Part shown: positions 1 to 64,000 of the stretch, piece after piece | How the letters are laid out: every line of letters starts with the position of its first letter | Numbering within the stretch: position 1 is the first letter of the stretch | From: Komagataeibacter xylinus | GTDB lineage: Bacteria > Pseudomonadota > Alphaproteobacteria > Acetobacterales > Acetobacteraceae | Assembly: GCF_009834365.1 (NCBI RefSeq) | Contig: NZ_CP041348.1 | Span: 2,765,001-2,829,000 of the forward strand | Direction of reading: 5' to 3' | Length of the DNA: 64,000 nt | Made by a program: the position numbers and the translations under genes | The notes under the pieces: generated by a model | Told to the model about the DNA's origin: nothing | Databases searched by the model: none | The model's input: the letters and a program-made list of their open reading frames with translations, nothing else

Positions 1-377
1 TAATGAATAAATTTCTGTTTCTTGTTTTTCTGATATTATTATAAAAAATAACCTATATTAAGAATGATGGTTCAGGCGTTTGTTTTGCCATTTCCATTGA
101 TTATGGTAAAAAATACCAATAATCATAAAATAATTAGCGTGCTCTGCAATCTGAAATATTGCAGGTCCGGTTTTTTTTGGCATTGAAATAAAAAGTAAAG
201 TCAAGGCCATCCTTGCCCTTTTTCCTTCATGACAGGGCGCGCATTGTGGGGGGCTGAAAGGGTGCTTGACGAAGAGAGTGTCAGGGCAAGCACGGGCGCA
301 GGCGGCCGGGCCAGCGTCGTCCCCTGCCCCATAGCCCTTGCGCGGGACGATCCTCAAAAGGCGTCCCGCACGGTGTT
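1..377. other. AT-rich window edge, no gene supported
   Basis: The first 200 bases are strongly AT-rich, unlike the rest of the window. The only open frames here are short, lack recognisable domains and lack a convincing ribosome binding site. I see nothing coding. The stretch holds the 3' flank of the dihydroxyacetone kinase gene and may contain regulatory DNA of a gene outside the window. Confidence 0.5.
342..369 (-). terminator. Hairpin just after the dhaK stop
   Basis: A perfect 8-bp inverted repeat (arms GCGGGACG and CGTCCCGC, 12-nt loop) starts 8 bases beyond the stop codon of the kinase gene, in the position expected for a terminator. No clear T-run follows on the minus strand, so it may be a weak or Rho-assisted terminator, or an mRNA 3' protecting stem. 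Confidence 0.35.
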
Positions 378-2012
378 TCAGCCAGCCGCGAGCCCTTCAA
401 GCAGGCGGGCCACGGCCTCGGCGCCGGGGTCGGGCACGTTGCGTACATGCTCGCTGGGCACGTAGGCGGCGCGGCCTGCGCGGGCGGTGTCCATGGTGGT
501 AGTGGCATCGGCGCCCTTGCGCGCGGCCAGGGCTGCCTGTTTCAGGCCACCATCTGCAGCCAGCGCCTCAAGGGCGGGGTAAAGCGCATCGATCATGGTG
601 CGATCGCCCGGTTTGGCACCGCCGCATTCCATCATATGGGCCAGCCCTTCGCGCAGGGCTTGCTGCCAGGGCTGTTTGCTGCGCCCTGCCGCCGAGAACA
701 TGATGGCAAACAGCACCCCGCTCGAGCCGCCGGCATGCTGGGTCAGGATATTGCCGATGGTGGCCATGAGTTGATGCGGGTTGTTCATGGGCAGGCGGTC
801 GCGCACGGCGGTGATGTCACGTGCGGCACTGGCAAAGGTGGAGCCTGCATCGCCATCACCGATCCTGCCATCGAGTTCGTTCAGCGCGGCCTCGTTGGCC
901 ACCAGTATTTCAGCCCCCCGCGCCAGCAGGCTGGCTATAGCCGCATCATGGCTGGGCGTGAAGGGAAAGGCATCGGGCATGGCGGGCATGGGGGCCACGC
1001 TGGGGCTGCCAAACGTGGCGATGCCGGGCCACGCCCGTGGCTGGGCCGGAGCCCGCAGGGCAGTGGTAATGGCCTCGTCAAGCTCGATCAGGGTAAGCGA
1101 GAAGCCGTTCATGTCCAACGCCGTCATGAGCGGTGCCGGGCCGATCACGTGCGAGATGCGGCGGGCAAGCGGCGTGTGGCTGAAGGATTCCAGCAACAGC
1201 GCCATTTCCACCTCCGGCACGGTGCCGAGGTTGTTGAGCACAAGGGCGAAGCGGGTATTACGCACGGTGGTGGGAAGGCTGGCCTCCAGCGTGCTGGCGG
1301 CCTGTGCCATCAGGTCATTGGCGCGGGCCACGGCAATGCGCTGCGCCCCCGGCTCACCATGAATGCCAAGGCCAAGCTCGGCCTGATCGGAGGCCAGGCG
1401 GCTGGCGCGGGCGGGTTCATAGGGGTTGCAGTCCTCCAGCGCCAGGCCGATGGTGCGCATGCGCTTCGTGCCGTCGCGCACGAATTCGGTCACGTGTTCC
1501 AAAGACCAGCCCTGTGCCGCACCATAGCCCGCCAGCTTGTGCGCCAGCACCGTGCCCGCAACACCGCGCGGGGTGGCCGAACCCGGCAGGGCGATGTCAT
1601 CGCCCACGATCACCATTTCCACTTTCTTGCCCAGCGCGCGGGCACGCTCGGCGGCGAGGCCGAAGTTCAGCCGGTCGCCGGTGTAATTCTTGACCACCAG
1701 AAGGCAGCCCGCCTCTCCTGTTGTTGCCAGGATCGCGGCCAGGATCGCATCAACGCAGGGAGAGGCAAACAGCGCACCACACACCGCCGCAGTCAGCATG
1801 CCATGGCCCACAAAACCCGCATGCGCAGGTTCATGCCCGGATCCACCCCCCGAAATGACCGAAACCTCGCGGCGGTCGATCTCGCGGCGCATGATCACGC
1901 AGGTATCGGGGTAGCCATCCAGGCGGCACAGGTGATGGCCCGCGCTTGAGCGCAGGAACCCGTCCAGCGCTTCGGTTACAACGGTTTCGCGCGTGTTGAA
2001 AAAACGCTTCAT
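378..2012 (-). CDS. dhaK: Dihydroxyacetone kinase, single-chain DhaK-DhaL type
   Basis: This cytosolic kinase phosphorylates dihydroxyacetone to dihydroxyacetone phosphate using ATP, feeding oxidised glycerol into triose metabolism. The 544-residue protein has an N-terminal DhaK domain with a GGGSGHEPAHAG nucleotide/substrate segment. The GLGIHGEPG motif carries the histidine that binds substrate covalently in this family. A C-terminal DhaL domain has the Mg-ATP motif DGRIGDGDAGSTF and a GGSSG loop. Both domains in one chain point to the ATP-dependent enzyme rather than the PTS-dependent three-subunit form. The ATG is preceded by a GGGAGAG-like ribosome binding site. An aquaporin gene lies 126 bp upstream on the same strand, suggesting joint polyol uptake and use. 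Acetic acid bacteria make dihydroxyacetone from glycerol in the periplasm. Confidence 0.93.
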   Translation of the reverse strand: MKRFFNTRETVVTEALDGFLRSSAGHHLCRLDGYPDTCVIMRREIDRREVSVISGGGSGHEPAHAGFVGHGMLTAAVCGALFASPCVDAILAAILATTGEAGCLLVVKNYTGDRLNFGLAAERARALGKKVEMVIVGDDIALPGSATPRGVAGTVLAHKLAGYGAAQGWSLEHVTEFVRDGTKRMRTIGLALEDCNPYEPARASRLASDQAELGLGIHGEPGAQRIAVARANDLMAQAASTLEASLPTTVRNTRFALVLNNLGTVPEVEMALLLESFSHTPLARRISHVIGPAPLMTALDMNGFSLTLIELDEAITTALRAPAQPRAWPGIATFGSPSVAPMPAMPDAFPFTPSHDAAIASLLARGAEILVANEAALNELDGRIGDGDAGSTFASAARDITAVRDRLPMNNPHQLMATIGNILTQHAGGSSGVLFAIMFSAAGRSKQPWQQALREGLAHMMECGGAKPGDRTMIDALYPALEALAADGGLKQAALAARKGADATTTMDTARAGRAAYVPSEHVRNVPDPGAEAVARLLEGLAAG

Positions 2013-2138
2013 TCTTATGCACTCTCCCTCGGCAGCCCATGGCAGGCATGGCGGCGCGGCACTATGGCCGCTAATCCTCCCGTAGCAAAATAACGGAATA
2101 TGTCACGTGTGGGTTGCGCCTTGCGCGGGCCTGCCGGT

Positions 2139-3062
2139 TCAGGCCGGTCCGGCGCCGGGGGGCACATGGTCGGGATCATCGGGGTGGTTGAGCTTGCGGT
2201 GCGGATCATCAAGCCCCGGCACGCGGCCATGGTGGCCAAAATTGACCAGACGCGCCTCAAGCAGGTGCAGCTTGCCCAGCAGGTTCATGCGGATCGCCAT
2301 GACCGCAAGCGACGCCCCGGCAAAGGGTCCTACCACATAAATCCACAACCCTGACCATTGTCCCGCGAACAGTGCCGGGGCCAGCGTACGCGCAAAATTG
2401 ACGCTATTGCCAGAAAGCCATGCCGTAATCGGGTTAAGCACGAGAAAGAACAGCCCGCCCGACCATGGCGTGATGAACTTCCATCGCGGGTGGGCCGCCA
2501 GCCAGTACAGCATGGCGATCAGCGCTGCGGTCACGAACATTTCCGACCACATGGCCCACCAGATCGAGATATGGCCATACGGCACGGTGGCACCATAATG
2601 CACCGCTACGGCCATGTTGCCCCACCATGCGATCAGCCTGCCGGCTTCGTACACCACGGCCGTGCCCAGAAAGGCGCCGATCACCTGCGCGATCATGTAG
2701 TTCAGCGCATCCACCCCGCCGATGCGTTTGGCGAGCGAGAACGCCAGGGTTACGGAGGGGTTGATATGCGCCCCGCTGACCTTGCCGAACGGCGTCATGG
2801 CCGCCGCCGTGCCTGACAGGCCAAAGCACAGCCCGCACAGCGCGGTCTGGATATAGGGATGGTGCATGAGCACAGCCCCGAGCGGGCTGGCCGGCGCGCT
2901 GAGCACGATGACCGCGCTCAGGCCGAGGATCATGAGGATGGCGGTGGCGATCGCCTCGCAGAAATACAGCTTCCAGTGAAACAGGTTGTGCGGGTGCGGG
3001 TCGCCTGCCAGCGGGCGGTCGTGCACATGAATATGAAGGTACGGCAGGTGTGGCAGGCGCAT
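2139..3062 (-). CDS. Aquaporin-family (MIP) channel
   Basis: This is an inner-membrane channel of the major intrinsic protein family, here about 307 residues with six predicted membrane segments. The first signature is HINPSVTLAF (NPS instead of NPA). The second half carries VNFARTLAPAL, where the usual NPAR is NFAR. The residue after the arginine is T, not the D typical of GlpF-type glycerol channels, so substrate choice is open between water, glycerol and other small solutes. The N-terminus is extended by roughly 45 residues rich in His and Pro. I chose the ATG at 3062, preceded by an AGGA about 8 bases upstream; a start nine codons earlier is possible. The dihydroxyacetone kinase downstream supports a role in polyol uptake. 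Confidence 0.85.
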   Translation of the reverse strand: MRLPHLPYLHIHVHDRPLAGDPHPHNLFHWKLYFCEAIATAILMILGLSAVIVLSAPASPLGAVLMHHPYIQTALCGLCFGLSGTAAAMTPFGKVSGAHINPSVTLAFSLAKRIGGVDALNYMIAQVIGAFLGTAVVYEAGRLIAWWGNMAVAVHYGATVPYGHISIWWAMWSEMFVTAALIAMLYWLAAHPRWKFITPWSGGLFFLVLNPITAWLSGNSVNFARTLAPALFAGQWSGLWIYVVGPFAGASLAVMAIRMNLLGKLHLLEARLVNFGHHGRVPGLDDPHRKLNHPDDPDHVPPGAGPA

Positions 3063-3226
3063 GGCCGGGCATCCTTGTTTATGCAACATGGGTCCGGCGA
3101 AAGAAGCGTGTGGGAGGGGTCACGTCCCGGTGCGCGCCGGTGGTGGGGCCAGCATAGCAGCCCCCGCACCGCCGGGGTCCGGGTTTGGCACAATCCAGTC
3201 ATGCCATCACGAATTCGAAAGTGCCC

Positions 3227-3697
3227 CTACCCTTGCGGGATCGACGCATCAAGGGCGGCCTGTAATATGTAAGCCGCCGCCATCTGGTCCACCACCGCGC
3301 CCCGGCGCTGGCGCGTCATGTCGGCCTCCGCGATCAGGAAGCGGTTCACGGCGGAGGAAGAAAGCCGTTCATCCCACATGGCCGCAGGCAGTCCGGTCAT
3401 GTCAGACAGGTTCAGCGTCCAGTCCCGCGCCGCCTGAGCGGCGGGGCCAAAGCTGCCATCAAGCGACAGTGGCAGGCCCACCACCAGGCCGCCCACATCC
3501 TGCGCGCGGGCAATCTGGCTGATTTCAGCCGCATTGACCGACAGTTTGCCGCGCCTGAGCCCCATATGTGGGGAGGCCAGCATCAGCCCCACATCGGACA
3601 GGGCGATGCCGATTGTCTTTTTGCCGGGGTCAAGGCCAAGCAGGCGCTGGTCGCGGCGCAGGCCTGCGCGGAGATCGGATATGTTGAACAGGGGCAT
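3227..3697 (-). CDS. ruvX: RuvX/YqgF-family putative Holliday junction resolvase
   Basis: This 156-residue protein has the RNase H-like YqgF fold. The N-terminal LGLDPGKKTIGIALSD carries the first catalytic aspartate. VGLPLSLDG forms the middle strand, WDERLSS carries an acidic-motif glutamate, and VVDQMAAAYILQ holds the final aspartate. The family acts in 16S rRNA 5' processing and is proposed to resolve Holliday junctions. The open frame continues upstream, but homology begins near MPLFNISDLRAG and the upstream part overlaps gatC on the other strand, so I place the start at 3697. It is transcribed divergently from the gat operon. Confidence 0.88.
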   Translation of the reverse strand: MPLFNISDLRAGLRRDQRLLGLDPGKKTIGIALSDVGLMLASPHMGLRRGKLSVNAAEISQIARAQDVGGLVVGLPLSLDGSFGPAAQAARDWTLNLSDMTGLPAAMWDERLSSSAVNRFLIAEADMTRQRRGAVVDQMAAAYILQAALDASIPQG

Positions 3698-3772
3698 GGT
3701 CGGGGGTATGTTCCTCAGCGGTCCTGCGCCGCAGGATATTCTGCCCCTGTTCTGATGGAAAGTTATTGCTTC

Positions 3773-4060
3773 ATGTCGCTTGATCCCGCGACCGTCCGCC
3801 GCATTGCCAGACTGGCACGGATTGGTATTGACGAGTCTGATGTTCCCGCCCTGCAAGGGGAGCTTAACGGGATCCTCGGTTGGGTCGAGCAGTTGAATGA
3901 GGTCGATGTCGAGGGGGTGACCCCCATGGTCGGCACGGGTCATGCCGCCCTGCGCACGCGCCCGGACGTGGTGACCGATGGCAACTGCCGCGATGCCGTG
4001 CTGTCCAACGCGCCTGACGGCGTTGGCCCCTTCTATACCGTGCCCAAGGTTGTTGAATAA
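3773..4060 (+). CDS. gatC: Asp-tRNA(Asn)/Glu-tRNA(Gln) amidotransferase subunit C
   Basis: GatC is the small, 95-residue subunit that clamps GatA and GatB together in the tRNA-dependent amidotransferase. The sequence shows the family pattern: a helical N-terminus ([13 protein letters not shown]), a middle [18 protein letters not shown], and a C-terminal region ending [12 protein letters not shown] that wraps the partner subunits. I chose the internal ATG at 3773 because homology begins at MSLDPATV; longer upstream starts would overlap ruvX. The gatA start follows its stop by one base, indicating translational coupling. Confidence 0.93.
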
Positions 4061-4061
4061 A

Positions 4062-5546
4062 ATGAGCCTGACCGAACTGACAATCGCCGATGCCGCCAGC
4101 GGCCTGCGTGCGCGCAAATTCAGCGCCGTGGAGCTGGTGCGCGCGCATACCGACGCCATCGCCGCGCTCAACCCGCGCCTGAACGCCTATATCACCACCA
4201 CTGCCGATGGCGCACTCAAGGCAGCGCAGCAGGCGGATGAAGTGCTGGCCAAAGGCGAGGCCCGCAGCCTGACCGGCATCCCGCTGGGCATCAAGGACCT
4301 GTTCTGCACCAATGGCGTGCGGACCACGGCGGCGAGCAATATCCTCAAGAACTTCGTGCCCCCCTACGAAAGCACGGTCACGGCCAACCTGCTGCGCGAT
4401 GGCGCGGTGTTCGTGGGCAAGACCAACCTTGATGAATTCGCCATGGGGTCAGCCAACATCACCTCTGCCTTCGGCCCGGTTGAAAACCCATGGAAGCGCA
4501 ATGGTGATGACGCGGCGCTGGTGCCCGGTGGCTCATCGGGCGGATCAGCCGCCGCCGTGGCGGCAGGGCTTGCCATGGGCGCAACCGGCACTGATACCGG
4601 CGGGTCCATCCGCCAGCCTGCCGCCTATTGTGGCATTGTGGGGCTCAAGCCCACCTATGGCCGGTGCAGCCGGTTTGGCACCATTGCCTATGCCTCTTCG
4701 CTCGATCAGGCAGGGCCGATGGCGCGCAGCGTGCGCGACTGCGCCATCATGCTCCAGTCCATGGCCGGTTTTGACGAGCGTGACAGCACCAGCGTTAATT
4801 GCGACGTGCCGGATTATTCCGCAGCCATAGGCCGCAGCCTCAAGGGGCTGAAGGTGGGCATCCCCGCTGAATACCGTGCCGAGGGCCTGTCTGCCGAGAT
4901 TGAAACAGCATGGCAGCAGGGCATTGAATGGCTCAGGGCGGCAGGCTGCGAAATTGTGGATGTGTCCCTGCCCCACACCAAATATGGCCTGGCCACCTAC
5001 TATATCGTGGCCCCTGCCGAGTGTTCCTCCAATCTTGCCCGCTACGATGGCCTTCGTTTTGGTGAGCGCGTGCCAGGTGAGACGCTTGATGCCATGTATG
5101 AAGCGACCCGCCGCGCGGGCTTCGGCCCCGAGGTGCGCCGCCGCATCATGATGGGCACCTATGTGCTCTCGGCTGGTTATTACGATGCCTATTATCTGAA
5201 GGCCCAGAAGGTTCGCACCCTCATCCGCCGCGACTTTACCGAGGCGTTCCAGAAGGTGGATGTCCTGCTCACCCCCACCGCGCCCACCCCTGCCTTCGCG
5301 CAGGGTGAACAGAGTGATGATCCGGTCCAGATGTACCTGAACGATATTTTCACCGTGCCCGCCTCCATGGCTGGCATGCCCGCCATGTCCGTGCCTGTGG
5401 GGCTCGGTGCGACCGGTCTGCCGCTTGGGCTGCAGCTTATCGGCCGCCCGTTTGACGAGGAAACCCTGCTGGCGACCGGCAGCGCGTTGGAACAGGCTGC
5501 AGGCTTCACCCACCGTCCTGCCATCCGTGCGGAGGCCGCGAAATGA
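4062..5546 (+). CDS. gatA: Asp-tRNA(Asn)/Glu-tRNA(Gln) amidotransferase subunit A
   Basis: GatA is the glutaminase subunit of the GatCAB complex. It releases ammonia from glutamine, and the ammonia is channelled to GatB. The 494-residue protein belongs to the amidase-signature family. The Ser-cisSer-Lys triad is visible as Lys78 in [10 protein letters not shown], Ser158 in [11 protein letters not shown] and Ser182 in [14 protein letters not shown]. Length is normal. The start at 4062 is one base after the gatC stop, and the stop overlaps gatB as ATGA, so the three genes form one translationally coupled operon. The complex is needed where Gln-tRNA or Asn-tRNA is made by transamidation. Confidence 0.96.
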
Positions 5547-6991
5547 CCTACACGATCGAAGGCAAGACCGGCGCTTGGGAAATCGTGGTGGGCCTTGAGG
5601 TCCATGCGCAGGTCATCAGCCACTCCAAACTGTTTTCCGGCGCATCAGCCTCCTATGGCGGTGAGCCGAACACACATGTGAGCCTGGTCGATGCGGGCTT
5701 TCCGGGCATGCTGCCGGTGCTGAACCAGGAATGCGTGGCCCAGGCCATCCGCACGGGGCTTGGCCTGCGCGCGCGCATCAACCTGGAAAGCCGGTTTGAC
5801 CGCAAGAACTACTTCTATGCCGATCTGCCCACGGGCTACCAGATCAGCCAGTTCACACACCCGATCGTGGGTGAAGGCACGGTCGAGATCGAACTGAGCG
5901 ATGGCACCGTGCGCCACATCGGCATCACGCGTCTGCATATGGAGCAGGATGCGGGCAAGTCGATGCATGACCAGGACCCTGCCCGCTCCTTCATCGACCT
6001 CAACCGGGCTGGCGTGGCGCTGATGGAGATCGTGAGCGAGCCGGATATCCGCTGCCCGGAGGAGGCTGGTGCCTACCTGCGCAAGCTGCGCCAGATCCTG
6101 CGCTATCTGGGCACGTGCGATGGCAACATGGAAGAAGGCTCGATGCGTGCCGACGTGAACGTGTCGGTGCGCAAGGCGGGCGAGCCGTTCCGCACGCGCT
6201 GCGAGATCAAGAACGTCAATTCGATCCGTTATGTGATGCACGCCATCGAGGTCGAGGCCACGCGCCAGATCGAGGTGTGGGAAGATGGCGGCGAGGTGGA
6301 TCAGGAAACCCGCCTGTTCGACCCCGCCCGCAACGAGACCCGCTCGCTGCGTAGCAAGGAAGACGCGCATGATTACCGCTACTTCCCCGACCCTGACCTG
6401 CTGCCGCTGGTCGTGGATCAGGCCTGGGTGGACGAACTGGAACGCGGCCTGCCCGAACTGCCTGATGACAAGCGCGACCGCTTCGTCAAGGAATATGGCA
6501 TCCCCCGCTACGATGCCAGCGTGCTGGTGGCCGAGCAGGCCATTGCCGATTATTACGAGGAAGTGGCCAAGGGCCGCGATGCCCGCCTTGCCGCCAACTG
6601 GGTGACGGGCGACCTGTTCGGCGCGCTCAACCGCACTGGCCGCGCCATTACCGACAGTCCGATCTCGGCCGCAGCACTTGGTGGCATGCTGGATCTGGTG
6701 TCGGACAAGACGATCAATGGCAAGATCGCCAAGGAAGTGTTCGAGGACATGCTCGAGACGGGCGACAGCGCTGCCGCCATTGTCGAGCGCAAGGGCCTGA
6801 AGCAGGTGACCGACACCGGCGCGATCGATGCCGCTGTAGCCGATGTGATGGCTCGCAATGCTGACAAGGTAGAAGAATACCGTGGCGGCAAGGACCGGCT
6901 GTTCGGCTTTTTTGTTGGCCAGGTGATGAAAGCCATGGCGGGCAAGGCCAATCCGGCCATGGTGAATGAAGCCCTGAAAAAAGTTTTGTAA
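5543..6991 (+). CDS. gatB: Asp-tRNA(Asn)/Glu-tRNA(Gln) amidotransferase subunit B
   Basis: GatB activates the mis-acylated Glu-tRNA(Gln) or Asp-tRNA(Asn) by phosphorylation and completes amidation with ammonia from GatA. The 482 residues show the catalytic cradle near the start ([20 protein letters not shown]), the conserved LPTGYQISQ and HMEQDAGKS segments, and [14 protein letters not shown]-terminal YqeY-like tRNA-binding tail follows ([17 protein letters not shown]). Length and motifs are canonical. Translation is coupled to gatA through the ATGA overlap. It is the last gene before the tRNA-Ser and a mobile-element scar. Confidence 0.96.
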
Positions 6992-7019
6992 AAACGGGCT
7001 TTAACGCATTTTAGGGCTA

Positions 7020-7056
7020 TGCAGGGCCGCTCCAACACGCTAGAAGCAGCCCTGCA
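7020..7056 (+). terminator. Possible terminator of the gat operon
   Basis: A perfect 8-bp inverted repeat (TGCAGGGC and GCCCTGCA, 21-nt loop) lies 29 bases after the gatB stop and before the tRNA gene. There is no T-run, so intrinsic termination is uncertain. It could be a processing stem between the mRNA and the tRNA. Confidence 0.3.
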
Positions 7057-7070
7057 AACGCCGTGTTACT

Positions 7071-7076
7071 TATAAT
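7071..7076 (+). promoter_or_regulatory. Candidate -10 element of the tRNA-Ser gene
   Basis: A perfect TATAAT hexamer lies 14 bases upstream of the mature tRNA 5' end. No good -35 hexamer was found at 16-18 bp spacing, so this is suggestive only. Confidence 0.35.
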
Positions 7077-7090
7077 GCGCGCTCTTCGGC

Positions 7091-7183
7091 GGAGGGGTGG
7101 CCGAGTGGCTGAAGGCGGCGGTTTGCTAAACCGTTATACGATGTCAAGTCGTATCGAGAGTTCGAATCTCTTCCCCTCCGCCA
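7091..7183 (+). tRNA. tRNA-Ser (anticodon GCU)
   Basis: The 7-bp acceptor stem (GGAGGGG with CCCCTCC), discriminator G and encoded CCA fold as one cloverleaf. The anticodon loop reads TTTGCTAAA, giving anticodon GCU for AGC/AGU serine codons. A long variable arm follows the anticodon stem, as expected for a class II serine tRNA. The T-arm is GTTCGAATC. The 3' end faces a truncated integrase gene, so this tRNA was probably an integration target. Confidence 0.95.
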
Positions 7184-7254
7184 GAACTTATTGAAAAATA
7201 AGCAGAAATTACCAATCGCCCTACGGGGCGCTTTGGTCGTTTTGGGATGGTTTT

Positions 7255-7542
7255 TCAGGCCATTGTGGGGGATTTTGTGGGGACCCCTTCAAAAATCTGC
7301 TCAGCCTGGAACTGGACACGCTCCTGTTCCTCCACGGCCAGGAAGCCCAGATAGTTCTGTTCGGTCACCTTCACGGAACTGTGTCCGAGATGCCGGGACA
7401 GACGATAGATATTCCTCCCTTCCTTCAGCCAGCGCACCGCAAAGGCATGCCGCAGGCCATGCACCCCGAAGCGCCGGAATAGCGGGTTGTCGCGTAGGAT
7501 GCGCCGCATAACCTGGGCATGGTTTGATGAGAAATTGGCGAA
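7255..7542 (-). pseudogene. Tyrosine-recombinase (integrase) C-terminal remnant
   Basis: The frame encodes the last part of a phage-type integrase catalytic domain: HGLRHAFAVRWL (His-x-x-Arg motif), HLGHSSVKVTEQNYLGF (second histidine and nucleophilic tyrosine), then a short tail. It stays open right up to the IS21 end at 7543, where it is cut, so the N-terminal DNA-binding half and the first catalytic arginine are missing. The gene points towards the tRNA-Ser with its 3' end about 70 bp away, the usual arrangement for a tRNA-integrated island. It cannot be functional as it stands. Confidence 0.82.
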
Positions 7543-7654
7543 TGTTGATTTTCACTGAGAACTGACCCGGATAGGGCGGAAATTTTCATCGAGATTTGAC
7601 CCATGCCTTCACACTCCCCGGCAGCATCTGCTGGGGGTTTGAGGAGTGATTGAC

Positions 7655-8288
7655 ATGGCGCTTTTGAGTGTGATCCGTCGGTGGCACTGCCGGGATCATC
7701 TTCCGATCCGCGAGATCGAACGCCGGACGGGACTGTCACGCAATACGATCCGGAAATATCTCCGGGCAGAGAGTATTGAACCGCGGTTCCAGGTCCCCGA
7801 ACGTCCCGGCCGACTGGACCCGTTTGCTGACAGGCTGAGGGGCTGGCTGGTCCTGGAAGCCGCCCGATCACGCAGGAACCGGCGCACGGCGCGGCGACTG
7901 CATGAGGATCTTGTGGCACTGGTTTATGATGGATTCTACGGACGGGTGGCCGCGTTCATCCAGCAGTGGAAACACGAACAGCACCAGGCACGACAGACAG
8001 CGGGTCGGGGTGTTTTCGTGCCCCTGTGCTTCCAGCCCGGGGAAGCCTTTCAGTTCGACTGGGGCGAGGACTGGGCGGTCATTGCCGGGCATCGCGTCAA
8101 GCCGCAGATTGTCCACACCAGACTGTCCTTCAGCCGGGCCTTCATACTCAGGGCCTATCCCCTGCAGACCCACGAGATGCTTTTTGATGCGCTTGCCGAG
8201 GCCTTCCGCGTACTCGGTGGCGTGCCGCGGCGGGGTATTTTTAACAACATGAGACCGCCGTGGACCGGATTGGCTCGGGCAAGGCGCG
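7655..8288 (+). pseudogene. istA: IstA transposase, N-terminal remnant with frameshift
   Basis: The first 200 residues are a recognisable IS21 IstA: an N-terminal helix-turn-helix (IREIERRTGLSRNTIRKYLR), then the start of the DDE domain (GEAFQFDWGEDWAVIAG, with the first aspartate). Homology runs to FNNM. The expected continuation [13 protein letters not shown] is then in another frame, so one base has been lost near 8252. About 290 residues of the C-terminus, including the other catalytic acids, are absent. The ATG at 7655 is chosen; a GTG three codons upstream is also possible. Confidence 0.82.
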
Positions 8289-8652
8289 CTTCTGGTCAAC
8301 GGTCGACCTGGTCAATGCGCTCGAACATGAAAAGACCGCCAGCCGCGCCGGACAGATTGCCGACAGGCTGCTCCGCCTGGATCTCGTGATCCTTGATGAA
8401 CCTGGTTATCTTCCCTTCAGCGCATCTGGTGGCGCCCTGCTGTTCCATCTGCTCAGCCACCTCTACGAGCGCACCAGTGTCATCATCACATTCAGTGAAT
8501 GGGGCGATGTCTTTGGTGACCCGAAGATGACAACGGCGCTCCTCGATCGGCTGACCCATCACTGTCATATCTCCGAGACAGGAAATGACAGCTACAGATT
8601 CCGCGCCAGCACTGCCGCGCCAAAAAACACAAAGGACAGATTCTCTTCGTGA
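8289..8652 (+). pseudogene. istB: IstB ATPase, C-terminal remnant
   Basis: This frame continues directly from the istA remnant into the C-terminal half of the IS21 helper ATPase: [15 protein letters not shown], the Walker-B-like [11 protein letters not shown], and [18 protein letters not shown]. The Walker A region is missing. A second in-frame lesion removes about four residues where IstB normally reads TTNL-(A/D)-F-SEW; here it is ITFSEW. The remnant cannot support transposition. Confidence 0.8.
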
Positions 8653-8820
8653 CTGCCCGCCCGACTATGCCTGAAACAGCATCTGGCTGGGTCAATTCCT
8701 GATGAAAAACCGGGGCAGTTCTCAGTGAAAATCAACAATCCAGCGGCACGAATTGTGGTGCCCAGGCAGGAAATCGCCGCGTCAGCGCCTGATGGGGCCA
8801 CAGTCTGTAATGTCGCGTCG

Positions 8821-10227
8821 TCATCGCAGGATCAGATTGGTGATGGTGTCGGTAAACCTGCCGAAGGGTGGCTGAAGCAGCGTTGCCGCATTGAAACGCC
8901 CCTGTCGGTATACACCACGGGCATGTGTGAGTGCCATGAAGCCTTCTTTTCCATGGTATGCCCCGATGCCACTATCCCCCACGCCACCAAACGGCAGGTC
9001 GTCCTGCACATAATGCATCAATGTGCCGTTGATCGTCACGTTTCCTGAAACCGTGTTCTTCAACACCCTGTCGCGTTCAACGCGGTTGTCGCCAAAATAA
9101 TACAGGGCCAGGGGGTGGGGCCGCGCGTTGATGAAGGCAATCGCTTCATCAAGGTTCCTGTAGGTCAGCACAGGCAGGACAGGCCCGAAAATCTCCTCCT
9201 GCATGACCGCCATCTGGGGCGTGACGTCCAGCAGCAGCACGGGGGCCAGGACGTGATCCGTAGCTGAATCACTTCCCAACCGGATAACCTGTGCCCCCTG
9301 AGCTTCGGCATTATCGATAAGACCGCTCAGCCGCTCGTAATGATGCGTGTTGATAATGGCCGTATAATCAGGCGACCCGGCGTAACCGCCCGGATGCAGC
9401 TTTTTCACGGCGTCCTGATAGGCTGCGGCAAAAGCGTCCCTGTCGTTTTCATGCACCAGCACATAATCCGGTGCGATGCAGGTCTGCCCGGCATTGGTCA
9501 GCTTGCCGAATGCCACGCGGTCCGCCACCCGCTGCATGGAAAAACCGGGCGCGATCACCAGCGGCGACTTGCCGCCCAACTCCAGTGTGACCGGCGTCAG
9601 ATTGCGTGCCGCCGCCTCAGCAACCTTCTTTCCAATCGCCGTGCTGCCGGTAAACAGGATATGATCGAAAGGCAGGGCCGAGAACGCGGCCCCCACTTCG
9701 TCATTGCCAGTCACGACAGAAATCTGCTCCGCCGGAAAAATGGCCCGAACGATTTCGCCGATCACCGCTGATGTAGTCGGTGTGAATTCCGACGGTTTGA
9801 GCATGGCTCGGTTGCCAGCCGCAATCGCTGTTGCCAGCGGCACAAGGGCAAGCGAGATCGGATAGTTCCACGGCGCGATAATGCCCACGACACCCACCGG
9901 TTGCCGGATCACCCAGGCACGACCGCACTGGAAATAGGCCGAGACGTGGCGGCGCTGCGGCTTCATCCAGCACCCCAGATGGGCGATCATGTAATTGATC
10001 GACTGCACTAGCGGGATCAGTTCCACGATGGCGCTTTCCCGTTCCGAGCGCTGGCCGAAATCTGTTTTCAGCGCGCGCACGATCTCGGTGCGCCGCTTCA
10101 GGATCTCAGCCTTCAGCCGACGCAGATCGGTCCGGCGCTGTTTTAGGTCGGGTGGCCCGGCATTCAGGAACGCGGCACGCTGCCGATCGAGAATATGGTG
10201 CAGGTCAGCTGGGGTGACATTGGACAT
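8821..10227 (-). CDS. NAD(P)-dependent aldehyde dehydrogenase, coniferyl-aldehyde-dehydrogenase-like
   Basis: This 468-residue protein is a class 3-type aldehyde dehydrogenase that oxidises aldehydes to acids with NAD(P)+. Visible motifs are the cofactor-binding IIAPWNYPISLAL and FTGSTAIGK, the general-base glutamate in LELGGKSP, and the nucleophilic cysteine in NAGQTCIAPDY. Overall resemblance is to coniferyl aldehyde dehydrogenases; the natural substrate is not certain. A GGAGGA sits five bases before the ATG at 10227, favouring it over the ATG four codons upstream, which overlaps an operator-like repeat. A TetR regulator is transcribed divergently and probably controls the gene. Confidence 0.88.
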   Translation of the reverse strand: MSNVTPADLHHILDRQRAAFLNAGPPDLKQRRTDLRRLKAEILKRRTEIVRALKTDFGQRSERESAIVELIPLVQSINYMIAHLGCWMKPQRRHVSAYFQCGRAWVIRQPVGVVGIIAPWNYPISLALVPLATAIAAGNRAMLKPSEFTPTTSAVIGEIVRAIFPAEQISVVTGNDEVGAAFSALPFDHILFTGSTAIGKKVAEAAARNLTPVTLELGGKSPLVIAPGFSMQRVADRVAFGKLTNAGQTCIAPDYVLVHENDRDAFAAAYQDAVKKLHPGGYAGSPDYTAIINTHHYERLSGLIDNAEAQGAQVIRLGSDSATDHVLAPVLLLDVTPQMAVMQEEIFGPVLPVLTYRNLDEAIAFINARPHPLALYYFGDNRVERDRVLKNTVSGNVTINGTLMHYVQDDLPFGGVGDSGIGAYHGKEGFMALTHARGVYRQGRFNAATLLQPPFGRFTDTITNLILR

Positions 10228-10238
10228 CACGTCCTCCA

Positions 10239-10315
10239 TGTTTACAGGAGAAACTTATGCAGGCAGGATAGGAAGCATGACGATCTGGTGTCAATGAAAG
10301 TTTCTTGTGTAAACA
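10239..10315. promoter_or_regulatory. Operator-like inverted repeat between ALDH and TetR genes
   Basis: TGTTTACAGGAGAAACTT at 10239-10256 is repeated in inverted orientation at 10298-10315 with 16 of 18 matches. Each copy contains a GTTT-N7-AAAC half-palindrome. The two copies flank the 41-bp core of the divergent promoter region, the expected arrangement for TetR autoregulation and repression of the aldehyde dehydrogenase gene. Confidence 0.55.
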
Positions 10316-10327
10316 TGGATCTCACGA

Positions 10328-10936
10328 ATGAGTGAAACCAAGGACCGCCCCTACCATCACGGTGATCTGCGCCGCGCCCTGATCGACACGGCGCTGGACA
10401 TGCTGGCCACGGACCAGAACTGGGCCTTCACCCTGCGGGAAGTAGCGCGGCGCACGGGTGTCAGTCATGCAGCGCCCTACAAGCATTTCCGTGATCGTGA
10501 GACGTTGTTGCGCGAACTGGCCCGGATCGGCTTTGTCAGACTTGGAAAGAATTTGACCGAGGCCATATCGCCGGACCTGTCTTCCACGCGCGCGCAATTC
10601 GTGGCCGCGGCGCAGGCCTGTATCAGGTTCGCCTGCCAGAACCCCGGCCTTTACCGGCTGATGTTCAGTTCCGATGCCGACAAGACGATAGACCCGCCAC
10701 TGCATGACGCAGCCATGCGCACCTTCGGGATTCTTCTGGGCCTTTTGGAAAGGGGACAACGCGACGGCAGCTTCCGCCCGGTTGCCGTCAGTGCTTTGGC
10801 AGCGGCAGGCTGGGCACAGGTGCATGGCCTGGCCATGCTGGCGATCAGTAACCAGTTGCTTGAAGAAAAGGTCGGGTCAGCGCCGGTCCCGGCCGCACTG
10901 GACGTGTTGCTGGATGGCATGGGCTGCAGCGATTGA
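10328..10936 (+). CDS. TetR-family transcriptional regulator (WHG domain)
   Basis: This 202-residue DNA-binding repressor has an N-terminal helix-turn-helix (residues about 10-55, with TLREVARRTGVSHAAPYKHF). The ligand-binding half resembles the WHG subgroup of TetR regulators, with the segment GLYRLMFSS. The gene is divergent to the aldehyde dehydrogenase, with two inverted copies of an 18-bp motif between them. It therefore probably represses its own gene and the dehydrogenase until an aldehyde or related inducer binds. The inducer cannot be read from sequence. Confidence 0.86.
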   Translation: MSETKDRPYHHGDLRRALIDTALDMLATDQNWAFTLREVARRTGVSHAAPYKHFRDRETLLRELARIGFVRLGKNLTEAISPDLSSTRAQFVAAAQACIRFACQNPGLYRLMFSSDADKTIDPPLHDAAMRTFGILLGLLERGQRDGSFRPVAVSALAAAGWAQVHGLAMLAISNQLLEEKVGSAPVPAALDVLLDGMGCSD

Positions 10937-10966
10937 TTGAACTAAATGCCTATTATCCATTAATGG

Positions 10967-11839
10967 TCAGTTATGGTGGAGATAGAATTCCACCGGAACA
11001 GTGAGTGTTATGAGTTCGCCTGCGACACTGTCCGGCGGGATGGGTAGCGGCTGGGCACGTTTGGGCAGGGCAATGGCTTCCTGATCCAGCAGCGGATGGC
11101 CGGAAGAGCTGGCGAGTGTGACGGAGAGCACATGGCCCTTGCGGTCCATCGAGAAGGTTACGGTGGGCACGCCCTCTTGATGGTCGGCCATGGCGTCGGA
11201 TGGGTAACGCTTGAACTTTTCAAGCTGCGCCAGCAAAGCCCCCTGCCAGGTGACCGGGTCGTGTGATGCCTTGGAGGACGACGCACCGGGAGCAGGAGCC
11301 GCCTGTGTGGGCGCGGGCGGCGCTTCCGAGGACGGCGGTGCGGTTGTCGCTTCGGCGGGCGGCGTCTTGTCCGGGATGGGCTTCTTGAGGTTCGGGACCG
11401 GCTTGCTCTTTTTGACGATCTTGCGCGGTTTTTCCGGTTTGGGCACCGGCACCGGCGGATTGGGCGCGGGCGATGGCGGAGCCGTGATCTTGGGCGGCTC
11501 GACCGGTGTCGGATCGGGGATGGACTGCGTCTGTTTCGGGCCGATCGGTGCGTCCGTGGGCGGGGTCGGTGTCGAGACGGGTTCCGGGGCCATGTCGATG
11601 GCGATTGCGGCAGGCGGCAGTTCGGGCACGGCCATGACCGGCGGCGGCAGGCGCATGACCCACCAGATGCTGCCGCCAGTGACCGCCAGCACGGCAAGGA
11701 AGGACAGACCCCAGCGGATGGCGTCATGCCGCCGGGCGAGACGGGCCTGACTTCGCTGCCAGTCGGCGAAGGACGGTGAAACCGTATCCTGCGTGGCGTC
11801 TGTAGCCCCTGTCGTCGCCATGTCAGCCGTGCCGCTCAC
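10967..11839 (-). CDS. tonB: TonB energy-transducing protein
   Basis: TonB spans the periplasm and passes proton-motive energy from ExbB/ExbD to outer-membrane receptors. The 290-residue protein has a cytoplasmic N-terminal stretch of about 45 residues, one membrane segment (LSFLAVLAVTGGSIWWVM), and a long Pro/Lys-rich periplasmic linker. The C-terminal TonB domain reads AQLEKFKRYPSDAM and then GHPLLDQEA. The cytoplasmic leader before the membrane anchor is longer than in enterobacterial TonB. The gene is last in a coupled operon; its start overlaps the exbD stop by four bases. The two TonB-dependent receptors nearby are likely clients. Confidence 0.92.
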   Translation of the reverse strand: MSGTADMATTGATDATQDTVSPSFADWQRSQARLARRHDAIRWGLSFLAVLAVTGGSIWWVMRLPPPVMAVPELPPAAIAIDMAPEPVSTPTPPTDAPIGPKQTQSIPDPTPVEPPKITAPPSPAPNPPVPVPKPEKPRKIVKKSKPVPNLKKPIPDKTPPAEATTAPPSSEAPPAPTQAAPAPGASSSKASHDPVTWQGALLAQLEKFKRYPSDAMADHQEGVPTVTFSMDRKGHVLSVTLASSSGHPLLDQEAIALPKRAQPLPIPPDSVAGELITLTVPVEFYLHHN

Positions 11840-12351
11840 GGTGTCGCTCCGGACGCAGGCGCGGCGGGAGCAGTCGGTGTCGCAGAAGACGCGCCACCAC
11901 CAGCTGGAACTGGCGTCGTCCCGGCTTCGCTGCCTTCTTCCTGTCCCTGCAGGTTGACGAGCGCGACCTTGAGGTATCCGGCAGACCGCAGCTTATCCAT
12001 CACCCCCATCAGCGTGCCGTAATCCACCGTTTTGTCGGCACGCAGGAAGATCCGCTCGTCTTTGTTGCCTTTCGTCGCGGTTTCCAGGGCTCCGGGAAGC
12101 GCATCGGTGCTGATGTCGTCCTCTCCCAGCGCCAGCCCATGATCGGCCTTGACGGTGAGGAACACAGGATCATCCGGACGCGGCGTCGGCTTTTCGGTCG
12201 AGGACGGCAGGTCCACCGGCACGTTCACCGTGGTTAGCGGGGCGGTGACCATGAAGATCACCAGCAGCACCAGCATCACGTCGATGAACGGCGTGACATT
12301 GATCTCGCTCGCTTCATGCGGGCTCTCATTGGTGTGGCGCATACGGATCAT
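11836..12351 (-). CDS. exbD: Biopolymer transport protein ExbD
   Basis: ExbD forms the proton-using motor with ExbB that energises TonB. The 171 residues show the typical N-terminus, with the membrane helix INVTPFIDVMLVLLVIFMVT carrying the functional aspartate. A periplasmic domain follows (FLRADKTVDYGTLMGVMDKLRSAGY). The C-terminus has an extra tail of about 35 residues rich in Ala, Pro, Gly and Thr that is not part of the core family. The gene starts six bases after exbB ends and overlaps tonB by four bases. Confidence 0.93.
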   Translation of the reverse strand: MIRMRHTNESPHEASEINVTPFIDVMLVLLVIFMVTAPLTTVNVPVDLPSSTEKPTPRPDDPVFLTVKADHGLALGEDDISTDALPGALETATKGNKDERIFLRADKTVDYGTLMGVMDKLRSAGYLKVALVNLQGQEEGSEAGTTPVPAGGGASSATPTAPAAPASGATP

Positions 12352-12357
12352 GGCGGA

Positions 12358-13101
12358 TCACTCCGCCGCTGCCGTGCGGACATCGCGCGCCTGCGAACCA
12401 AGCCGCACGATATTGCCCTGCGCCATCAGCATCTGCGTGCGCCCCAGATCACGCGAGACCAGCCGCATCACCAGTGCGGTGAGGTCCGCCACCTGCGCGC
12501 GGCACGAGGCGGTCTGGCGGGCGAGATGGTTGTAGATCACCACGGCCGGGATGGCCGCGACCAGACCCAGCGCTGTTGCCAGAAGGGCCTCGGCAATGCC
12601 GGGGGCCACGACGGCAAGGCTGGTGGCCTTGCTGGCGGCTATGCCGGTGAACGAGGTCATGATGCCCCAGACCGTGCCGAACAGACCGATGAAGGGCGAG
12701 GTCGCGCCAATGGTGGCCAGCACGCCGGTGCCGCGCAGCAACCTGCGGCCCTCGGCGGCCTCAAGGCGTTCGAGATGCAGGACGATCCGTTCCTTCAGCC
12801 CCTCGCCGTCATCGGGAATGTCGGCAGAGCGCCTGCGCTCGGTCTCGGCGGCCATGACCAGCGTGTGGGCGATCGACGAATTTCCGCGCGTCCATTCCTC
12901 GCCAAGGTCCAGCGTATTGGCGTCTTCCAGCGACTTTTCGGCTTTCTGGAGCTTGAGGCGCACGCGCAGCAGTTCGACCGACTTGGCGATGAAGATCGTC
13001 CAGGTCAGCAGCGAAGCTGCGGCCAGCAGGATCATGACGCAGCGGACCACCGGACCGGCATTGAGGAACATGTCCCACGGAGAGAACGAGATCGGGGTCA
13101 T
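12358..13101 (-). CDS. exbB: MotA/TolQ/ExbB proton channel family protein (ExbB)
   Basis: ExbB is the pentameric inner-membrane scaffold of the TonB motor. The 247-residue protein has three membrane segments: near residues 17-40, about 130-155, and about 170-195. The family signature appears around TGVLATIGATSPFIGLFGTV and GIAEALLATALGLVAAIPAV. I place the start at MTPISF (13101), where homology begins and where the ATG overlaps the stop of the preceding small gene as ATGA. It is part of the PepSY-small membrane protein-exbB-exbD-tonB operon. Confidence 0.92.
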   Translation of the reverse strand: MTPISFSPWDMFLNAGPVVRCVMILLAAASLLTWTIFIAKSVELLRVRLKLQKAEKSLEDANTLDLGEEWTRGNSSIAHTLVMAAETERRRSADIPDDGEGLKERIVLHLERLEAAEGRRLLRGTGVLATIGATSPFIGLFGTVWGIMTSFTGIAASKATSLAVVAPGIAEALLATALGLVAAIPAVVIYNHLARQTASCRAQVADLTALVMRLVSRDLGRTQMLMAQGNIVRLGSQARDVRTAAAE

Positions 13102-13355
13102 GACTGACCTCCTTTGACAGACGGCGTACGGCGCCACGCCCGGATCAGGCAGATGACCGTAACGATGAGGGGAATGGAAAGGGCGGCCCATGACAGGGCC
13201 AGCCAGATACCGTGCTGGCCCAGCAGGGCGGACAGCAGGCCAAAGGCGGTGAGCAGACCCAGCGCGATCGGCCATGGCCAGACGGCGACGGAAGAACGCG
13301 GTGCCGGAACAGGAGGAAATGACATGGGTTGTTCGGGAGAGACGGCATTCATCAT
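13098..13355 (-). CDS. Small membrane protein of the tonB operon, function unknown
   Basis: This 85-residue protein has a short Pro/Ser-rich N-terminus and two hydrophobic segments (ALGLLTAFGLLSALLG and WAALSIPLIVTVICLI) followed by a basic tail. I do not recognise a named family. It overlaps the PepSY gene before it and exbB after it by four bases each, so it is translated as part of the operon. A role in assembling or stabilising the PepSY or ExbB membrane proteins is possible but is inference from position only. Confidence 0.72.
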   Translation of the reverse strand: MMNAVSPEQPMSFPPVPAPRSSVAVWPWPIALGLLTAFGLLSALLGQHGIWLALSWAALSIPLIVTVICLIRAWRRTPSVKGGQS

Positions 13356-14596
13356 GTGCGCTCCGCCAAAGCAGCCACGCCGTCCGCATCATCCAGATCG
13401 TAACCCAGCGCCCGCAGGCGGGCATCGGTGGCGATCCTGCGCTTGCCTGCCCACAGCACCAGACCGCTGACCAGCACCCCGATCACCACCACATCGAGCA
13501 ACGCCCAGAGGATACGCAGCGGCATGCCGCCATAATCACCGAAATGCAGCGGGCGGGAGAATTCGAGGAAGCGCAGATACCACGGCATGGGATACGCCCC
13601 GGTCAGCTCGCCCGTGCGTGCATCGATCAGAACCGGTGTAAACAGCCGGGCGCGCAACGGTGTCGCGCCACGGGTCCAGAGCACGTAATGCACCGGGCTG
13701 CCGAAGGAGGCGCCGGGGAAAGACAGGCCGGTCACCTCATTGCCGGGAGCGGCTTTTGCCGCCGTGTCGAACGCGGCCTGCACCGAGGACAGATGGTCCT
13801 GCGACGGCACCGGCAGGTTGGCGTAAGGGCGCAAAATCTGCCGCACGTCCGTCACACGCCACAGGCCGAACAGCGGGGTCTGAAGTTCGTTGACCAGCCC
13901 CGTAAAGCCCACCACCGTTGCCCAGACCAGTGTGGCGGCCCCCAGCAGGTTGTGCAGGTCGAGCCATGTCAGGCGCGAGGCCCGGTCACGCCGGACCGAG
14001 CCGAACGGCAGCCGCTTCATGAACCGGCCATAAAGCACCGTGCCGGACACCAGCGAGGCAACGAAGGCACCGCCCATCGCGCCCATGAACAGCGCACCGG
14101 GAAGGCCCGCGAACAGGTTCATGTGCAGGCGTGTGCAGGTGCCAAGGATAATGCCGGTCCATGTCCGTGGCTCTTTCGGGGCATCGGTGGGGCGGGACTG
14201 CTTGATTACCCCGGCTGTGCGGGCATCGAACTTGATCCAGTGACCGGAATGACGGTCTGGATGGTTCTCGTCGTCCTTCAGCGCCTGCCAGCTTGGGGCC
14301 ATGGAGATCAGCACAGCCGGTTCATCATCATCGGGTGAAACATTGGTGATGATCTGGCCGGGGTACAGCGCACGCGCCTTCTCCACGATGACGTCCAGAC
14401 TGGCGTTCGGCGTGCCGGGCGGCAGAACCTCATAAGGTGGGTCATCGTCGCCGACGAAAATGTCCCATATCTGCTCGGAAAACAGCATCGGCAATCCGGT
14501 TACGCATACGATCAGAAGGAAGATGGTGCAGACAAGGCTGGTCCACTTATGAACGCTGAACCACCGACGAAGGGCGCGGGGCGTCATGTGAACCAT
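13352..14596 (-). CDS. PepSY-associated transmembrane protein, probable ferric-siderophore reductase type
   Basis: About 414 residues with four membrane segments and periplasmic PepSY-type domains. An N-terminal helix follows RRWFSVHKWTSLVC, central helices lie near LVSGTVLYGRF and LHNLLGAATLVWATVVGFTGLV, and a C-terminal helix lies near VVIGVLVSGLVLWAG. The conserved histidines near these helices resemble those of di-heme PepSY membrane proteins encoded with siderophore receptors, several of which reduce ferric siderophores. The first ATG at 14596 is used; an upstream TTG is less likely. It leads the operon containing exbB, exbD and tonB, and a Fur-like box overlaps its start region. Confidence 0.83.
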   Translation of the reverse strand: MVHMTPRALRRWFSVHKWTSLVCTIFLLIVCVTGLPMLFSEQIWDIFVGDDDPPYEVLPPGTPNASLDVIVEKARALYPGQIITNVSPDDDEPAVLISMAPSWQALKDDENHPDRHSGHWIKFDARTAGVIKQSRPTDAPKEPRTWTGIILGTCTRLHMNLFAGLPGALFMGAMGGAFVASLVSGTVLYGRFMKRLPFGSVRRDRASRLTWLDLHNLLGAATLVWATVVGFTGLVNELQTPLFGLWRVTDVRQILRPYANLPVPSQDHLSSVQAAFDTAAKAAPGNEVTGLSFPGASFGSPVHYVLWTRGATPLRARLFTPVLIDARTGELTGAYPMPWYLRFLEFSRPLHFGDYGGMPLRILWALLDVVVIGVLVSGLVLWAGKRRIATDARLRALGYDLDDADGVAALAERT

Positions 14597-14602
14597 AATT
14601 TC

Positions 14603-14621
14603 AATAATGATTGTGAGAATG
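14603..14621. promoter_or_regulatory. Fur-box-like site before the PepSY-exbBD-tonB operon
   Basis: The 19-mer beginning AATAATGATTGTGAGAAT matches 12 of 19 positions of the classical Fur consensus, including an unbroken ATAATGAT half. It lies immediately upstream of the first ATG of the operon. This suggests iron repression but is a moderate match. Confidence 0.45.
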
Positions 14622-14797
14622 AGTTGCAAGTAAATTCTGCACTGACCCCAGCCTGTTTCATTGCGTCGTGCCCCTGACTGCGCCGAAAAAAAATCAGCAG
14701 GCGTCCAGTCCTGTTGTCCTGCCAGCGGACCGGCCTGAATGTTGCCTCTGTTATAAGGACGATCCAGCAGCGGATTTTTTCATAAAAAACCCGGTTT

Positions 14798-16525
14798 TTA
14801 ATATGATTGGCGGACCATGGTGCCTTTTCCCGATGGATCGCGTCCCTGCGCCCGCATGGCGTGCCTCCCCTGCCCCATTTTGGTTGGGTGGCTGTCGGTC
14901 ACGATGCGCCCTTCCTCAAGGTGGATGATATGGTCAGCCGTAGCGAAATAATGATCATCATGCGAAATGACGATCAGCGTTTGCCCCGCCGCTTTCAGTT
15001 CAGGCAGGATTTCAGTGTAGAAAACACGGCGGAAAACCGGGTCCTGATCGGCCGCCCACTCGTCCAGCATCAGGACTGGCCGGTGTTCGGCAAGCGCCTG
15101 TACCAGCGCCAGACGCCTGCGCTGGCCGGTGGAAAGGTCGGTAGTGCTGAAATGACCCTGCTCCAGCCTGACCTTATGGGCAAGGCCCAGCCGTTCCAGC
15201 CAGCGTGCTGCAAGGGCCACGGTCCGTGCATCTGGGTGCAGCAGGTCGTCAAACAGGAAATAATCCGTGAACACCGTTGCAAAAAGCTGGCGGTATGCGG
15301 CGGCGTTTTCTGCCGTAACCGGAACGCCGTCACACAGCACGGCGCCCTTCGTCGGCGCATACAGGCCGAGCAGCAGCTTGACCAGCGTGGTCTTGCCCGC
15401 GCCATTGCCCCCCGTGATGAACACGATTTCGCCATGGCGGATGATCAGGTCCACCGGCCCCAATGTGAAGCCGGGCGTGGCCATGCCGTCAGGCTGGCAG
15501 GTCGCGCCGTGCAGGGTAATGGCATGGTGGAAGGCAACCGCATTTTCCGCATTCAGGGCAGGTAGCCTGCCATCGGGCAGGTCGGCAGTCAGCTCGGCAA
15601 TGCGCTGCAGGGCAATTTCGGTCTCGGTCATGGCTGGTAGCGCCTGCAAGAGCCGTTCCAGTGGCCCGCGTGCATATAGCAGTACCAGCACCGCGCCACT
15701 GGCGGCAGGGGTAGACAGTCCCGTAAGAAAACGTGTGCCCAGCAGCAGGGCCACGGTCAGGAAGAACAGGGCTTCATGAACGGAATCAAATAGCCAGAAC
15801 CGCCGCATGGCCGCGATTTTCAGCGCTGCGATACGGGATGCTGCCCCACCCAGCAGGGTATGGCGCACATGGTCGCGCCGCATGTGATTGAGCTGCAGTT
15901 CCCGCGCCCCTTCGGTAATGGTGCGGTACTGGTTTTGCAGCCTGTCTTCCATGCTGCGGATTTCGCGGTAATCAGACCGCCATCGGCGCCGACGCCAGAT
16001 CGTCAGCGCCACGCCGCAGGCAAAGGACGCGATTACGATCAGGCAGGCTGGTGGCGACAGAACGGCCAGATAGATCACGCAGGCCAGCACCACCGCAAAG
16101 GAGACGACATAGCCCGAGAAATTGAAGGTAAACGCACTGACGGTGCTGATATCGCCATTCAGGATGGCCAGCATCCGGTGCGGTTTATGCCGCTCCAGCG
16201 TGGCAAGCGGGGTGGCCAGCACGCGGGCTGCAACCTCCTGGCGCAGGTGGGTGATGATTTTCTGCCCCGCAGCGCTGTTGCCGATTCCGGCAAGGGCTGA
16301 TCCCGCAATGGACAGCACGCACAGCCCCGCAAGGTTCAGCGCCAGGGATGCGTTCAGCCTGTCTGGTGCATGCAGGGCGTTGTTGATCCCGGACAGCAGC
16401 CATGCGCTTGCAAGCCCCCCTGCCGTGCCGACAAGCGTCGCCCCCAGTGTTACAGGCCATAACGGGCGTTGCAGACGCCACAGGACACGTAACACGCCAG
16501 TATGTGAAGACTGCATGCGGTTCAT
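14798..16525 (-). CDS. Cyclic-peptide/siderophore-type ABC exporter (fused membrane and ATPase domains)
   Basis: This 575-residue inner-membrane half-transporter has six membrane segments in its first 290 residues. The ATPase domain has Walker A GGNGAGKTT (about 372-380), signature LSTGQRRR (about 464) and Walker B VLMLDEWAADQDP (about 485). The AADQDP after Walker B and the overall layout resemble the PvdE/SyrD/YojI group, which exports peptides and siderophore precursors to the periplasm. The start at 16525 follows AGGAGG by eight bases; a GTG three codons upstream is less likely. It sits 57 bp downstream of a siderophore receptor gene on the same strand. No peptide synthetase is in the window, so the cargo is unknown. 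Confidence 0.87.
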   Translation of the reverse strand: MNRMQSSHTGVLRVLWRLQRPLWPVTLGATLVGTAGGLASAWLLSGINNALHAPDRLNASLALNLAGLCVLSIAGSALAGIGNSAAGQKIITHLRQEVAARVLATPLATLERHKPHRMLAILNGDISTVSAFTFNFSGYVVSFAVVLACVIYLAVLSPPACLIVIASFACGVALTIWRRRRWRSDYREIRSMEDRLQNQYRTITEGARELQLNHMRRDHVRHTLLGGAASRIAALKIAAMRRFWLFDSVHEALFFLTVALLLGTRFLTGLSTPAASGAVLVLLYARGPLERLLQALPAMTETEIALQRIAELTADLPDGRLPALNAENAVAFHHAITLHGATCQPDGMATPGFTLGPVDLIIRHGEIVFITGGNGAGKTTLVKLLLGLYAPTKGAVLCDGVPVTAENAAAYRQLFATVFTDYFLFDDLLHPDARTVALAARWLERLGLAHKVRLEQGHFSTTDLSTGQRRRLALVQALAEHRPVLMLDEWAADQDPVFRRVFYTEILPELKAAGQTLIVISHDDHYFATADHIIHLEEGRIVTDSHPTKMGQGRHAMRAQGRDPSGKGTMVRQSY

Positions 16526-16581
16526 GACGGGCACCTCCTGCAGGAAATGACGATGGGATGAACCGTTCTTTCAGCCTGTTC

Positions 16582-19167
16582 TTACCAGCTATAGCTCAGG
16601 TTGCCGTAAACACGCCGACCCTGCCCGATATAGCACGAGTAGGTCCCCCCGCATGAGGTGATGTAATATTTGTTGGTCAGGTTGGAGACGGAAAGCTGCC
16701 CTCGCAATCCCTTCAGGATGGGCGTGGCCTGCCCGAAATCGTAATGCGCGCCGATATCGAACAGGGTGTACGCGGGGACCTTGAAGCTGTTTACGTCATC
16801 GGAATAGGTAAAGCCGTTATATCGCACGCCGCCATTGATGCCGAAGCCCTTGAGGAAACGCGTGGGTAGCGTGTAATCCAGAAAGGCGGAAGCCATGTTG
16901 CGGGGAATCCCCTCGCCTATGTATTTTCCTTTTTCTGATATCGTACCGCCTGTGGTGCCGTTGGCATATTCCTGCGTATCGCTCAGGTTGGTGCTGAGAT
17001 AGGTCGCGGCGTCATAGGTGTAGGATGCCATGAAGCGCAGGTCGCGGGTGAAGTTGGCATTGGCCGAAAGCTCGAAGCCCTGTGAGCGTACACGCCCTGC
17101 ATCGGCCGAAAAATTCGGGTGGTCGGGGTCGGTAATCAGGTAATGGTCCTCCTCGATCCGGAAAGCGGCGGCCTGTAGAAAGATTTTCTGGTCAGGTGAC
17201 TGATATTTCAGTCCTGCTTCAAGCTGCTTGCCGGTCAGCGGCGGAAACAGGTTACCCTGCCAGTTGCGCGAACTCTGCGGCACGAAGGATGTGGAATAGC
17301 TGAAATACGGCGCCAGGCCGAATTTGAACTGATAGACCAGCCCCGCGCGCCATGTGAAGGCCGCCTGCGGCCGTGGCAGGGCACTGGTGCGGGTATAGGT
17401 GTAGGTATGGGTGGCGTTCTCGTTGCTCGTCTGCGCGGTATAGCCATGATAGTTCACCCAGTCCTGCCGGCCGCCAAGGATAACGGACAGCCCCTTGTAT
17501 TTAAGCTGATCCTGAAAATAGATGCCTTCCTGAAAATAGTTCTGGTGGCTCTGATATCCGCTGACAAGACATTTGGAGGAATGGATGTCCATGCAGGGCA
17601 CGTAATTGCTCTGCGGATTATAGACATTGACCAGCGTATACCCATCAAGGCCGGGATAGCCGTTATTGCCTGGCGTATCATCGGTGAGCGAACTGTCCCG
17701 GCTGGTATACTGCCGAAAATCTGTTCCCACGATCCAGGTATTCTTTACGGGACCGATTGGCAGTTTACCACCCACGCGCGTATCGAGTCCGATGGTGGTG
17801 CTGGGCCAGTTGGTCTCGACCGGCGCGCGGGAGTATAGCTGGTCGGTCACCATGCCTTCGCCGCGCATGAGCGTCTTGTTACGAAACTCCGAGCTTTCAA
17901 AACGCATGGTCTGGCTGAAATCGATCCAGCGGTTGAAGGTGTGCCTGAACTGGTATTCAAACATCGCATCTGTCTGGCCGGATTCATTCCAGTTCCTGTC
18001 ACCCAGAAAACGGCTGCGGGGAATGCGGCCATAACCGTTGGTATTGAGCAGCACGCTGGGCGGAAGCTGCGTCATGTTGATGCCATCGCCAGGCGTGTAC
18101 ATATAGCTGCCCAACAGGGTCAGTGAGGTTTTATGGTCAATATCCCACGTAATGGAGGGCAGGACGCCCACGCGGTGGTAGTCGATGTTATTGGTCTGCG
18201 TGCCCTGGGTTACGCCAATCCCGGCAATACGGTAGCGCACGTTGCCAGACTTCGTGACCCGGTCGCTGACATCGAACGTGGCCTCATACCGGCCCCAGTT
18301 GCCAAAGCCAAGGGTGACATTGCGCAGCGGCGTGTCGGTCGGCTTTTTCAGGGACATGCCGATCAGGCCGCCCGGCGTGGTCTGGCCATACAGCACGGAG
18401 GCCGGTCCGTTCATGACCTCGATACGTTCAAGGAACGCGGTCTCCCCCGCGCTGTTGGAATATGACCGGATGCCATCGACAAACTGCGCGGTGGCAAAGC
18501 CGCGCTGCACGATACTGCCATTATTGTATCCACTGCCCACGCCATTGGCGAAGCCGCCCAACCCCTCCACATGCACGCCTGGGGTGTAGCGCAGCGCCTC
18601 CATCACGTTCTGGGGTTGCTGGTCAATCATCTGCTGTTTGGTGATGACGTGGATCGAGTTCGGTATCTCGATGATGGGCGTGTCGGTCTTTGACCCGGTC
18701 AGGGTATTGGTGGCTACGTAGCCTACGCCGGGTCCGGTGGCACTTTCATGCGCCACCGTGCCGCCCACCCGTACGGGGCCCAGCGTAATGCTGGCGATCG
18801 CGGATTTCTGGATGTAGAATGCGCCGTCCCGGCTGGAAAATGTCAGTCCTGTCCCACCCAGCAGTCGCCCGATTGCGTCCGGCACCGAAAACGTGCCGTT
18901 CAGGGGGGCGACCGTGATATTCGGTATGCTGTCAGCAGCAAAGATCAGGCGTACGCGGGCCTGCGTGCCCAGATCCACCAGCGCATCACGCAGGGGTTTC
19001 TGCGCGATGTGGAAGGACAGGACCGTGCTACTGTTGACCCCGGCGGATGGTGCGGCCAGCGCACCCGCACATGTCAGGCTCCCGTGTGTGGAAAGGGCCA
19101 CTGCTGTCAGCAGGATATGACGGAATCGGTTGCCTGTGGCGGTGGGGGTATCAACGCTTGCTGCCAT
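16582..19167 (-). CDS. TonB-dependent siderophore receptor with signalling (STN) domain, copy 1
   Basis: An outer-membrane receptor of 861 residues. It has a signal peptide (about 1-38), then a secretin/TonB N-terminal signalling domain (about 50-107, FHIAQKPLRDALVDLGTQAR), which lets transducer receptors talk to a FecR partner. The plug domain begins near KTDTPIIEIPNSIHVITK, and a 22-strand barrel ends in an aromatic residue (GNLSYSW). The first ATG (19167) is used; an upstream TTG is possible. The fecR-like gene lies 149 bp upstream on the same strand, and the cognate sigma gene is disrupted by IS66. Without that sigma factor, induction of this receptor may be lost. The ligand is probably a ferric siderophore, type unknown. 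Confidence 0.92.
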   Translation of the reverse strand: MAASVDTPTATGNRFRHILLTAVALSTHGSLTCAGALAAPSAGVNSSTVLSFHIAQKPLRDALVDLGTQARVRLIFAADSIPNITVAPLNGTFSVPDAIGRLLGGTGLTFSSRDGAFYIQKSAIASITLGPVRVGGTVAHESATGPGVGYVATNTLTGSKTDTPIIEIPNSIHVITKQQMIDQQPQNVMEALRYTPGVHVEGLGGFANGVGSGYNNGSIVQRGFATAQFVDGIRSYSNSAGETAFLERIEVMNGPASVLYGQTTPGGLIGMSLKKPTDTPLRNVTLGFGNWGRYEATFDVSDRVTKSGNVRYRIAGIGVTQGTQTNNIDYHRVGVLPSITWDIDHKTSLTLLGSYMYTPGDGINMTQLPPSVLLNTNGYGRIPRSRFLGDRNWNESGQTDAMFEYQFRHTFNRWIDFSQTMRFESSEFRNKTLMRGEGMVTDQLYSRAPVETNWPSTTIGLDTRVGGKLPIGPVKNTWIVGTDFRQYTSRDSSLTDDTPGNNGYPGLDGYTLVNVYNPQSNYVPCMDIHSSKCLVSGYQSHQNYFQEGIYFQDQLKYKGLSVILGGRQDWVNYHGYTAQTSNENATHTYTYTRTSALPRPQAAFTWRAGLVYQFKFGLAPYFSYSTSFVPQSSRNWQGNLFPPLTGKQLEAGLKYQSPDQKIFLQAAAFRIEEDHYLITDPDHPNFSADAGRVRSQGFELSANANFTRDLRFMASYTYDAATYLSTNLSDTQEYANGTTGGTISEKGKYIGEGIPRNMASAFLDYTLPTRFLKGFGINGGVRYNGFTYSDDVNSFKVPAYTLFDIGAHYDFGQATPILKGLRGQLSVSNLTNKYYITSCGGTYSCYIGQGRRVYGNLSYSW

Positions 19168-19316
19168 GGAAATGTTGCCTGCTGTCTTGCAAATGCGAAT
19201 TAAGATCAATTCGTCTCACAAAACATGACGGCCTACGCCAGCGGAACTTAATAGCGATTGCACGTTCAGGGAATTTTTTGCAGGTCAGGACTGCTCTGTT
19301 GGCTGCCCGCGCCGGA

Positions 19317-20294
19317 TCAGCCGGGAAAGCTGATAACCAGAATACGCCCTGCCACTTCGTGCATGGACCCGCCAGAGGACGTGACCAGCATGCGCAGGCT
19401 GTCGGCAGGGTGCTGCAGGTCATACACGCCCCCCACCAGCCTGCTGGCGGGTATGGTTCCGCGCACGATGACATAGCCGGGATAATGGCGGCGCAATATA
19501 CCCAGCATATCCGCGACACTGACCGCACTGGCACCAAACAGGCCTGTATTCCATGACCCGACACTGTCAGGTGAAATGGTGGAGCGGCGCACGGCCCCGG
19601 TCTGTTCCGTAATATCGATCTGTTCACCGGCATTGACGGTCTGCTCGGCTGCTATTCCCGCCTGTGGTGCGCGCAGCCCGACCGTGCCCTCACCAACCCC
19701 CAGCACGACGTGCCCGGCTCCGCTACGTACGTCAAACACCGTGCCAATATCGCGAGACACCACGCCATCGGCCTCCACCACGAAGGTCCGCCGGGGATCA
19801 TGCTTTACCTGGAACAGAGCCTCCCCTTTCAGCAGCACGACCCGGCGTGTATCGCCTTGCATGTGCACGGCAATGGCGGATGCGCTGCCCAGGGTCAGGT
19901 GACTACCATCATCCAGGGCAATCTGACGCGTCTGGCCTGTTGTCGTGGTGTAATCCGCCTGAAACCACAGGCGCAGCGAAGGCATGCAGGCCATGACAAC
20001 GGCCGCTGCCGCCGCAGTAGCCGCCGCCGCCACCCGCCATCTGCGGACCGGGAAGCGATGCAGGTTGTCGGGCATGGGCTTTGACGGGGACTGTGCCTGT
20101 GTCGCGCCCTGCAGGGCCATCTGGCCAAGCAGGCGGACCCGCAATGTCTGCTGCCATGCCCGTTCATGCGCAGGATCAGCCTGCCGCCATTGCTGGAGTT
20201 CAGCCTTCAGGCAGTCATTTTCGGGATCATCCTGTACACGGAGAAGGAACGAAAGGGCCGTATCGGCAGCGTCAGGCGGGGGAATGTCGGTCAT
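19317..20294 (-). CDS. FecR-family anti-sigma/sigma regulator, copy 1
   Basis: This 325-residue inner-membrane regulator relays the receptor signal to an ECF sigma factor. The N-terminal cytoplasmic part contains the DUF4880-type segment QWRQADPAHERAWQQTLRVR. A membrane helix lies near residues 88-105 (VAAAATAAAAAVVMACM). The periplasmic FecR domain includes GQTRQIALDDGSHLTLGSASA and the repeat GEALFQVKHDPRRTFVVEA. It lies between its receptor and the split sigma gene, so in this strain it is probably an orphan unless another sigma factor interacts with it. Confidence 0.9.
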   Translation of the reverse strand: MTDIPPPDAADTALSFLLRVQDDPENDCLKAELQQWRQADPAHERAWQQTLRVRLLGQMALQGATQAQSPSKPMPDNLHRFPVRRWRVAAAATAAAAAVVMACMPSLRLWFQADYTTTTGQTRQIALDDGSHLTLGSASAIAVHMQGDTRRVVLLKGEALFQVKHDPRRTFVVEADGVVSRDIGTVFDVRSGAGHVVLGVGEGTVGLRAPQAGIAAEQTVNAGEQIDITEQTGAVRRSTISPDSVGSWNTGLFGASAVSVADMLGILRRHYPGYVIVRGTIPASRLVGGVYDLQHPADSLRMLVTSSGGSMHEVAGRILVISFPG

Positions 20295-20390
20295 GGGCCC
20301 ATATGCTTTGCAGGCAGGACATGCGCTTTCACATATTCCTTTCTGTCTGACGATTGAACGGCATGGAAATTAACACCGGCAGGTGGGGTT

Positions 20391-20681
20391 TCATTCTTCA
20401 CCAAGCTGCTCGGTAATCCGCTGGAAGGCCTGCCGGAGCATGGCATGCACGCGCGGAGAACTGACACCGAGGATCTCGGCCACTTCACGCTGTTTATGGC
20501 CATAGAGCTGGCTCAGTTCAAACGCGCGGCGGGTACGCGGGGGTAGGCCGTCAAGGCAGGCCAGCACGTGGCGGAGTTCATCCTGGCTGGCCAGTTGGCG
20601 TTCGGGTGTCAGGATTTCGATGGCATCGGGGCGCGGGATATCCACGTCCCCTGCCCCGTGAGTGCATGTGGTTCGCCTGTC
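20391..20681 (-). pseudogene. FecI-type ECF sigma factor, C-terminal half (split by IS66)
   Basis: The fragment encodes sigma region 4: RHVLACLDGLPPRTRRAFELS, then the helix-turn-helix KQREVAEILGVSSPRVHAMLRQ. The first 113 codons are on the other side of the IS66 element (23276-23614). Joining 23614-23276 to 20681-20391, which removes the element and one copy of the 8-bp duplication, gives one uninterrupted 209-residue sigma factor with region 2 and region 4 in frame. The insertion must therefore be fairly recent. An internal ATG could start a region-4-only peptide, but it would lack core-polymerase and -10 binding. Confidence 0.88.
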
Positions 20682-20689
20682 GGGAGAAC
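20682..20689. repeat. 8-bp target-site duplication of IS66 (left copy)
   Basis: GGGAGAAC here is identical to the 8 bases at 23276-23283 on the other side of the element. Eight base pairs is the duplication length typical of IS66-family elements, which fixes both element boundaries. Confidence 0.9.
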
Positions 20690-20719
20690 GTAATCATCCG
20701 GCGAGAGACGCGGGCGTAT

Positions 20720-22330
20720 TCAGGCGGCGATGGTATTGTGGACCTGCTGGTGGGCTTTCCAGTGCCAGGGCAGGAGTTCATGGAGGCGTGGATTGGGAAT
20801 GTCATTGATCCGTGCCAGGACATCAGCGAGCCATGCATGGGGATCGACATCGTTCAGGCGCGCGGTGACGATCAGGGAATACATGGCGGCGGCGCGCTCT
20901 CCGCCACGATCGGACCCGGCGAACAACCAGGCTTTCCTGCCCAGGGCGATGCCGCGCAGGGCGCGTTCTGCTGCATTGTTTGAGAGGCAGATCCGGCCGT
21001 CAGTGAGGAATCGTGTGAATGTATCGGCACGCCGTAGAAAATAGTTCATGGCGTGGGTAACGGGATTTTTGGTCGACATGCGCCGGCAACACTCCCGCAT
21101 CCAGTCGAACAGATCGTCGACCAGAGGGGCTATGTCTGTTTGACGGACTGCCAGCCGATGTTCTGGGGGCGTACCGTTGATGGTGCGCTCGGCCTGGAAT
21201 ATGGCGTCGATCCTGCCTACTGCCTCTATGGCGAGGGGCGCCTTGTCCCTCTCGGCGATTTTGAACAGCCCTCTGCGTCCGTGGGCCCAGCATCCGGCGG
21301 AGACAACCGGCGCGGGTTGGCGTCCCGGTTTCGCCAGAGTATTATAACCCGCATAGGCGTCTGACTGCAGAATGCCGGTCCAGCCGGTGAGATGGTCCGT
21401 GGGATGTTCGCCCTTGCGGTCCCGGGAATACCGGAACCAGACGGCTGGCGGTGCTGGCCCACCAAATGGACCATCATCACGCACGTAATTCCACAATCGT
21501 CCGGTGACTGTCCGGCCTTTCGCCAGAACCGGCACGGTGGTGTCGTCCGCGTGCAGGCGTTGTGCCGCCAGCACATGCGCCCGGATCAGCGTAGTCAGGG
21601 GGGCCAGCGTCGCGGTGCAGGCTCCCACCCAGTCGGCCAGCGTTGATGTGTCGAGATCGATCCCTTCGCGGGCAAAGGCATCGCTCTGGCGGTTCAGCGG
21701 CAGATGCTGCAGGAACTTGTCGCACAGGATGGTCGACAGCAGCCATGGGCCGGCGCGTCCGCGCGCGATCGGATGGAAGGGGGCGGGTGGCTGGGTGATG
21801 CTCTCGCAGTCCCGGCAGGTGAACTTCTCCCGCACCGTCTGGATGACCTTGAACTGGCGCGGGATCACCTCCAGCGTCTCGGTGACGCTCTCCCCCAGTT
21901 TGCTCAGACGATCGCTGCCACAGCACGGACACTGTGTCGGTGCGGGGATGACGACCCGCTCGCGCGGCAGATCGGCACGCAGGGGCTGGCGCCCCCGGTT
22001 GCTCCTGGGTGCTGTCGCGCGGACGGCGGGATCCGCCGCATTTTCGGGCGCGTCCTCGGCGAGTGTCGTCTCCAGCTCTTCCAGTTCGAGTTCGAGCTGG
22101 GCCAGCAGGCGGCGCCCCCGCTCCGACGAGGCGCCGAAACGGTCCTGGCGCATCCGCGCGATAAGATGTTTGAGATGGGCAATCTGCGCTTCGGCGCTGG
22201 CCGCGCGCGCTTCTGCATCAGTGGCCCGGATTTCGGCAGTAGACGCCCGGAGTTCGGCGACCTGGGCACGCGCCTCGGCAGCGGCAAGTGCTGCGCGCAA
22301 GGCGATGATGTCGTCCGTGTCTCCCGTCAT
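20720..22330 (-). CDS. tnpC: IS66 transposase TnpC
   Basis: The 536-residue DDE transposase of the IS66 element. It has an N-terminal coiled-coil-like stretch rich in Ala/Glu/Arg (residues about 8-75). A zinc-finger-like CPCCGSDRLSKLGE lies near residue 138. The catalytic core contains HADDTTVPVLAKG and SDAYAGYN. The C-terminal segment CLSNNAAERALRGIALGRK precedes the IS66 C-terminal domain (DRGGERAAAMYSLIVTARLN). The reading frame is intact and ends 30 bp from the left terminal repeat. Confidence 0.95.
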   Translation of the reverse strand: MTGDTDDIIALRAALAAAEARAQVAELRASTAEIRATDAEARAASAEAQIAHLKHLIARMRQDRFGASSERGRRLLAQLELELEELETTLAEDAPENAADPAVRATAPRSNRGRQPLRADLPRERVVIPAPTQCPCCGSDRLSKLGESVTETLEVIPRQFKVIQTVREKFTCRDCESITQPPAPFHPIARGRAGPWLLSTILCDKFLQHLPLNRQSDAFAREGIDLDTSTLADWVGACTATLAPLTTLIRAHVLAAQRLHADDTTVPVLAKGRTVTGRLWNYVRDDGPFGGPAPPAVWFRYSRDRKGEHPTDHLTGWTGILQSDAYAGYNTLAKPGRQPAPVVSAGCWAHGRRGLFKIAERDKAPLAIEAVGRIDAIFQAERTINGTPPEHRLAVRQTDIAPLVDDLFDWMRECCRRMSTKNPVTHAMNYFLRRADTFTRFLTDGRICLSNNAAERALRGIALGRKAWLFAGSDRGGERAAAMYSLIVTARLNDVDPHAWLADVLARINDIPNPRLHELLPWHWKAHQQVHNTIAA

Positions 22331-22395
22331 GAAGGCAGTTGATCACATGGGCGCTCAAAAGGGTACCAGTATATGCTGACCTGGCGCGGTTTTTA

Positions 22396-22743
22396 TTATC
22401 CCGCCAGTTCAGGTCTCCATGTTTTCTGCGGATTGCGCCAATCCACACCCTCCAGCAGACAAGTCAATTGTGACGGGGAGAGATGGATCGCTCCGTCCTT
22501 TGCCGAAGGCCACAGGAAATGCCCGCGCTCGATCCGCTTCGCATATAAGGAAAGGCCGATCCCATCGTGCCAGATCAGTTTCACCAGGTCGCCGCGTCGG
22601 CCCCTGAAGGCATAGACGTCACCCGCGAAAGGGTCACGACCCAGTGCTTCCTGGACCTTCAACGCCAGCCCGGGCATCCCCAGGCGCATATCGGTTACAC
22701 CGGCCGCCAGCCATATCCTCAGCGTGGAGGGAAGCGGGATCAT
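22396..22743 (-). CDS. tnpB: IS66 accessory protein TnpB
   Basis: This 115-residue protein is the IS66 Orf2 accessory factor, recognisable by IPLPSTLRIWLAAGVTDMR, FRGRRGDLVKLIWHDG and LYAKRIERGHFLWP. It is needed for transposition in studied IS66 members, though its chemistry is unknown. Its start overlaps the end of tnpA by four bases, and tnpC follows after 65 bp. Confidence 0.94.
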   Translation of the reverse strand: MIPLPSTLRIWLAAGVTDMRLGMPGLALKVQEALGRDPFAGDVYAFRGRRGDLVKLIWHDGIGLSLYAKRIERGHFLWPSAKDGAIHLSPSQLTCLLEGVDWRNPQKTWRPELAG

Positions 22744-23216
22744 GATCGTAGTGCGCCCACAATCTCACGCAGACGATCAGCGGACAGCCCTGTGTCGAAC
22801 TCCAGCCGCACACCGTCCGGAAAGACCAGGCTGACGGCTCGGTCGGACAGCGTTCCCTGTTCTCTCCGACGCTCCAATGGCTGCGGCTCGGGGGCCGGGG
22901 CCACCATGACAGGTATGAACGATGTCCCGCCTTTGGCCCGAGCCTCTCGCCGCCAGCGAAACACCAGACTTGGATGGATCCCAAACTGTGCAGCCACCTC
23001 CCTTATGGGGCGTCGGCTCTCGTAGGACGCGATGACCACTCGCGCGCGAAATTCAGGGGCGTGCCAGCGGCGGCGATCCGAAACGATCTCGATCCGCGAG
23101 GCGCCCGCCAGCCTGTCCCGCTCGCCTGTCTCTCTACCGCTCCTTTGGAGCCTCTCTGCGGTACTACCTGCGACACTCGCAGGTAGTACCGCGTCCCTAT
23201 CTCTTAAATCGCTCAT
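22740..23216 (-). CDS. tnpA: IS66 accessory protein TnpA (helix-turn-helix)
   Basis: The first gene of the element encodes 158 residues with an IS3/IS66 Orf1-like helix-turn-helix (WHAPEFRARVVIASYESRRP, then REVAAQFGIHPSLVFRWRRE). The C-terminus has the Pro-rich linker and a strand-rich end. The first 40 codons contain a perfect 16-bp hairpin in the DNA and mRNA (23158-23192). Homology is strongest from about residue 40, so the true start could be later. Confidence 0.88.
   Translation of the reverse strand: MSDLRDRDAVLPASVAGSTAERLQRSGRETGERDRLAGASRIEIVSDRRRWHAPEFRARVVIASYESRRPIREVAAQFGIHPSLVFRWRREARAKGGTSFIPVMVAPAPEPQPLERRREQGTLSDRAVSLVFPDGVRLEFDTGLSADRLREIVGALRS
23158..23192. repeat. Perfect 16-bp hairpin inside the 5' end of IS66 tnpA
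   Basis: GCGGTACTACCTGCGA is followed by a 3-nt loop and its exact reverse complement. It lies 24 bases inside the tnpA reading frame and 84 bases from the right end of the element. In mRNA it would form a very stable stem that could limit read-through translation of the transposition genes. Confidence 0.75.
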
Positions 23217-23275
23217 GCTTCATAGCTGAACCAGACCAGAAGTATTCAGCAAGGCGTCAGTCGCCGGGAGCTTAC

Positions 23276-23614
23276 GGGAGAACTGATGGCCTGCGCATAG
23301 GCACGTTCAACGGCTTTTGCCCGGCGTGCATCAATGGCGAGGCGGAAAATCACCCGTTTCAGGTAACCGAGCGGGTGTTGGATGTCCTGTGGCGCGGCTC
23401 CGGCGCGGATGATGCGGATATAGGCGTCCTGCACGATTTCCTCGCCCCGCCATGCGCAGCCCACAACCCGTGCCGCCAGCGCGACAAGATGGCGTCTGTT
23501 GCTTTCAAGGACTTCCAGAAAAATCTTGTCCGCGTAGGACACGGGCACCGCCTCCAAGGAGATCGACACACGGGGCTTTGCCTTATCGTGCGTCGTATCT
23601 CCCGCTGTTTCCAT
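23276..23614 (-). pseudogene. FecI-type ECF sigma factor, N-terminal half (split by IS66)
   Basis: The fragment encodes region 2 of an ECF sigma factor: FLEVLESNRRHLVALAARVV, GEEIVQDAYIRIIRAG and HPLGYLKRVIFRLAIDARR. It starts with ATG at 23614, with an AGGA ribosome binding site and a Fur-like box directly upstream. The reading frame runs into the IS66 end and stops shortly after. Region 4 lies at 20391-20681. In its present form it could yield a region-2-only peptide but not an active sigma factor. Confidence 0.88.
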
Positions 23615-23618
23615 GTCC

Positions 23619-23637
23619 TGTAATAATAATCATTCGC
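23619..23637. promoter_or_regulatory. Fur-box-like site before the split sigma gene
   Basis: The 19-mer TGTAATAATAATCATTCGC matches 14 of 19 positions of the classical Fur consensus and ends five bases from the ATG. It implies iron repression of the sigma gene and indirectly of its regulon. Confidence 0.55.
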
Positions 23638-23876
23638 ATGTTCAAGTTGCGTATGATGTGGCCCATGTTTCGTATGTCACCGTCGGGGCACATGCGACCT
23701 GCTTTCTGAGTTCTTGGTAAAGTGTAGGTAAATCAATATGTTGCATGAAACCGTCCAAAAATATCGGACGGCAGTTGCCGCGCGCTGTTATTTCCTGCCA
23801 GCATGGATCGTCTGTATGGGATACCTTCGCCACATCATGTGAGAATCGCATAACTGGCAGTAAATATTTGCATTCA

Positions 23877-26390
23877 TTACCAGCTATAGGTCACCTTGCC
23901 GATCACATTACGGTTCGCACCGATATAGCAGCCGGTATCGGCACCCGCGCAGCTGGGATAGTACCGCTGGTTGAGCAGGTTCTGCGCGGTGACCTGAAAC
24001 AGCATGCCCTTCATCCGTGGGGCTATGGCATCGAGGGAATACTGTGCCTGCGCATCCACCAGCACATAGCTGGGTGTGACATATTCCAGCGTGTTGTCCA
24101 CCAGCGTATTGCCGTTGTAGCGCACGCCCGCGCCAAACCCCAGCCCCCGCAGCGGGCCATTGCGCAGGTCATAATGCCCCCAGACCGAGAATGTCTGCTT
24201 GGGCACCGCAATCGGGCGTTCGCCGGTCAGGTCGCCGCTGCCGCGCGTATAGGCCACGTCCTGATAGGTATAGGCCGCGATGATGTTCAGGTTGCGGGTC
24301 AGGTCCACATGGGCTTCGAGTTCGATCCCGCGTGAGCGGATGCCGCCGGTCTGGGTATAGAAGTCGATATGGACCGGATCGGTGACCAGCACGTTGCTCT
24401 GCTTGAGGTCATACAGTGCGGCCGTGAAAAACCCGTTGAAGCCATGCGGCTGGTATTTCAGCCCCACTTCAAACTGCCGCCCCCGGGTGGGCTTGAACGG
24501 CGTGCCATTGAAGGACAGGTTATTGGCAGGCTGGAAGGATTCCGCGTAATGGAAATAGGGTGAAAGCCCGATGGGGAACGCATACAGGATGCCGCCACGC
24601 CACGTCGTGGCTTGGTCCGACTGGTTGAAGCTGCCGCCGCTATCGGTCTGGTCGCGGGTATCGATGGTGGACCAGTCATGGCGCACGCCACCCTGCACAT
24701 GCAGGTGGCCCCATGTCATCTGATCCTCGCCATATATGCCTTCCTGGTTGGTGGTGATGCTCTGGGCTTCATATAGGTCCAGCTTGCCGATGCTCTGCCC
24801 ATAGGTGGGCGCGAAGACGTCGAGCGAGGGCGCATCGCCGTAATACAGGTTGGCGGAATCACGGATATTCTGCCAGTTGCCGCCAATGATCACGTTGTGT
24901 TTGACCGGCCCTGTGCGGAAATGGCCAAGGATCTGCTCTTCCACCGTGATCGTGTCGAAATGCTCCTCCGACCCGTAGGCGGCGCGCTCCAGCGTGCGGT
25001 TGTCATCATCGAGCATCCCGCCCGAGGACACCTGCTGGAAAAACGCCCCCACATTTGCGTAACGGGCAAATGATTTGAACGTCCAGTTGGGCGCAATGCG
25101 GTAGCTCAGGCGGTAGTTCACCGCCGTCTGGGTGCGCTTGTAGGTCTCGAAATTGGGATCGCCGGGGTAAAAGTGGTCCGAAATCTTGCCATTCGGGTTG
25201 GGCAGGATGGTGCCCTGCAGGGGGGCAGTATCAAAATTGCCGCCACGCGGGTCACGCTGCCAGAAGGCGGACAGCGTCATGGTCAGGCGGTCATTGGGGG
25301 TCCATGTCAGCGATGGCAGGACGCCAAAGCGTTCGTTGCGGGTGTGTTCGTCCTGCGTGCCGGACGTGGTGGCGGTTGCCGCCACGCGATACAGCCACTT
25401 GCCGTCGCGGTCGATCCGCCCGCCAAAATCGGCGGTGCCGCGCACGTAGCCGTATGTTCCGCCCTCGACCGAGATGGAGTGGACGGGAGTGGCCGTTGGC
25501 TGTTTCGTGGTCAGCACGATGGCGCCCCCGGGATTGGACTGCCCGTACAGGACCGATGGCGGCCCCTTGAGGATGTCGATCTGGTCGAGCAGGTAGGGGT
25601 CGATCTGCTGGGTGGCGTAATAGGCACCATTGAACAGGCGCAGGTTGTCAACAAACTCATCCGCGCCTGCGGCACCCTGAAAGCCACGGATTTCAACCAT
25701 GTCGAACCGCGTGGTGTAACCCGATGCCACATCGCCCGACACACCCGCATTATACCGCAGGGCCTCGGCTATGGTGCGGGCATTCTGCTGATCGAGCTGC
25801 GCACGGGTCACGACGGATACGGATTCCGGGGTTTCAATCAGGGGCGTGTCGGTTTTGGTGGCGGCACTCGAATTCTTGGGCACAAGCCCGGCCCGCCCCG
25901 ATGTGGCGTAAACGGCGATCTGCTCTTCTTTCCAGCCTTTTCTGCCGCCCCCGTTCCCCTGCCCTTCCACCCGCACCGGATCAAGAGTGATGGCGGCTGG
26001 TGCGCGGAAGAGCGAGACGGAATGCGTCCCGGTTCTGTGGTAACTGATGCCCGTGCCCGCCAGAAGGTTGGCAAGCGCCTGTTCCGCTGTCATCTGTCCG
26101 CTCACCCCCCCTGAGCGTGCGCCTGCTATCGTGGCGCTGTCGAAGGCGATCTGCAGGCCGGTCTGCGCACCAAAGGCGGCAAGCGCGCGGGCCAGCGGTT
26201 GGGCGGGAATACTGAAGGGCTGTGCCTGTGATGGCGGGACGGCCACGTTGCCCTCAACCAGGGGTGCCGCTACGGCATGATGGCCCGTGGCGGCCCACAT
26301 GACGAACAGCAGGGCGGACGTGCCCGTAAGCAGGCTGGATCGGGAAAGCCGGATGCGATTGTGGCGGCACGGCAGAAGAACACACGGCAT
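23877..26390 (-). CDS. TonB-dependent siderophore receptor with signalling (STN) domain, copy 2
   Basis: An outer-membrane receptor of 837 residues. A basic, hydrophobic signal sequence is followed by an STN signalling domain (about 57-108, FSIPAQPLARALAAFGAQTG). The plug begins near KTDTPLIETPESVSVVTRAQL and includes ILKGPPSVLYGQSNPGGAIV, and the barrel ends GKVTYSW. The arrangement and plug motifs resemble ferrichrome/hydroxamate receptors of the FhuA/FoxA type, though ligand assignment is tentative. It is followed by its own fecR-like and fecI-like genes upstream on the same strand (receptor last), so it is a transducer-type receptor regulated by surface signalling. A TGCAA-N5-TTGCA palindrome lies about 35 bp upstream of the start. 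Confidence 0.93.
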   Translation of the reverse strand: MPCVLLPCRHNRIRLSRSSLLTGTSALLFVMWAATGHHAVAAPLVEGNVAVPPSQAQPFSIPAQPLARALAAFGAQTGLQIAFDSATIAGARSGGVSGQMTAEQALANLLAGTGISYHRTGTHSVSLFRAPAAITLDPVRVEGQGNGGGRKGWKEEQIAVYATSGRAGLVPKNSSAATKTDTPLIETPESVSVVTRAQLDQQNARTIAEALRYNAGVSGDVASGYTTRFDMVEIRGFQGAAGADEFVDNLRLFNGAYYATQQIDPYLLDQIDILKGPPSVLYGQSNPGGAIVLTTKQPTATPVHSISVEGGTYGYVRGTADFGGRIDRDGKWLYRVAATATTSGTQDEHTRNERFGVLPSLTWTPNDRLTMTLSAFWQRDPRGGNFDTAPLQGTILPNPNGKISDHFYPGDPNFETYKRTQTAVNYRLSYRIAPNWTFKSFARYANVGAFFQQVSSGGMLDDDNRTLERAAYGSEEHFDTITVEEQILGHFRTGPVKHNVIIGGNWQNIRDSANLYYGDAPSLDVFAPTYGQSIGKLDLYEAQSITTNQEGIYGEDQMTWGHLHVQGGVRHDWSTIDTRDQTDSGGSFNQSDQATTWRGGILYAFPIGLSPYFHYAESFQPANNLSFNGTPFKPTRGRQFEVGLKYQPHGFNGFFTAALYDLKQSNVLVTDPVHIDFYTQTGGIRSRGIELEAHVDLTRNLNIIAAYTYQDVAYTRGSGDLTGERPIAVPKQTFSVWGHYDLRNGPLRGLGFGAGVRYNGNTLVDNTLEYVTPSYVLVDAQAQYSLDAIAPRMKGMLFQVTAQNLLNQRYYPSCAGADTGCYIGANRNVIGKVTYSW

Positions 26391-26423
26391 GGTCGGGTCT
26401 CACGGGCGGACGGTTGGCAGAAA

Positions 26424-26440
26424 ATGCAAACGAATTGCAT
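26424..26440. promoter_or_regulatory. Palindrome upstream of the second receptor gene
   Basis: ATGCAA and TTGCAT are separated by five bases, giving a perfect 17-bp dyad 34 bp upstream of the receptor ATG. It resembles the TGCAA-N-TTGCA type of Fur/Mur site reported in alphaproteobacteria. It could be a second, direct metal-dependent control point, independent of the sigma factor. Confidence 0.4.
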
Positions 26441-26535
26441 TCGCGTATATCCATGTCCGTTGAGACGATTTATTTTTAACGTGTGGGTGAAACTTTTTTT
26501 AGCGGTCCCCTGAAAAAAGTGCTGCGGTGGGTTCA

Positions 26536-27528
26536 TCAGGGGGCTTTGTGGTCCGCCAGTACCAGGGTGAGGCCTGCAGGGAGCGTGACAAGCCTGCTGC
26601 CATGCAGCGCGCACAGGGCTTCCAGCGCCTCCCTGGGATGATGCAGGTCATACACGCCTCCTACCGGGATGGTGTCGTGCTCAAGACCATGGGTCACGAT
26701 GGTACCCGGATAATAGCGCCCCAGTACCGCGACCGCGTCAGAAAACCGTACGTCGTTCAGCACCATCTGCCCTGACCGCCATGAACCGACATCCTCCGGG
26801 TCGATCGTGCCGCGATGGGCCTGCCCCGTGTGCTGGTCGACCGCCCATGTCTGGCCGGCGGTCAGGCGCAGGGCGGGGGCGGACTGGCGGGATACGCTCA
26901 CGATCCCCTCGCGCACGGCAACAGTGACATGGGGCCCGGCCATCTGCACATCAAAGGCGGTGCCGATATCGCGCGTCGTCACATTCCCTGCCCTAACGGC
27001 AAAGCTGCGTTTTCCGTCATGCACGATATTGAAAAACGCTTCCCCGGCCAGCAGCGTAACCCCCCGTTCCCGACCCGAATAATGCACGGCGATGGCGGAA
27101 TGACCTGCCAGGGTCACCGCCGTTCCATCCGACAGACTGACCGTGCGGGTTTCGCCCGTTTTCGTGTAATAATCGGCCTGCAGGCGAAACATGAGGTCGG
27201 GCGTGGCAAAGGCCAGCAGGCTCGCCGCCACCGGCAGCATGCAGGCCGCCGCAATCCGCAACGGGCGTGCCCGGGCAGTTCTGCCAGCCGCAGGCCGCCG
27301 GGGTGTTGCGGGCCGGTCATGCGGGGGCGTTACGGGAACCATCTGGCCCGTAAGGGCCCAGATGCGTTCCATCCGGCGCCACGCCCGCTCATGGTCGGGG
27401 TTCTGGGTGTGCCATGCGGCCCATTCCGCCCGTACCGTTTCATCATCGGGTACCTCATTGAGGCGGATTTTCCAGGTGGCGGCTTCCAGCATGGCACGTT
27501 CGGCGCCCGGTGTTGGCTGTGTGTTCAT
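26536..27528 (-). CDS. FecR-family regulator, copy 2
   Basis: This 330-residue membrane regulator is the partner of the second receptor and sigma factor. The N-terminal cytoplasmic part contains EWAAWHTQNPDHERAWRRME. A membrane helix lies near residues 92-110 (IAAACMLPVAASLLAFA). The FecR periplasmic domain includes TRTVSLSDGTAVTLAGHSAI and GEAFFNIVHDGKRSFAV. The C-terminal region, ending GLTLVLADHKAP, would contact the receptor STN domain. It lies 145 bp upstream of the receptor gene and 99 bp downstream of the sigma gene. Confidence 0.9.
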   Translation of the reverse strand: MNTQPTPGAERAMLEAATWKIRLNEVPDDETVRAEWAAWHTQNPDHERAWRRMERIWALTGQMVPVTPPHDRPATPRRPAAGRTARARPLRIAAACMLPVAASLLAFATPDLMFRLQADYYTKTGETRTVSLSDGTAVTLAGHSAIAVHYSGRERGVTLLAGEAFFNIVHDGKRSFAVRAGNVTTRDIGTAFDVQMAGPHVTVAVREGIVSVSRQSAPALRLTAGQTWAVDQHTGQAHRGTIDPEDVGSWRSGQMVLNDVRFSDAVAVLGRYYPGTIVTHGLEHDTIPVGGVYDLHHPREALEALCALHGSRLVTLPAGLTLVLADHKAP

Positions 27529-27627
27529 CCGTGCCCATCCCCATTTGTTCCGCGCCAGGGGCGTTGAACGTATTTCCAGGAACAGGGACGGCGCAGGTGC
27601 CTGTTTTTTAACGCCAGGGGGAAAATT

Positions 27628-28137
27628 TTATGGCTCCATGTCTGGCAGGGCGGCGGCACAGGCCACCAGCGCGATCTGGATCATCCTGTGCACACGTGTG
27701 GTGGAAACATCCAGAACGGTCGCGATTTCCTGCAATGTGTAGCCACCGATGCGATACATCTCGAACGCGCGGCGGGTGCGTGGCGGCAGGCTGGCCAGGG
27801 CATGTGCCACGGTATGCAGTTCCTGCCGGTGCCCGCAATGGGTTTCGGGCGATATGGACCCCGCACCTGTATCAGCCAGCAGGGTATGATCGATCTCGGT
27901 CGGGATCTGCTTGCGTGCGGCACGGAGATGATCCAGCGCCAGATTGCGTATGATCGTGGTCAGATACGCAACAGGCTTGAACACGATCCCCTGCCGCCTG
28001 ACGGATGCGACCTGAACAAACGCATCCTGCACGATATCCTCGGCTTGTGCCGCGCAACCGACCATGGATACGGCGAAGGACACGAAACGCGACCGGTTTG
28101 CCAGATAGGTTTCCAGAAGGTGATCGGTCGAGGCCAC
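27628..28137 (-). CDS. FecI-type ECF RNA polymerase sigma factor (intact)
   Basis: This 169-residue sigma factor has region 2 (LLETYLANRSRFVSFAVSMV, AEDIVQDAFVQVAS, YLTTIIRNLALDHLRA) and region 4 (LPPRTRRAFEMYRIGGYTLQ, then EIATVLDVSTTRVHRMIQIAL). It should direct transcription of the adjacent receptor gene when FecR relays ferric-siderophore binding. The start is a GTG at 28137, the only start placing all of region 2 in frame. A strong Fur-like box lies 62 bp upstream. It is only distantly similar to the IS66-disrupted sigma factor, so it may not replace it. Confidence 0.9.
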   Translation of the reverse strand: MASTDHLLETYLANRSRFVSFAVSMVGCAAQAEDIVQDAFVQVASVRRQGIVFKPVAYLTTIIRNLALDHLRAARKQIPTEIDHTLLADTGAGSISPETHCGHRQELHTVAHALASLPPRTRRAFEMYRIGGYTLQEIATVLDVSTTRVHRMIQIALVACAAALPDMEP

Positions 28138-28199
28138 GGCCTGAAGGTTCCTTGACAGCGTGCGTCAGCGCCCGGACGGGGCACGCGCCTTCCTTATAT

Positions 28200-28218
28200 G
28201 AACATAATAATCATTATC
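28200..28218. promoter_or_regulatory. Strong Fur-box-like site before the second sigma gene
   Basis: The 19-mer GAACATAATAATCATTATC matches 16 of 19 positions of the classical Fur consensus. It lies between the sigma gene (minus strand) and the PepSY gene (plus strand), so it may repress both in iron-rich conditions. Confidence 0.65.
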
Positions 28219-28370
28219 AATAATAAAACTGCACTGTGATTTTTCGATACATTCCGGATTGTCAGACATGCCATTCCTCAGCAGTGCGTTTGGGAGAGCG
28301 GATGGCCGAATATGCGAACGCGTCTTATTTTCTTTTATTGCCCTGCCCTGATGGGCGTGCCAATGCATGA

Positions 28371-29561
28371 ATGATGGCTGTCCTGACCCTGAAAACCGTT
28401 CGTCCGGCCCTTGTGCGCCTGCACCGATATACGGGGCTGCTCCTGTCGGGCGTGCTGTTAATTGCAGGGCTTACGGGAAGCATCAGCGTATTCCGCACGG
28501 AAATTGACGCGGCCCTCAATTCTGACCTGTTCCATGCCCCTGCCCCGACACGCCTCCTGCCTGTTTCAACACTGTTGGCGCGGCTGAAGCTGCAGCGTCC
28601 TCAAACACAGGTAACTGCCCTGCTCTACCGCCCCCCTGCGGGGCGTGCGATCGAGGTTTATTCGTCCGAAACGGTTACGGGCAGGAAAGATCCGGTTGAA
28701 AACGAAATTTTTCTCGACCCCGGCACGGGGCGCATTCAGGGCATGCGACCGGTCGAAGGCTGCTGCTTCAACCGTCGCGTGCTGATGTCTTTTATATACC
28801 GCGTTCATTATTCCCTTGATCTGGGCCAGGCGGGCATGTGGGTCATGGGTCTCTCGGCCATGCTGTGGTCGATTGACTGTGTGGTCGGCCTTCTTCTGAC
28901 CTTTCCGTTGCACCAGCCTGCATGGCGGCAGGCGTTCTGGCGGCAATGGCGTAAGACATGGACGATTGGCCTACGGCGTTCCTCCATACGGATCACGTTT
29001 GACCTGCACCGGGCCGTCTCGCTCTGGTTATGGGTTGTCCTACTGGGCATTGCGATAAGCGGGGTGGCGCTGGCGCTTGAGGATGAGGTTTTCAACCCCG
29101 TCATCCGGACCATCCTGCCTACCGCGCCGCCCATGGCGGACACACGGCTCCCGGCCCATCCGGTTACGATTGATCAGGCGGAAGGCCTCGCCGCAGGTTT
29201 CGTGCAGGCTCATGGCAGCGGCGGGAGACCGGCCGCAGTGCTGCTGGACCCGGATGGTGGAACCGCCATGTTCTACCTTTTCAGCGACCAGGGAACAGAA
29301 CCCTCCGGGCTGGGAAGTCCCATGGTTACCGTAGATCTGAAAACCGGTCAGATTACGGCAGGTGATATGCCCGGTCAGGGGGCTTCGGGCAATCTGGTCA
29401 TGCAGATGCAGTTGCCATGGCATAGCGGCAGGATAGCCGGGCTTGGTGGCCGTATCCTCATATGCCTGTCGGGTCTGGCCGTGTGCATGTTGGTGGTAAC
29501 GGGCATCATGATCTGGCAACGAAAGCGGCAGCCCCGTCAGGCGTCAGGCCAGATAGCCTGA
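28371..29561 (+). CDS. PepSY-associated transmembrane protein, copy 2
   Basis: A 396-residue inner-membrane protein with four hydrophobic segments and periplasmic PepSY-type regions. Motifs include VRLHRYTGLLLSGVLLIAGLT (helix with conserved His), IYRVHYSLDLGQAGMWVMG, FDLHRAVSLWLWVVLLGIAIS and a C-terminal LSGLAVCMLVVTGIMIW. Histidines at helix borders fit the heme-binding pattern of PepSY membrane reductases. It is transcribed divergently from the intact fecI-like gene, with a Fur-like box between them. It is a second candidate ferric-siderophore reductase in the island. Confidence 0.82.
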   Translation: MMAVLTLKTVRPALVRLHRYTGLLLSGVLLIAGLTGSISVFRTEIDAALNSDLFHAPAPTRLLPVSTLLARLKLQRPQTQVTALLYRPPAGRAIEVYSSETVTGRKDPVENEIFLDPGTGRIQGMRPVEGCCFNRRVLMSFIYRVHYSLDLGQAGMWVMGLSAMLWSIDCVVGLLLTFPLHQPAWRQAFWRQWRKTWTIGLRRSSIRITFDLHRAVSLWLWVVLLGIAISGVALALEDEVFNPVIRTILPTAPPMADTRLPAHPVTIDQAEGLAAGFVQAHGSGGRPAAVLLDPDGGTAMFYLFSDQGTEPSGLGSPMVTVDLKTGQITAGDMPGQGASGNLVMQMQLPWHSGRIAGLGGRILICLSGLAVCMLVVTGIMIWQRKRQPRQASGQIA

Positions 29562-29633
29562 GAAACTGCTACAGGGAGCTGAAAAGTCAGAATGCCGACA
29601 TTCGGATGCCAGTGTCATCTCTGCACGCTCACG

Positions 29634-29654
29634 CCTGCCGCATCATGCGGCAGG
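29634..29654 (+). terminator. Hairpin downstream of the second PepSY gene
   Basis: A perfect 9-bp stem with a 3-nt loop (CCTGCCGCA-TCA-TGCGGCAGG) lies 73 bases after the stop. No T-run follows, so termination is likely but unproven. It immediately precedes the IS5 remnant. Confidence 0.4.
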
Positions 29655-29670
29655 GTTATGCCGTAGGCTA

Positions 29671-30028
29671 GGGCGTGTCATCAGTTAATTCCAATAATAG
29701 CGGAGACAAGTTGCACTGCTGCAAGGAAGGTTGATTTCAGCTTGTCATAGCGTGTTGCAATGCCTCTGAACTGCTTCAGTCTGGCGAAGAACCGTTCGAT
29801 GATGTTTCGTTTTTTATAAATTGAAAAACGGGTTTTCCGTGGACAGATACAGTTTTTCCTTGGGGGGATAACCGGTGCGATCCCCCGCTCTTCGAGTTTT
29901 TCGATGAGGGGATCGGCGTCATAAGCCTTGTCGGCGATGAAGGCCTCGGGATCGATTTCATCGAGCAATGGCTCTGCTTCAGTGATGTCCGCCCTTTGCC
30001 CAGGTGTCAGGGAAAGCGCCACAGCCTT
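29671..30028. mobile_element. IS5-family remnant
   Basis: One end, beginning GGGCGTGTCATCAGTTAATT, carries the 3' half of a transposase gene that stops ten bases inside it. No matching second terminal repeat was found in the next 500 bp, so the other end is gone. The junction with an unrelated MFS gene fragment lies near 30020-30030. Confidence 0.65.
29681..30022 (-). pseudogene. IS5-family transposase, C-terminal fragment
   Basis: About 113 residues of a DDE transposase remain. FIADKAYDADPLIEKLEERG carries an aspartate of the triad, and IPPRKNCICPRKTRFSIYKK leads to IIERFFARLKQFRGIATRYD with the catalytic glutamate. The N-terminal half, with the first aspartate, is missing, and an in-frame stop lies just upstream at 30029-30031. 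It is not functional unless complemented by another copy. Confidence 0.75.
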
Positions 30029-30292
30029 TCACGCAGTATCGACAATGGCATGGGGAATGGTGGCGGCCGGCGATTGCCATCCGAGGAAGGTGGCGCAGAA
30101 TATTGTCAGGTTTGGGTCGCCGATTTGCTGCACGATGTTCAGAGCGGTCGTTGCCATGGGGATATCCGGGCGGCTGATGGATCCGTAGCACACGCTTATA
30201 GCGAAGACGCCGACTGTGCCTGTTCCACCACGCCCGGTGCCCTGACAAATTGCGGCGGATGAACCGGGTCTATCTTTCATTGCGGCTTCTGC
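30029..30292 (-). pseudogene. DHA2-type MFS transporter, C-terminal fragment
   Basis: The segment SISRPDIPMATTALNIVQQI followed by TIFCATFLGW matches the region before the last helices of 14-helix drug/proton antiporters (EmrB/QacA group). There, a loop with R-x-x-I-P-x-A-T precedes the conserved ALNI(V/L)QQIGG stretch; here the GG is DP. Upstream the homology fades within a few dozen residues, and downstream a stop and the IS5 remnant cut it. It is a decayed fragment of a once larger efflux gene. Call based on motif recognition only. Confidence 0.55.
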
Positions 30293-30511
30293 CCTGCCGG
30301 AGGACAGAAGCGGTCCCGGTTTCCGGGGAGAACTGTTGATTTTATGGATAGTTATCGAACGGTTCGGGTCTGAGAACACCAGTCAGAGAAAGATCGATTT
30401 CTACCTGACGATGTTTTAGTAAGCAGATGTTGAAGCCGTCACTGGACGATGCTGCTGCGCTAAATATTGAATTTATATTGAAATTTGTCAGATCAGGATA
30501 AAGCTCCCCTC

Positions 30512-31627
30512 TTATCCCGCGCGCAGTTTGAAACGGGTGATTTCGGATGGCCTGCCCAGCCGGAGCGCAAAACCCGGCCAGAGTCCGGTGCCATTACTGA
30601 CGTAAAGCACCATGCCGCCCACATCGTAGCGCCCTGAAACAAACCCGCTGTTGCCGCGCGCGACGAGACGGTCGAGGCCAACAATCATCCCGCCATGTGT
30701 ATGCCCCGACAATTGCATGGCGACACCGCATGCGGCCGCTTCACGCGCATTACCGGGCTGATGATCAAGCAGCACGACCGGGGCGTTGGCAGGACGACCC
30801 GCAAGGGCCGCAGCCAGATCTGGGCCAGCCTGTCCATGCGCGGGTGCTGACCGGTCGGTAACCCCGGCAATGACCAGTCTGGCCCCTCCCCTTGTGATGA
30901 CCGCATGGCGGTTTAAAAGCATGTGGAAGCCCAGTTCAGACAGGTGCTGCATCCAGTCGGCATAATCGAAGAAATATTCATGGTTTCCCGGGATCGCCAG
31001 AACACCGTCCGGCGCATGCAGTTGCGCAAGCGGTGCCACGTCAGCACGGCGCATGGCCACCGAGCCGTCAAGGAAATCGCCCGTTACGACAATCATGTCG
31101 GCATCGGTCACGTTGGTACGCTCCACGACCGCCCTCGCCCATCGGGCGGGAAACAGCCGACTGATATGCATGTCGGTCAACTGAACCAACTTATATCCAT
31201 CAAACGCTGGCGACAGGCCGGGAATGGTCACAATCACGTCCCTGACCGGCGGCACCCGCAGCGCATTGGCGACGCCGATGGCGGCAAGCCCCCCGGCAAT
31301 ACCTCCCACGACCACCCGTGCTCCAACCGAAATATGCACCGGCTGCCACGTTACCAGCGCGACCAGTAATGTACCGATATCAAGCGCGATCTGAAGCAGT
31401 GTGAGAAACAGGATTGCACCGAATGCCCAGTTGAACACAATAACAAGCAGCCGGGGAAATTCCGGGGCAAAAACGGACCCCGAGGAAAGCCGGGACCAGT
31501 AATGGTAAAGTGCGGCTACGACTACCAGTGTGGCAGCAACCACCTTCAGGCCCAGAGGAAGCGGTAACGGCCATAACCAGTTCAGGATGACGACCAGAAG
31601 GGGCAGGCCAAAAACAACAAGGCGCAT
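30512..31627 (-). CDS. Membrane-anchored metallophosphoesterase (calcineurin-like)
   Basis: A 371-residue protein with four N-terminal hydrophobic segments (about 1-125) and a C-terminal metallophosphoesterase domain. The metal ligands are visible as QLTDMHISRL, TGDFLDG, IPGNHEYFFD and GHTHGG. The layout resembles YaeI/YkuE-type phosphoesterases, some of which hydrolyse UDP-2,3-diacylglucosamine or other phospholipid-like substrates at the membrane. The exact substrate is unknown. The gene is flanked by pseudogene debris on one side and an SDR gene on the other, and appears monocistronic. Confidence 0.87.
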   Translation of the reverse strand: MRLVVFGLPLLVVILNWLWPLPLPLGLKVVAATLVVVAALYHYWSRLSSGSVFAPEFPRLLVIVFNWAFGAILFLTLLQIALDIGTLLVALVTWQPVHISVGARVVVGGIAGGLAAIGVANALRVPPVRDVIVTIPGLSPAFDGYKLVQLTDMHISRLFPARWARAVVERTNVTDADMIVVTGDFLDGSVAMRRADVAPLAQLHAPDGVLAIPGNHEYFFDYADWMQHLSELGFHMLLNRHAVITRGGARLVIAGVTDRSAPAHGQAGPDLAAALAGRPANAPVVLLDHQPGNAREAAACGVAMQLSGHTHGGMIVGLDRLVARGNSGFVSGRYDVGGMVLYVSNGTGLWPGFALRLGRPSEITRFKLRAG

Positions 31628-31754
31628 TCAATATCCTCGCACGAAAGCGCAGGGAGACATCTTCAATCCCCCTGCACCCGGACTATCCATATCGGTAAAA
31701 TGTCTGTTGGACGTCAGTTCTGCCCATTATGCCAGAAATCAGGGCGCGGGTGGC

Positions 31755-32735
31755 TCAGGAAAATTTTTCCCCGACCATGTCCTCGCTTTTTGCCCACAGC
31801 GCCTCGGCATGCGCGGGATTGACCGCATAGGCCCGCACGCCCGCACTGACCAGACTGATCGCCTGATCATCGGGCACAACCGGGCTTACGTGGCAGTCTT
31901 CGCAGTAATGGCCGCCGACGACGTCCGCTTCCGCCACCGCGCCCGCCCAGACTGCCGTGGCCGCCCCCTGTGGAATGGTCTTGAACTGGAACGGCGGCTG
32001 GCCTGCCGCGGCAGCCTGTTCGTTGATCCTCGCTACCATCGCCTCAATGCCGCCTGCTGGCATATAACGCGTCAGTTCGGTCAGGATTCCACCGGGATGC
32101 ACCGCCGCAGCGCGCACGCCGCGTGCACGGTGCCGTGCGTCAAACGCAACGGCAAACAGGATATTGGCGGTCTTGGAGCGCCCGTAGGCGATGAACGGGT
32201 CGTATGGCGTCTGTTCAAAATTCGGGTCTTTCAGATCAACATCCGCAAAGCGGTGTCCGGCCGAAGATACATTGACCAGCCGGGCGCCGGGGCGCATCAG
32301 CCCCGCAATCCGGTTGACGAGAACGAAATGCCCCAGATGGTTGGTGCCGAACTGCGTCTCGAACCCGTCCTTCGTATGGCCGAACGGCGTGGCCATCACG
32401 CCTGCATTGGCGATGACCAGATCGAAAGGCAGACCGGCTGCGTTCAGCTTATCGGCGCAGGTGCGGACACTGCCCAGATCCGCGAGGTCCAGGGCGACCA
32501 GTTCGAAACGCCCTCCCCCACGCGCCGCGTCCGCACGGACCTGCGTGGTGGCATGTTCTGCTTTTTCCAGATTGCGCGCAGCCCCCACCACATGGGCGCC
32601 ATGGGCTGCAAGGGCGCGTGCGGTTTCAACGCCCAGACCCGCGGAAACGCCGGTTACAAGCATGCGTTTGCCCTTGAGCGATACGCCGGAGAGGACCTCT
32701 TCCGTTGTCGAGCCTGCGCCAAAAATCTGTGTCAT
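31755..32735 (-). CDS. Short-chain dehydrogenase/reductase
   Basis: A 326-residue NAD(P)-dependent oxidoreductase of the SDR superfamily, of the retinol-dehydrogenase/WW-oxidoreductase-like type. It has the cofactor motif TGVSAGLG (about residue 28), NAGVM after strand 4, and the catalytic YGRSK (Tyr-x-x-x-Lys). Homology begins at MTQIFGAGSTTEEV, so I place the start at 32735; the longer open frame overlaps the regulator gene on the other strand. A TetR gene is divergent, with two GGAG-N5-CTCC palindromes between them, suggesting direct repression. Substrate not predictable. Confidence 0.88.
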   Translation of the reverse strand: MTQIFGAGSTTEEVLSGVSLKGKRMLVTGVSAGLGVETARALAAHGAHVVGAARNLEKAEHATTQVRADAARGGGRFELVALDLADLGSVRTCADKLNAAGLPFDLVIANAGVMATPFGHTKDGFETQFGTNHLGHFVLVNRIAGLMRPGARLVNVSSAGHRFADVDLKDPNFEQTPYDPFIAYGRSKTANILFAVAFDARHRARGVRAAAVHPGGILTELTRYMPAGGIEAMVARINEQAAAAGQPPFQFKTIPQGAATAVWAGAVAEADVVGGHYCEDCHVSPVVPDDQAISLVSAGVRAYAVNPAHAEALWAKSEDMVGEKFS

Positions 32736-32797
32736 GGGTGGAACTCCCTGAAAGAATGCATCCGTTTTTTGCCGAAATGGCATGCGGGATGTTATGT

Positions 32798-32836
32798 GGA
32801 GTGTAGCTCCGCTTGATATATGCGGAGGACATCTCC
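32798..32836. promoter_or_regulatory. Two tandem GGAG-N5-CTCC palindromes between SDR and TetR genes
   Basis: GGAGTGTAGCTCC (32798-32810) and GGAGGACATCTCC (32824-32836) are 26 bp apart centre to centre. Each extends to a G(T/C)GGAG-N5-CTCCG(C/T) 17-mer. They fill the divergent promoter gap just upstream of the TetR start and are very probably TetR operators. Confidence 0.65.
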
Positions 32837-32856
32837 GTTTAACAAGAGGGAAACCG

Positions 32857-33438
32857 GTGACCGACGAAAAAAAGCCACGCCGCCGGCCGCGCAGCGATGG
32901 GCAGCGCAACAGGGAAAACCTGCTGAACGTGGCCAAGGCCGCGTTTACGGCGGGGGAAGTCGATATTCCCCTGGATGAGGTTGCCCGTCGTGCTGGCGTG
33001 GGCATCGGCACGCTTTACCGTCACTTCCCCAATCGTGATGCGCTGATCGAGGCGGTCTATCGCGCTGAACTCGACCGCCTTGCCGGTGCGGCCCCGGTCC
33101 TTGCCGCGAAACACCCGCCAGTGGAAGCACTGCGGGCATGGATGCGGCTGTTTGTTGACTATATTGCCGCCAAGCTGGTGATCGCCCCTGCCCTCAACGG
33201 GCTGGCAGGCGGCACGGGCACGCTCTACGCCCAGTCCGGCACCGTTTTGCAAAATGCGATCGACGGGCTTGTGGCAGCCGCCGTTGCCAGTGGCGACATC
33301 AGCGCGGATATCGAGCCGGTTGACCTGCTCCGTGCCCTGGCCGGGGTTTCGAACTATGCGGCCGGTCCCGGCTGGGAGACCAGTGCAAAGCGCCTTGTCG
33401 ATATTCTCATCGCCGGATCACGGGTATCGGGATCGTAA
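32857..33438 (+). CDS. TetR-family transcriptional regulator
   Basis: A 193-residue regulator with an N-terminal helix-turn-helix (about residues 17-62: LNVAKAAFTAGEVDIPLDEV, then ARRAGVGIGTLYRHFPNRDAL). The C-terminal ligand domain resembles the SbtR-like group (LFVDYIAAKLVIAPAL). I chose the GTG at 32857, which follows AAGAGGG at good spacing. Upstream starts would place coding sequence across the paired palindromes. It probably represses itself and the divergent SDR gene. Confidence 0.87.
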   Translation: MTDEKKPRRRPRSDGQRNRENLLNVAKAAFTAGEVDIPLDEVARRAGVGIGTLYRHFPNRDALIEAVYRAELDRLAGAAPVLAAKHPPVEALRAWMRLFVDYIAAKLVIAPALNGLAGGTGTLYAQSGTVLQNAIDGLVAAAVASGDISADIEPVDLLRALAGVSNYAAGPGWETSAKRLVDILIAGSRVSGS

Positions 33439-33671
33439 TCGGGCGCAATGAGCGTTGCCTTATGTGACGGATACAGTGCTGCCGCCATGCCTTGCAGGAA
33501 CGCCTGGCCTACTGTAACGACCAGAACCCGCGAAAAACGACGGTCCATGCCCCGATTTCGGGCTAGGGGGTCGTCGCACATACGTCCTTCATGCCATGAC
33601 ATGATTGACCAGCGTCTCCGACAAATACGGCCCGCATTGGCAGATGCCGATGCGACACATGGAGCGCGACC

Positions 33672-34787
33672 ATGCGACGGACCATTGCTATCATCGGGGC
33701 TGGCCCTGGCGGCCTGATCCTTGCCCGTATCCTGCACTTGCATGGGATCGAGGTCACGATCTATGAGGTCGAGACATCGCCAACTGCCAGAAAACAGGGC
33801 GGCCTGCTCGATATACACGAACATACCGGCCAGCTCGCGCTGAAGGCGGCGGGGCTGTATGATGTTTTCCGCCGCCTTGTCCGTCCGGGTGAGGATGCGA
33901 AGCGCGTTGTGGACAAGGACGGGACCATCCTGTTCGACAGGGCGGGACAGACTTCATCCGCGCGCCCGGAAGTTGATCGGGGCGAACTGCGCCGCATGCT
34001 GATCGGTTCTCTGCCCCCTGCCACGATCCGGTGGGGCCATAAGGTCACTTCTGTGTCGCCAGTCGCTGATGGCCGGTATGAGATTGTCTTTGCCAATGGA
34101 GCGAGAAGCACAATGGATCTGCTCGTCGGTGCAGATGGTGCCTGGTCGAAAATCCGGCCGCTTCTGACCCCTGCCCGCCCCGTCTATTCAGGCACATGCT
34201 TTATCGAGATTGCGTGCCCTGTTGCCAACGTGCACCGCGTGGTGATCGGCACAGGCACCCTGATGGCGGTGGCGCCGGGCAAGGGTATCATCATACATCG
34301 CAACGCCGACGGAAGTGTGACGGGATATGTGGCGCTGCACCGGCCGGAAACATGGGTCAGATCCATTGATTTCAGCAATGGCCGCGCGGGATTGGACGTA
34401 ATCGCACGGCAGTTCGCGGGCTGGGCACCGCACCTGACACGCTGCATTACTGACAGCATTGCCGATCCAGCGATCCGCCTGATCCATGCCCTGCCGCCCG
34501 GACTGCGGTGGCAGCACCGACCCGGCGTGACCCTGATCGGCGATGCCGCACACCTCATGTCCCCGTTCGCGGGTGAAGGGGCCAATCTTGCCCTGTATGA
34601 CGGCGCGGAACTCGCCCAATCGCTCATCACCCGCCTTGATGACATGAACGCGGCTGTGGCGGCCTATGAGGCGGCACTTTTTCCACGAAGCCACGAAGTG
34701 GCGCGTCGGTCCGCGCAGAATCTGGACCTGTTTTTTGGGCCGGATGCACCCGGTAGTGTGGTCGATCTGTTTGACCAGTTCGCGTGA
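33672..34787 (+). CDS. FAD-dependent monooxygenase, TetX/UbiH-like group A flavoprotein
   Basis: This 371-residue flavoprotein hydroxylates an aromatic or polyketide-like substrate with NAD(P)H and O2. It has the N-terminal dinucleotide fold IAIIGAGPGGLILARIL with an acidic EVET strand end, a middle DLLVGADGAWSKIRPLL segment, and the second FAD motif LIGDAAHLMSPFAGEGANLAL. Overall similarity is to the tetracycline-modifying monooxygenase group. Many chromosomal members have other substrates, so resistance is not claimed. It lies 233 bp after a TetR gene in the same direction. Confidence 0.86.
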   Translation: MRRTIAIIGAGPGGLILARILHLHGIEVTIYEVETSPTARKQGGLLDIHEHTGQLALKAAGLYDVFRRLVRPGEDAKRVVDKDGTILFDRAGQTSSARPEVDRGELRRMLIGSLPPATIRWGHKVTSVSPVADGRYEIVFANGARSTMDLLVGADGAWSKIRPLLTPARPVYSGTCFIEIACPVANVHRVVIGTGTLMAVAPGKGIIIHRNADGSVTGYVALHRPETWVRSIDFSNGRAGLDVIARQFAGWAPHLTRCITDSIADPAIRLIHALPPGLRWQHRPGVTLIGDAAHLMSPFAGEGANLALYDGAELAQSLITRLDDMNAAVAAYEAALFPRSHEVARRSAQNLDLFFGPDAPGSVVDLFDQFA

Positions 34788-34870
34788 GTGATACGTTCCT
34801 CCGGAGGATAAGCAGATACTTTCGAAAACAACTCTACAGGTCCGGCGGACATGACAACGGGTGACACGGA

Positions 34871-35089
34871 TCAGGCATCGTTCCGTGCGACCCAGACCTG
34901 ACCGTCCTTGACGTATTTACGCTTCACCGCAGCCCATGCCACGCGATTGGCCGCTTCCTCGGGGTTCTCACCTTTCGCACCATATTCGCTCCAGGCATTG
35001 TTGAATGCTGCACGGAAAATTTCCTGGGCATGGGTCGGCAGGTGCAAACGGACCCGATCTGGCAGATCGTCGATTGATGAGTAAGGCAT
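34871..35089 (-). CDS. chaB: ChaB-family protein
   Basis: A 72-residue acidic/basic mixed protein of the ChaB family, whose founder is encoded beside the ChaA cation antiporter of E. coli. The family pattern is visible as IDDLPDRVRLHLPTHAQEIF, FNNAWSEYGAKGENPEEAANRVAWAAVKRKYVK. Function in the family is unclear (a regulatory role in cation transport has been proposed). The ATG at 35089 has a GGAG upstream. No cation antiporter is nearby in this window. Confidence 0.87.
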   Translation of the reverse strand: MPYSSIDDLPDRVRLHLPTHAQEIFRAAFNNAWSEYGAKGENPEEAANRVAWAAVKRKYVKDGQVWVARNDA

Positions 35090-35320
35090 CACGGCACTCC
35101 ATTGGTCAGGATTTCATCTGTCGCGCGGAGACATATCGGAGAATTATTAGACCATGCCATGGCTGGTCGGCTGCCATACCTGTGCAGGATCAGGTCAATC
35201 CGGACCGTTTTCGCGGCCCACAGGCAGTTATGCCGAAAATGATCTATAGTGGAGGAAGTTGCCTATGCCCGGCGACGCCCCGCTCCCATCAACATGTCAT
35301 GTGCGAAACCCACGCTGATA

Positions 35321-35884
35321 TTATTCCAGAAGTCCGCTCTTGCAATAACTGTCAATAATCTCGTCAAACAGCGCAATATCCGCGCGGCTTCTGGCCATGA
35401 GCTGCGCACCGGACACGGCGGCAAAGATGGCACGGGCCCGATCCGTGCTGTGGGGGGATGCCTGATCGATCGCGGACAGCACCGTATCCAGCCATGCGAT
35501 ATTGATATCGGCAAAAATCTGGACCTCATGCCTGACGGCTTCCGGCAGGTCCGCATATTCCGCGCTCATGAAACTGCACAGGCACAGGCGGTTGCCGTTT
35601 GCGAGCGATCGGCGGAATATCTTGGGATAACGGCGCAAACATAGGCGGGGATCAGGAGTTTCTGCCCACATGGCGTCAAGGTCGGCCCTGATATCCTCCC
35701 AATAACGCCGCGCAACCGCAGCACCCAGATCGGTCTTGCTGGGGAAGTAATAATAGATACTGGCCGCCTTGATGCCGACTTCCTTTGCCAGGTCACGGAA
35801 ATTCAGGCCGTTATAGCCATGCATCTGCGCAGCCCGCCTGGCGGCGGTCAGGATGGCCTCCCTGGAACTCGAACTCATCGTCAT
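35321..35884 (-). CDS. TetR-family transcriptional regulator
   Basis: A 187-residue repressor-type protein with an N-terminal helix-turn-helix (about residues 10-55: GYNGLNFRDLAKEVGIKAAS, then IYYYFPSKTDLGAAV). The rest resembles AcuR/YxaF-like TetR C-terminal domains (RLCLCSFMSAEYADLPEAV). A glutathione S-transferase gene is divergent, and a perfect 36-bp inverted repeat lies before it. Control of the transferase in response to an electrophile is likely but inferred. Confidence 0.86.
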   Translation of the reverse strand: MTMSSSSREAILTAARRAAQMHGYNGLNFRDLAKEVGIKAASIYYYFPSKTDLGAAVARRYWEDIRADLDAMWAETPDPRLCLRRYPKIFRRSLANGNRLCLCSFMSAEYADLPEAVRHEVQIFADINIAWLDTVLSAIDQASPHSTDRARAIFAAVSGAQLMARSRADIALFDEIIDSYCKSGLLE

Positions 35885-35957
35885 GCCTCATCATCTGCCT
35901 GTGACTGACCTACCAAATGATAGATAGACGTTGACGGTCGAAATTTGAAGTCATACT

Positions 35958-35993
35958 GTCATTTATCTACCATGTGGCAGGTAGATAAATGAC
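35958..35993. promoter_or_regulatory. Perfect 14-bp-arm inverted repeat before the GST gene
   Basis: GTCATTTATCTACC, an 8-base spacer, then GGTAGATAAATGAC: both arms match exactly. It lies between the divergent TetR and GST genes, upstream of the chosen GST start. A related CCTACCAAATGATAGATAG occurs nearer the TetR gene. It is very likely the operator of this TetR protein. Confidence 0.7.
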
Positions 35994-36038
35994 ACGATGC
36001 CGAAGATCCTCATTTCCGATGGCAACGAGGTTACGCTC

Positions 36039-36686
36039 ATGAAAATCTACGACTGGCCTACAGGCCCCTATCCGGCCCGCGTGCGGATTGCCCTGGCGGA
36101 GAAAAATCTTCTGTCTGATGTCGAATTCGTACCGGTCAACCTGTGGAAAGGTGAACACAGGAAAGCTGACTTTCTGGCCAAAAATTATTCGGGAACCTTG
36201 CCGGTCCTTGAACTTGAGGATGGTACCTGTCTTGCTGAATGCACGGCCATTACGGTCTATCTCGATGCACTCGTGGGAGAACCCACGCTGACCGGTCGAA
36301 CGCCGCTTGAAAAAGGCGTGATCCACATGATGACAAAACGCGCCGAGATCGAGATGCTGGATGCGATCAGCGTCTATTTTCATAACGCGACACCCGGTCT
36401 CGGCCCCGATGTGGAACGCGACCAGAACCGGGAATGGGGATTGCGCCAGCGGGACCGGGCGCTACGCGGGATGCATTATCTTGATGCGGTTTTAAGAAAG
36501 CAGCCGTTCATTGCAGGTGACGCTTTCTCGATGGCGGATATCGCCGTTATCGGGGGCTTCCTATTCGCCGCAGCCGTAAAATTGCCTGTTCCGCAGGAAT
36601 GCGAGGCACTTCTCACCTGGTATGCCACGATGCAGGAGCGCCCGAGTGTGCGGAAGCAACTGGCCATTGTGCCGCCGCCTCACTGA
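36039..36686 (+). CDS. Glutathione S-transferase family protein
   Basis: A 215-residue protein with the thioredoxin-like N-terminal domain (KIYDWPTGPYPARVRIALAE) and the substrate loop SGTLPVLELEDGTCLAECTA. The Ser/Thr-Glu-Ser glutathione contact is degenerate here (ECTA). The all-helical C-terminal domain contains the N-capping box FSMADI (S-x-x-D). It conjugates or isomerises electrophiles with glutathione in the cytosol. The ATG at 36039 has a GAGG ribosome site; an ATG 14 codons earlier nearly abuts the operator repeat. Likely controlled by the divergent TetR protein. Confidence 0.86.
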   Translation: MKIYDWPTGPYPARVRIALAEKNLLSDVEFVPVNLWKGEHRKADFLAKNYSGTLPVLELEDGTCLAECTAITVYLDALVGEPTLTGRTPLEKGVIHMMTKRAEIEMLDAISVYFHNATPGLGPDVERDQNREWGLRQRDRALRGMHYLDAVLRKQPFIAGDAFSMADIAVIGGFLFAAAVKLPVPQECEALLTWYATMQERPSVRKQLAIVPPPH

Positions 36687-36726
36687 ATTACGCGCACACC
36701 AGCACCCGCGGGCCTGCAACATGCAC

Positions 36727-36885
36727 GGCCGCCAGTGGACTCGACTCAGGGCTGCTCCTGACGCAGATCATCAAGATCCGGGGGGCAAGGTCATCGGTCG
36801 GGTGTCCTCGCAGGAGAAGGTCGGGATCGCGCGTCAGGCCGGTGCCGATCACGTCATTGTGGATGCTGGCAGCCTGATTCCCTGA
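36727..36885 (+). pseudogene. Zinc-type/quinone oxidoreductase fragment (MDR family)
   Basis: Two frames together encode a piece of the cofactor-binding domain of a medium-chain dehydrogenase/quinone oxidoreductase: GLLLTQIIKIRGA, then, after a frame change, KVIGRVSSQEKVGIARQAGA and DHVIVDAGSL. The frames switch in the G-run near 36780. No other part of the gene is present. The rest of the 312-bp gap before the DeoR gene holds only its promoter region. Confidence 0.65.
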
Positions 36886-36953
36886 AAAAGCAGGAAAGGC
36901 TGGATTATCCGGGACACGCAGCCGTGCAGCCCATAACCAACGTTTGCGGTTTT

Positions 36954-36969
36954 ATGCATTATATTGCAT
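36954..36969. promoter_or_regulatory. Palindrome before the DeoR-type gene
   Basis: ATGCA and TGCAT are separated by six AT-rich bases, 29 bp upstream of the ATG. The surrounding DNA also carries two TTTG(T)GCGGT motifs. This could be an autoregulatory site of the DeoR-type protein; evidence is weak. Confidence 0.3.
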
Positions 36970-36998
36970 GTTTGTGCGGTATTTGTTGGTGACCGCAC

Positions 36999-37742
36999 AT
37001 GAGCAAACTTTCACGGCAACATCGCCTGCTCGCCATGCTGACCGACACGGGCGAGCTGCTCGTGTCAGAAGCGGCGGCAGTTCTTGGCGTGTCGGATGAT
37101 ACCATCCGGCGCGACCTGTGCGCACTGGAAAAGCAGGGCTGCCTTCACAAGACACACGGCGGGGCCGTCTCGATTGATCTTGGCGGCATGGCGCGCACGA
37201 CACGCTCCAGCCTGCTGCCCGTGCAGAAAAAACGGATTGGTGAAGCTGCGGCAGCGGCCGTTCCGGCCGGGTCCACGCTGTTCCTTGACGCTGGCAGCAC
37301 AACGCTTGCAATGGCCGAAGCTCTGGCGGTACCGGCAACGGTCATCACCAATTCGCTCGACATTGCCAGCCGGATAGAGGGACGGCCAGCACTCCGGCTG
37401 ATCCTGGCGGGTGGGGAATGGGATTCCCGGCAACGGCTGTTCTCCGGTGCGGCTGCCCGATCTGTTCTGGGTCTGTATCGCGCTGACATTGCCATCCTTG
37501 GGGCCTGCGCGGTCAGCACCCGAGGATCGGTGACAGCAGGCGAGGAACGCGACGCCGACATGAAACGGAGCATGATCGACGCCGCCAGCGAAGCCTGGCT
37601 GCTCGCCGATCATCTTAAATTCGGCCATGTCGAACCGCATCACGTAGCAGACCTGGTGCAATTCTGCCGTGTCTATTCGGACCGCGCCCAGGTCGGCCCT
37701 GACATGGAGCGGGCGGGACCGGAATTCATCATAGCATCCTGA
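36999..37742 (+). CDS. DeoR/GlpR-family transcriptional regulator
   Basis: A 247-residue sugar-phosphate-responsive repressor type. The DeoR helix-turn-helix lies at about residues 6-58 (LLAMLTDTGELLVSEAAAVL, then GVSDDTIRRDLCALEKQG). The C-terminal sensor domain has the phosphosugar-binding patterns DAGSTTLAMAEAL, TNSLDIAS and ACAVSTRGSVTAGEERDADM. It is first in a likely three-gene operon with a Gfo/Idh/MocA dehydrogenase 14 bp downstream, so it probably regulates sugar or polyol catabolism and its own operon. Confidence 0.88.
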   Translation: MSKLSRQHRLLAMLTDTGELLVSEAAAVLGVSDDTIRRDLCALEKQGCLHKTHGGAVSIDLGGMARTTRSSLLPVQKKRIGEAAAAAVPAGSTLFLDAGSTTLAMAEALAVPATVITNSLDIASRIEGRPALRLILAGGEWDSRQRLFSGAAARSVLGLYRADIAILGACAVSTRGSVTAGEERDADMKRSMIDAASEAWLLADHLKFGHVEPHHVADLVQFCRVYSDRAQVGPDMERAGPEFIIAS

Positions 37743-37756
37743 AGGGGCATCAGATC

Positions 37757-38827
37757 ATGAGCCAGTTTCCTCCCGTCATCCGCGTCGGCCTGATTGGCTA
37801 CGGATTTGCGGGAAAGACCTTCCACAAACCCCTGCTGATGGCAGAACCGCGCATGCGGATTACCCGTGTCGCATCGAGCAACAGCGAGAAGGTGCATGCT
37901 GATCTGCCCAACATTACGGTTGACGCTGAGCCTGCAGCTCTCATGGCGAACGAGGATGTCGATCTTGTCGTTATCGCAACGCCGAATGAATACCATGCCC
38001 CACTGGCACGGCAGGCGCTACTTGCTGGCAAGAACGTCGTCGTGGACAAGCCCTTCACGCTGACTCTGGCGCAGGCGCGCGAGCTGGTGGCGCTGGCGGC
38101 GCAGCAGGACAGATTGCTGTCCGTCTTCCATAACCGGCGCTGGGACAGTGATTTCCTGAGCGTGAAGAATGCGCTTGCAAGCGGATTGATCGGCCGGGTG
38201 ACGCATTTTGAATCCCATTTTGACCGCTTCCGGCCCGTGGTCCGCAAACGCTGGCGCGAAGGCAATGAGCCTGGGGCCGGGCTGTGGTTCGATCTTGGCC
38301 CGCATCTGATCGATCAGGCGCTGTGCCTGTTTGGCCTGCCTCTTGCCGTGCATGGCGACCTGATGAAGCAGCGTGACGGCGCCCTGTCGGACGATTGGGC
38401 GCATGTCGTGCTGGAATACGACCGGCATCGCGTGATCCTGCACGGCAGTATGCTGGTTGCAGGCGGGGTGCCGCGTTTCGTCGTGCACGGCGAGAAAGGC
38501 AGCATCCTCAAACGGAGGCCAGACACTCAGGAAGCCCAGCTCCTTGCAGGCATGACACCCGGCGCTGCTGGCTGGGGGCATGATCCTGACCCGCTTCTTG
38601 CCTATGACGGAAATGGATCGGAACAGGAGATTCCGGCACTCATCGGCGATCAGCGACGCTATTACGCCGGCATCGCGGATGCACTGACAGGTATTGACCC
38701 AAACCCTGTGCCCCCGATCCAGGCACTGGCCGTGATGGCCGTTATCGAAGCCGCAAACCGATCATCCTACGAGAAAGCATCCGTAGGGCTGGATCTCACC
38801 AAGGAGGAAATCGCCGCATGGCCATAG
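37757..38827 (+). CDS. Gfo/Idh/MocA-family oxidoreductase
   Basis: A 356-residue NAD(P)-dependent sugar or inositol-type dehydrogenase. The N-terminal Rossmann fold starts VGLIGYGFAGKTFHKPLL. The conserved V-x-K-P motif is VDKPFTLTLAQA, and the C-terminal domain contains GLWFDLGPHLIDQAL with the catalytic-type His. This layout resembles the YdgJ/YvaA (scyllo-inositol dehydrogenase) subgroup. Its last ten bases overlap the UPF0303 gene, so the two are co-translated. The substrate is not determinable from sequence. Confidence 0.89.
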   Translation: MSQFPPVIRVGLIGYGFAGKTFHKPLLMAEPRMRITRVASSNSEKVHADLPNITVDAEPAALMANEDVDLVVIATPNEYHAPLARQALLAGKNVVVDKPFTLTLAQARELVALAAQQDRLLSVFHNRRWDSDFLSVKNALASGLIGRVTHFESHFDRFRPVVRKRWREGNEPGAGLWFDLGPHLIDQALCLFGLPLAVHGDLMKQRDGALSDDWAHVVLEYDRHRVILHGSMLVAGGVPRFVVHGEKGSILKRRPDTQEAQLLAGMTPGAAGWGHDPDPLLAYDGNGSEQEIPALIGDQRRYYAGIADALTGIDPNPVPPIQALAVMAVIEAANRSSYEKASVGLDLTKEEIAAWP

Positions 38828-39321
38828 CAGATGACCTGCGCATGATCGCGCAGCAGGAGCGTGAACTCGCCTTTGCGAAATTCGACGAGGCCGATGCATG
38901 GCAACTGGGCCAGTTCTTACAGGAATGGGGACAGACGAACCGGGCACCGATCGCCATAGACGTCCGGACCTTCAACCGTCCCCTGTTTTTTGCTGCCCTG
39001 CCCGGATCGACGCCGGACAATACCGACTGGATCCGTCGCAAATGCAATATGGTCGATCGCTATCGGCGGAGCAGTTACGCGATCGGGCTTGAAATGAAAA
39101 CCAAGGGCACGACGCTGGAGGAACGTTATGGCTTATCGCTCCGGGATTATGCCCCATATGGCGGCGCCTTCCCGATCGTGCTGGACAAAACCGGCGTGAT
39201 TGGCTCCGTGACCGTCTCGGGACTGGATCAGCGCGAGGACCATATGCTGGTTGTCACGGCGCTCTGTAAGGCTCTCGGACGGGACGCGAAGAAATACACC
39301 CTCGAAGCCGTCACGACCTGA
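38818..39321 (+). CDS. UPF0303/HbpS-like heme-degrading-domain protein
   Basis: A 167-residue protein of the UPF0303 family (YBR137W-like, DUF336-related fold), recognisable by FDEADAWQLGQFL, APIAIDVRTFNRPLFFAALP, NTDWIRRKCNMVDRYRRSSY and GGAFPIVLDKTGVIGSVTVS. Related HbpS proteins bind heme, but a catalytic role here is not shown. Bacterial members are often encoded with sugar dehydrogenases, as here. Start overlaps the preceding gene by ten bases. Confidence 0.85.
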   Translation: MAIADDLRMIAQQERELAFAKFDEADAWQLGQFLQEWGQTNRAPIAIDVRTFNRPLFFAALPGSTPDNTDWIRRKCNMVDRYRRSSYAIGLEMKTKGTTLEERYGLSLRDYAPYGGAFPIVLDKTGVIGSVTVSGLDQREDHMLVVTALCKALGRDAKKYTLEAVTT

Positions 39322-39442
39322 GATACTTATCATTCAGAATACGGGCATCCATGATGCCGGGTAACCTCTCCCTTGATGGCATCAGTCCATTCCGGATGGA
39401 ACCAAAAGAAATGAGCCGGGTGCGACCGGTCTGCACCCTCAT

Positions 39443-40786
39443 TCATTCGGCGGCGTTACCGGACACACGCCATACGACGCCGCCCACATCGTCTGCCACC
39501 AGCAATGCTCCCGAATTATCAAGCGTGAGGCCCACCGGTCGACCATGCACATGCGCTTCGTCCGGTGTCAGGAAACCCGTAAGCACACCAACCGGCGTGC
39601 CGGACGGCTTCCCGTCGGCGAACGGTACATAGATGACCCTGTAGCCACTCTTGGGTCGCCGGTTCCACGACCCATGCTGTGCAACGAACAGTCCATGACG
39701 CCAGGCGTCCGGAAGCTGGGTGGCATCCTGGGAGAAGGTGATGCCGAGGGAGGCCGTATGCGGGCCAAGCGCGTAATCCGGCGCAATCGCCTGCGCGACG
39801 AGATCCGGTCGCTGCGGCGAGACCCGTGCATCAACATGCTGGCCGTAATAGCTGTAAGGCCAGCCATAGAATGCGCCTTCCTTGACCGAGGTAATGTAGT
39901 CGGGGACGAGATCACTGCCAATTTCATCGCGCTCATTGACCGCCACCCACAGGGCACCGCTCTCCGGCTCAAAAGCCAGGCCGTTCGGGTTGCGCAGCCC
40001 GGTTGCATAGGGCGTCAGCTTTTCCGTGGCCAGATCGAGCCGGTCGATCCGGGCCCGCCCCTCTTCGACTTCCATCCCGTTATCGGCAACATTGCTGTTT
40101 GATCCGACGGTCACGTACAGGAAGCGCCCGTCCGGGCTGGCGAGCAGGTTTTTCGTCCAGTGATGGTTGTAGCCCGCTGGCAGATCCGTGACCTTGGTTC
40201 CCGGCGCATCAATCCGCGTGTCGCCGTCATGATAGGGAAAACGAAGGATTGCGTTGGCATTGGCGACGTAGAGATCATTACCCACCAGCGCCATGCCGAA
40301 AGGCGAATAGAGATGATCGAGAAACACCGTGCGGGTGTCCGCCGACCCATCGCCCTTGGTGTCGCGGAGCAGGATAATCCGGTTCGGGCTGGCCTCCCCC
40401 GCGCCAACCTTGCCCATCACAAAGCCCGCAATGCGGTTTTTGAGTGTCTGGACATCCGTTTTGGGCGAATTGCTCTCGGCCACCAGAATATCGCCATTGG
40501 GTAACCGATAAAGCCATCGGGGATGGTCGAGACCCTTTGCATAGGGTGTAACCGCCAGCCCCTGAGCCGCTGTGGGCACCTGCCCCTGCGCCCAGCCCAC
40601 GGGTGTCGCTACATTGATAGTCGGAAACACGGTATGGTCGGGCTGCGGCAGATCAGGGCGCGGGCCTGTTCCCGCGGTTACGGGAAGGGATGCGACTTCG
40701 GGGCGCAGGACGAGCTTCCATGTCGCTGCACCGAGCACTGCCAGACCGATCACTCCGGCACTGCCCCAACGTATCCATGTCTTCAT
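39443..40786 (-). CDS. Membrane-anchored PQQ-type sugar dehydrogenase, L-sorbosone dehydrogenase family
   Basis: A 447-residue oxidoreductase with a single N-terminal membrane anchor (about residues 8-27) and a periplasmic six-bladed propeller of the glucose/sorbosone dehydrogenase family. Motifs include [79 protein letters not shown] and [18 protein letters not shown]. Members in acetic acid bacteria oxidise L-sorbosone or related aldoses. The cofactor (PQQ) is inferred from family membership. It appears monocistronic, convergent to the UPF0303 operon. Confidence 0.87.
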
Positions 40787-40833
40787 GCTATTCTCTCGGC
40801 TCCATGTTGCCCGGAAAAATCCTGCGATCCGTG

Positions 40834-41445
40834 CTATGCTTCAGCACCGCCCTCTGGCAGGGCAAAGCCAAGAACGTCTGCCAGATGGGCACGGTAGCGC
40901 GCGACGGTCCGATCAACCGCCGGTTCCTTCATAACGTTTGACGCAAGATACGTTGCAAACGGCGCCATGCCCAGAAACTGGTTAGCCTTGTGGAAGGGAA
41001 AATAGACCGCATCAATCCCCTTCCCTTCAAAGAACTGCGCCGGATCGACAAAGGCTTCTTCCGGGGCGTTCCATGTCAGGGAAAGCATGTAATGCTTCCC
41101 CTGCAGCAGGCCGCCTGACCCATATTTGCGCTCAGGCTGCGACCGGCTGCGCCCATCATTGGCGTAAAGTGTGCCATGACCGGCGGTGAACACTTCATCG
41201 ACATATTTCTTGACGGTCCATGGCGCGCCCATCCACCAACCCGGCATCTGGTAGATGACCAGATCCGCCCACAGCATATTCTCGACTTCGGCCTGAATAT
41301 CGTAGCCAGCATCGATCTTTGTCTGCCGCGTGTTGAAACCTGCGTTTGACAGGACCGCAAGGGCGACGTCATGCAGCGTATCGTTCAGACGACCATGAGA
41401 ATGGGCGAAAGCCTTTCCGCCGTTCAGAAGGAGAATGTTTTTCAT
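40834..41445 (-). CDS. mdaB: MdaB-like NAD(P)H:quinone reductase (flavodoxin fold)
   Basis: A 203-residue FAD-type two-electron quinone reductase of the MdaB/YwrO family, which protects against quinones and redox cyclers. It starts [20 protein letters not shown] and has [20 protein letters not shown], the family hallmark with two tryptophans. [16 protein letters not shown] and [17 protein letters not shown] follow. Homology begins at 41445; an open frame 19 codons longer has no support. A LysR regulator is divergent, with a TGTTCC-N4-GGAACA dyad in the gap. Confidence 0.9.
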
Positions 41446-41554
41446 CGCAATAATGTCCTGCAAAAAGCATCCCGGATACGCCTGACCAGAATTCAGAGCC
41501 ATTGCGCGGAAGCATTTTCAATATGACGGCGTCTTGGCGGTGAGCGCGGTATCT

Positions 41555-41570
41555 GTTCCCTATGGAACAT
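41555..41570. promoter_or_regulatory. Dyad between mdaB-like and LysR genes
   Basis: TGTTCC and GGAACA are separated by four bases in the 200-bp divergent gap. This is a likely binding site of the adjacent LysR-type regulator, though its spacing differs from the classical T-N11-A. Confidence 0.4.
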
Positions 41571-41645
41571 GATGAACTTGACAAGCTTTGATAATCCGTC
41601 GTTTCTCCACAGCACTTGTGAACCTGTTTCATCAAAGAGGCGTTG

Positions 41646-42548
41646 ATGGATAACCGGATTGGCGAAATGCAGATGTTTCTGCGTGTCGTGGAAAGTGGCA
41701 GTTTTTCCGAGGCGGCCCGCCTGTCGATGACAACGCCCTCGACGATAAGCAAACTGATCGCCCGCGTTGAAACACGCCTTGGCGTACGCCTGCTCGAACG
41801 CTCGACACGCCGTCTTTCCGTCACGCCGGAAGGACAGCTTTACTACGAGCGTGCTCAGGCGCTGATCGCCGAACTTGACGATATGGAACATGCGCTCACA
41901 ACAGGATCGGTCCGGCCTGGCGGCATTGTGCGCATCAATGCCTCGGTGGCCTTCGGAGCGCTGGTTCTTGAACCCCTCCTGCCCGAATTCTGGGAGGCTT
42001 ATCCGGATATCGTCGTTGATCTGTCGCTCTCCGATGAACTGACGGATCTTTATCTTGATCGCACGGATGTCGCCTTCCGGGTTGGACCGATGCAGGATTC
42101 AAATCTGACAGTCCGGCATATCGGCACGGCACGGCGTAAAATCGTTGGATCACCGGATTATCTGAAACGGTCTGGCACACCACAGAGCATTGATGATCTG
42201 GACCGCCACAAATGCCTCGGCTTCAATTTCCGGCGTGCCGCCCCTGTCTGGCCGCTGCAGGAGAAAGGGCGCATCGCGGATCGTATCGTCCGAGGCCCCC
42301 TGCTTGCCAATAACGGCGAAACGGTAAGACGCCTGACGCTACGGGGCGCAGGGCTGGCGCGGCTTGGCGACTACCATGTGCGCGATGACATCAAGGCCGG
42401 CCGTCTCGTGGAAGTTCTGGCCCATGCGGACGTGCAGGACGAAGAAGAGATCCATGCGCTGTATCTCGGTAGCAAACAGACACCCCAACGCGTGAGAGTA
42501 TTTCTCGACTTTGTCATCCCGCGCCTTCAGGCATATCTGCGTGGCTGA
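41646..42548 (+). CDS. LysR-family transcriptional regulator (mdaB-linked)
   Basis: A 300-residue regulator with the N-terminal winged helix (about residues 4-62: FLRVVESGSFSEAARLSMTT, then PSTISKLIARVETRLGVRLL) and a substrate-binding-type effector domain. It resembles the PecT/DsdC-like group often placed beside quinone reductases or aldo-keto reductases. The ATG at 41646 is used. It is divergent to the mdaB-like gene and is probably its activator or repressor, responding to quinones or electrophiles. Confidence 0.88.
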   Translation: MDNRIGEMQMFLRVVESGSFSEAARLSMTTPSTISKLIARVETRLGVRLLERSTRRLSVTPEGQLYYERAQALIAELDDMEHALTTGSVRPGGIVRINASVAFGALVLEPLLPEFWEAYPDIVVDLSLSDELTDLYLDRTDVAFRVGPMQDSNLTVRHIGTARRKIVGSPDYLKRSGTPQSIDDLDRHKCLGFNFRRAAPVWPLQEKGRIADRIVRGPLLANNGETVRRLTLRGAGLARLGDYHVRDDIKAGRLVEVLAHADVQDEEEIHALYLGSKQTPQRVRVFLDFVIPRLQAYLRG

Positions 42549-42745
42549 ATGGTGTGCATTCTGTCAGATCAGAGCGGAAGGATTGATCTCCGGACGATGC
42601 TTTCACGCACGCGCCAATATAATCGGCAGCAGCCCGCCTCGTTCCCATCATCCCCGCGTCGCAGGGATGGCGATCCGGAGCATAATTGGAGAGCATGAAA
42701 CGCCGTGGGACCGTGTGGATTGTCTTCTAAAGCGACGCGTATTCG

Positions 42746-43081
42746 ATGAATTTACATACACTTCTTGCCTTCTGGACAATCTCCATCTTCCTTGCCGCAA
42801 CCCCTGATGCTGACCGGGCGTATGTCATTTCCGCCGGAATACGTGATCATGCCGCAGTCTTTCCCGCTGTATTCGGCCTGTTCCTGGGTATTTCCCTGTT
42901 GCGTCATCCTTCCCTGCCGAAAGAAGGACATGAACGGGAAACTGATGCGCGGTGCTCAATATTAAGCAGCTGCCCCGGAGCGTCCATCGTGACGGGCTAT
43001 ATATCTGGAGCGATCATGATTATGCTTGGTCTGGGTCTGGGTCTGGCGTCGGAAGACATCATGAAATTACTTCATTCATGA
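42746..43081 (+). pseudogene. LysE/RhtB-family exporter with internal deletion
   Basis: The first 50 residues (MNLHTLLAFWTISIFLAATP followed by AYVISAGIRDHAAVFPAVFG) are the start of an amino-acid exporter of the LysE/RhtB family. The family PGADW is changed to PDADR. The middle is missing: the frame jumps to LLRHPSLPKEG, a segment from the centre of the protein. It then ends with a last helix (TGYISGAIMIMLGLGLGLA). Total 111 residues against about 205 in the family. It is probably inactive. Confidence 0.68.
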
Positions 43082-43140
43082 CGATGGAATACGGAAAGTA
43101 AAGATATTGGAAAACCGGCTCTCTGCACAGGTTCCATGAA

Positions 43141-44028
43141 TTAGAGTGAAGCCTGCTGGATCGATTTCCCGATTTCCATGAATGTCGAGACTGCGGGGTT
43201 TTTCGTAGTGATCGGCGCTCGAAGGACAACGTCAAGTCGGGGAGCGTCTGTCAAAGCCCGTGATATCAGCCCTGCCCCCAGTTCGGTACACAGCGATGCG
43301 GGGATAAGGGCTACGCCCAGCCCTTTTGCAACAAGCTGAATGATCGTGTGCTGCAACCGTGGTTCAAGCACGACATGCGGGACAATTCCCCTGGCCGAAA
43401 AATAGCTGTTGATCGCGGATCGCAGAGCCGGCGCTGTCGTAGCGGGTGCTGCGATGATCTTCTCCTCGCGGAGTTCCTCAGGACCGATCTGCGCGACCGT
43501 GGCAAGCGGATGGTCCTTTCGCATGATGATACGCAACCGTTCCCTGGCCAGCAGCACGGTCTGCAGGTGTGGCGCATATCCGCAGTCAAATGTTACGGCA
43601 GCATCCAGTGTTCCCGCCACCAGCATCTCATCGATCTCTGCTGGTGTGCGTTCATCAAGGATAAAGCGGACATCCGGCCTTGCCTCCGCATAAAGCTGCA
43701 CGAGTTGCGGCACGACGCTGTGGGCGGCATGCATCATGAATCCAAACCGCATCTCGCCCTTCATGCCGCTGGCGACCAGCCTGACATCCCGGCATGCCTC
43801 TTCAAACTGCCCCAGCACGTTTCGGCAGTCTTTCATGAAGTGTTTCCCGGCCGGGGTCAGCGCCACGTTGCGCGAGTTTCGTTCAAACAGCTTCACGCCC
43901 AACGTGTGTTCGATCATGGCAATCTGGCGACTGAACGGCGGCTGGCTCATGTTCATCCGCTCGGCGGCCCGACCGAAATGAAGCGTCTCCGCCAGGGCCA
44001 TGAAATACCGCATATGCCGCGTGTCCAT
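43141..44028 (-). CDS. LysR-family transcriptional regulator (AEC-transporter-linked)
   Basis: A 295-residue regulator. The winged helix is near the start (MRYFMALAETLHFGRAAERM, then NMSQPPFSRQIAMIEHTLGV), followed by a LysR substrate-binding domain with FGFMMHAAHSVVPQLVQLYA. The start at 44028 places homology at residue 5; longer starts at 44046 or 44100 are possible but extend into the promoter gap. It is divergent to an AEC-type transporter and likely controls it. An ATATAA-N8-TTATAT dyad lies between the genes. Confidence 0.87.
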   Translation of the reverse strand: MDTRHMRYFMALAETLHFGRAAERMNMSQPPFSRQIAMIEHTLGVKLFERNSRNVALTPAGKHFMKDCRNVLGQFEEACRDVRLVASGMKGEMRFGFMMHAAHSVVPQLVQLYAEARPDVRFILDERTPAEIDEMLVAGTLDAAVTFDCGYAPHLQTVLLARERLRIIMRKDHPLATVAQIGPEELREEKIIAAPATTAPALRSAINSYFSARGIVPHVVLEPRLQHTIIQLVAKGLGVALIPASLCTELGAGLISRALTDAPRLDVVLRAPITTKNPAVSTFMEIGKSIQQASL

Positions 44029-44058
44029 CTGATACCTTGAAAGCATTGATCGTGAACC

Positions 44059-44078
44059 ATATAAGCATTGGATTATAT
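44059..44078. promoter_or_regulatory. AT-rich dyad between LysR and AEC transporter genes
   Basis: ATATAA and TTATAT are separated by eight bases, 50 bp upstream of the transporter start. This is a typical place and composition for a LysR recognition site. Confidence 0.4.
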
Positions 44079-44127
44079 CAATAGCGTTCAGTAGCGTCAC
44101 GCTTTTGCTGACCTCCCGAGATTTTTG

Positions 44128-45069
44128 ATGCTGAACAATCTGCTGATCGTCCTGCCTATCTTTGCCCTCATCCTTACCGGATGGATCGCACGCAAATCGG
44201 GTGCGCTCGGCCCCAATGCCACGCGCGAAGTCAATCGGCTGGTGGTCTATCTCGCACTGCCCGCGGTGCTGTTCGACATCGTGGCAAATGCAAAAATGAC
44301 CGATCTGTGGGAGCCGGGATTCATTACAGCGTTCACGCTTGGCTGTTTTATCGTGTTTGCCGGGACGCTGTGGTGGCGGGTCTCAACAGGACATCATCTT
44401 GCCGATGCCGCCATTGACGGACTGAACGCAAGCTACGCCAATACGGGGTTTGTCGGTTTCCCGCTCGTCCTGTCGCTCGTCGGCGATACCGGCATGGCGC
44501 CGACCCTCATCGCCACGATCGTGACGGTCTGTGTGCTGTTTGTCATAGCGATCGTTTTGATCGAGGCCGGACTGCAGACCGAAGCACGGCCGCGCGACAT
44601 TGTCGCGAAAACGCTCTTCTCGCTGGTGAAAAATCCATTGCTGGTGGCGCCAGCACTTGGTGGCCTGGTCATGGTATCCGGTGGGCATCTGCCGGAACCC
44701 GTTCATGCCTTCCTGAAGCTTCTCGGCGGGGCTGCATCCCCCTGCGCCCTGATCGCCCTCGGTCTGTTCCTTGCCGGAAATTCCGCCGGTGCCGCATCTG
44801 CACGCCTGTCGACCGCTGCCATTCTTGTCAGCCTGAAGCTGATCGCCCAACCTCTGGTTACGTGGATCATTGCAGCACCCGTGCTCCACCTCCCTCCGGC
44901 GATGACAAACATTGCGGTGCTTCTTGCCGCACTGCCCACGGGAACCGGCTCGTTCATGCTGGCAGAATTCTATGACCGGGAGGCAGCCCTTACCGGGCGT
45001 GTCGTTCTGGCCTCCACCGTGCTCTCGATTGCAACGATCTCGCTCTATCTCGCTTTTGCGCCCATGTAG
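44128..45069 (+). CDS. AEC-family (auxin efflux carrier-like) transporter
   Basis: A 313-residue inner-membrane carrier with about ten helices. It is typical of the AEC family, which in bacteria includes malonate, malate and other organic-acid transporters. Features: LIVLPIFALILTGWIARKSG at the start, NRLVVYLALPAVLFDIVA, the duplicated middle NASYANTGFVGFPLVLSLVG, and LPTGTGSFMLAEFY near the end. Its 3' end overlaps the convergent LysR gene by 25 bases. The substrate is unknown. Probably controlled by the divergent LysR protein. Confidence 0.87.
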   Translation: MLNNLLIVLPIFALILTGWIARKSGALGPNATREVNRLVVYLALPAVLFDIVANAKMTDLWEPGFITAFTLGCFIVFAGTLWWRVSTGHHLADAAIDGLNASYANTGFVGFPLVLSLVGDTGMAPTLIATIVTVCVLFVIAIVLIEAGLQTEARPRDIVAKTLFSLVKNPLLVAPALGGLVMVSGGHLPEPVHAFLKLLGGAASPCALIALGLFLAGNSAGAASARLSTAAILVSLKLIAQPLVTWIIAAPVLHLPPAMTNIAVLLAALPTGTGSFMLAEFYDREAALTGRVVLASTVLSIATISLYLAFAPM

Positions 45070-45977
45070 GGACGCTCACTCGCATTGTGGTGAAGTCGCG
45101 GGCCAATAATCTCCACCAGCCAGTCCACGAACACACGCACGCGCGGAGAAAGCTGCCTGTTGCTTGGATAAAGCACAGAAACCGGCGTGGGCGCGGGTGG
45201 AAAATCAGGGAGGACTTCGATCAGCGTGCCATTTGCAAGGTCATCCTCACAGCCATAGCGCGGTACCTGCACGAGGCCAAAGCCAAGCCTGGCCGCTTCG
45301 GCATAGGTATCAACACCTCCGACCAACAGGCGCGCCGGAAGCGAAATCTCGATCACCTCCTCTCCGCGCGTAAACTCCAGTGGCAGGGTCTGGCCGGTGC
45401 GTGAGGACACGAAGCCAATCATCTGATGGCCCTCAAGATCAGCGGGAGAGGCAGGCATTCCGTGCCGCGCCAGATAGGTCGGGCTCGCAACCGTCATCTC
45501 CTTCATAACGCCAAGGGGGCGGACAATCATTTCGCTATCCGGCAGGCTCCCGGTCCGGACCACGCAGTCCACCCCTTCGCGCACCAGATCGACAAACCGC
45601 TCGCCCTCGCCAAGATGAACGGTCAGCGCCGGATGACGGGCCAGGAAGTCCGGCAATGCTGGCAGCAGGGTCATACGCGCCAGACGCCCAATGACGTCAG
45701 CGCGCAGCAGGCCGGCCACAGCACCACTCGCACCACGATCGGCATCTTCAAGGTCCGCCAGGATCGCCACACACCGGCGATAATAGGCAGCGCCTTCCTC
45801 CGTTGGCCGAACGTGGCGGGTGGAACGGTGCAGCAGTCGGGTGCCGAGCCTTTGCTCCAGCGCCTTGATCGCGGCGGTGGCAACCGGGCGGGAGATGCCG
45901 CAATCGGCTGCGGCGGCGCTAAAGCTGCTGCGGTCAACAATGCGGACGAAGAGGTCGAGTGTGGCAAGCCTGTCCAT
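45045..45977 (-). CDS. LysR-family transcriptional regulator (SDR-linked)
   Basis: A 310-residue regulator with the N-terminal winged helix (LFVRIVDRSSFSAAAADCGI, then SRPVATAAIKALEQRLGTRL). The effector domain is typical of the CrgA/PecT group (DCVVRTGSLPDSEMIVRPLG, GFGLVQVPRYGCEDDL). It is divergent to an SDR gene with a perfect 12-bp palindrome between them, and its 3' end overlaps the AEC transporter gene tail to tail. Confidence 0.88.
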   Translation of the reverse strand: MDRLATLDLFVRIVDRSSFSAAAADCGISRPVATAAIKALEQRLGTRLLHRSTRHVRPTEEGAAYYRRCVAILADLEDADRGASGAVAGLLRADVIGRLARMTLLPALPDFLARHPALTVHLGEGERFVDLVREGVDCVVRTGSLPDSEMIVRPLGVMKEMTVASPTYLARHGMPASPADLEGHQMIGFVSSRTGQTLPLEFTRGEEVIEISLPARLLVGGVDTYAEAARLGFGLVQVPRYGCEDDLANGTLIEVLPDFPPAPTPVSVLYPSNRQLSPRVRVFVDWLVEIIGPRLHHNASERPYMGAKAR

Positions 45978-46012
45978 GGGATTATTCCATGGCGCAAAAC
46001 AATGCTGACGGA

Positions 46013-46024
46013 AAGAGCGCTCTT
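46013..46024. promoter_or_regulatory. Perfect palindrome between LysR and SDR genes
   Basis: AAGAGCGCTCTT is a perfect 12-bp palindrome, 55 bp upstream of the SDR start in the 101-bp divergent gap. It is a candidate LysR operator. Confidence 0.35.
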
Positions 46025-46078
46025 ATCGAACGGCCAACGTTGTGACCAGAATTGCCCCCTCACCCGTTGGAGATTTCT

Positions 46079-46840
46079 ATGCCTGAAGCAGACATCATTG
46101 CCATTGTCACCGGCGGCAGCCGTGGACTGGGCCGCGCAACCGTTGAAGCCCTCGCCCGACGCGGCGTCTCATCAATCCTGACCTATCACACCAACAGATC
46201 CGCAGCCGATGAGGTGGTCGATAGTGTCGAACAGAGCGGCGCCCGCGCAGTGGCCCTGCAACTCGACACCGGCGACACGCACTCCTTTCCCGCCTTCGCC
46301 GACGAAGTCCGCAGCGTGCTGCGCGAATGGGGTGCGGAGCATTTCAATTATCTGGTCAACATGGCCGGTACGTCCCATAGCGGGCTGTTTGGCGAGGTGA
46401 CGGAAGAGGATTTTGATGCCGCCTATCGCGTGCACGCCAAAGGTCCGTTTTTCCTGACGCAGACGCTACTGCCACTGATCGCGGATGGTGGCCGGATCGT
46501 GAACATCTCATCCGGTCTGACGCGCTTTGCTTATCCCGGCCGGATTGCCTATGCCGCCATGAAGGGCGCGGTAGAAGTCATGACGCACTACATGGCCAAG
46601 GAACTCGGGGCCCGTCGCATTGCCGTCAACACAGTGGCGCCGGGTGCGATCCAGACGGATTTCTCGGGAGGTATGGTGCGGGACAATCCGGACATTGCCC
46701 GGCATATTGCAGAAGTAACCGCACTCGGACGTCCCGGCCTTCCTGACGACATCGGCCCGATGATCGCCTCCCTGCTGTCCGAAGACAATCGCTGGGTGAA
46801 CGCGCAGCGGATCGAAGTCTCCGGTGGCCAGGCCATCTGA
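46079..46840 (+). CDS. Short-chain dehydrogenase/reductase (FabG-like)
   Basis: A 253-residue SDR with the cofactor motif TGGSRGLGRAT, NMAGTSHSG after strand 4, the catalytic Ser region NISSGLTRF, and Tyr-x-x-x-Lys as YAAMK. The C-terminus VNAQRIEVSGGQAI is typical of the classical family. It reduces or oxidises a carbonyl/alcohol with NAD(P)(H); FabG-like form does not imply fatty acid synthesis. The ATG at 46079 follows TTGGAG. Probably controlled by the divergent LysR protein, and convergent to the Nit1C cluster. Confidence 0.87.
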   Translation: MPEADIIAIVTGGSRGLGRATVEALARRGVSSILTYHTNRSAADEVVDSVEQSGARAVALQLDTGDTHSFPAFADEVRSVLREWGAEHFNYLVNMAGTSHSGLFGEVTEEDFDAAYRVHAKGPFFLTQTLLPLIADGGRIVNISSGLTRFAYPGRIAYAAMKGAVEVMTHYMAKELGARRIAVNTVAPGAIQTDFSGGMVRDNPDIARHIAEVTALGRPGLPDDIGPMIASLLSEDNRWVNAQRIEVSGGQAI

Positions 46841-46878
46841 ACGGGCCGTTCCACAAATGGCATGCCACACTGCTACCA

Positions 46879-48651
46879 TCAGGATACCAGCAGACGTTTG
46901 CGTGTAATCTTGCCAGATACGGTGGTCGGCAGGTGACTGACGAAGCGGACTTCTTTCAGACCAATCCAGCGCCCGAGGACTTCATTGACCCGTGCTACGA
47001 TTTCCTCGGCAGAAGGTGCGCATTCCACCTCGGGATCAGGAACCACGTAGGCGACAGGTCGCTGCCCCCGCAGTTCATCCGGGGTTGCGACCACGGCGCA
47101 GGCATGAACGGCAGGGTTAGAAGCGATGATCTTTTCGATCTGCACGCCCGAAATCCGCCGGCCTGCGACCTTTATGACGTCGTCAGAACGCCCGAGCATA
47201 TGAACGGCGCGGTTGGCCTCGATCATGCCTTCGTCGAAGGTGCGATAATACCTGCGTGTTTCATCAAGATACGCTGCAGGAGCACGGATCGCCCTGTCCT
47301 TCCAGACACCCGCCAGACAGCCAGGGGGCAACGGCAGGGAGAGAACAATCTCGCCGCACCGTTCCTCCGGTATGGACGGCACTATGGCCGGACGGAATCC
47401 CGGTGCAGGCCGCCCGATGTCATTCATGAGCGCCACCGGTTCACGCTCGGCCAGGCCGAAGAAATGCGCGGTGATGCTCCACCCGGTTTCGGTCTGCCAC
47501 CAGTGATTGACCACGGGTTTGCGAAAATACGACCGCGCCCAGTCGAGCAAGGTAGGATCCGCATATTCCCCGGCTACGAAGATGCAGGCGAGTGCTGGCA
47601 GGATCGCTCCTGACAGATGACGGCTCTCCTGTCGCGTAAGTCGCATCTGGGTAGGCGTGGTGAACAGGCATTTTACCTCGTGCTCATGGCAGAGCGCGCG
47701 GATCGCGGAAGCCGATGCGCTCCCCTCCACGATCATACTCGTGCAGCCGCTGATCAGCGGCGCATAGACACCATAGGAATGACCGACGACCCAGCCGAGA
47801 TCGGACGTAGTAAAGAAAGTATCGCCGGGTTCGCAGCCATAGATCAGTTCCATGGACAGCGCGAGCGCCACGGCATGGCCGCCATTGTCACGCACAATGC
47901 CCTTCGCATTCCCTGTCGTTCCAGATGTATGAAGAATATATAATGGATCTTCTGATTGCAGCGTGACCGGATCAACTGGGGCAGATTGTTCCAGCGTATG
48001 GAAATCATGATCCCGCATCGGCAGAAGCGAAGCTGAACAGGCCGCTCGTTGTGCGATTATGCATGCATGCGGCCTATGCGTCGCTTCGGCCAGCGCCTCA
48101 TGCAGGGTGGGCGCAGACGGGATGGACGTCTGCCCATGAAAGCTGCAACTGGCGATGATAATGACTTTCGGGGCCACATCATCAATCCTGCGCGCCAGTT
48201 CCGGCCCCGCATAACCGGCAAAAACCACCACATGCACGGCTCCGATCCGCGCACAGGCCAGCATGGCGATGGCTGTTTCGATCATGGTCGGCATGGCAAT
48301 CAGGACACGGTCGCCCTTCCCTACCCCCAGCGAGCGCAGCCCACCGGCAAACCCGGCCACCCTGCCCTGTAGTTCCCGGTAGGTTACCATCTGCCGTTCT
48401 TTTGTGGCGCAGGAATGCCAGATCAGCGCCGCCTGCCCGCAGCGTCCATCCTGCACATGCCGGTCCACGGCATTGTAGCAGGTGTTGAGCGTGGCGTCGG
48501 GAAACCAGTCATGCCAGCCATCCGCCCGCGTTCTGCATGCGATTCCAGGTGCCTGCTTCCATGTGATGCGCCGTGCGGCATCCAGCCAGAATGCCTCTGG
48601 CTGGTTCAGGGCTGCGTCATACATCGCTTCATATGTTGTCCATGCAAGCAT
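46879..48651 (-). CDS. Acyl-CoA synthetase, acetate/propionate-CoA ligase type, at the end of the Nit1C operon
   Basis: A 590-residue adenylate-forming ligase that activates a short carboxylic acid with ATP and CoA. It has the N-terminal ACS domain (WHDWFPDATLNTCYNAVDRH), the AMP-binding loop YILHTSGTTGNAKGIVRDNG, FTTSDLGWVVGHSY, the NHWWQTETGW motif that shapes the acyl pocket, and GRSDDVIKVAGRRIS. The acetylatable lysine is in TVSGKITRK. It resembles PrpE-type propionyl-CoA synthetases. It starts 15 bp after the flavoprotein gene on the same strand, so it is co-transcribed with the nitrilase cluster. I do not know this gene as a standard Nit1C member. A product acid of the cluster is one possible substrate. 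Confidence 0.88.
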   Translation of the reverse strand: MLAWTTYEAMYDAALNQPEAFWLDAARRITWKQAPGIACRTRADGWHDWFPDATLNTCYNAVDRHVQDGRCGQAALIWHSCATKERQMVTYRELQGRVAGFAGGLRSLGVGKGDRVLIAMPTMIETAIAMLACARIGAVHVVVFAGYAGPELARRIDDVAPKVIIIASCSFHGQTSIPSAPTLHEALAEATHRPHACIIAQRAACSASLLPMRDHDFHTLEQSAPVDPVTLQSEDPLYILHTSGTTGNAKGIVRDNGGHAVALALSMELIYGCEPGDTFFTTSDLGWVVGHSYGVYAPLISGCTSMIVEGSASASAIRALCHEHEVKCLFTTPTQMRLTRQESRHLSGAILPALACIFVAGEYADPTLLDWARSYFRKPVVNHWWQTETGWSITAHFFGLAEREPVALMNDIGRPAPGFRPAIVPSIPEERCGEIVLSLPLPPGCLAGVWKDRAIRAPAAYLDETRRYYRTFDEGMIEANRAVHMLGRSDDVIKVAGRRISGVQIEKIIASNPAVHACAVVATPDELRGQRPVAYVVPDPEVECAPSAEEIVARVNEVLGRWIGLKEVRFVSHLPTTVSGKITRKRLLVS

Positions 48652-48666
48652 GGCGCTGTCCTCCGC

Positions 48667-49920
48667 TCAGGCTACGGGCACGTGTTTGCCGGTGATCTGG
48701 CTGGCCAGCCATGCAGCATCGCGCGAAACACCGGAGAACCGTCCCGATCCCCATGTGTGCAGCCACGGCAGGCCGAGGAAGTAGAATCCCGGCGCGTCGG
48801 TCACGCCGCGATGCCAGACCGGCTTGCCCGCCCCACTGAAAACCGGCACGTCGATCCAGCGATAGTTCGGGCGGAAGCCGATGCACCAGACGATCGAGGT
48901 GATGCCTGCGGCCTTCAGGTCCAGCGGCGCATTGCTACGATCGGGCTCCCAGATGGGTACATAGGGCGCTTCGGTGGGGGCACTAATCCCTTCGCGGGCG
49001 ATATAGGCGTCAATGGACTGCTTGATATCGGCATTGGTCCTGTCCGCATCATCAAGGTTTTCCGCAAGATCCGGCGCGAAGTGTGCGATTTCGTCACGGA
49101 TGGTCTCAAGCGTGCCATGCAGGCCCACGCCCTCCATGGCAAAGAGGCGCAGGTCAAGATCATGGCCGCCATTCCGGCCCGTGACATAATGATTGGTCTT
49201 GTCGCGTGCGCCGTCACGCAGGGGGTGATTATCTACCGTCAGGTCATAGAAGTGCATGTCCGCAAGCCAGTCCACAACGTCGCGGCCACGATAGAAGCGC
49301 GAGACACGCGGGGCGGAACCGACACACAGATGAACCTTGCGTTTTTCAAGGAACAGGTCCTCGACAATCTGCGCGCCGGACTGGCCGCTGCCCACGACCA
49401 GAACCGCGCCGTCCGGAAGCTGGGCGGCATTGCGGTAATCCTGCGAGTGGACCTGATGGATGGCGGGGTCGATCGCGCTGGCATAGCCGGGGATGACCGC
49501 GTCCTGATAGGCACCTGACGCGATGACAACATGTTTCGCGTGCCACGCCTCACCACCTGCTACCACGTGGTAGCCACCACTTTCATGGCGCGTGATGGAG
49601 GTGACAGCCGTGTGTTCACGCAGCGGTGGATTGAAGGACACAACAAAGCCTTTGGCGTAGTCGATAATTTCCTGCTTCACCATGAAGCCGTGAGGATCGC
49701 TCCCTTTGTAGGGATGCCCTGGGAGTGCGCACTGCCAGTTTGGCGTGACCAGGCAAAAATTGTCCCAGCGTTCGTCATCCCACGAATGGCAGGCCGTCTT
49801 TGCCTCAAAGACAATGTGCTCCACCTTCTCGCGGCAGAGATACCAGCTCATCGAGAGCCCGGCCTGTCCGCCACCCACGATGATGACGGGGATGCTTTTT
49901 TCGTTCTGTGACATGGTCAT
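48667..49920 (-). CDS. Nit1C flavin-dependent monooxygenase (MSMEG_0569-like)
   Basis: A 417-residue FAD/NADPH flavoprotein of the FMO/TrkA-like type. It has the N-terminal VIIVGGGQAGLSMSWYL FAD fold, the DERWDNFCLVTPNWQCALPG segment conserved in this subfamily, a second dinucleotide fold VLVVGSGQSGAQIVEDLF, and the C-terminal GFYFLGLPWLHTWGSGRFSG. MSMEG_0569-type members occur with the nitrilase cluster and are called NitH in the Pseudomonas nomenclature as I recall it. It should oxygenate a cluster intermediate. I chose the ATG at 49920 where homology begins; a longer frame overlaps the preceding gene. Confidence 0.88.
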   Translation of the reverse strand: MTMSQNEKSIPVIIVGGGQAGLSMSWYLCREKVEHIVFEAKTACHSWDDERWDNFCLVTPNWQCALPGHPYKGSDPHGFMVKQEIIDYAKGFVVSFNPPLREHTAVTSITRHESGGYHVVAGGEAWHAKHVVIASGAYQDAVIPGYASAIDPAIHQVHSQDYRNAAQLPDGAVLVVGSGQSGAQIVEDLFLEKRKVHLCVGSAPRVSRFYRGRDVVDWLADMHFYDLTVDNHPLRDGARDKTNHYVTGRNGGHDLDLRLFAMEGVGLHGTLETIRDEIAHFAPDLAENLDDADRTNADIKQSIDAYIAREGISAPTEAPYVPIWEPDRSNAPLDLKAAGITSIVWCIGFRPNYRWIDVPVFSGAGKPVWHRGVTDAPGFYFLGLPWLHTWGSGRFSGVSRDAAWLASQITGKHVPVA

Positions 49921-49930
49921 TCTTTTCGTC

Positions 49931-50218
49931 TCAATAACTGAAAGACAGGACGCGCACCTGCGCATCGGGTCGATTGAGGAAGGGCGTACTGGCCTGTCGA
50001 ATGGCATGCAGCTGGCCAAGGGCGCGGCTGCACGGAAAGCCGTAGCGCGCACGAACCCGCTCGCTGGCTTCCGTCAGGGCCGTATCCGCCTTTTCAAGAA
50101 ACTCCCGGACCGGATAGTCCTGACCGGGCATGAAATGGTCTCTTATGACCAGTGATGGGGAGTAACAGTCGGTCTCCTTCCCATCGGGCCAGCACACGCG
50201 AAAGGTCATTTCGGGCAT
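49931..50218 (-). CDS. Nit1C small protein (MSMEG_0570-like)
   Basis: A 95-residue protein of the MSMEG_0570 type, found with nitrilase clusters in mycobacteria and other bacteria and associated with nitrogen starvation. Recognisable features: MPEMTFRVCWPDGKETDCYS, VIRDHFMPGQDYPVREFLEK and RARYGFPCSRALGQL. Two conserved cysteines are visible; no enzymatic motif is known. It overlaps the glycosyltransferase gene by 13 bases and is followed by the monooxygenase gene ten bases later. Confidence 0.86.
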   Translation of the reverse strand: MPEMTFRVCWPDGKETDCYSPSLVIRDHFMPGQDYPVREFLEKADTALTEASERVRARYGFPCSRALGQLHAIRQASTPFLNRPDAQVRVLSFSY

Positions 50219-51384
50219 GGTGACGAAACTCCTGAAGCATGGACGCCAGCGTGCTGCAGCGCCGCGAGACGCCGGTATGCGGGGATGTGCCGGCCAGCGA
50301 CGTTGCGCCAGTCGAAACGATGGGCGGTTGCGGGACCGCTGATCCGGAAATGGTCACGACTTTTGATGCTCAGCGCGTCACGCAAGGCCACCAGCAGGGT
50401 TTCGGGGCGCGCCAGGTCACACCACAGCGCATCCGCTTGCGAGAGGTGCCCGGTAAAGGGCGCGATTTCTGGCACAATGGCAGGCGTGCCGCAGGCCAGT
50501 GCTTCCAGCGGGCACAGGCCGAACCCTTCTGTTATGGACGGATAGGCCAGCACATCCGCCTGCCGGTAGAATGAAGGCATGTCTTCATCCGCAACCGGTC
50601 CGGTTATGGTCACGTGATCCGCTGCACCGCTTTCGTGCAGACGTGCCGCGAACAGCGTCCGGTAGGCAGAATGATCCAGCAATGAAGCCCCGCCCGCCAC
50701 AACCAGATGCACATCAGGCTGTTCGCGGCGAAGGGCCAGAAACGCGTCGAGCAGTTGCAGGGTATTCTTGCGCCGCTCGATCCCGCCCACGGACAGGATC
50801 AGGCGACGGTCAGTCGGCAGACGATACCGTGCCCGCAGCGAGGCATCGTGCGTGGTTGGTGCGGGCGAAAAGCGCACGGGATCGACCCCGTTGCCGACGA
50901 CGGGGGCCTCGCGACCATGTTCGTCACGCAGGATGCCTGCCCACAGGGGACTGACGGTAAAGAGTTCGGTCGCCGCCATGAAGCCCCGCTCCTGTCGCGC
51001 GGCAAGGACGGGGTGGGAGAAACGGTCGAGATGGTGGACCGTGCGGGCAAAGCCCGGTATCCGCCCCTTTTCCACCAGATCGGCCAGCGCATTGGCGCTG
51101 ATGGGGTCCTGCGCATGCAGCACGTCAAAATGCTGCCCATGCAGTGCGTCCCTGATTTCACCAATGCGGCGCTCCACCAGCGTTGACAGATCGCTCTCCG
51201 GCACAGCCGGAATACAGTATATGGCGCAGCGGGGCGTGCGGAAGAAACCGGCTCCTGTTACGTCCGGCGCGATGAGCGTTGCGTCATGGCGCGCGTCACA
51301 CAGGGCTTCCGCCAGCGCCATGCCGTGCACCACACCGCCGCGCGGATTGGTCGAATGGGTCAGGATGCCAATGGACAGACTCAT
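50206..51384 (-). CDS. Nit1C glycosyltransferase, GT4 type (MSMEG_0565-like)
   Basis: A 392-residue GT-B glycosyltransferase. N-terminal acceptor half: IGILTHSTNPRGGVVHGMAL, with FDVLHAQDPISANAL. C-terminal donor half: ILSVGGIERRKNTLQLLDAF, then VLAYPSITEGFGLCPLEALA with the E-x7-E retaining GT4 motif. It transfers a sugar from a nucleotide sugar to an unknown acceptor. Presence of a glycosyltransferase suggests the cluster makes or decorates a small molecule rather than only degrading nitriles. Start overlaps the AIRS-like gene by four bases. Confidence 0.88.
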   Translation of the reverse strand: MSLSIGILTHSTNPRGGVVHGMALAEALCDARHDATLIAPDVTGAGFFRTPRCAIYCIPAVPESDLSTLVERRIGEIRDALHGQHFDVLHAQDPISANALADLVEKGRIPGFARTVHHLDRFSHPVLAARQERGFMAATELFTVSPLWAGILRDEHGREAPVVGNGVDPVRFSPAPTTHDASLRARYRLPTDRRLILSVGGIERRKNTLQLLDAFLALRREQPDVHLVVAGGASLLDHSAYRTLFAARLHESGAADHVTITGPVADEDMPSFYRQADVLAYPSITEGFGLCPLEALACGTPAIVPEIAPFTGHLSQADALWCDLARPETLLVALRDALSIKSRDHFRISGPATAHRFDWRNVAGRHIPAYRRLAALQHAGVHASGVSSPCPK

Positions 51385-52352
51385 GGCGTAAACCCCATGA
51401 GCGGCGTCCGGGCCAGATCCCAGAAGGTTTCCTTCTCATCCGTCCATGTGACATCCACACGCCGCGTCTCATTGCACTGGCCGATGGCAGAAGCTGCAAT
51501 GCCCCGCCCATGAAAGCGGGCGATGACCGCATCCGCATCTTCGGGATGCACCGTGAGCAGATAGCCATAGCTGGGGAATGCGGACAGCCAGCGTTCCATA
51601 GGCGCGGCATCGGGGCGTGGAATATCATCAAGCGTGATCGTCATGCCCACGCCTGAACATTCAGCCAGCATAAGGGCGGTGCCCAGCAGTCCGGCCATGC
51701 TGATGTCCTTGGCGGCACGGCTCAGCCCATCCTCGGCTATGCACGGAAGAAGTTCGAGATCCCCCCGCAGACGTGCCGCCCCGTCGGTGCCGCACAGGGC
51801 TGAGCTTGCATCCCAGAACGGGTGCGGGTCATGCCAGCGGCCACGCAGGTCGATGGCGGCGATCAGCACCTCGCCCGGTCGGGCATCGAAGCTGGTCAGC
51901 AGATGACGGGCACGGCCAAGGATCGCCACCGACAGCGAGTTGTGAGTGCTGCGCATGTTGGTATGGCCGCCGACCACAGGCACGTCATAGGTGCGTGCTC
52001 CATCATGCAGACCCGTCAGGATGGACGCGGCCGCCTCGGACGTATCGCTCCACAACGTATCCACCACGGCCACGGGACGGCCTCCCATGGCCGCGATATC
52101 GCTGACATTGACCATCACGCCGCAATACCCGGCAAACCACGGCATTGAGCGGACAAAGCTGTCCTGAAATCCCTCACTGGCCAGCAGAAGATAGCCGTTA
52201 CCGTCCGGAATTGCAGCGCAGTCATCGCCAAGGCGGATGGCATCAGGATTTGCAGGCTTCAGGATCGCAGCCGCTTCAGCAATATCCTGTTTGCCCGCAA
52301 GGGCGCGACCATGGCGGAGCGTGCGCAGCAGTGTGGCAAGTTGATGTGCCAT
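51381..52352 (-). CDS. Nit1C AIR-synthase-like protein (Sll0787-like)
   Basis: A 323-residue member of the PurM/SelD/ThiL ATP-binding superfamily, in the Sll0787 branch specific to nitrilase clusters. It has DAIRLGDDCAAIPDGNGYLL near residue 45 (the phosphate/metal-binding aspartates), MVNVSDIAAMGGRPVAVVDT, and DISMAGLLGTALMLAECSGV. It likely phosphorylates or cyclises a cluster intermediate with ATP, by analogy to AIR synthase. I placed the start at 52352, sharing one base with the GNAT stop; a start 14 codons earlier lacks support. Confidence 0.87.
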   Translation of the reverse strand: MAHQLATLLRTLRHGRALAGKQDIAEAAAILKPANPDAIRLGDDCAAIPDGNGYLLLASEGFQDSFVRSMPWFAGYCGVMVNVSDIAAMGGRPVAVVDTLWSDTSEAAASILTGLHDGARTYDVPVVGGHTNMRSTHNSLSVAILGRARHLLTSFDARPGEVLIAAIDLRGRWHDPHPFWDASSALCGTDGAARLRGDLELLPCIAEDGLSRAAKDISMAGLLGTALMLAECSGVGMTITLDDIPRPDAAPMERWLSAFPSYGYLLTVHPEDADAVIARFHGRGIAASAIGQCNETRRVDVTWTDEKETFWDLARTPLMGFTP

Positions 52353-52915
52353 CACGCCACCTGCCGGTTGCGCGGCTGCGGACGTAGCAGCCAAGTCTGA
52401 TCCTGACCGTGTGCCGGATAGCGCGCAAGGTCGGCCTGCATGTCGTGATGTGGCAGGCCGTGCAAGGTTATGGTGCCAAGGCTTTTCCAGTGCAGGCGGC
52501 GGAAAAACAGCACGTTCTGCTCCTGCACCTGCGCCAGAAACTGCGTGGCCCCAAACCCGTGCGCCGTGCTGACTGCCATGCGGATGAGTTCCGCCCCGAT
52601 CCGGCCCAGTTTGCGGTGACCTTCATGCACGGCCAGACGGGAACCGCGCCACACACCGGGCTCGGCTTCATGGATGCGCACTGCTCCTACCACCCGGTCC
52701 GGCATGCCCGCCATGCAGCACGCCGCGATGATGGGAATGGCAACTGCGTCAGTTGCATCCCGATCGTCGTCCGCAAACACCTGCTGTTCGGTGCAGAACA
52801 CTTCGCGGCGCAGCGCGTGATAGCCAGCCCTTTCCCACGGCGTGCGGGCAAGACGCACAACATATTCCGTGGGAATGAACGGCCGGTCTTCCACGCCTTC
52901 GAGCATCTCACTCAT
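52352..52915 (-). CDS. Nit1C GNAT-family N-acetyltransferase (Sll0786/MSMEG_0567-like)
   Basis: A 187-residue acetyltransferase. The N-terminus EYVVRLARTPWERAGYHALR, with EVFCTEQQVFADDDRD, is typical of the nitrilase-cluster GNAT branch. The acetyl-CoA pyrophosphate loop is about HRKLGRIGAELIRMAV, preceded by RGSRLAVHEG. Some mycobacterial homologues are longer and fused to the AIRS-like domain; here the two are separate genes with touching ends. It probably acylates an amine intermediate. The ATG overlaps the radical SAM stop codon as ATGA, so the start at 52915 is preferred to the longer frame. Confidence 0.87.
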   Translation of the reverse strand: MSEMLEGVEDRPFIPTEYVVRLARTPWERAGYHALRREVFCTEQQVFADDDRDATDAVAIPIIAACCMAGMPDRVVGAVRIHEAEPGVWRGSRLAVHEGHRKLGRIGAELIRMAVSTAHGFGATQFLAQVQEQNVLFFRRLHWKSLGTITLHGLPHHDMQADLARYPAHGQDQTWLLRPQPRNRQVA

Positions 52916-54021
52916 TGTTCGTACGCCGACAGCGAGGAACAGGCGCCACACCGGCCACACCCCGCCCGGATGTCGGTGGATTTCATGTTTGCCTCGCGTA
53001 GCATCCGGCCCAGCGGCGCCAGCACGGATTTCATGAACTCGGCCGAAGGCGGCGCGTGATTTTCCAGCGGTGTGCCGGAAATGGGCACGAACGGCACGAC
53101 GAAGGGATAGACCCCGAGCGCAATCAGGCGTTCGGCCAAAGCCAGAATGTGTTCGGCGCTGTCGCCAAGACCGGCCAGAATGTAGGTATTGACCTGCCCG
53201 CGCCCGAAGACCGGCACGGCGGACGCAAAAGCATCCATGTAGCGATCGACGCTGACCGTGGCCTTGCCGGGCATGATCTTCTCGCGCACGGCCTGTGTTG
53301 CGGCTTCGAGGTGCATGCCCAGACTGTCGGCCCCCGCCTCGCGCAGGCGCTGGAACCAGCCGTGATCGCGCGGCGGCTCGCACTGCACCTGAAGCGGCAG
53401 ATCCACCGCCGCCTTGATGGCACGGGCTGATTCCGCCAGCACGGCAGCGCCCCGATCAACCACGTTGGGTGTCCCGGTTGTCAGCACCATATCGCGCACG
53501 CCGTCCAGCTCCACGGCGGCTTTTGCAACTTCGGCCAGTTGCGCGGGCGTCTTGTAGGCAATGGTGCGGTCGGCTTCGAGCGACTGGCCGATGGCGCAGA
53601 ACTGGCACGACGTGCGCCGGTCGGCATAGCGGATGCAGGTCTGGTGCACCGTGGTGGCCAGCGTGTCGCGGCCATGCAGAAGGGCGATCTTCCAGTAAGG
53701 AATGCCGTCCGCCGTGCTCAGGCCATAAAAGCGCGGAGCCCTCGGAAAATGGATTGTGCCCAGCGTCTGGCCATCACGCAGCAGCGTGCTTGTCCCACTC
53801 TGGTCAGGCGGACTGGCCTGAAACGGAGACCGTCGTGCACCAGATGTATAAACCGGGACCATGACTGTCTGACCCGCGATGGTGATCGTCTTGTGGTCGG
53901 AAGGGCCGGCCCCACCCTTGCGGGCGATACCCCCGGTCTGCTCACCGATCTGAAGCCCGAAGGATTGCAGGTCAGTGACGAGCCTGCGGCCGGAAAGCGT
54001 GCCGAGTGTCGGAACAGTCAT
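52912..54021 (-). CDS. Nit1C radical SAM protein (MSMEG_0568-like)
   Basis: A 369-residue radical S-adenosylmethionine enzyme. The cluster-binding cysteines are Cys129, Cys139 and Cys142, a C-x9-C-x2-C spacing instead of the usual C-x3-C-x2-C. The C-terminus ends with Cys355, Cys358 and Cys361 (C-x2-C-x2-C), which may hold a second iron-sulfur cluster. The middle follows the biotin-synthase-like barrel ([48 protein letters not shown]). The reaction is unknown. It is in the same operon as the nitrilase, with an ATGA overlap, and is the most informative gene for finding the cluster product. Confidence 0.9.
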
Positions 54022-55001
54022 GACGCAACCTCGTCATTGGAGGGACCAACCGGCCCAGTTGCTCCATGCTCACCAACATAGTGCACCGTGCGTGCGGGCC
54101 GCCGGTCCTGCAGCAGGCTGAGCAATTCCGGGCGTGCATAATGCCCCACGGAATCCATCATCCGCTTGCGCTTGGTGATTAGGCCGAAGTCGAGATCGGC
54201 AATCACCATCCCCTCGCCTTCCGTCAGGGGTGTGCCCAACAGCTTGCCTTCAGGTGAGACGATGGCGGTGAAGCATCCACCTCGCAACGGCCCTTCCAAT
54301 GCAGGGTCGTCGGCTATTTCCTTGATCTGCTCTTCCGTCAGCCAACCCGTGGCGTTCACCACAAAGCAGCCTGATTCCAGCGCGTGGTGGCGGATGGTGA
54401 CTTCCATCTGGTCGGCGAAGATCTGGCCTACCAGCGAGCCGGGGAACTGCGCGCAGTGGATTTCCTCGTGCTGGGTCATCAGCGCGTAGCGGGCGAGCGG
54501 GTTGTAATGCTCCCAGCACGCCAGCGCCCCGATGCGCCCGGCCGCACTTTCCACCACTTTCAGCCCCGAACCATCCCCCTGCCCCCAGACCATGCGCTCA
54601 TGGTAAGTGGGCGTGATCTTGCGGCGCTTGAGCAGGATTTCACCTGTGGCGTCGAAGATGATCTGCGTGTTGTAAAGCGTACCGAAATCCCGCTCGTTCA
54701 CGCCCAGCACCACGACCATGCCGGTGTCGCGGGCGGCTTCAGCCACCATGTCGGTTACCGGACCGGGGATGACGACAGCGCGTTCGTAGAGCTCCAGATG
54801 CTCGCCGCCGAAGCGGAAAGCGGGCTGGATGAACGAGAAATAGGGATAATAGGGCACGAAGGTTTCGGGAAAGACCGCCAGCGCAACGCCTTTTTCGGCG
54901 GCATCGCGGATGGCCTGGCAGACTTTCCGGGCAGTCCCCAGACCATCATCACCAAGGACGGGGCTGATCTGGATGGCTGCGGCGCGAACGATACGGGGCA
55001 T
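54018..55001 (-). CDS. Nit1C nitrilase (Sll0784-like)
   Basis: A 327-residue carbon-nitrogen hydrolase. The catalytic triad is visible as Glu46 ([14 protein letters not shown]), Lys128 ([20 protein letters not shown]) and Cys162 ([15 protein letters not shown]), with the nitrilase-specific CWEHYNPL. Members of the Nit1 branch hydrolyse nitriles to acids and ammonia. In Pseudomonas fluorescens the cluster is required for growth on cyanide, with 2-aminonitriles as proposed substrates. The ATG at 55001 follows the NitB-like gene by 24 bp, and the 3' end overlaps the radical SAM gene. Confidence 0.93.
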
Positions 55002-55025
55002 GGCGTGCGGTCCTCCCTTCGGCCT

Positions 55026-55508
55026 TCAGAGAGTCCAGGTGTTCAGGATGAAAGCGTTGTCGCGGCGGGCCAGCAGGATGATGTCGAGCACGTCCTGCGG
55101 ATTGATCGGCGTAATGCCGGGGATCAGGTTCTGCTCGCCGTAGCCATAAAGGGCCTGAAGCGCGAAGCGGCAGGCATAGACCTTGCCGCCCTCTTCAAGG
55201 ATTTTTGCGATCTGTCTGTTGCAGTTCATGTGCCCCGGAAAGGCCTCATCGCCCAGGCGGGGAAAGCCGCGCTGCACGCCAAGGGTCACACCCGGACCAT
55301 ACAGCAGCACCGACGTCTCGAATCCCTTGCGGATCAGGCGGGTAGCCTGCAGCAGGTTGACGAACCCGACGGAGCCTTCATTGGCGACGGTGTGGAAGGT
55401 GATGAGGGCTTTTTCGCCGGGTCTGGCTTTGACGTCCTCAAAGACCTTGTTTTCATAATTGACGAAGCAGTCGCCATCTTTATGCGGAGCGTGTTCGACT
55501 TTCGGCAT
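55026..55508 (-). CDS. Nit1C first gene, Sll0783/MSMEG_0572-like protein
   Basis: A 160-residue protein conserved as a member of nitrilase clusters; the cyanobacterial homologue Sll0783 is induced by nitrogen starvation and affects polyhydroxybutyrate formation. Sequence features: [20 protein letters not shown], then [40 protein letters not shown] and [20 protein letters not shown]. The pattern resembles a DsrE-like fold with two conserved cysteines. No enzymatic activity is established. It is the first gene of the operon, with the promoter region in the following 340-bp gap. Confidence 0.9.
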
Positions 55509-55848
55509 GGTATCTCTCCCGTGTGCTGCGGTCTACGGCGGGGAGCCGGGACTGACCGCGTTGCCGAGGCGAACGTGGCACGGGATGGCGGAGAGCCAAA
55601 ATATTGTATGCCTTAAAATTAAGGTACAAACGGATCAAATTAAATTGCATGCCGTTCTCCCACCAGGATAGGAGCATACAAAAAATATACGCAAGCCATA
55701 CAATATCGGGATGTGATTATAAGTGACTGTTTTGAAAGGATCTTATAATCACGCAGTCGTGAATGAAGTGCCTTTTTGTTTTTCCATGTGCCTGCATGGC
55801 ATGCCCCGGAATCTGGTGCCTCCATCGATTCCGGGCATTGCGGTCAGG
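55509..55848. promoter_or_regulatory. Promoter/regulatory gap of the Nit1C operon
   Basis: This 340-bp AT-rich gap holds no gene. It contains ATATTGTATG at 55601-55610 and its exact inverted copy CATACAATAT at 55697-55706. A perfect 11-bp inverted repeat (GTGATTATAAG at 55713-55723 and CTTATAATCAC at 55742-55752) follows. The CATACAAT core recurs upstream of the MocR gene (57300-57307). These look like binding sites of the MocR-type regulator, with one larger dyad that could be an operator or a transcript hairpin. Confidence 0.55.
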
Positions 55849-57252
55849 TCACACAATATCGGCAAAACCGGGGGAACGTTTGTGCCGCAGCACTGACAGC
55901 ACCCCGTGCAGGGATTCCTCAAGGCTTGTGGCATCCGGCGCGCTGCCCAGTGCAATCCGCGCCCGCTGCGGGGGTTCCCCACTGATGGTGAAAACGGTAC
56001 TGGGCACCAGCGCCAGACCCCGCCTGCGGGCATAAGCCACAAAATCCGCACTGCCCCACCAGTCCGGCAATTTCAGCCAGACATGTGGCCCGTCGGGGTT
56101 CATGCAGTGCCCTTCTCCCAGTACCTTGCGGGCAATGGACTGGCGCAGGCGCAGTTCCTTGCGGATGGCATGCAGGATTGTATGCGCCTGCTCTGTCTGC
56201 ATCCATCGCGCCGTGAGTGCGCTGAGCAGACCGGCATTGGTCAGGGCTATGGCCCGGATGGCCGCCGTAACCCGTCGGGTCATTTCCGCATTGGGCAGGG
56301 CCACATAGGCAGTGCGCAGGCCCGGGCTGAGCGTCTTGGCGAGGGTAGCTACATAACTGACACGGCTATGATCAAGGGCCGCCAGCGCCGGGAGCGGATT
56401 GTCCATCAGCAGGCTGTAAGGGTCGTCTTCAGTAATATGCAGATGATGGCGTTGGGCGACCTTCAGGATGTCCTTGCGCCTTTGCAGCGACATCGTGGCC
56501 GTGGTGGGATTGTGAATGGTGGGGATGCAGTAGAGCAGCCGGGGATGATGTTCGGCGCAGACCCGGTCAAGCTGGTCCGGCATCATGCCTTCCATGTCGC
56601 TGTCCACGCCGACCAGAATAAGGTCGAACTGCGCCGCTATGGTGCGAATGCCAGGGTAGGCAATGCGATCAGTTACGATAACATCACCTGGCTGCGTGTG
56701 CGTGCTGACAATTGCCGCAAGTGCACTCTGGGCACCCGGTGAGACAAGGATTTCGTCCGTTCGCCTCTGACCGATCGCGGGCGCAATCCATTTTGCGCCA
56801 AGCTGGCGCTCCTCCAATGTGCCGCCCGTTACCCGGTAGGACATCAGGCTGTTCAGATCCTGCTGTTTCAGGATGGCTGCAATGTCGCTCTGGATAATGC
56901 GTTGAAGCGGCGGTTCCTGCGGAATTGGCGGCAGGTTCATGGTCAGGTCAACTACAGCCGGTCCCGTATGGCGCCAGTGGCTTTCTCCGGCGCCAACACG
57001 GATAAAGGTGCCACGGCCGACAGTCGCGTCAATCAGGCCACGCCGCCGGGCCTCGGCAAACGAACGGGTCACGGTAGTCAGATTTGTGCCAAGATAGTCC
57101 GCGATCGTGCGCTGTGGTGGCAGCCTGTCCCCTTCCCTCAGCTCACCCTTGCGGATGGAAAGCGCCAGGGCATCGGCCAACGTCATGTAAATCGCGTTCG
57201 GACTCCGGCTGATCTCTTCTTTCCAGTGGGCCAGATAGGGGTATGCGGACAT
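55849..57252 (-). CDS. MocR-family transcriptional regulator (GntR HTH fused to aminotransferase fold)
   Basis: A 467-residue regulator. The GntR-type winged helix lies at about residues 15-85 (MTLADALALSIRKGELREGD, then LPPQRTIADYLGTNLTTVTR). A class I aminotransferase-like domain follows, with HNPTTATMSLQRRKDILKVA and the PLP-anchoring lysine in ATLAKTLSPGLRTAYVALP. MocR regulators sense PLP or PLP-amino-acid adducts and control amino-acid or vitamin genes. It lies upstream of the Nit1C operon on the same strand, and CATACAAT motifs occur before both. It is a plausible activator of the cluster. I use the ATG at 57252; upstream TTG starts are less likely. Confidence 0.88.
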   Translation of the reverse strand: MSAYPYLAHWKEEISRSPNAIYMTLADALALSIRKGELREGDRLPPQRTIADYLGTNLTTVTRSFAEARRRGLIDATVGRGTFIRVGAGESHWRHTGPAVVDLTMNLPPIPQEPPLQRIIQSDIAAILKQQDLNSLMSYRVTGGTLEERQLGAKWIAPAIGQRRTDEILVSPGAQSALAAIVSTHTQPGDVIVTDRIAYPGIRTIAAQFDLILVGVDSDMEGMMPDQLDRVCAEHHPRLLYCIPTIHNPTTATMSLQRRKDILKVAQRHHLHITEDDPYSLLMDNPLPALAALDHSRVSYVATLAKTLSPGLRTAYVALPNAEMTRRVTAAIRAIALTNAGLLSALTARWMQTEQAHTILHAIRKELRLRQSIARKVLGEGHCMNPDGPHVWLKLPDWWGSADFVAYARRRGLALVPSTVFTISGEPPQRARIALGSAPDATSLEESLHGVLSVLRHKRSPGFADIV

Positions 57253-57299
57253 GAGATGGAATTTCCATACATTCGATGAGATTCCATTCGACCATATAC

Positions 57300-57307
57300 C
57301 ATACAAT
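57300..57307. promoter_or_regulatory. CATACAAT box upstream of the MocR gene
   Basis: This is the same octamer as in the Nit1C promoter gap (55603-55610 inverted and 55697-55704), 48 bp upstream of the MocR ATG. Sharing of the box suggests autoregulation plus control of Nit1C. An ATGGAA-T-TTCCAT palindrome at 57256-57268 adjoins the start codon. Confidence 0.4.
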
Positions 57308-57421
57308 CCGTGCAATAATGGTCGATACAGATTAGGGTTGGGTGTCCCCTACCGGTAATCCACGCCAATCCATAGCGATAATGTCCTGTCCGAAGATTTG
57401 GACTGACGAAGCGATGATTTT

Positions 57422-58165
57422 TGACGTGCCTCCTTTTTTGTATCTACTCAAAAGGAGAGTTCCCGTTTTTTATGGCTTGAGGTTGATGGAATGACAGGGG
57501 TCTCGGAAGCATGCCCCCGAGACCCTTGTCTGGCGATCTGATCCGGTGTCCTGCCATCCAGTTGGGAATGTGGGCGCACCGAATTGTAGCATTCCCGCCA
57601 GTCAGCCAGAATCTGGCGGGCATGCGTCAGGGACGTGAACAGCGTTTCGTTGAGACATTCATCCCTGAACCGACCATTGAAGCTTTCGACAAAACCGTTC
57701 TGCTGCGGCTTCCTTGGGGCGATATAATGCCATTCGATCTGCATCTCGTCGGCCCGTTTCAGGATGGCATGGGGCGTGAACACCGTTCCGTTGTCGCTGA
57801 CAATCATGAGGGGTTTGCCATATCGCTCCACCAGAGCCGTCAGTTCTCGCGCCACACGTCTGCCTGACAGCGATGTATCGGCAACCAATGCCAAGTTCTT
57901 GCGACTGAAATCGTCGATAACAGCCAGAATGCGGAACCGGCGACCACAGATCAGGGTATCCGAGACAAAATCCAGGCTCCAGCGCTGCCCGGGTTCTTGA
58001 AGATGGTCATGGGAGAACGCGTCCCCAGTGCGCGCTTTCGGCCTCTCCGATGACGGGCTTTCAGGCCCTCTTCCTGATAAAGGCGGAACAGCTTCTTGTG
58101 ATTGGATATGAGGCCTTCCAGCGCCTTCAGCCGTTTGGCTGCGGACACCTCAAGACCACAGGCTT
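57422..58165. mobile_element. IS3-family (IS407-group-like) remnant
   Basis: The right end probably begins near TGACGTGCCTCC at 57422, close to the IS407-type terminal sequence. The element carries only a frameshifted, 5'-truncated OrfB; OrfA and the other end are missing, with homology stopping near 58165. The coordinates of the left end are approximate. Confidence 0.6.
57448..58165 (-). pseudogene. IS3-family transposase OrfB, frameshifted and truncated
   Basis: Two frames together encode an IS407-type integrase-like transposase. Upstream frame: [20 protein letters not shown] and [16 protein letters not shown]. Downstream frame: [55 protein letters not shown] and [16 protein letters not shown]. 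The D, D and E of the DDE triad are present in the second frame. The frames break near 58008, just after PMTI. Homology is lost upstream of about 58165. Confidence 0.78.
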
Positions 58166-58208
58166 AACGATAATTTGTAAGATATGGCTCTCAAGAAAAA
58201 TTGGAATC

Positions 58209-59030
58209 TTATTTGAAGTTTTGCTTATGTTTTCTATGTCGTACCCATCTTGCCGTATCAATAATAAAATGCGGCATTATGTTTCGTATGAATATTTCTG
58301 CTATCTGCATGGTCGATTGTCTGTTGTTCGATAAGTAAGTTGTGTTTTGTGCGGCTCTACTGGTTTTTATTTTTGGTGCCGTGTAAAAATATGTAATGAG
58401 CGTGCGCCGCACGTGCCCTGCTTGCGTGGCCTGAGGATGTCCATGCCATGAATCAGGTGACTGGAGCATGAGCACACTGCGCCCGAACCGGGGAACAATT
58501 TTCCTGACAGGCTGGGGTGGATTTTTTTGCCACAGTTCCAGCAGGCCGCCATATTCCGGCTTCCAGTCATGATTGAGATAAGTCAGTAAAACCAGTCGAT
58601 TTTCCAGATATGTATGGGGGTGATGACGAAAATCGGTATGGACCTGAAAATGTCCCTCCCCCGCGACTTCGTGCATGCCGCCCCCATAAAAATACGGATC
58701 AGGAAGCAGATTCGTGATTCCTGTCAGTCTGGTCAGTAGCCGCAGGAATGGCGCGCTATTCACGATATCAAAATACTGTTGTATTGCTGCAGGCATGACG
58801 GATTTTGTGCTGGTCGAACGCTTTGACTGAAGCTGATTCTGGAACACATTTATATTATTTACATGATCAAGATTAAAGGCCTGCAACGCTTCGTTCAGCA
58901 GGGCATGACTGAACATTCCATCTATGACCAGATGCGGAAATGGCCTGGCCGTCGTAAACTCCTGTGCAAGTTTACTTAGAAGGGAGGTATCGGACCGGTG
59001 CATTTCTTTTAACAAGGGTACGTACGACAT
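58209..59030 (-). CDS. 2OG-Fe(II) oxygenase, prolyl-4-hydroxylase-like
   Basis: A 273-residue non-heme iron dioxygenase. The iron ligands are visible as His-x-Asp in GHFQVHTDFRHH and the distal His in SPDSWHGHP. The 2-oxoglutarate-binding arginine is in HVRRTLITYFYT. N-terminal YVPLLKEMHRSDTSLLSKLA, then FTTARPFPHLVIDGMF, fits the family that hydroxylates proline or small molecules and lipids. The gene is AT-richer than the surrounding island and has an unrelated C-terminal tail of about 45 residues rich in Arg, His and Lys. It is followed by a NERD-like gene upstream on the same strand. Substrate unknown. Confidence 0.82.
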   Translation of the reverse strand: MSYVPLLKEMHRSDTSLLSKLAQEFTTARPFPHLVIDGMFSHALLNEALQAFNLDHVNNINVFQNQLQSKRSTSTKSVMPAAIQQYFDIVNSAPFLRLLTRLTGITNLLPDPYFYGGGMHEVAGEGHFQVHTDFRHHPHTYLENRLVLLTYLNHDWKPEYGGLLELWQKNPPQPVRKIVPRFGRSVLMLQSPDSWHGHPQATQAGHVRRTLITYFYTAPKIKTSRAAQNTTYLSNNRQSTMQIAEIFIRNIMPHFIIDTARWVRHRKHKQNFK

Positions 59031-59133
59031 CTGCTATCCTAACGATATTCTTTCTGGCATTGCAGGGCGACGGGCATATCTTGCGAGGTGCCGCAATGTT
59101 TATAAGAAACTGCTCTGTCAAAGTCCTAAACAA

Positions 59134-59748
59134 TCATGCAGGACCTTGCTGTTGTATCTGTAAGGATACGGTCCTGTGTCTATGATGAGTGGTTGCAATA
59201 TGGCACCATGCTTCACCGTATCTGGATGGAATGGCTCCTTTATTGGATAGGGTGTGCAATATGCTTTCCAGATCCTGGATGAGAAGGACATGATTTCTCA
59301 GGGGAGCCACTAGCGGCACCTTGTAAGGGAGCAGGAAGTGGCCTGTTACGGGAACGGGTTTCTCCTCTTTTTTTAATGATGGGTCATTTATCGTGGTGCT
59401 GACAGTTTCTGCCAGTTTCAAGAAACTGCGCAGGAAGTCATCATTACAGGCAAAATTTCCCGCCCCGCCCTGCGATCGGATTTCTTTTTCGGAAGAAGGC
59501 GCATTGATCCACGCGATGTAATGCTTCGTATGTAAGGTATGTAACCCGTCCGCGCTGGCAAATATGTGATCAATCTCCACACATTCATCTGTTCCATGTG
59601 GCAGGGTAATGCCATGGAGTACGGGCAGGCCACTTGCCACAAGCATCTGCGTAACGGGATCATCCGCGGCAGGCTGTCTGCACAGTTGCTGCCACAGGGC
59701 AGCATCTTCGCCTGCAGGGAAATTTTGATTGCGGTGCGCACGTGTCAT
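59134..59748 (-). CDS. NERD-like protein, function unknown
   Basis: A 204-residue protein. The middle region (LPVLHGITLPHGTDECVEID, then HIFASADGLHTLHTKHYIAW) resembles the nuclease-related NERD domain: the I-D-H, G-(V/L) and K-x-Y positions are in place. The metal-binding E-(T/S)-K is L-H-T-K here, with His replacing the catalytic glutamate, so nuclease activity is doubtful. The C-terminal part, with VTGHFLLPYKVPLVAPLRNH and LLIQDLESIL, continues the NERD pattern. No full-length match is recognised. Adjacent on the same strand to the 2OG oxygenase (103 bp apart). Confidence 0.55.
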   Translation of the reverse strand: MTRAHRNQNFPAGEDAALWQQLCRQPAADDPVTQMLVASGLPVLHGITLPHGTDECVEIDHIFASADGLHTLHTKHYIAWINAPSSEKEIRSQGGAGNFACNDDFLRSFLKLAETVSTTINDPSLKKEEKPVPVTGHFLLPYKVPLVAPLRNHVLLIQDLESILHTLSNKGAIPSRYGEAWCHIATTHHRHRTVSLQIQQQGPA

Positions 59749-59858
59749 GTCCGGTCCTGCAACAGATAAAGCTCCAAATCCGATAAGAAGGCTTTTATTG
59801 TAAAGAACTGTTAATCTGGGGGCATCTCCCCTTCGTCACGCCGCTATTCATGTCCCTC

Positions 59859-62462
59859 TCATGCAGCATCATGCTGGCTGTCGGGCCGTGAGCACCCGGT
59901 ATCGGGGCGCGCATTCAGCCATGCTTCAAGATCCTGCACATCCAGGGGCCTGGAAAAGAAATATCCCTGTATCACGTCGCAGTTGATCTGACGGAGCAGG
60001 TCAAGCTGCGCCTGCGTTTCCACCCCTTCCGCCACTACGGTCATGCCCAGGCTCCGCCCGATACGGATGATGGCCGTGATCACAGAGTGAACCTTGCCCG
60101 TCGGTTCAAAGCCATCCATGAAGCTGCGGTCAATCTTGAGTTCGTTAAGCGGCAGGTTTGCAAGGTTCGACAGGCTGGAAAAACCGGTTCCGAAGTCATC
60201 CATGGAGAGCCCGATGCCCATCGCCCGGATCGCCTGCGTGGCGATGAGGGTCTGCTCGTGATCTTCCATCATCGCACTTTCCGTAAGTTCGATGGTCAGG
60301 CGCTGGGGCGGAATACCGCTTTCACGCAGGATCCCGTCAATCAGGCGTGGCAGATCGGGATTCCTGAAATGCAGCGCGGATATGTTAACCGACACAACCG
60401 GAACCTCCACCCCTGCCTGCATCCATAGGGCCATCTGCCGACAGGCCGCCCGCAGCGACCACAGCCCGATTGCCTCGATCTGCCCGGTTTCTTCCGCCAG
60501 AGGGATGAAACGGCCCGGTGAGATTATGCCCAGGACCGGATCGGTCCATCGGGCTAGGGCTTCCACCCCTTCCAGCCTGCCGGTCGTAGCATGGATCTGC
60601 GGTTGGTAGACCTGATGGAGTTGGTCAGTCCTGATCGCCTCCTTCAGCGCGTTGGTCAGCAGGATCTGGTCTTCTGCCTGCCGGTTCATTTCCTCGCTGA
60701 AAAAACGGTAGCAGTTGCGGCCCGTATTTTTTGCCTGAGACAGGGCCGTTTCGGCCTGTTGCATAAGCATTTCCGCCTCCGGCAGGCCACCATTATTATC
60801 CGCGATGCCGATACTGGTTGTTATGGTAACCGGAACATCGTCAATCACGACCGGCTCCGCCACGGTTTTCATGATGGCATCGGCCAGTCTCGTGGCCCGT
60901 TCCACACCACCGGTCGTGACCAGGGTGAATTCGTCCGCCCCGCTGCGGGCCAGCCGGTCATCACTGGAAATGAGACCGGATAGCCGCCTGGCCAGCGTCG
61001 CCAGCAGCCTATCACCCGCCGGGCGCCCCAACCCGTTATTGATGGTCCGGAACCGATCAAGGTTGATGATCAGGGCCAGCAGGTTTTCATGCCGTGCGCG
61101 TGCCATCCTCTGTCTGATACCGTGCCACAGCCCGGTCCGGTTGGGGAGGCCCGTCAGTGTGTCATACTGCGTAAGCCGCGCGATATCCTCACGCGCACGC
61201 TGTTGTTCGATGGCAAGCGCGCACAGGTGCAGGCAGGCATCGGCAATCCGCCGGTGCCATCTGCCCGGTGCGCGCTTGGCACGGAAATAAAAAGCCAGAC
61301 TGCCCGCTACCCGGCCATCCCGCAGCAGGATCGGCACCGACCAGCAAGCCATGAGGCCATGCGGGACGACAACCTGCCAGAAACCCTTCCATTTCGGATC
61401 GGCTTCAATGTCTGGCGTAACCACTTCCCTGCCGGTGAACAGCGCCGTGCCGCATGACCCGACCTCGGGGCCTATCCGCAGGTCTGCACAAGCTTCGGCA
61501 ATCTGTGCGGGCAGCCGTGCGCGCGCTACGGGGTGCATGCGCTGTTCATCATCCACAACCACGATCTGTGTTGCGACATCGGGGGCGATACGTTCAATCT
61601 GGCGGCACATTAAGGCGAGGATTTCGTTGAAGGACAGGTTGCTGGTCAGTGCCCCCATCATATCCTTCTGCAGCGTCTTTATCTGCTCGCTGCCCGTAAT
61701 GTCATTGAGCACCACGATCACTTCATGCAGTTCCTCATAAGGGCTGCATATGGGCGTTACGGTTGCCAGAAGCCAGATGTCCTGGCCCGTGTCGGTGCGG
61801 GAATGGATTTCCAGTTCAAAGGGTCGACAGCGCTGCAGGCGACGGCGGAACGCCTGCAATGTTGCAAGATCACCCTGCTGCCCGGACAGAAAAGCCGAGA
61901 AGTCAGTCCCTTCCATACCTTCGGCATCGATGCCCGAAAACCGGGCTGCCGCCGCATTGGCGTAGGTAATACGGCACTGGCTGTCCAGTATCAGGATACC
62001 GCATGCATTGCGCTGCACGATGCTGGCGTACTGCAGGTCCTGTTCACGTCGGGACAGTTCCCGTGTCACGTCGCGCAGGGAAATGACAAACACCTGTTGC
62101 CCTGCTCCCTCGATCCGTGCCACGGACATCTCGGCAAAAAACGCCGTGCCGTCATGTCGTAGCAGGGTCAGATGGGGATGGTTTTCCGTAGTGGAACGAC
62201 AGACCCTGCCCCCGGACACGCCGGATGGACACAGCGCGGCATGTGTCAGGTTTTCGCCAAAGGTACAGGGCAGGATGTCTGTTCCGGTCGGAAAGAGAAT
62301 ATCGAGTTTCCGGCCAGACAGTTCCGTCGTGGAGCCACCCCAGATATGAGCCGCGTTATCATTGGCGAAGATGATTGTATTATCATTGCTGACAAGCAGG
62401 ATACCCGCATCAATGCTTTCCAGCAGTTTGTCCGGAATGGGATAGGTCTGTCGTTCGCCCAT
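59859..62462 (-). CDS. DosP-like c-di-GMP phosphodiesterase, PAS-PAS-GAF-GGDEF-EAL
   Basis: An 867-residue cytosolic sensor enzyme with PAS domains (about 12-135 and 140-258), a GAF domain (about 275-425), a GGDEF-like domain (about 435-590) and an EAL domain (about 610-855). The GGDEF signature is degenerate (SGADEF at 507-512). All EAL motifs are intact: EALARW (634-639), NISALHF, ELTESAMM, DDFGTGFSSL (755-764), KIDRSF and EGVET. It should therefore hydrolyse c-di-GMP. The layout equals E. coli DosP and the AxPDEA1 enzymes of cellulose-making acetic acid bacteria. His74 lies at the spacing of the proximal heme histidine of DosP (inference). Its start overlaps the stop of the upstream unknown gene. 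Confidence 0.9.
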   Translation of the reverse strand: MGERQTYPIPDKLLESIDAGILLVSNDNTIIFANDNAAHIWGGSTTELSGRKLDILFPTGTDILPCTFGENLTHAALCPSGVSGGRVCRSTTENHPHLTLLRHDGTAFFAEMSVARIEGAGQQVFVISLRDVTRELSRREQDLQYASIVQRNACGILILDSQCRITYANAAAARFSGIDAEGMEGTDFSAFLSGQQGDLATLQAFRRRLQRCRPFELEIHSRTDTGQDIWLLATVTPICSPYEELHEVIVVLNDITGSEQIKTLQKDMMGALTSNLSFNEILALMCRQIERIAPDVATQIVVVDDEQRMHPVARARLPAQIAEACADLRIGPEVGSCGTALFTGREVVTPDIEADPKWKGFWQVVVPHGLMACWSVPILLRDGRVAGSLAFYFRAKRAPGRWHRRIADACLHLCALAIEQQRAREDIARLTQYDTLTGLPNRTGLWHGIRQRMARARHENLLALIINLDRFRTINNGLGRPAGDRLLATLARRLSGLISSDDRLARSGADEFTLVTTGGVERATRLADAIMKTVAEPVVIDDVPVTITTSIGIADNNGGLPEAEMLMQQAETALSQAKNTGRNCYRFFSEEMNRQAEDQILLTNALKEAIRTDQLHQVYQPQIHATTGRLEGVEALARWTDPVLGIISPGRFIPLAEETGQIEAIGLWSLRAACRQMALWMQAGVEVPVVSVNISALHFRNPDLPRLIDGILRESGIPPQRLTIELTESAMMEDHEQTLIATQAIRAMGIGLSMDDFGTGFSSLSNLANLPLNELKIDRSFMDGFEPTGKVHSVITAIIRIGRSLGMTVVAEGVETQAQLDLLRQINCDVIQGYFFSRPLDVQDLEAWLNARPDTGCSRPDSQHDAA

Positions 62463-63148
62463 TAGTCTGGTCTGCCTGTCTGTTGTGTTCTGGTGGGTAA
62501 ATGAATAACGACGCCGTTTTCAGGGGTCTGTGTCCGGTAGCGTTTGAGAAAAAGCGGGGACTTGCTTGCCCCTTCTCCCTGCTGCCAGTTTTCAGGACGG
62601 GACAGCCCATAGGGGTCTCCATCACAGCGCACGACCGCCCATGCCGCGCAGTTCTGTTCCGCTCCACATCCCGCAAGCAGTCCGATCAGCGTGATCCGGG
62701 TATCGGAATCATAGGATGCCGTCAGGGTCTCGTTGCCACGGAATATCAGGCTGAATGGCGCGGCGCGGTCCGGGCTGCCAAATGTGATGTCGATCAGGAT
62801 AAGGCCGGCTTCGGAATGCTTGGGTCCGAAAATGACTTCTCCCCCCGCCGGATCAATAATCAGGTGCAGCCACAGAACCTGAAAGGGGCCAAAGCTGTCG
62901 ATTTCCAGCGTTCCCCCCTGCAGAACGTATTCCCAACTGCTCCACCGGGCCAGATCGATCAGGTTCGTGCGGACCCAGGCCTGTGTCCCTATGACGAAGC
63001 GGTAGGAAGACAGATCCGACCTGCGTGAAAGGGGAAGTGATCTGTTTACAACCTCGATCACGTTGTTCCAGTTGAAAAAGCCGTTCCTGACCGAGGTCTC
63101 ATCCGTACGGACCACAAGAGAGCAGCCATTGTCCGTTGCCATCTTCAT
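62462..63148 (-). CDS. Unrecognised protein coupled to the DosP-like gene
   Basis: A 228-residue soluble-looking protein with no signal peptide or membrane segment and no family I recognise. It contains alternating hydrophobic strands (SSYRFVIGTQAWVRTNLIDL, WEYVLQGGTLEIDSFGPFQV, AGLILIDITFGS, LIFRGNETLTASYDSDTRIT) and one Cys pair (LLAGCGAEQNC). The last A of its TAA stop is the first A of the DosP-like gene start, so the pair is co-translated. It may sense, deliver a ligand to, or regulate the phosphodiesterase; that is inferred from linkage only. I chose the ATG at 63148 over an upstream start 12 codons earlier. Confidence 0.7.
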   Translation of the reverse strand: MKMATDNGCSLVVRTDETSVRNGFFNWNNVIEVVNRSLPLSRRSDLSSYRFVIGTQAWVRTNLIDLARWSSWEYVLQGGTLEIDSFGPFQVLWLHLIIDPAGGEVIFGPKHSEAGLILIDITFGSPDRAAPFSLIFRGNETLTASYDSDTRITLIGLLAGCGAEQNCAAWAVVRCDGDPYGLSRPENWQQGEGASKSPLFLKRYRTQTPENGVVIHLPTRTQQTGRPD

Positions 63149-63408
63149 ATGTATCGCCTGTCTCAAAAATACTCGCACCAGCAAGAAAGTTTCGGGTTTT
63201 CTGACCGCTGGCTATTGGGCCAAAATATGAAATATTTGTGGCGTGGCCGTTCTGCTTGATGTGAAACCGCATGATGGTGAAAGTGATGAGGACGTAACGG
63301 AATTTATTGTTGCATAAGACCCGTCATTTGGAAACAAAAAAAATGCTGGCTATGCGTTCGCGCAATCGTCTATAAAATAAGACTGATGTGCCAATATAAA
63401 CGAATAAT

Positions 63409-63969
63409 ATGATGCTGATCGGGTACGCGCGCGAAAATACGGAAGAAGCGATGCTTCTCAATCAGGTAGAAGCGCTCCGAAAGGCGGGTTGTAAAAAAAT
63501 ATATGAGGAAAAAGTTCCTACAATGAGCCGGGACTGGCCCATTCTGGCCGATGTCCTGACGGAACTTTCTTCTGACGATACTTTGGTGGTCTATTCTCTG
63601 GACCGTCTCGCCTGGTCAACGCCCCACCTGCTGGAGGTGGCTGATCGACTGCGTGAAAAAGGGGCAGGGCTGCGTTCCCTTTGTGAACCCTGGGCCGATA
63701 CCACCGTTCCCTATGGGAAAATGATTCTTGGTGTTTTTGCCGGTATTGCTGAATTTGAACGCGCATTGAGCCGGAACCTCACGGAAACGGGTAGGAAACG
63801 GGCCAAGGAACGGGGTGTCCATCTTGGGCGGCCAGCCAAGCTTAGTGCTGAACAGGTTGCGACCATACAGAAACTTGTCCGGGACGAGAACCTCTCCATT
63901 TCAGAAGTTGCAGCCCGTTTTGGCGTGCATAAAGCTACCATCTATCGGGCGGTTACCAATAACAAGTAA
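63409..63969 (+). CDS. Serine-recombinase (resolvase/invertase) homologue lacking catalytic residues
   Basis: A 186-residue protein with the resolvase fold (MMLIGYARENTEEAMLLNQV, TLVVYSLDRLAWSTPHLLEV, GKMILGVFAGIAEFERALSR) and the C-terminal helix-turn-helix (LSISEVAARFGVHKATIYRA). The nucleophilic Ser10 of the family (R-V-S-T) is Asn10 here (R-E-N-T), and the third catalytic arginine (R71) is Trp69. The frame is otherwise full length. It probably cannot cut DNA, yet keeps DNA binding and dimerisation parts. It could be a decayed invertase or a repurposed DNA-binding protein. A weak start region lies upstream, and a 225-bp AT-rich gap separates it from the preceding genes. Confidence 0.8.
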   Translation: MMLIGYARENTEEAMLLNQVEALRKAGCKKIYEEKVPTMSRDWPILADVLTELSSDDTLVVYSLDRLAWSTPHLLEVADRLREKGAGLRSLCEPWADTTVPYGKMILGVFAGIAEFERALSRNLTETGRKRAKERGVHLGRPAKLSAEQVATIQKLVRDENLSISEVAARFGVHKATIYRAVTNNK

Positions 63970-64000
63970 GAACTGGTTACAAGGTTAATTGGACCGGATG

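Follow-up and report, generated by a model that had tools for sequence, protein, structure and literature searches.

A complete Nit1C operon behind a MocR-type regulator in Komagataeibacter xylinus, with a predicted operator and a proposed role in the use of cyanide and nitriles

Positions 46879 to 57252 (minus strand) of the window, the 64,000-nucleotide stretch of the Komagataeibacter xylinus genome that was analysed, contain an intact Nit1C operon, which is preceded by a MocR regulator gene and ends with an acyl-CoA synthetase gene. We propose, with moderate confidence, that this complete operon is controlled by MocR and that its main task would be to make cyanide or small nitriles available as nitrogen sources and to allow life with cyanide. 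On the sequence level, this reading is based on intact genes, retained catalytic residues, the retained gene order and operator-like boxes in front of both the operon and the MocR gene. The set represents a known cluster type, to which the MocR wiring and the operator named here are additions. The initial annotation went too far in seeing a candidate for an undescribed pathway here, since the cluster was described in 2005 (PMC1199592, excerpts) and its role with cyanide is treated in the accessible parts of PMC11049912 and PMC8567248. Nit1C is also widespread: among 2818 candidates, 2786 relatives of the Sll0783-like protein were found at E <= 0.001.

Nine genes run on the same strand from 55508 to 46879. 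The MSMEG_0572/Sll0783 family gene (nitB, 55026..55508; TIGR04044, 271 bits, cut-off 110) is followed by genes for a Nit6803-family nitrilase (nitC, 54018..55001; TIGR04048, 567 bits, cut-off 503), an MSMEG_0568 family radical SAM protein (nitD, 52912..54021; TIGR04043, 593 bits, cut-off 304), a GNAT N-acetyltransferase (nitE, 52352..52915; TIGR04045, 231 bits, cut-off 68), an sll0787 family AIR-synthase-like (AIRS-like) protein (nitF, 51381..52355; TIGR04049, 434 bits, cut-off 321), an MSMEG_0565 family GT4-type glycosyltransferase (50206..51384; TIGR04047, 421 bits, cut-off 260), an MSMEG_0570 family protein (nitG, 49931..50218; TIGR04042, 131 bits, cut-off 80), an MSMEG_0569 family flavin-dependent oxidoreductase (nitH, 48667..49920; TIGR04046, 661 bits, cut-off 498) and an AMP-binding, acetate/propionate-CoA-ligase-like acyl-CoA synthetase (46879..48651). 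In the profile search, all eight named Nit1C proteins of the window's operon exceeded the curated NCBIfam cut-offs, among them the seven core families (TIGR04044, 04048, 04043, 04045, 04049, 04042 and 04046), and their order is kept, which confirms the complete set claimed by the initial annotation. As first called, the nine genes are spaced by 24, -4, -4, -43, -4, -13, 10 and 15 bases. The overlap of 43 bases results from an AIRS start called too early; the GTG start at 52355, chosen after the annotation of relatives, reduces it to four bases. Gaps of at most 25 bp, said to hold throughout, are found from the Sll0783-like gene on but not for the MocR gene (55849..57252), which lies 340 bases upstream on the same strand. 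The ten proteins, MocR included, are free of internal stops.

Although contig ends truncate several of them and the acyl-CoA synthetase is missing from many, 80 loci of other genomes keep whichever genes they have in the identical order; the arrangement is thus not due to chance. The order, with few or no intergenic bases, also matches the Nit1C cluster as given in excerpts of PMC1199592, which for betaproteobacteria place the glycosyltransferase between AIRS and MSMEG_0570, exactly as in the window.

The nitrilase belongs to the Nit6803 type and has the catalytic triad E46-K128-C162, whose residues are kept in 80/81, 81/81 and 81/81 loci, respectively; its nearest solved structure is Nit6803 (PDB 3wuy, E 1.9e-143). 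All seven cysteines of the radical SAM protein (CX9CX2C, C214 and a C-terminal CX2CX2C) occur in 83 of 83 loci. The MSMEG_0570 family protein retains C18 in 76 and C63 in 78 of 79 loci, and C113 of the Sll0783-like protein is invariant among the loci compared. For the latter protein a DsrE/YchN-like fold is predicted, its Pfam DsrE score of 16.1 bits (13.7-18.3 for three relatives) being below the gathering score of 22.7. The AIRS-like protein is a member of the PurM/PurL/HypE superfamily and not of ATP-grasp, hence the ATP-grasping step suggested earlier has to be dropped. Among the loci examined, the acyl-CoA synthetase is confined to Acetobacteraceae, and it adjoins the oxidoreductase in 52 of the 72 loci with room. 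It stayed under the cut-off for every one of the 25 NCBIfam families listed, of 101 matched; a PrpE/AcsA equivalog was rejected on scores of 511 (cut-off 955, NF007815), 476 (827, TIGR02316) and 434 bits (725, TIGR02188). The initial annotation had considered the product of the accessory enzymes unknown, in line with the work on cyanide, nitrogen starvation and peroxide, which describes Nit1C without a product. It had further suggested a secreted or signalling nitrile-derived compound, and radical SAM, GNAT, AIRS-like protein and glycosyltransferase are indeed enzymes of a biosynthetic type. However, a transporter is not among the ten genes, the glycosyltransferase is missing from 3/72 loci and from the seven-gene core as originally defined (PMC1199592, excerpts), the phenotypes found in the literature concern nitrogen use and redox balance, and the neighbourhood points to cyanide handling, so that we regard such a compound as very improbable.

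The regulator (467 amino acids) combines the Pfam domains GntR, with its helix-turn-helix, and Aminotran_1_2 with a predicted PLP lysine (K306), which bears out its assignment to MocR; after filtering for coverage, all 76 remaining MocR matches have this lysine. EhuR/EnuR identity was rejected, as the best NCBIfam match, EhuR, reached 359 bits at a curated cut-off of 480. Of the 69 loci with 2.5 kb or more of upstream sequence, both copies of this genome included, 68 have MocR next to Nit1C: 47 are co-directional, 18 divergent and three are plasmid loci taken from annotation. The co-directional arrangement prevails in Acetobacteraceae with two exceptions, the divergent one outside the family. 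At one locus (L029), MocR is located 6 kb away, and in an Eremiobacterota locus (L060) it was not found within the 1.8 kb of upstream sequence present.

The MocR operator is probably a phased direct repeat of ATTGNNTG, predicted from the sequence to take the form ATTGTATG in this genome. Within the 340-base intergenic region (55509..55848, minus strand), ATTGTATG is positioned 196 bases before the Sll0783-like gene and followed 22 bases on by TTTGTATG; an inverted ATTGTATG lies near -102. In the whole genome of 3.98 Mb the paired box has just two occurrences, one in front of each Nit1C copy, and the reversed control gave 0. Of 52 intergenic regions of acetic acid bacteria, 49 contain ATTGTATG versus 0.78 in shuffles, and ATTGA[ACT]TG was detected at 51 sites covering 16 of 16 divergent loci versus 2.1 in shuffles, these counts being drawn from related and hence non-independent sequences. 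The boxes are most often spaced by 11-12 and 23-24 bases, or by 22. The recognition helix covaries with the box (TTVTR with ATTGT in 53/56, TTVAR with ATTGA in 16/17), which may reflect one single switch. At most 300 bases upstream of MocR itself, ATTGTATG is found in 48 of 52 acetic-acid-bacterial loci; the corresponding region of the window (57253..57400, minus strand) contains ATTGTATGG, and autoregulation through this box is possible.

Membership in the NitA/sigma-54-controlled Nit1C type was rejected, as the best -24/-12 site before nitB in the window has three mismatches; rpoN was not found in this genome. Sites with 0 mismatches occur in 13 of 17 loci outside the Acetobacteraceae, in 4 of 8 loci of basal Acetobacteraceae and in 0 of 54 acetic-acid-bacterial loci. 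The sigma-54 promoter of the relatives is probably a nitrogen-limitation promoter. Since acetic acid bacteria are devoid of it, their control may rest mainly on a metabolite signal.

A second, divergent Nit1C copy resides on a 191-kb contig of the same genome, with dN/dS values between the two copies of 0.03-0.25 for nine of ten genes. Genes of a cyanide-insensitive-type oxidase lie directly downstream of the block in 8 of 47 loci, a number that includes the locus which first suggested the pattern and two plasmids added afterwards, and divergently upstream in 3 of 44. They are annotated as cydAB-type genes with a DUF2474 small subunit, cydB exceeding the TIGR00203 cut-off; DUF2474 marks CIO subtype C (PMC5322542, excerpts). 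In three loci (L044-L046) MocR is divergent from this oxidase, and two boxes with a spacing of 22 bases are found in the oxidase promoter; paired MocR boxes were not found at the other oxidase loci. Neither Nit1C copy in this genome has such an oxidase beside it. In a number of acetic acid bacteria, the oxidase genes adjoin the block, which points to cyanide handling. This adjacency would also suit a purely protective role, in which plant nitriles or cyanogenic compounds encountered on fruit and during fermentation are detoxified but do not serve as nitrogen sources for growth; the presence of the cluster on plasmids of isolates from vinegar and food and the retention of a second copy in this genome would agree with it as well. 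On the other hand, Gluconacetobacter diazotrophicus PA1 5, whose cluster (L041) has the same ten genes, reportedly grew on cyanide nitrogen, an observation ascribed to Jones 2018, and we deem detoxification without nitrogen use improbable.

For the use of cyanide and nitriles as nitrogen sources, the following course is conceivable. MocR would occupy the phased ATTGTATG direct repeats, and contact of its PLP pocket with an amine-type nitrile, e.g. 3-cyanoalanine, or with cyanide itself would release it or turn it into an activator. The nitrilase would then hydrolyse the nitrile or cyanohydrin to ammonium, while the radical SAM, GNAT, AIRS-like, flavin and DsrE-like proteins might make or recycle a helper metabolite and the acyl-CoA synthetase, the extra gene seen in Acetobacteraceae, may feed GNAT. 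The link to cyanide use in Pseudomonas was rightly drawn by the initial annotation: according to excerpts of PMC8567248 and PMC11049912, NitC is required for it, and Nit1C proteins are induced by a cyanide-containing residue and by 3-cyanoalanine. However, the enzymes beyond nitrilase are left unaccounted for, since nitrilase alone is enough for cyanohydrin hydrolysis. The link to nitrogen starvation in cyanobacteria is likewise supported, and it is conceivable that the cluster mainly keeps the redox balance under these conditions by NADPH supply and peroxide resistance, cyanide use being one consequence. The gpr cluster of Mycobacterium smegmatis (MSMEG_0565-0572) raises NADPH/NADP and confers peroxide resistance (PMC6039565), and a Synechocystis sll0783 mutant is more oxidised, with a disturbed NADPH pool (PMC3901256), neither being tied to cyanide in the excerpts of these sources; the predicted DsrE-like fold with its invariant cysteine would agree with this. 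Because cyanide assimilation in Pseudomonas needs NitC, certain acetic acid bacteria have oxidase genes beside the block, and both the sigma-54 promoter in the window and rpoN in the genome are missing, we consider redox balance as the main function rather unlikely. A small sulfur-bearing, N-acylated, ring-closed redox metabolite that reacts with cyanide is a highly doubtful candidate for the Nit1C product. Here, the DsrE-like carrier would deliver sulfur, the radical SAM protein, which probably has a second iron-sulfur cluster (C214 and CX2CX2C), would insert it as BioB and LipA do, GNAT would acylate and the AIRS-like ATPase would close an imidazole-type ring. The product would support the NADPH pool and react with cyanide, the nitrilase would recover ammonium and MocR would read the cyanide adduct through PLP. 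If true, this would link the phenotypes concerning cyanide, peroxide and NADPH, which have so far been reported separately.

A named operator, a regulator class with a ligand that should come into contact with PLP, and tractable acetic acid bacteria as hosts together offer a direct route to the inducer and then to the product. Should MocR sense cyanide or a cyano-amino acid, it would be a ready biosensor.

The Nit1C cluster of Pseudomonas pseudoalcaligenes CECT5344 (nitABCDEFGH) has seven structural families and the nitrilase type in common with the window's operon, which adds the glycosyltransferase and the acyl-CoA synthetase and has MocR instead of NitA, a sigma-54-dependent Fis-type activator (PMC11049912, excerpts). 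In the mocR-cio cluster of the same strain, MocR represses the cyanide-insensitive oxidase cluster and, in the accessible parts of PMC8567248, is not described as controlling Nit1C; its likeness to L044-L046, MocR beside such an oxidase, concerns gene type and neighbourhood. The gpr cluster comprises eight genes of the MSMEG_ families after which NCBIfam names these proteins, but it is under GlnR and its phenotype is peroxide resistance and NADPH balance (excerpts of PMC6039565). EnuR/EhuR of ectoine use is the nearest NCBIfam family to the window's MocR, and both possess the PLP lysine. Nevertheless, all 11 tested Nit1C MocR proteins score 359-448 bits versus the EhuR cut-off of 480, the window's operon has no ectoine gene and the Nit1C MocR boxes are mostly direct and not inverted repeats. 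What the two operators share is the half-site ATTGT, which is part of the EnuR consensus ATTGTnnnnnnACAAT (PMC8739950, excerpts).

The Nit1C operon (57252 to 46879, minus strand) comprises a MocR regulator gene and nine further genes, within the window that covers positions 2765001-2829000 of contig C1 in a genome of 3.98 Mb and four contigs. Eight of the nine genes after MocR passed the curated NCBIfam cut-offs for Nit1C-named families, confirming that the complete set with its regulator, as claimed in the initial annotation, is real and intact. The final gene encodes an AMP-binding acyl-CoA synthetase resembling acetate and propionate ligases, with matches far under the NCBIfam cut-offs of those families; it adjoins the oxidoreductase gene in 52 of 72 loci, all 52 belonging to Acetobacteraceae. 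The proposed tight spacing holds from the Sll0783-like gene onward, where gaps range from -13 to 24 bases if the AIRS-like start is placed at 52355, following the annotation of relatives, but not for the MocR gene, which lies 340 bases upstream of the Sll0783-like gene. The suggestion of an undescribed pathway had to be narrowed, since the cluster was defined by Podar 2005 (PMC1199592) and is linked to cyanide by Pseudomonas studies (PMC11049912, PMC8567248). The operon is thus a known system; what stands is that its apparent regulatory setting was not found described.

The nitrilase matches Nit6803 (3wuy) and retains E46, K128 and C162. While the usual radical SAM motif is CX3CX2C, the radical SAM protein of the operon carries CX9CX2C together with C214 and a C-terminal CX2CX2C, all conserved in 83 of 83 loci; the latter two elements likely bind a second cluster. 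LipS2, PylB and BioB are among its secondary NCBIfam matches. The Sll0783-like protein has a predicted DsrE/YchN-like fold; YchN likeness was already proposed in 2005 (PMC1199592), and DsrE likeness was proposed for MSMEG_0572 (PMC6039565). The glycosyltransferase is probably dispensable for the core function, as it is missing from three basal Acetobacteraceae clusters (L057, L058, L062). The AIRS-like protein (51381-52355) also has an archaeal relative, matching the family "methanogenesis marker 2 protein" with 233 bits against a cut-off of 365. Gluconacetobacter diazotrophicus PA1 5, whose Nit1C cluster is among the compared loci (L041), was reportedly listed by Jones in 2018 among bacteria growing on cyanide. 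Use of cyanide or nitriles as a nitrogen source is the reading of the operon that we favor, with some reservation. Its strongest rival, a redox role, draws on the mycobacterial gpr cluster (PMC6039565) and the cyanobacterial sll0783 gene (PMC3901256), both linked to NADPH balance, and is considered rather improbable.

A scan of genome contigs with the radical SAM protein yielded 557 relatives. The compared set consists of the closest 80 of them, the two copies of the window's genome and three plasmid loci, and is biased towards Acetobacteraceae because only these 80 of the 557 were included. The nearest loci belong to acetic acid bacteria, chiefly Komagataeibacter and Acetobacter. The Sll0783-like gene was found in 17 of 19 genomes of the genus, and presence in the family is patchy, since the gene exceeded its cut-off in just 33 of 299 sampled genomes. 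It also occurs in 514 PLSDB plasmid records, 374 of them from Klebsiella and 30 from Escherichia; a single record, Acetobacter oryzoeni plasmid NZ_CP042809, matched at three places. A second full set, including MocR and acyl-CoA synthetase, resides on contig C3 (190,752 bases), with protein identities of 83-98% between the copies. A tree of 51 loci having the full set of nine proteins, shown without support values, separates the two copies into distinct clades and places the second one close to plasmid-borne clusters. For nine of the ten genes, dN/dS was 0.03-0.25 at dS 0.26-0.75; the AIRS-like gene was left out, its incorrect start making the value void. Hence, two diverged lineages coexist in this genome, both apparently under selection. 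Another member of the genus (G304) likewise gave two matches. Downstream of the operon, a mixed-strand block (43141-46840) encoding an SDR oxidoreductase, LysR-type regulators and an auxin-efflux-family transporter is common to the second copy and six Acetobacter loci (L013, L016, L018, L024, L051, L053); in some lineages, block and operon may move together.

Outside Acetobacteraceae, a -24/-12 site without mismatches lies 40-79 bases upstream of the Sll0783-like gene in 13 of 17 loci. This sigma-54 site is present in four of eight basal Acetobacteraceae loci and in none of the 54 acetic-acid-bacterial loci. No rpoN match was found in the window's genome. Absence of the site is not simply a consequence of sigma-factor loss: among 20 genomes from selected loci, 17 had rpoN above its cut-off, and six of these belong to acetic acid bacteria that lack the site. 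The site would report nitrogen limitation, and it was presumably lost in acetic acid bacteria rather than gained elsewhere.

Of 69 loci with at least 2.5 kb upstream, 68 have MocR adjoining the cluster: it is co-directional in 47, divergent in 18 and, in three plasmid loci, adjacent by annotation; in the sole exception (L029) it lies 6 kb off. An Eremiobacterota locus (L060) has no MocR within the 1.8 kb present upstream. The co-directional loci are from Acetobacteraceae, the divergent ones from outside this family save L027 and L058. A predicted PLP lysine is conserved in 76 of 76 MocR proteins. EhuR was the nearest NCBIfam family of all 11 proteins checked, yet none reached its cut-off. In the available portions of the literature treating both Nit1C and MocR, MocR appears at an oxidase cluster or as a subfamily in general, never as Nit1C regulator, and the terms "nitril" and "radical SAM" are absent from the main text, as available, of a MocR regulon survey. 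Directly upstream of MocR, a 148-aa IS3-type integrase-core frame (57448-57894; 112 bits, cut-off 160) is apparently a fragment. Further genes encode a 2OG-Fe(II) oxygenase weakly matching the peptide-modifying YhhC (58209-59030; 32 bits, cut-off 150) and a DosP-like PAS-GAF-GGDEF-EAL protein (59859-62462; 712 of 857 bits).

Predicted operator boxes accompany the regulator. Of 52 intergenic regions from acetic acid bacteria, 49 contain ATTGTATG (shuffle mean 0.78 loci), 34 of them twice or more; the 300 bases upstream of MocR hold it in 48 of 52 loci. All 16 divergent loci contain ATTGA[ACT]TG (51 sites; shuffle mean 2.1), and seven of the nine remaining loci ATTGNNTG (shuffle mean 2.0). Divergent loci show peaks of box spacing at 11-12 and 23-24 bases and non-divergent loci at 22 bases, with lesser excesses at 28, 32-33, 10 and 4 bases, the last due to self-overlap of ATTG. 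Direct repeats are often bound by MocR proteins (PMC5320631). Among 77 loci, four of which were misread by the pattern, the recognition helix TTVTR goes with ATTGT in 53 of 56 (the others having A twice and C once) and TTVAR with ATTGA in 16 of 17 (the remaining locus has no box). The fifth base of the box tracks one recognition-helix residue along the phylogeny, and the covariation may stem from just one change. The paired box ATTGTATG-N12-16-TTGTATG has two sites genome-wide, one before each Nit1C copy; the pattern was built from the window site, which matches by construction, so that only the second match is independent. The reversed control gave no match in the whole genome.

Some clusters border on respiratory genes. 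A DUF2474 gene with cydA/cydB marks the subtype including the Pseudomonas cyanide-insensitive oxidase (PMC5322542). These genes directly follow the acyl-CoA synthetase gene on the same strand in eight of 47 loci where 3 kb was available, a count including L088, where the pattern was first seen, and the subsequently fetched L093 and L094; L021 shows the same order with less room. On a K. medellinensis plasmid, the block is flanked by two IS5 transposase genes. Oxidase genes adjoin neither copy in the window's genome, where one oxidase lies on C3 at a distance of about 106 kb and another on C1. A literature search joining acetic acid bacteria, cyanide-insensitive and nitrilase found nothing. In three of 44 loci (L044-L046), cydAB with DUF2474 is divergent from MocR and its promoter contains two boxes spaced 22 bases; no box pairs were seen at the remaining oxidase genes checked. 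This arrangement resembles that of Pseudomonas, where the mocR gene beside the oxidase cluster is described as encoding its repressor, partly on data that the authors call unpublished (PMC8567248).
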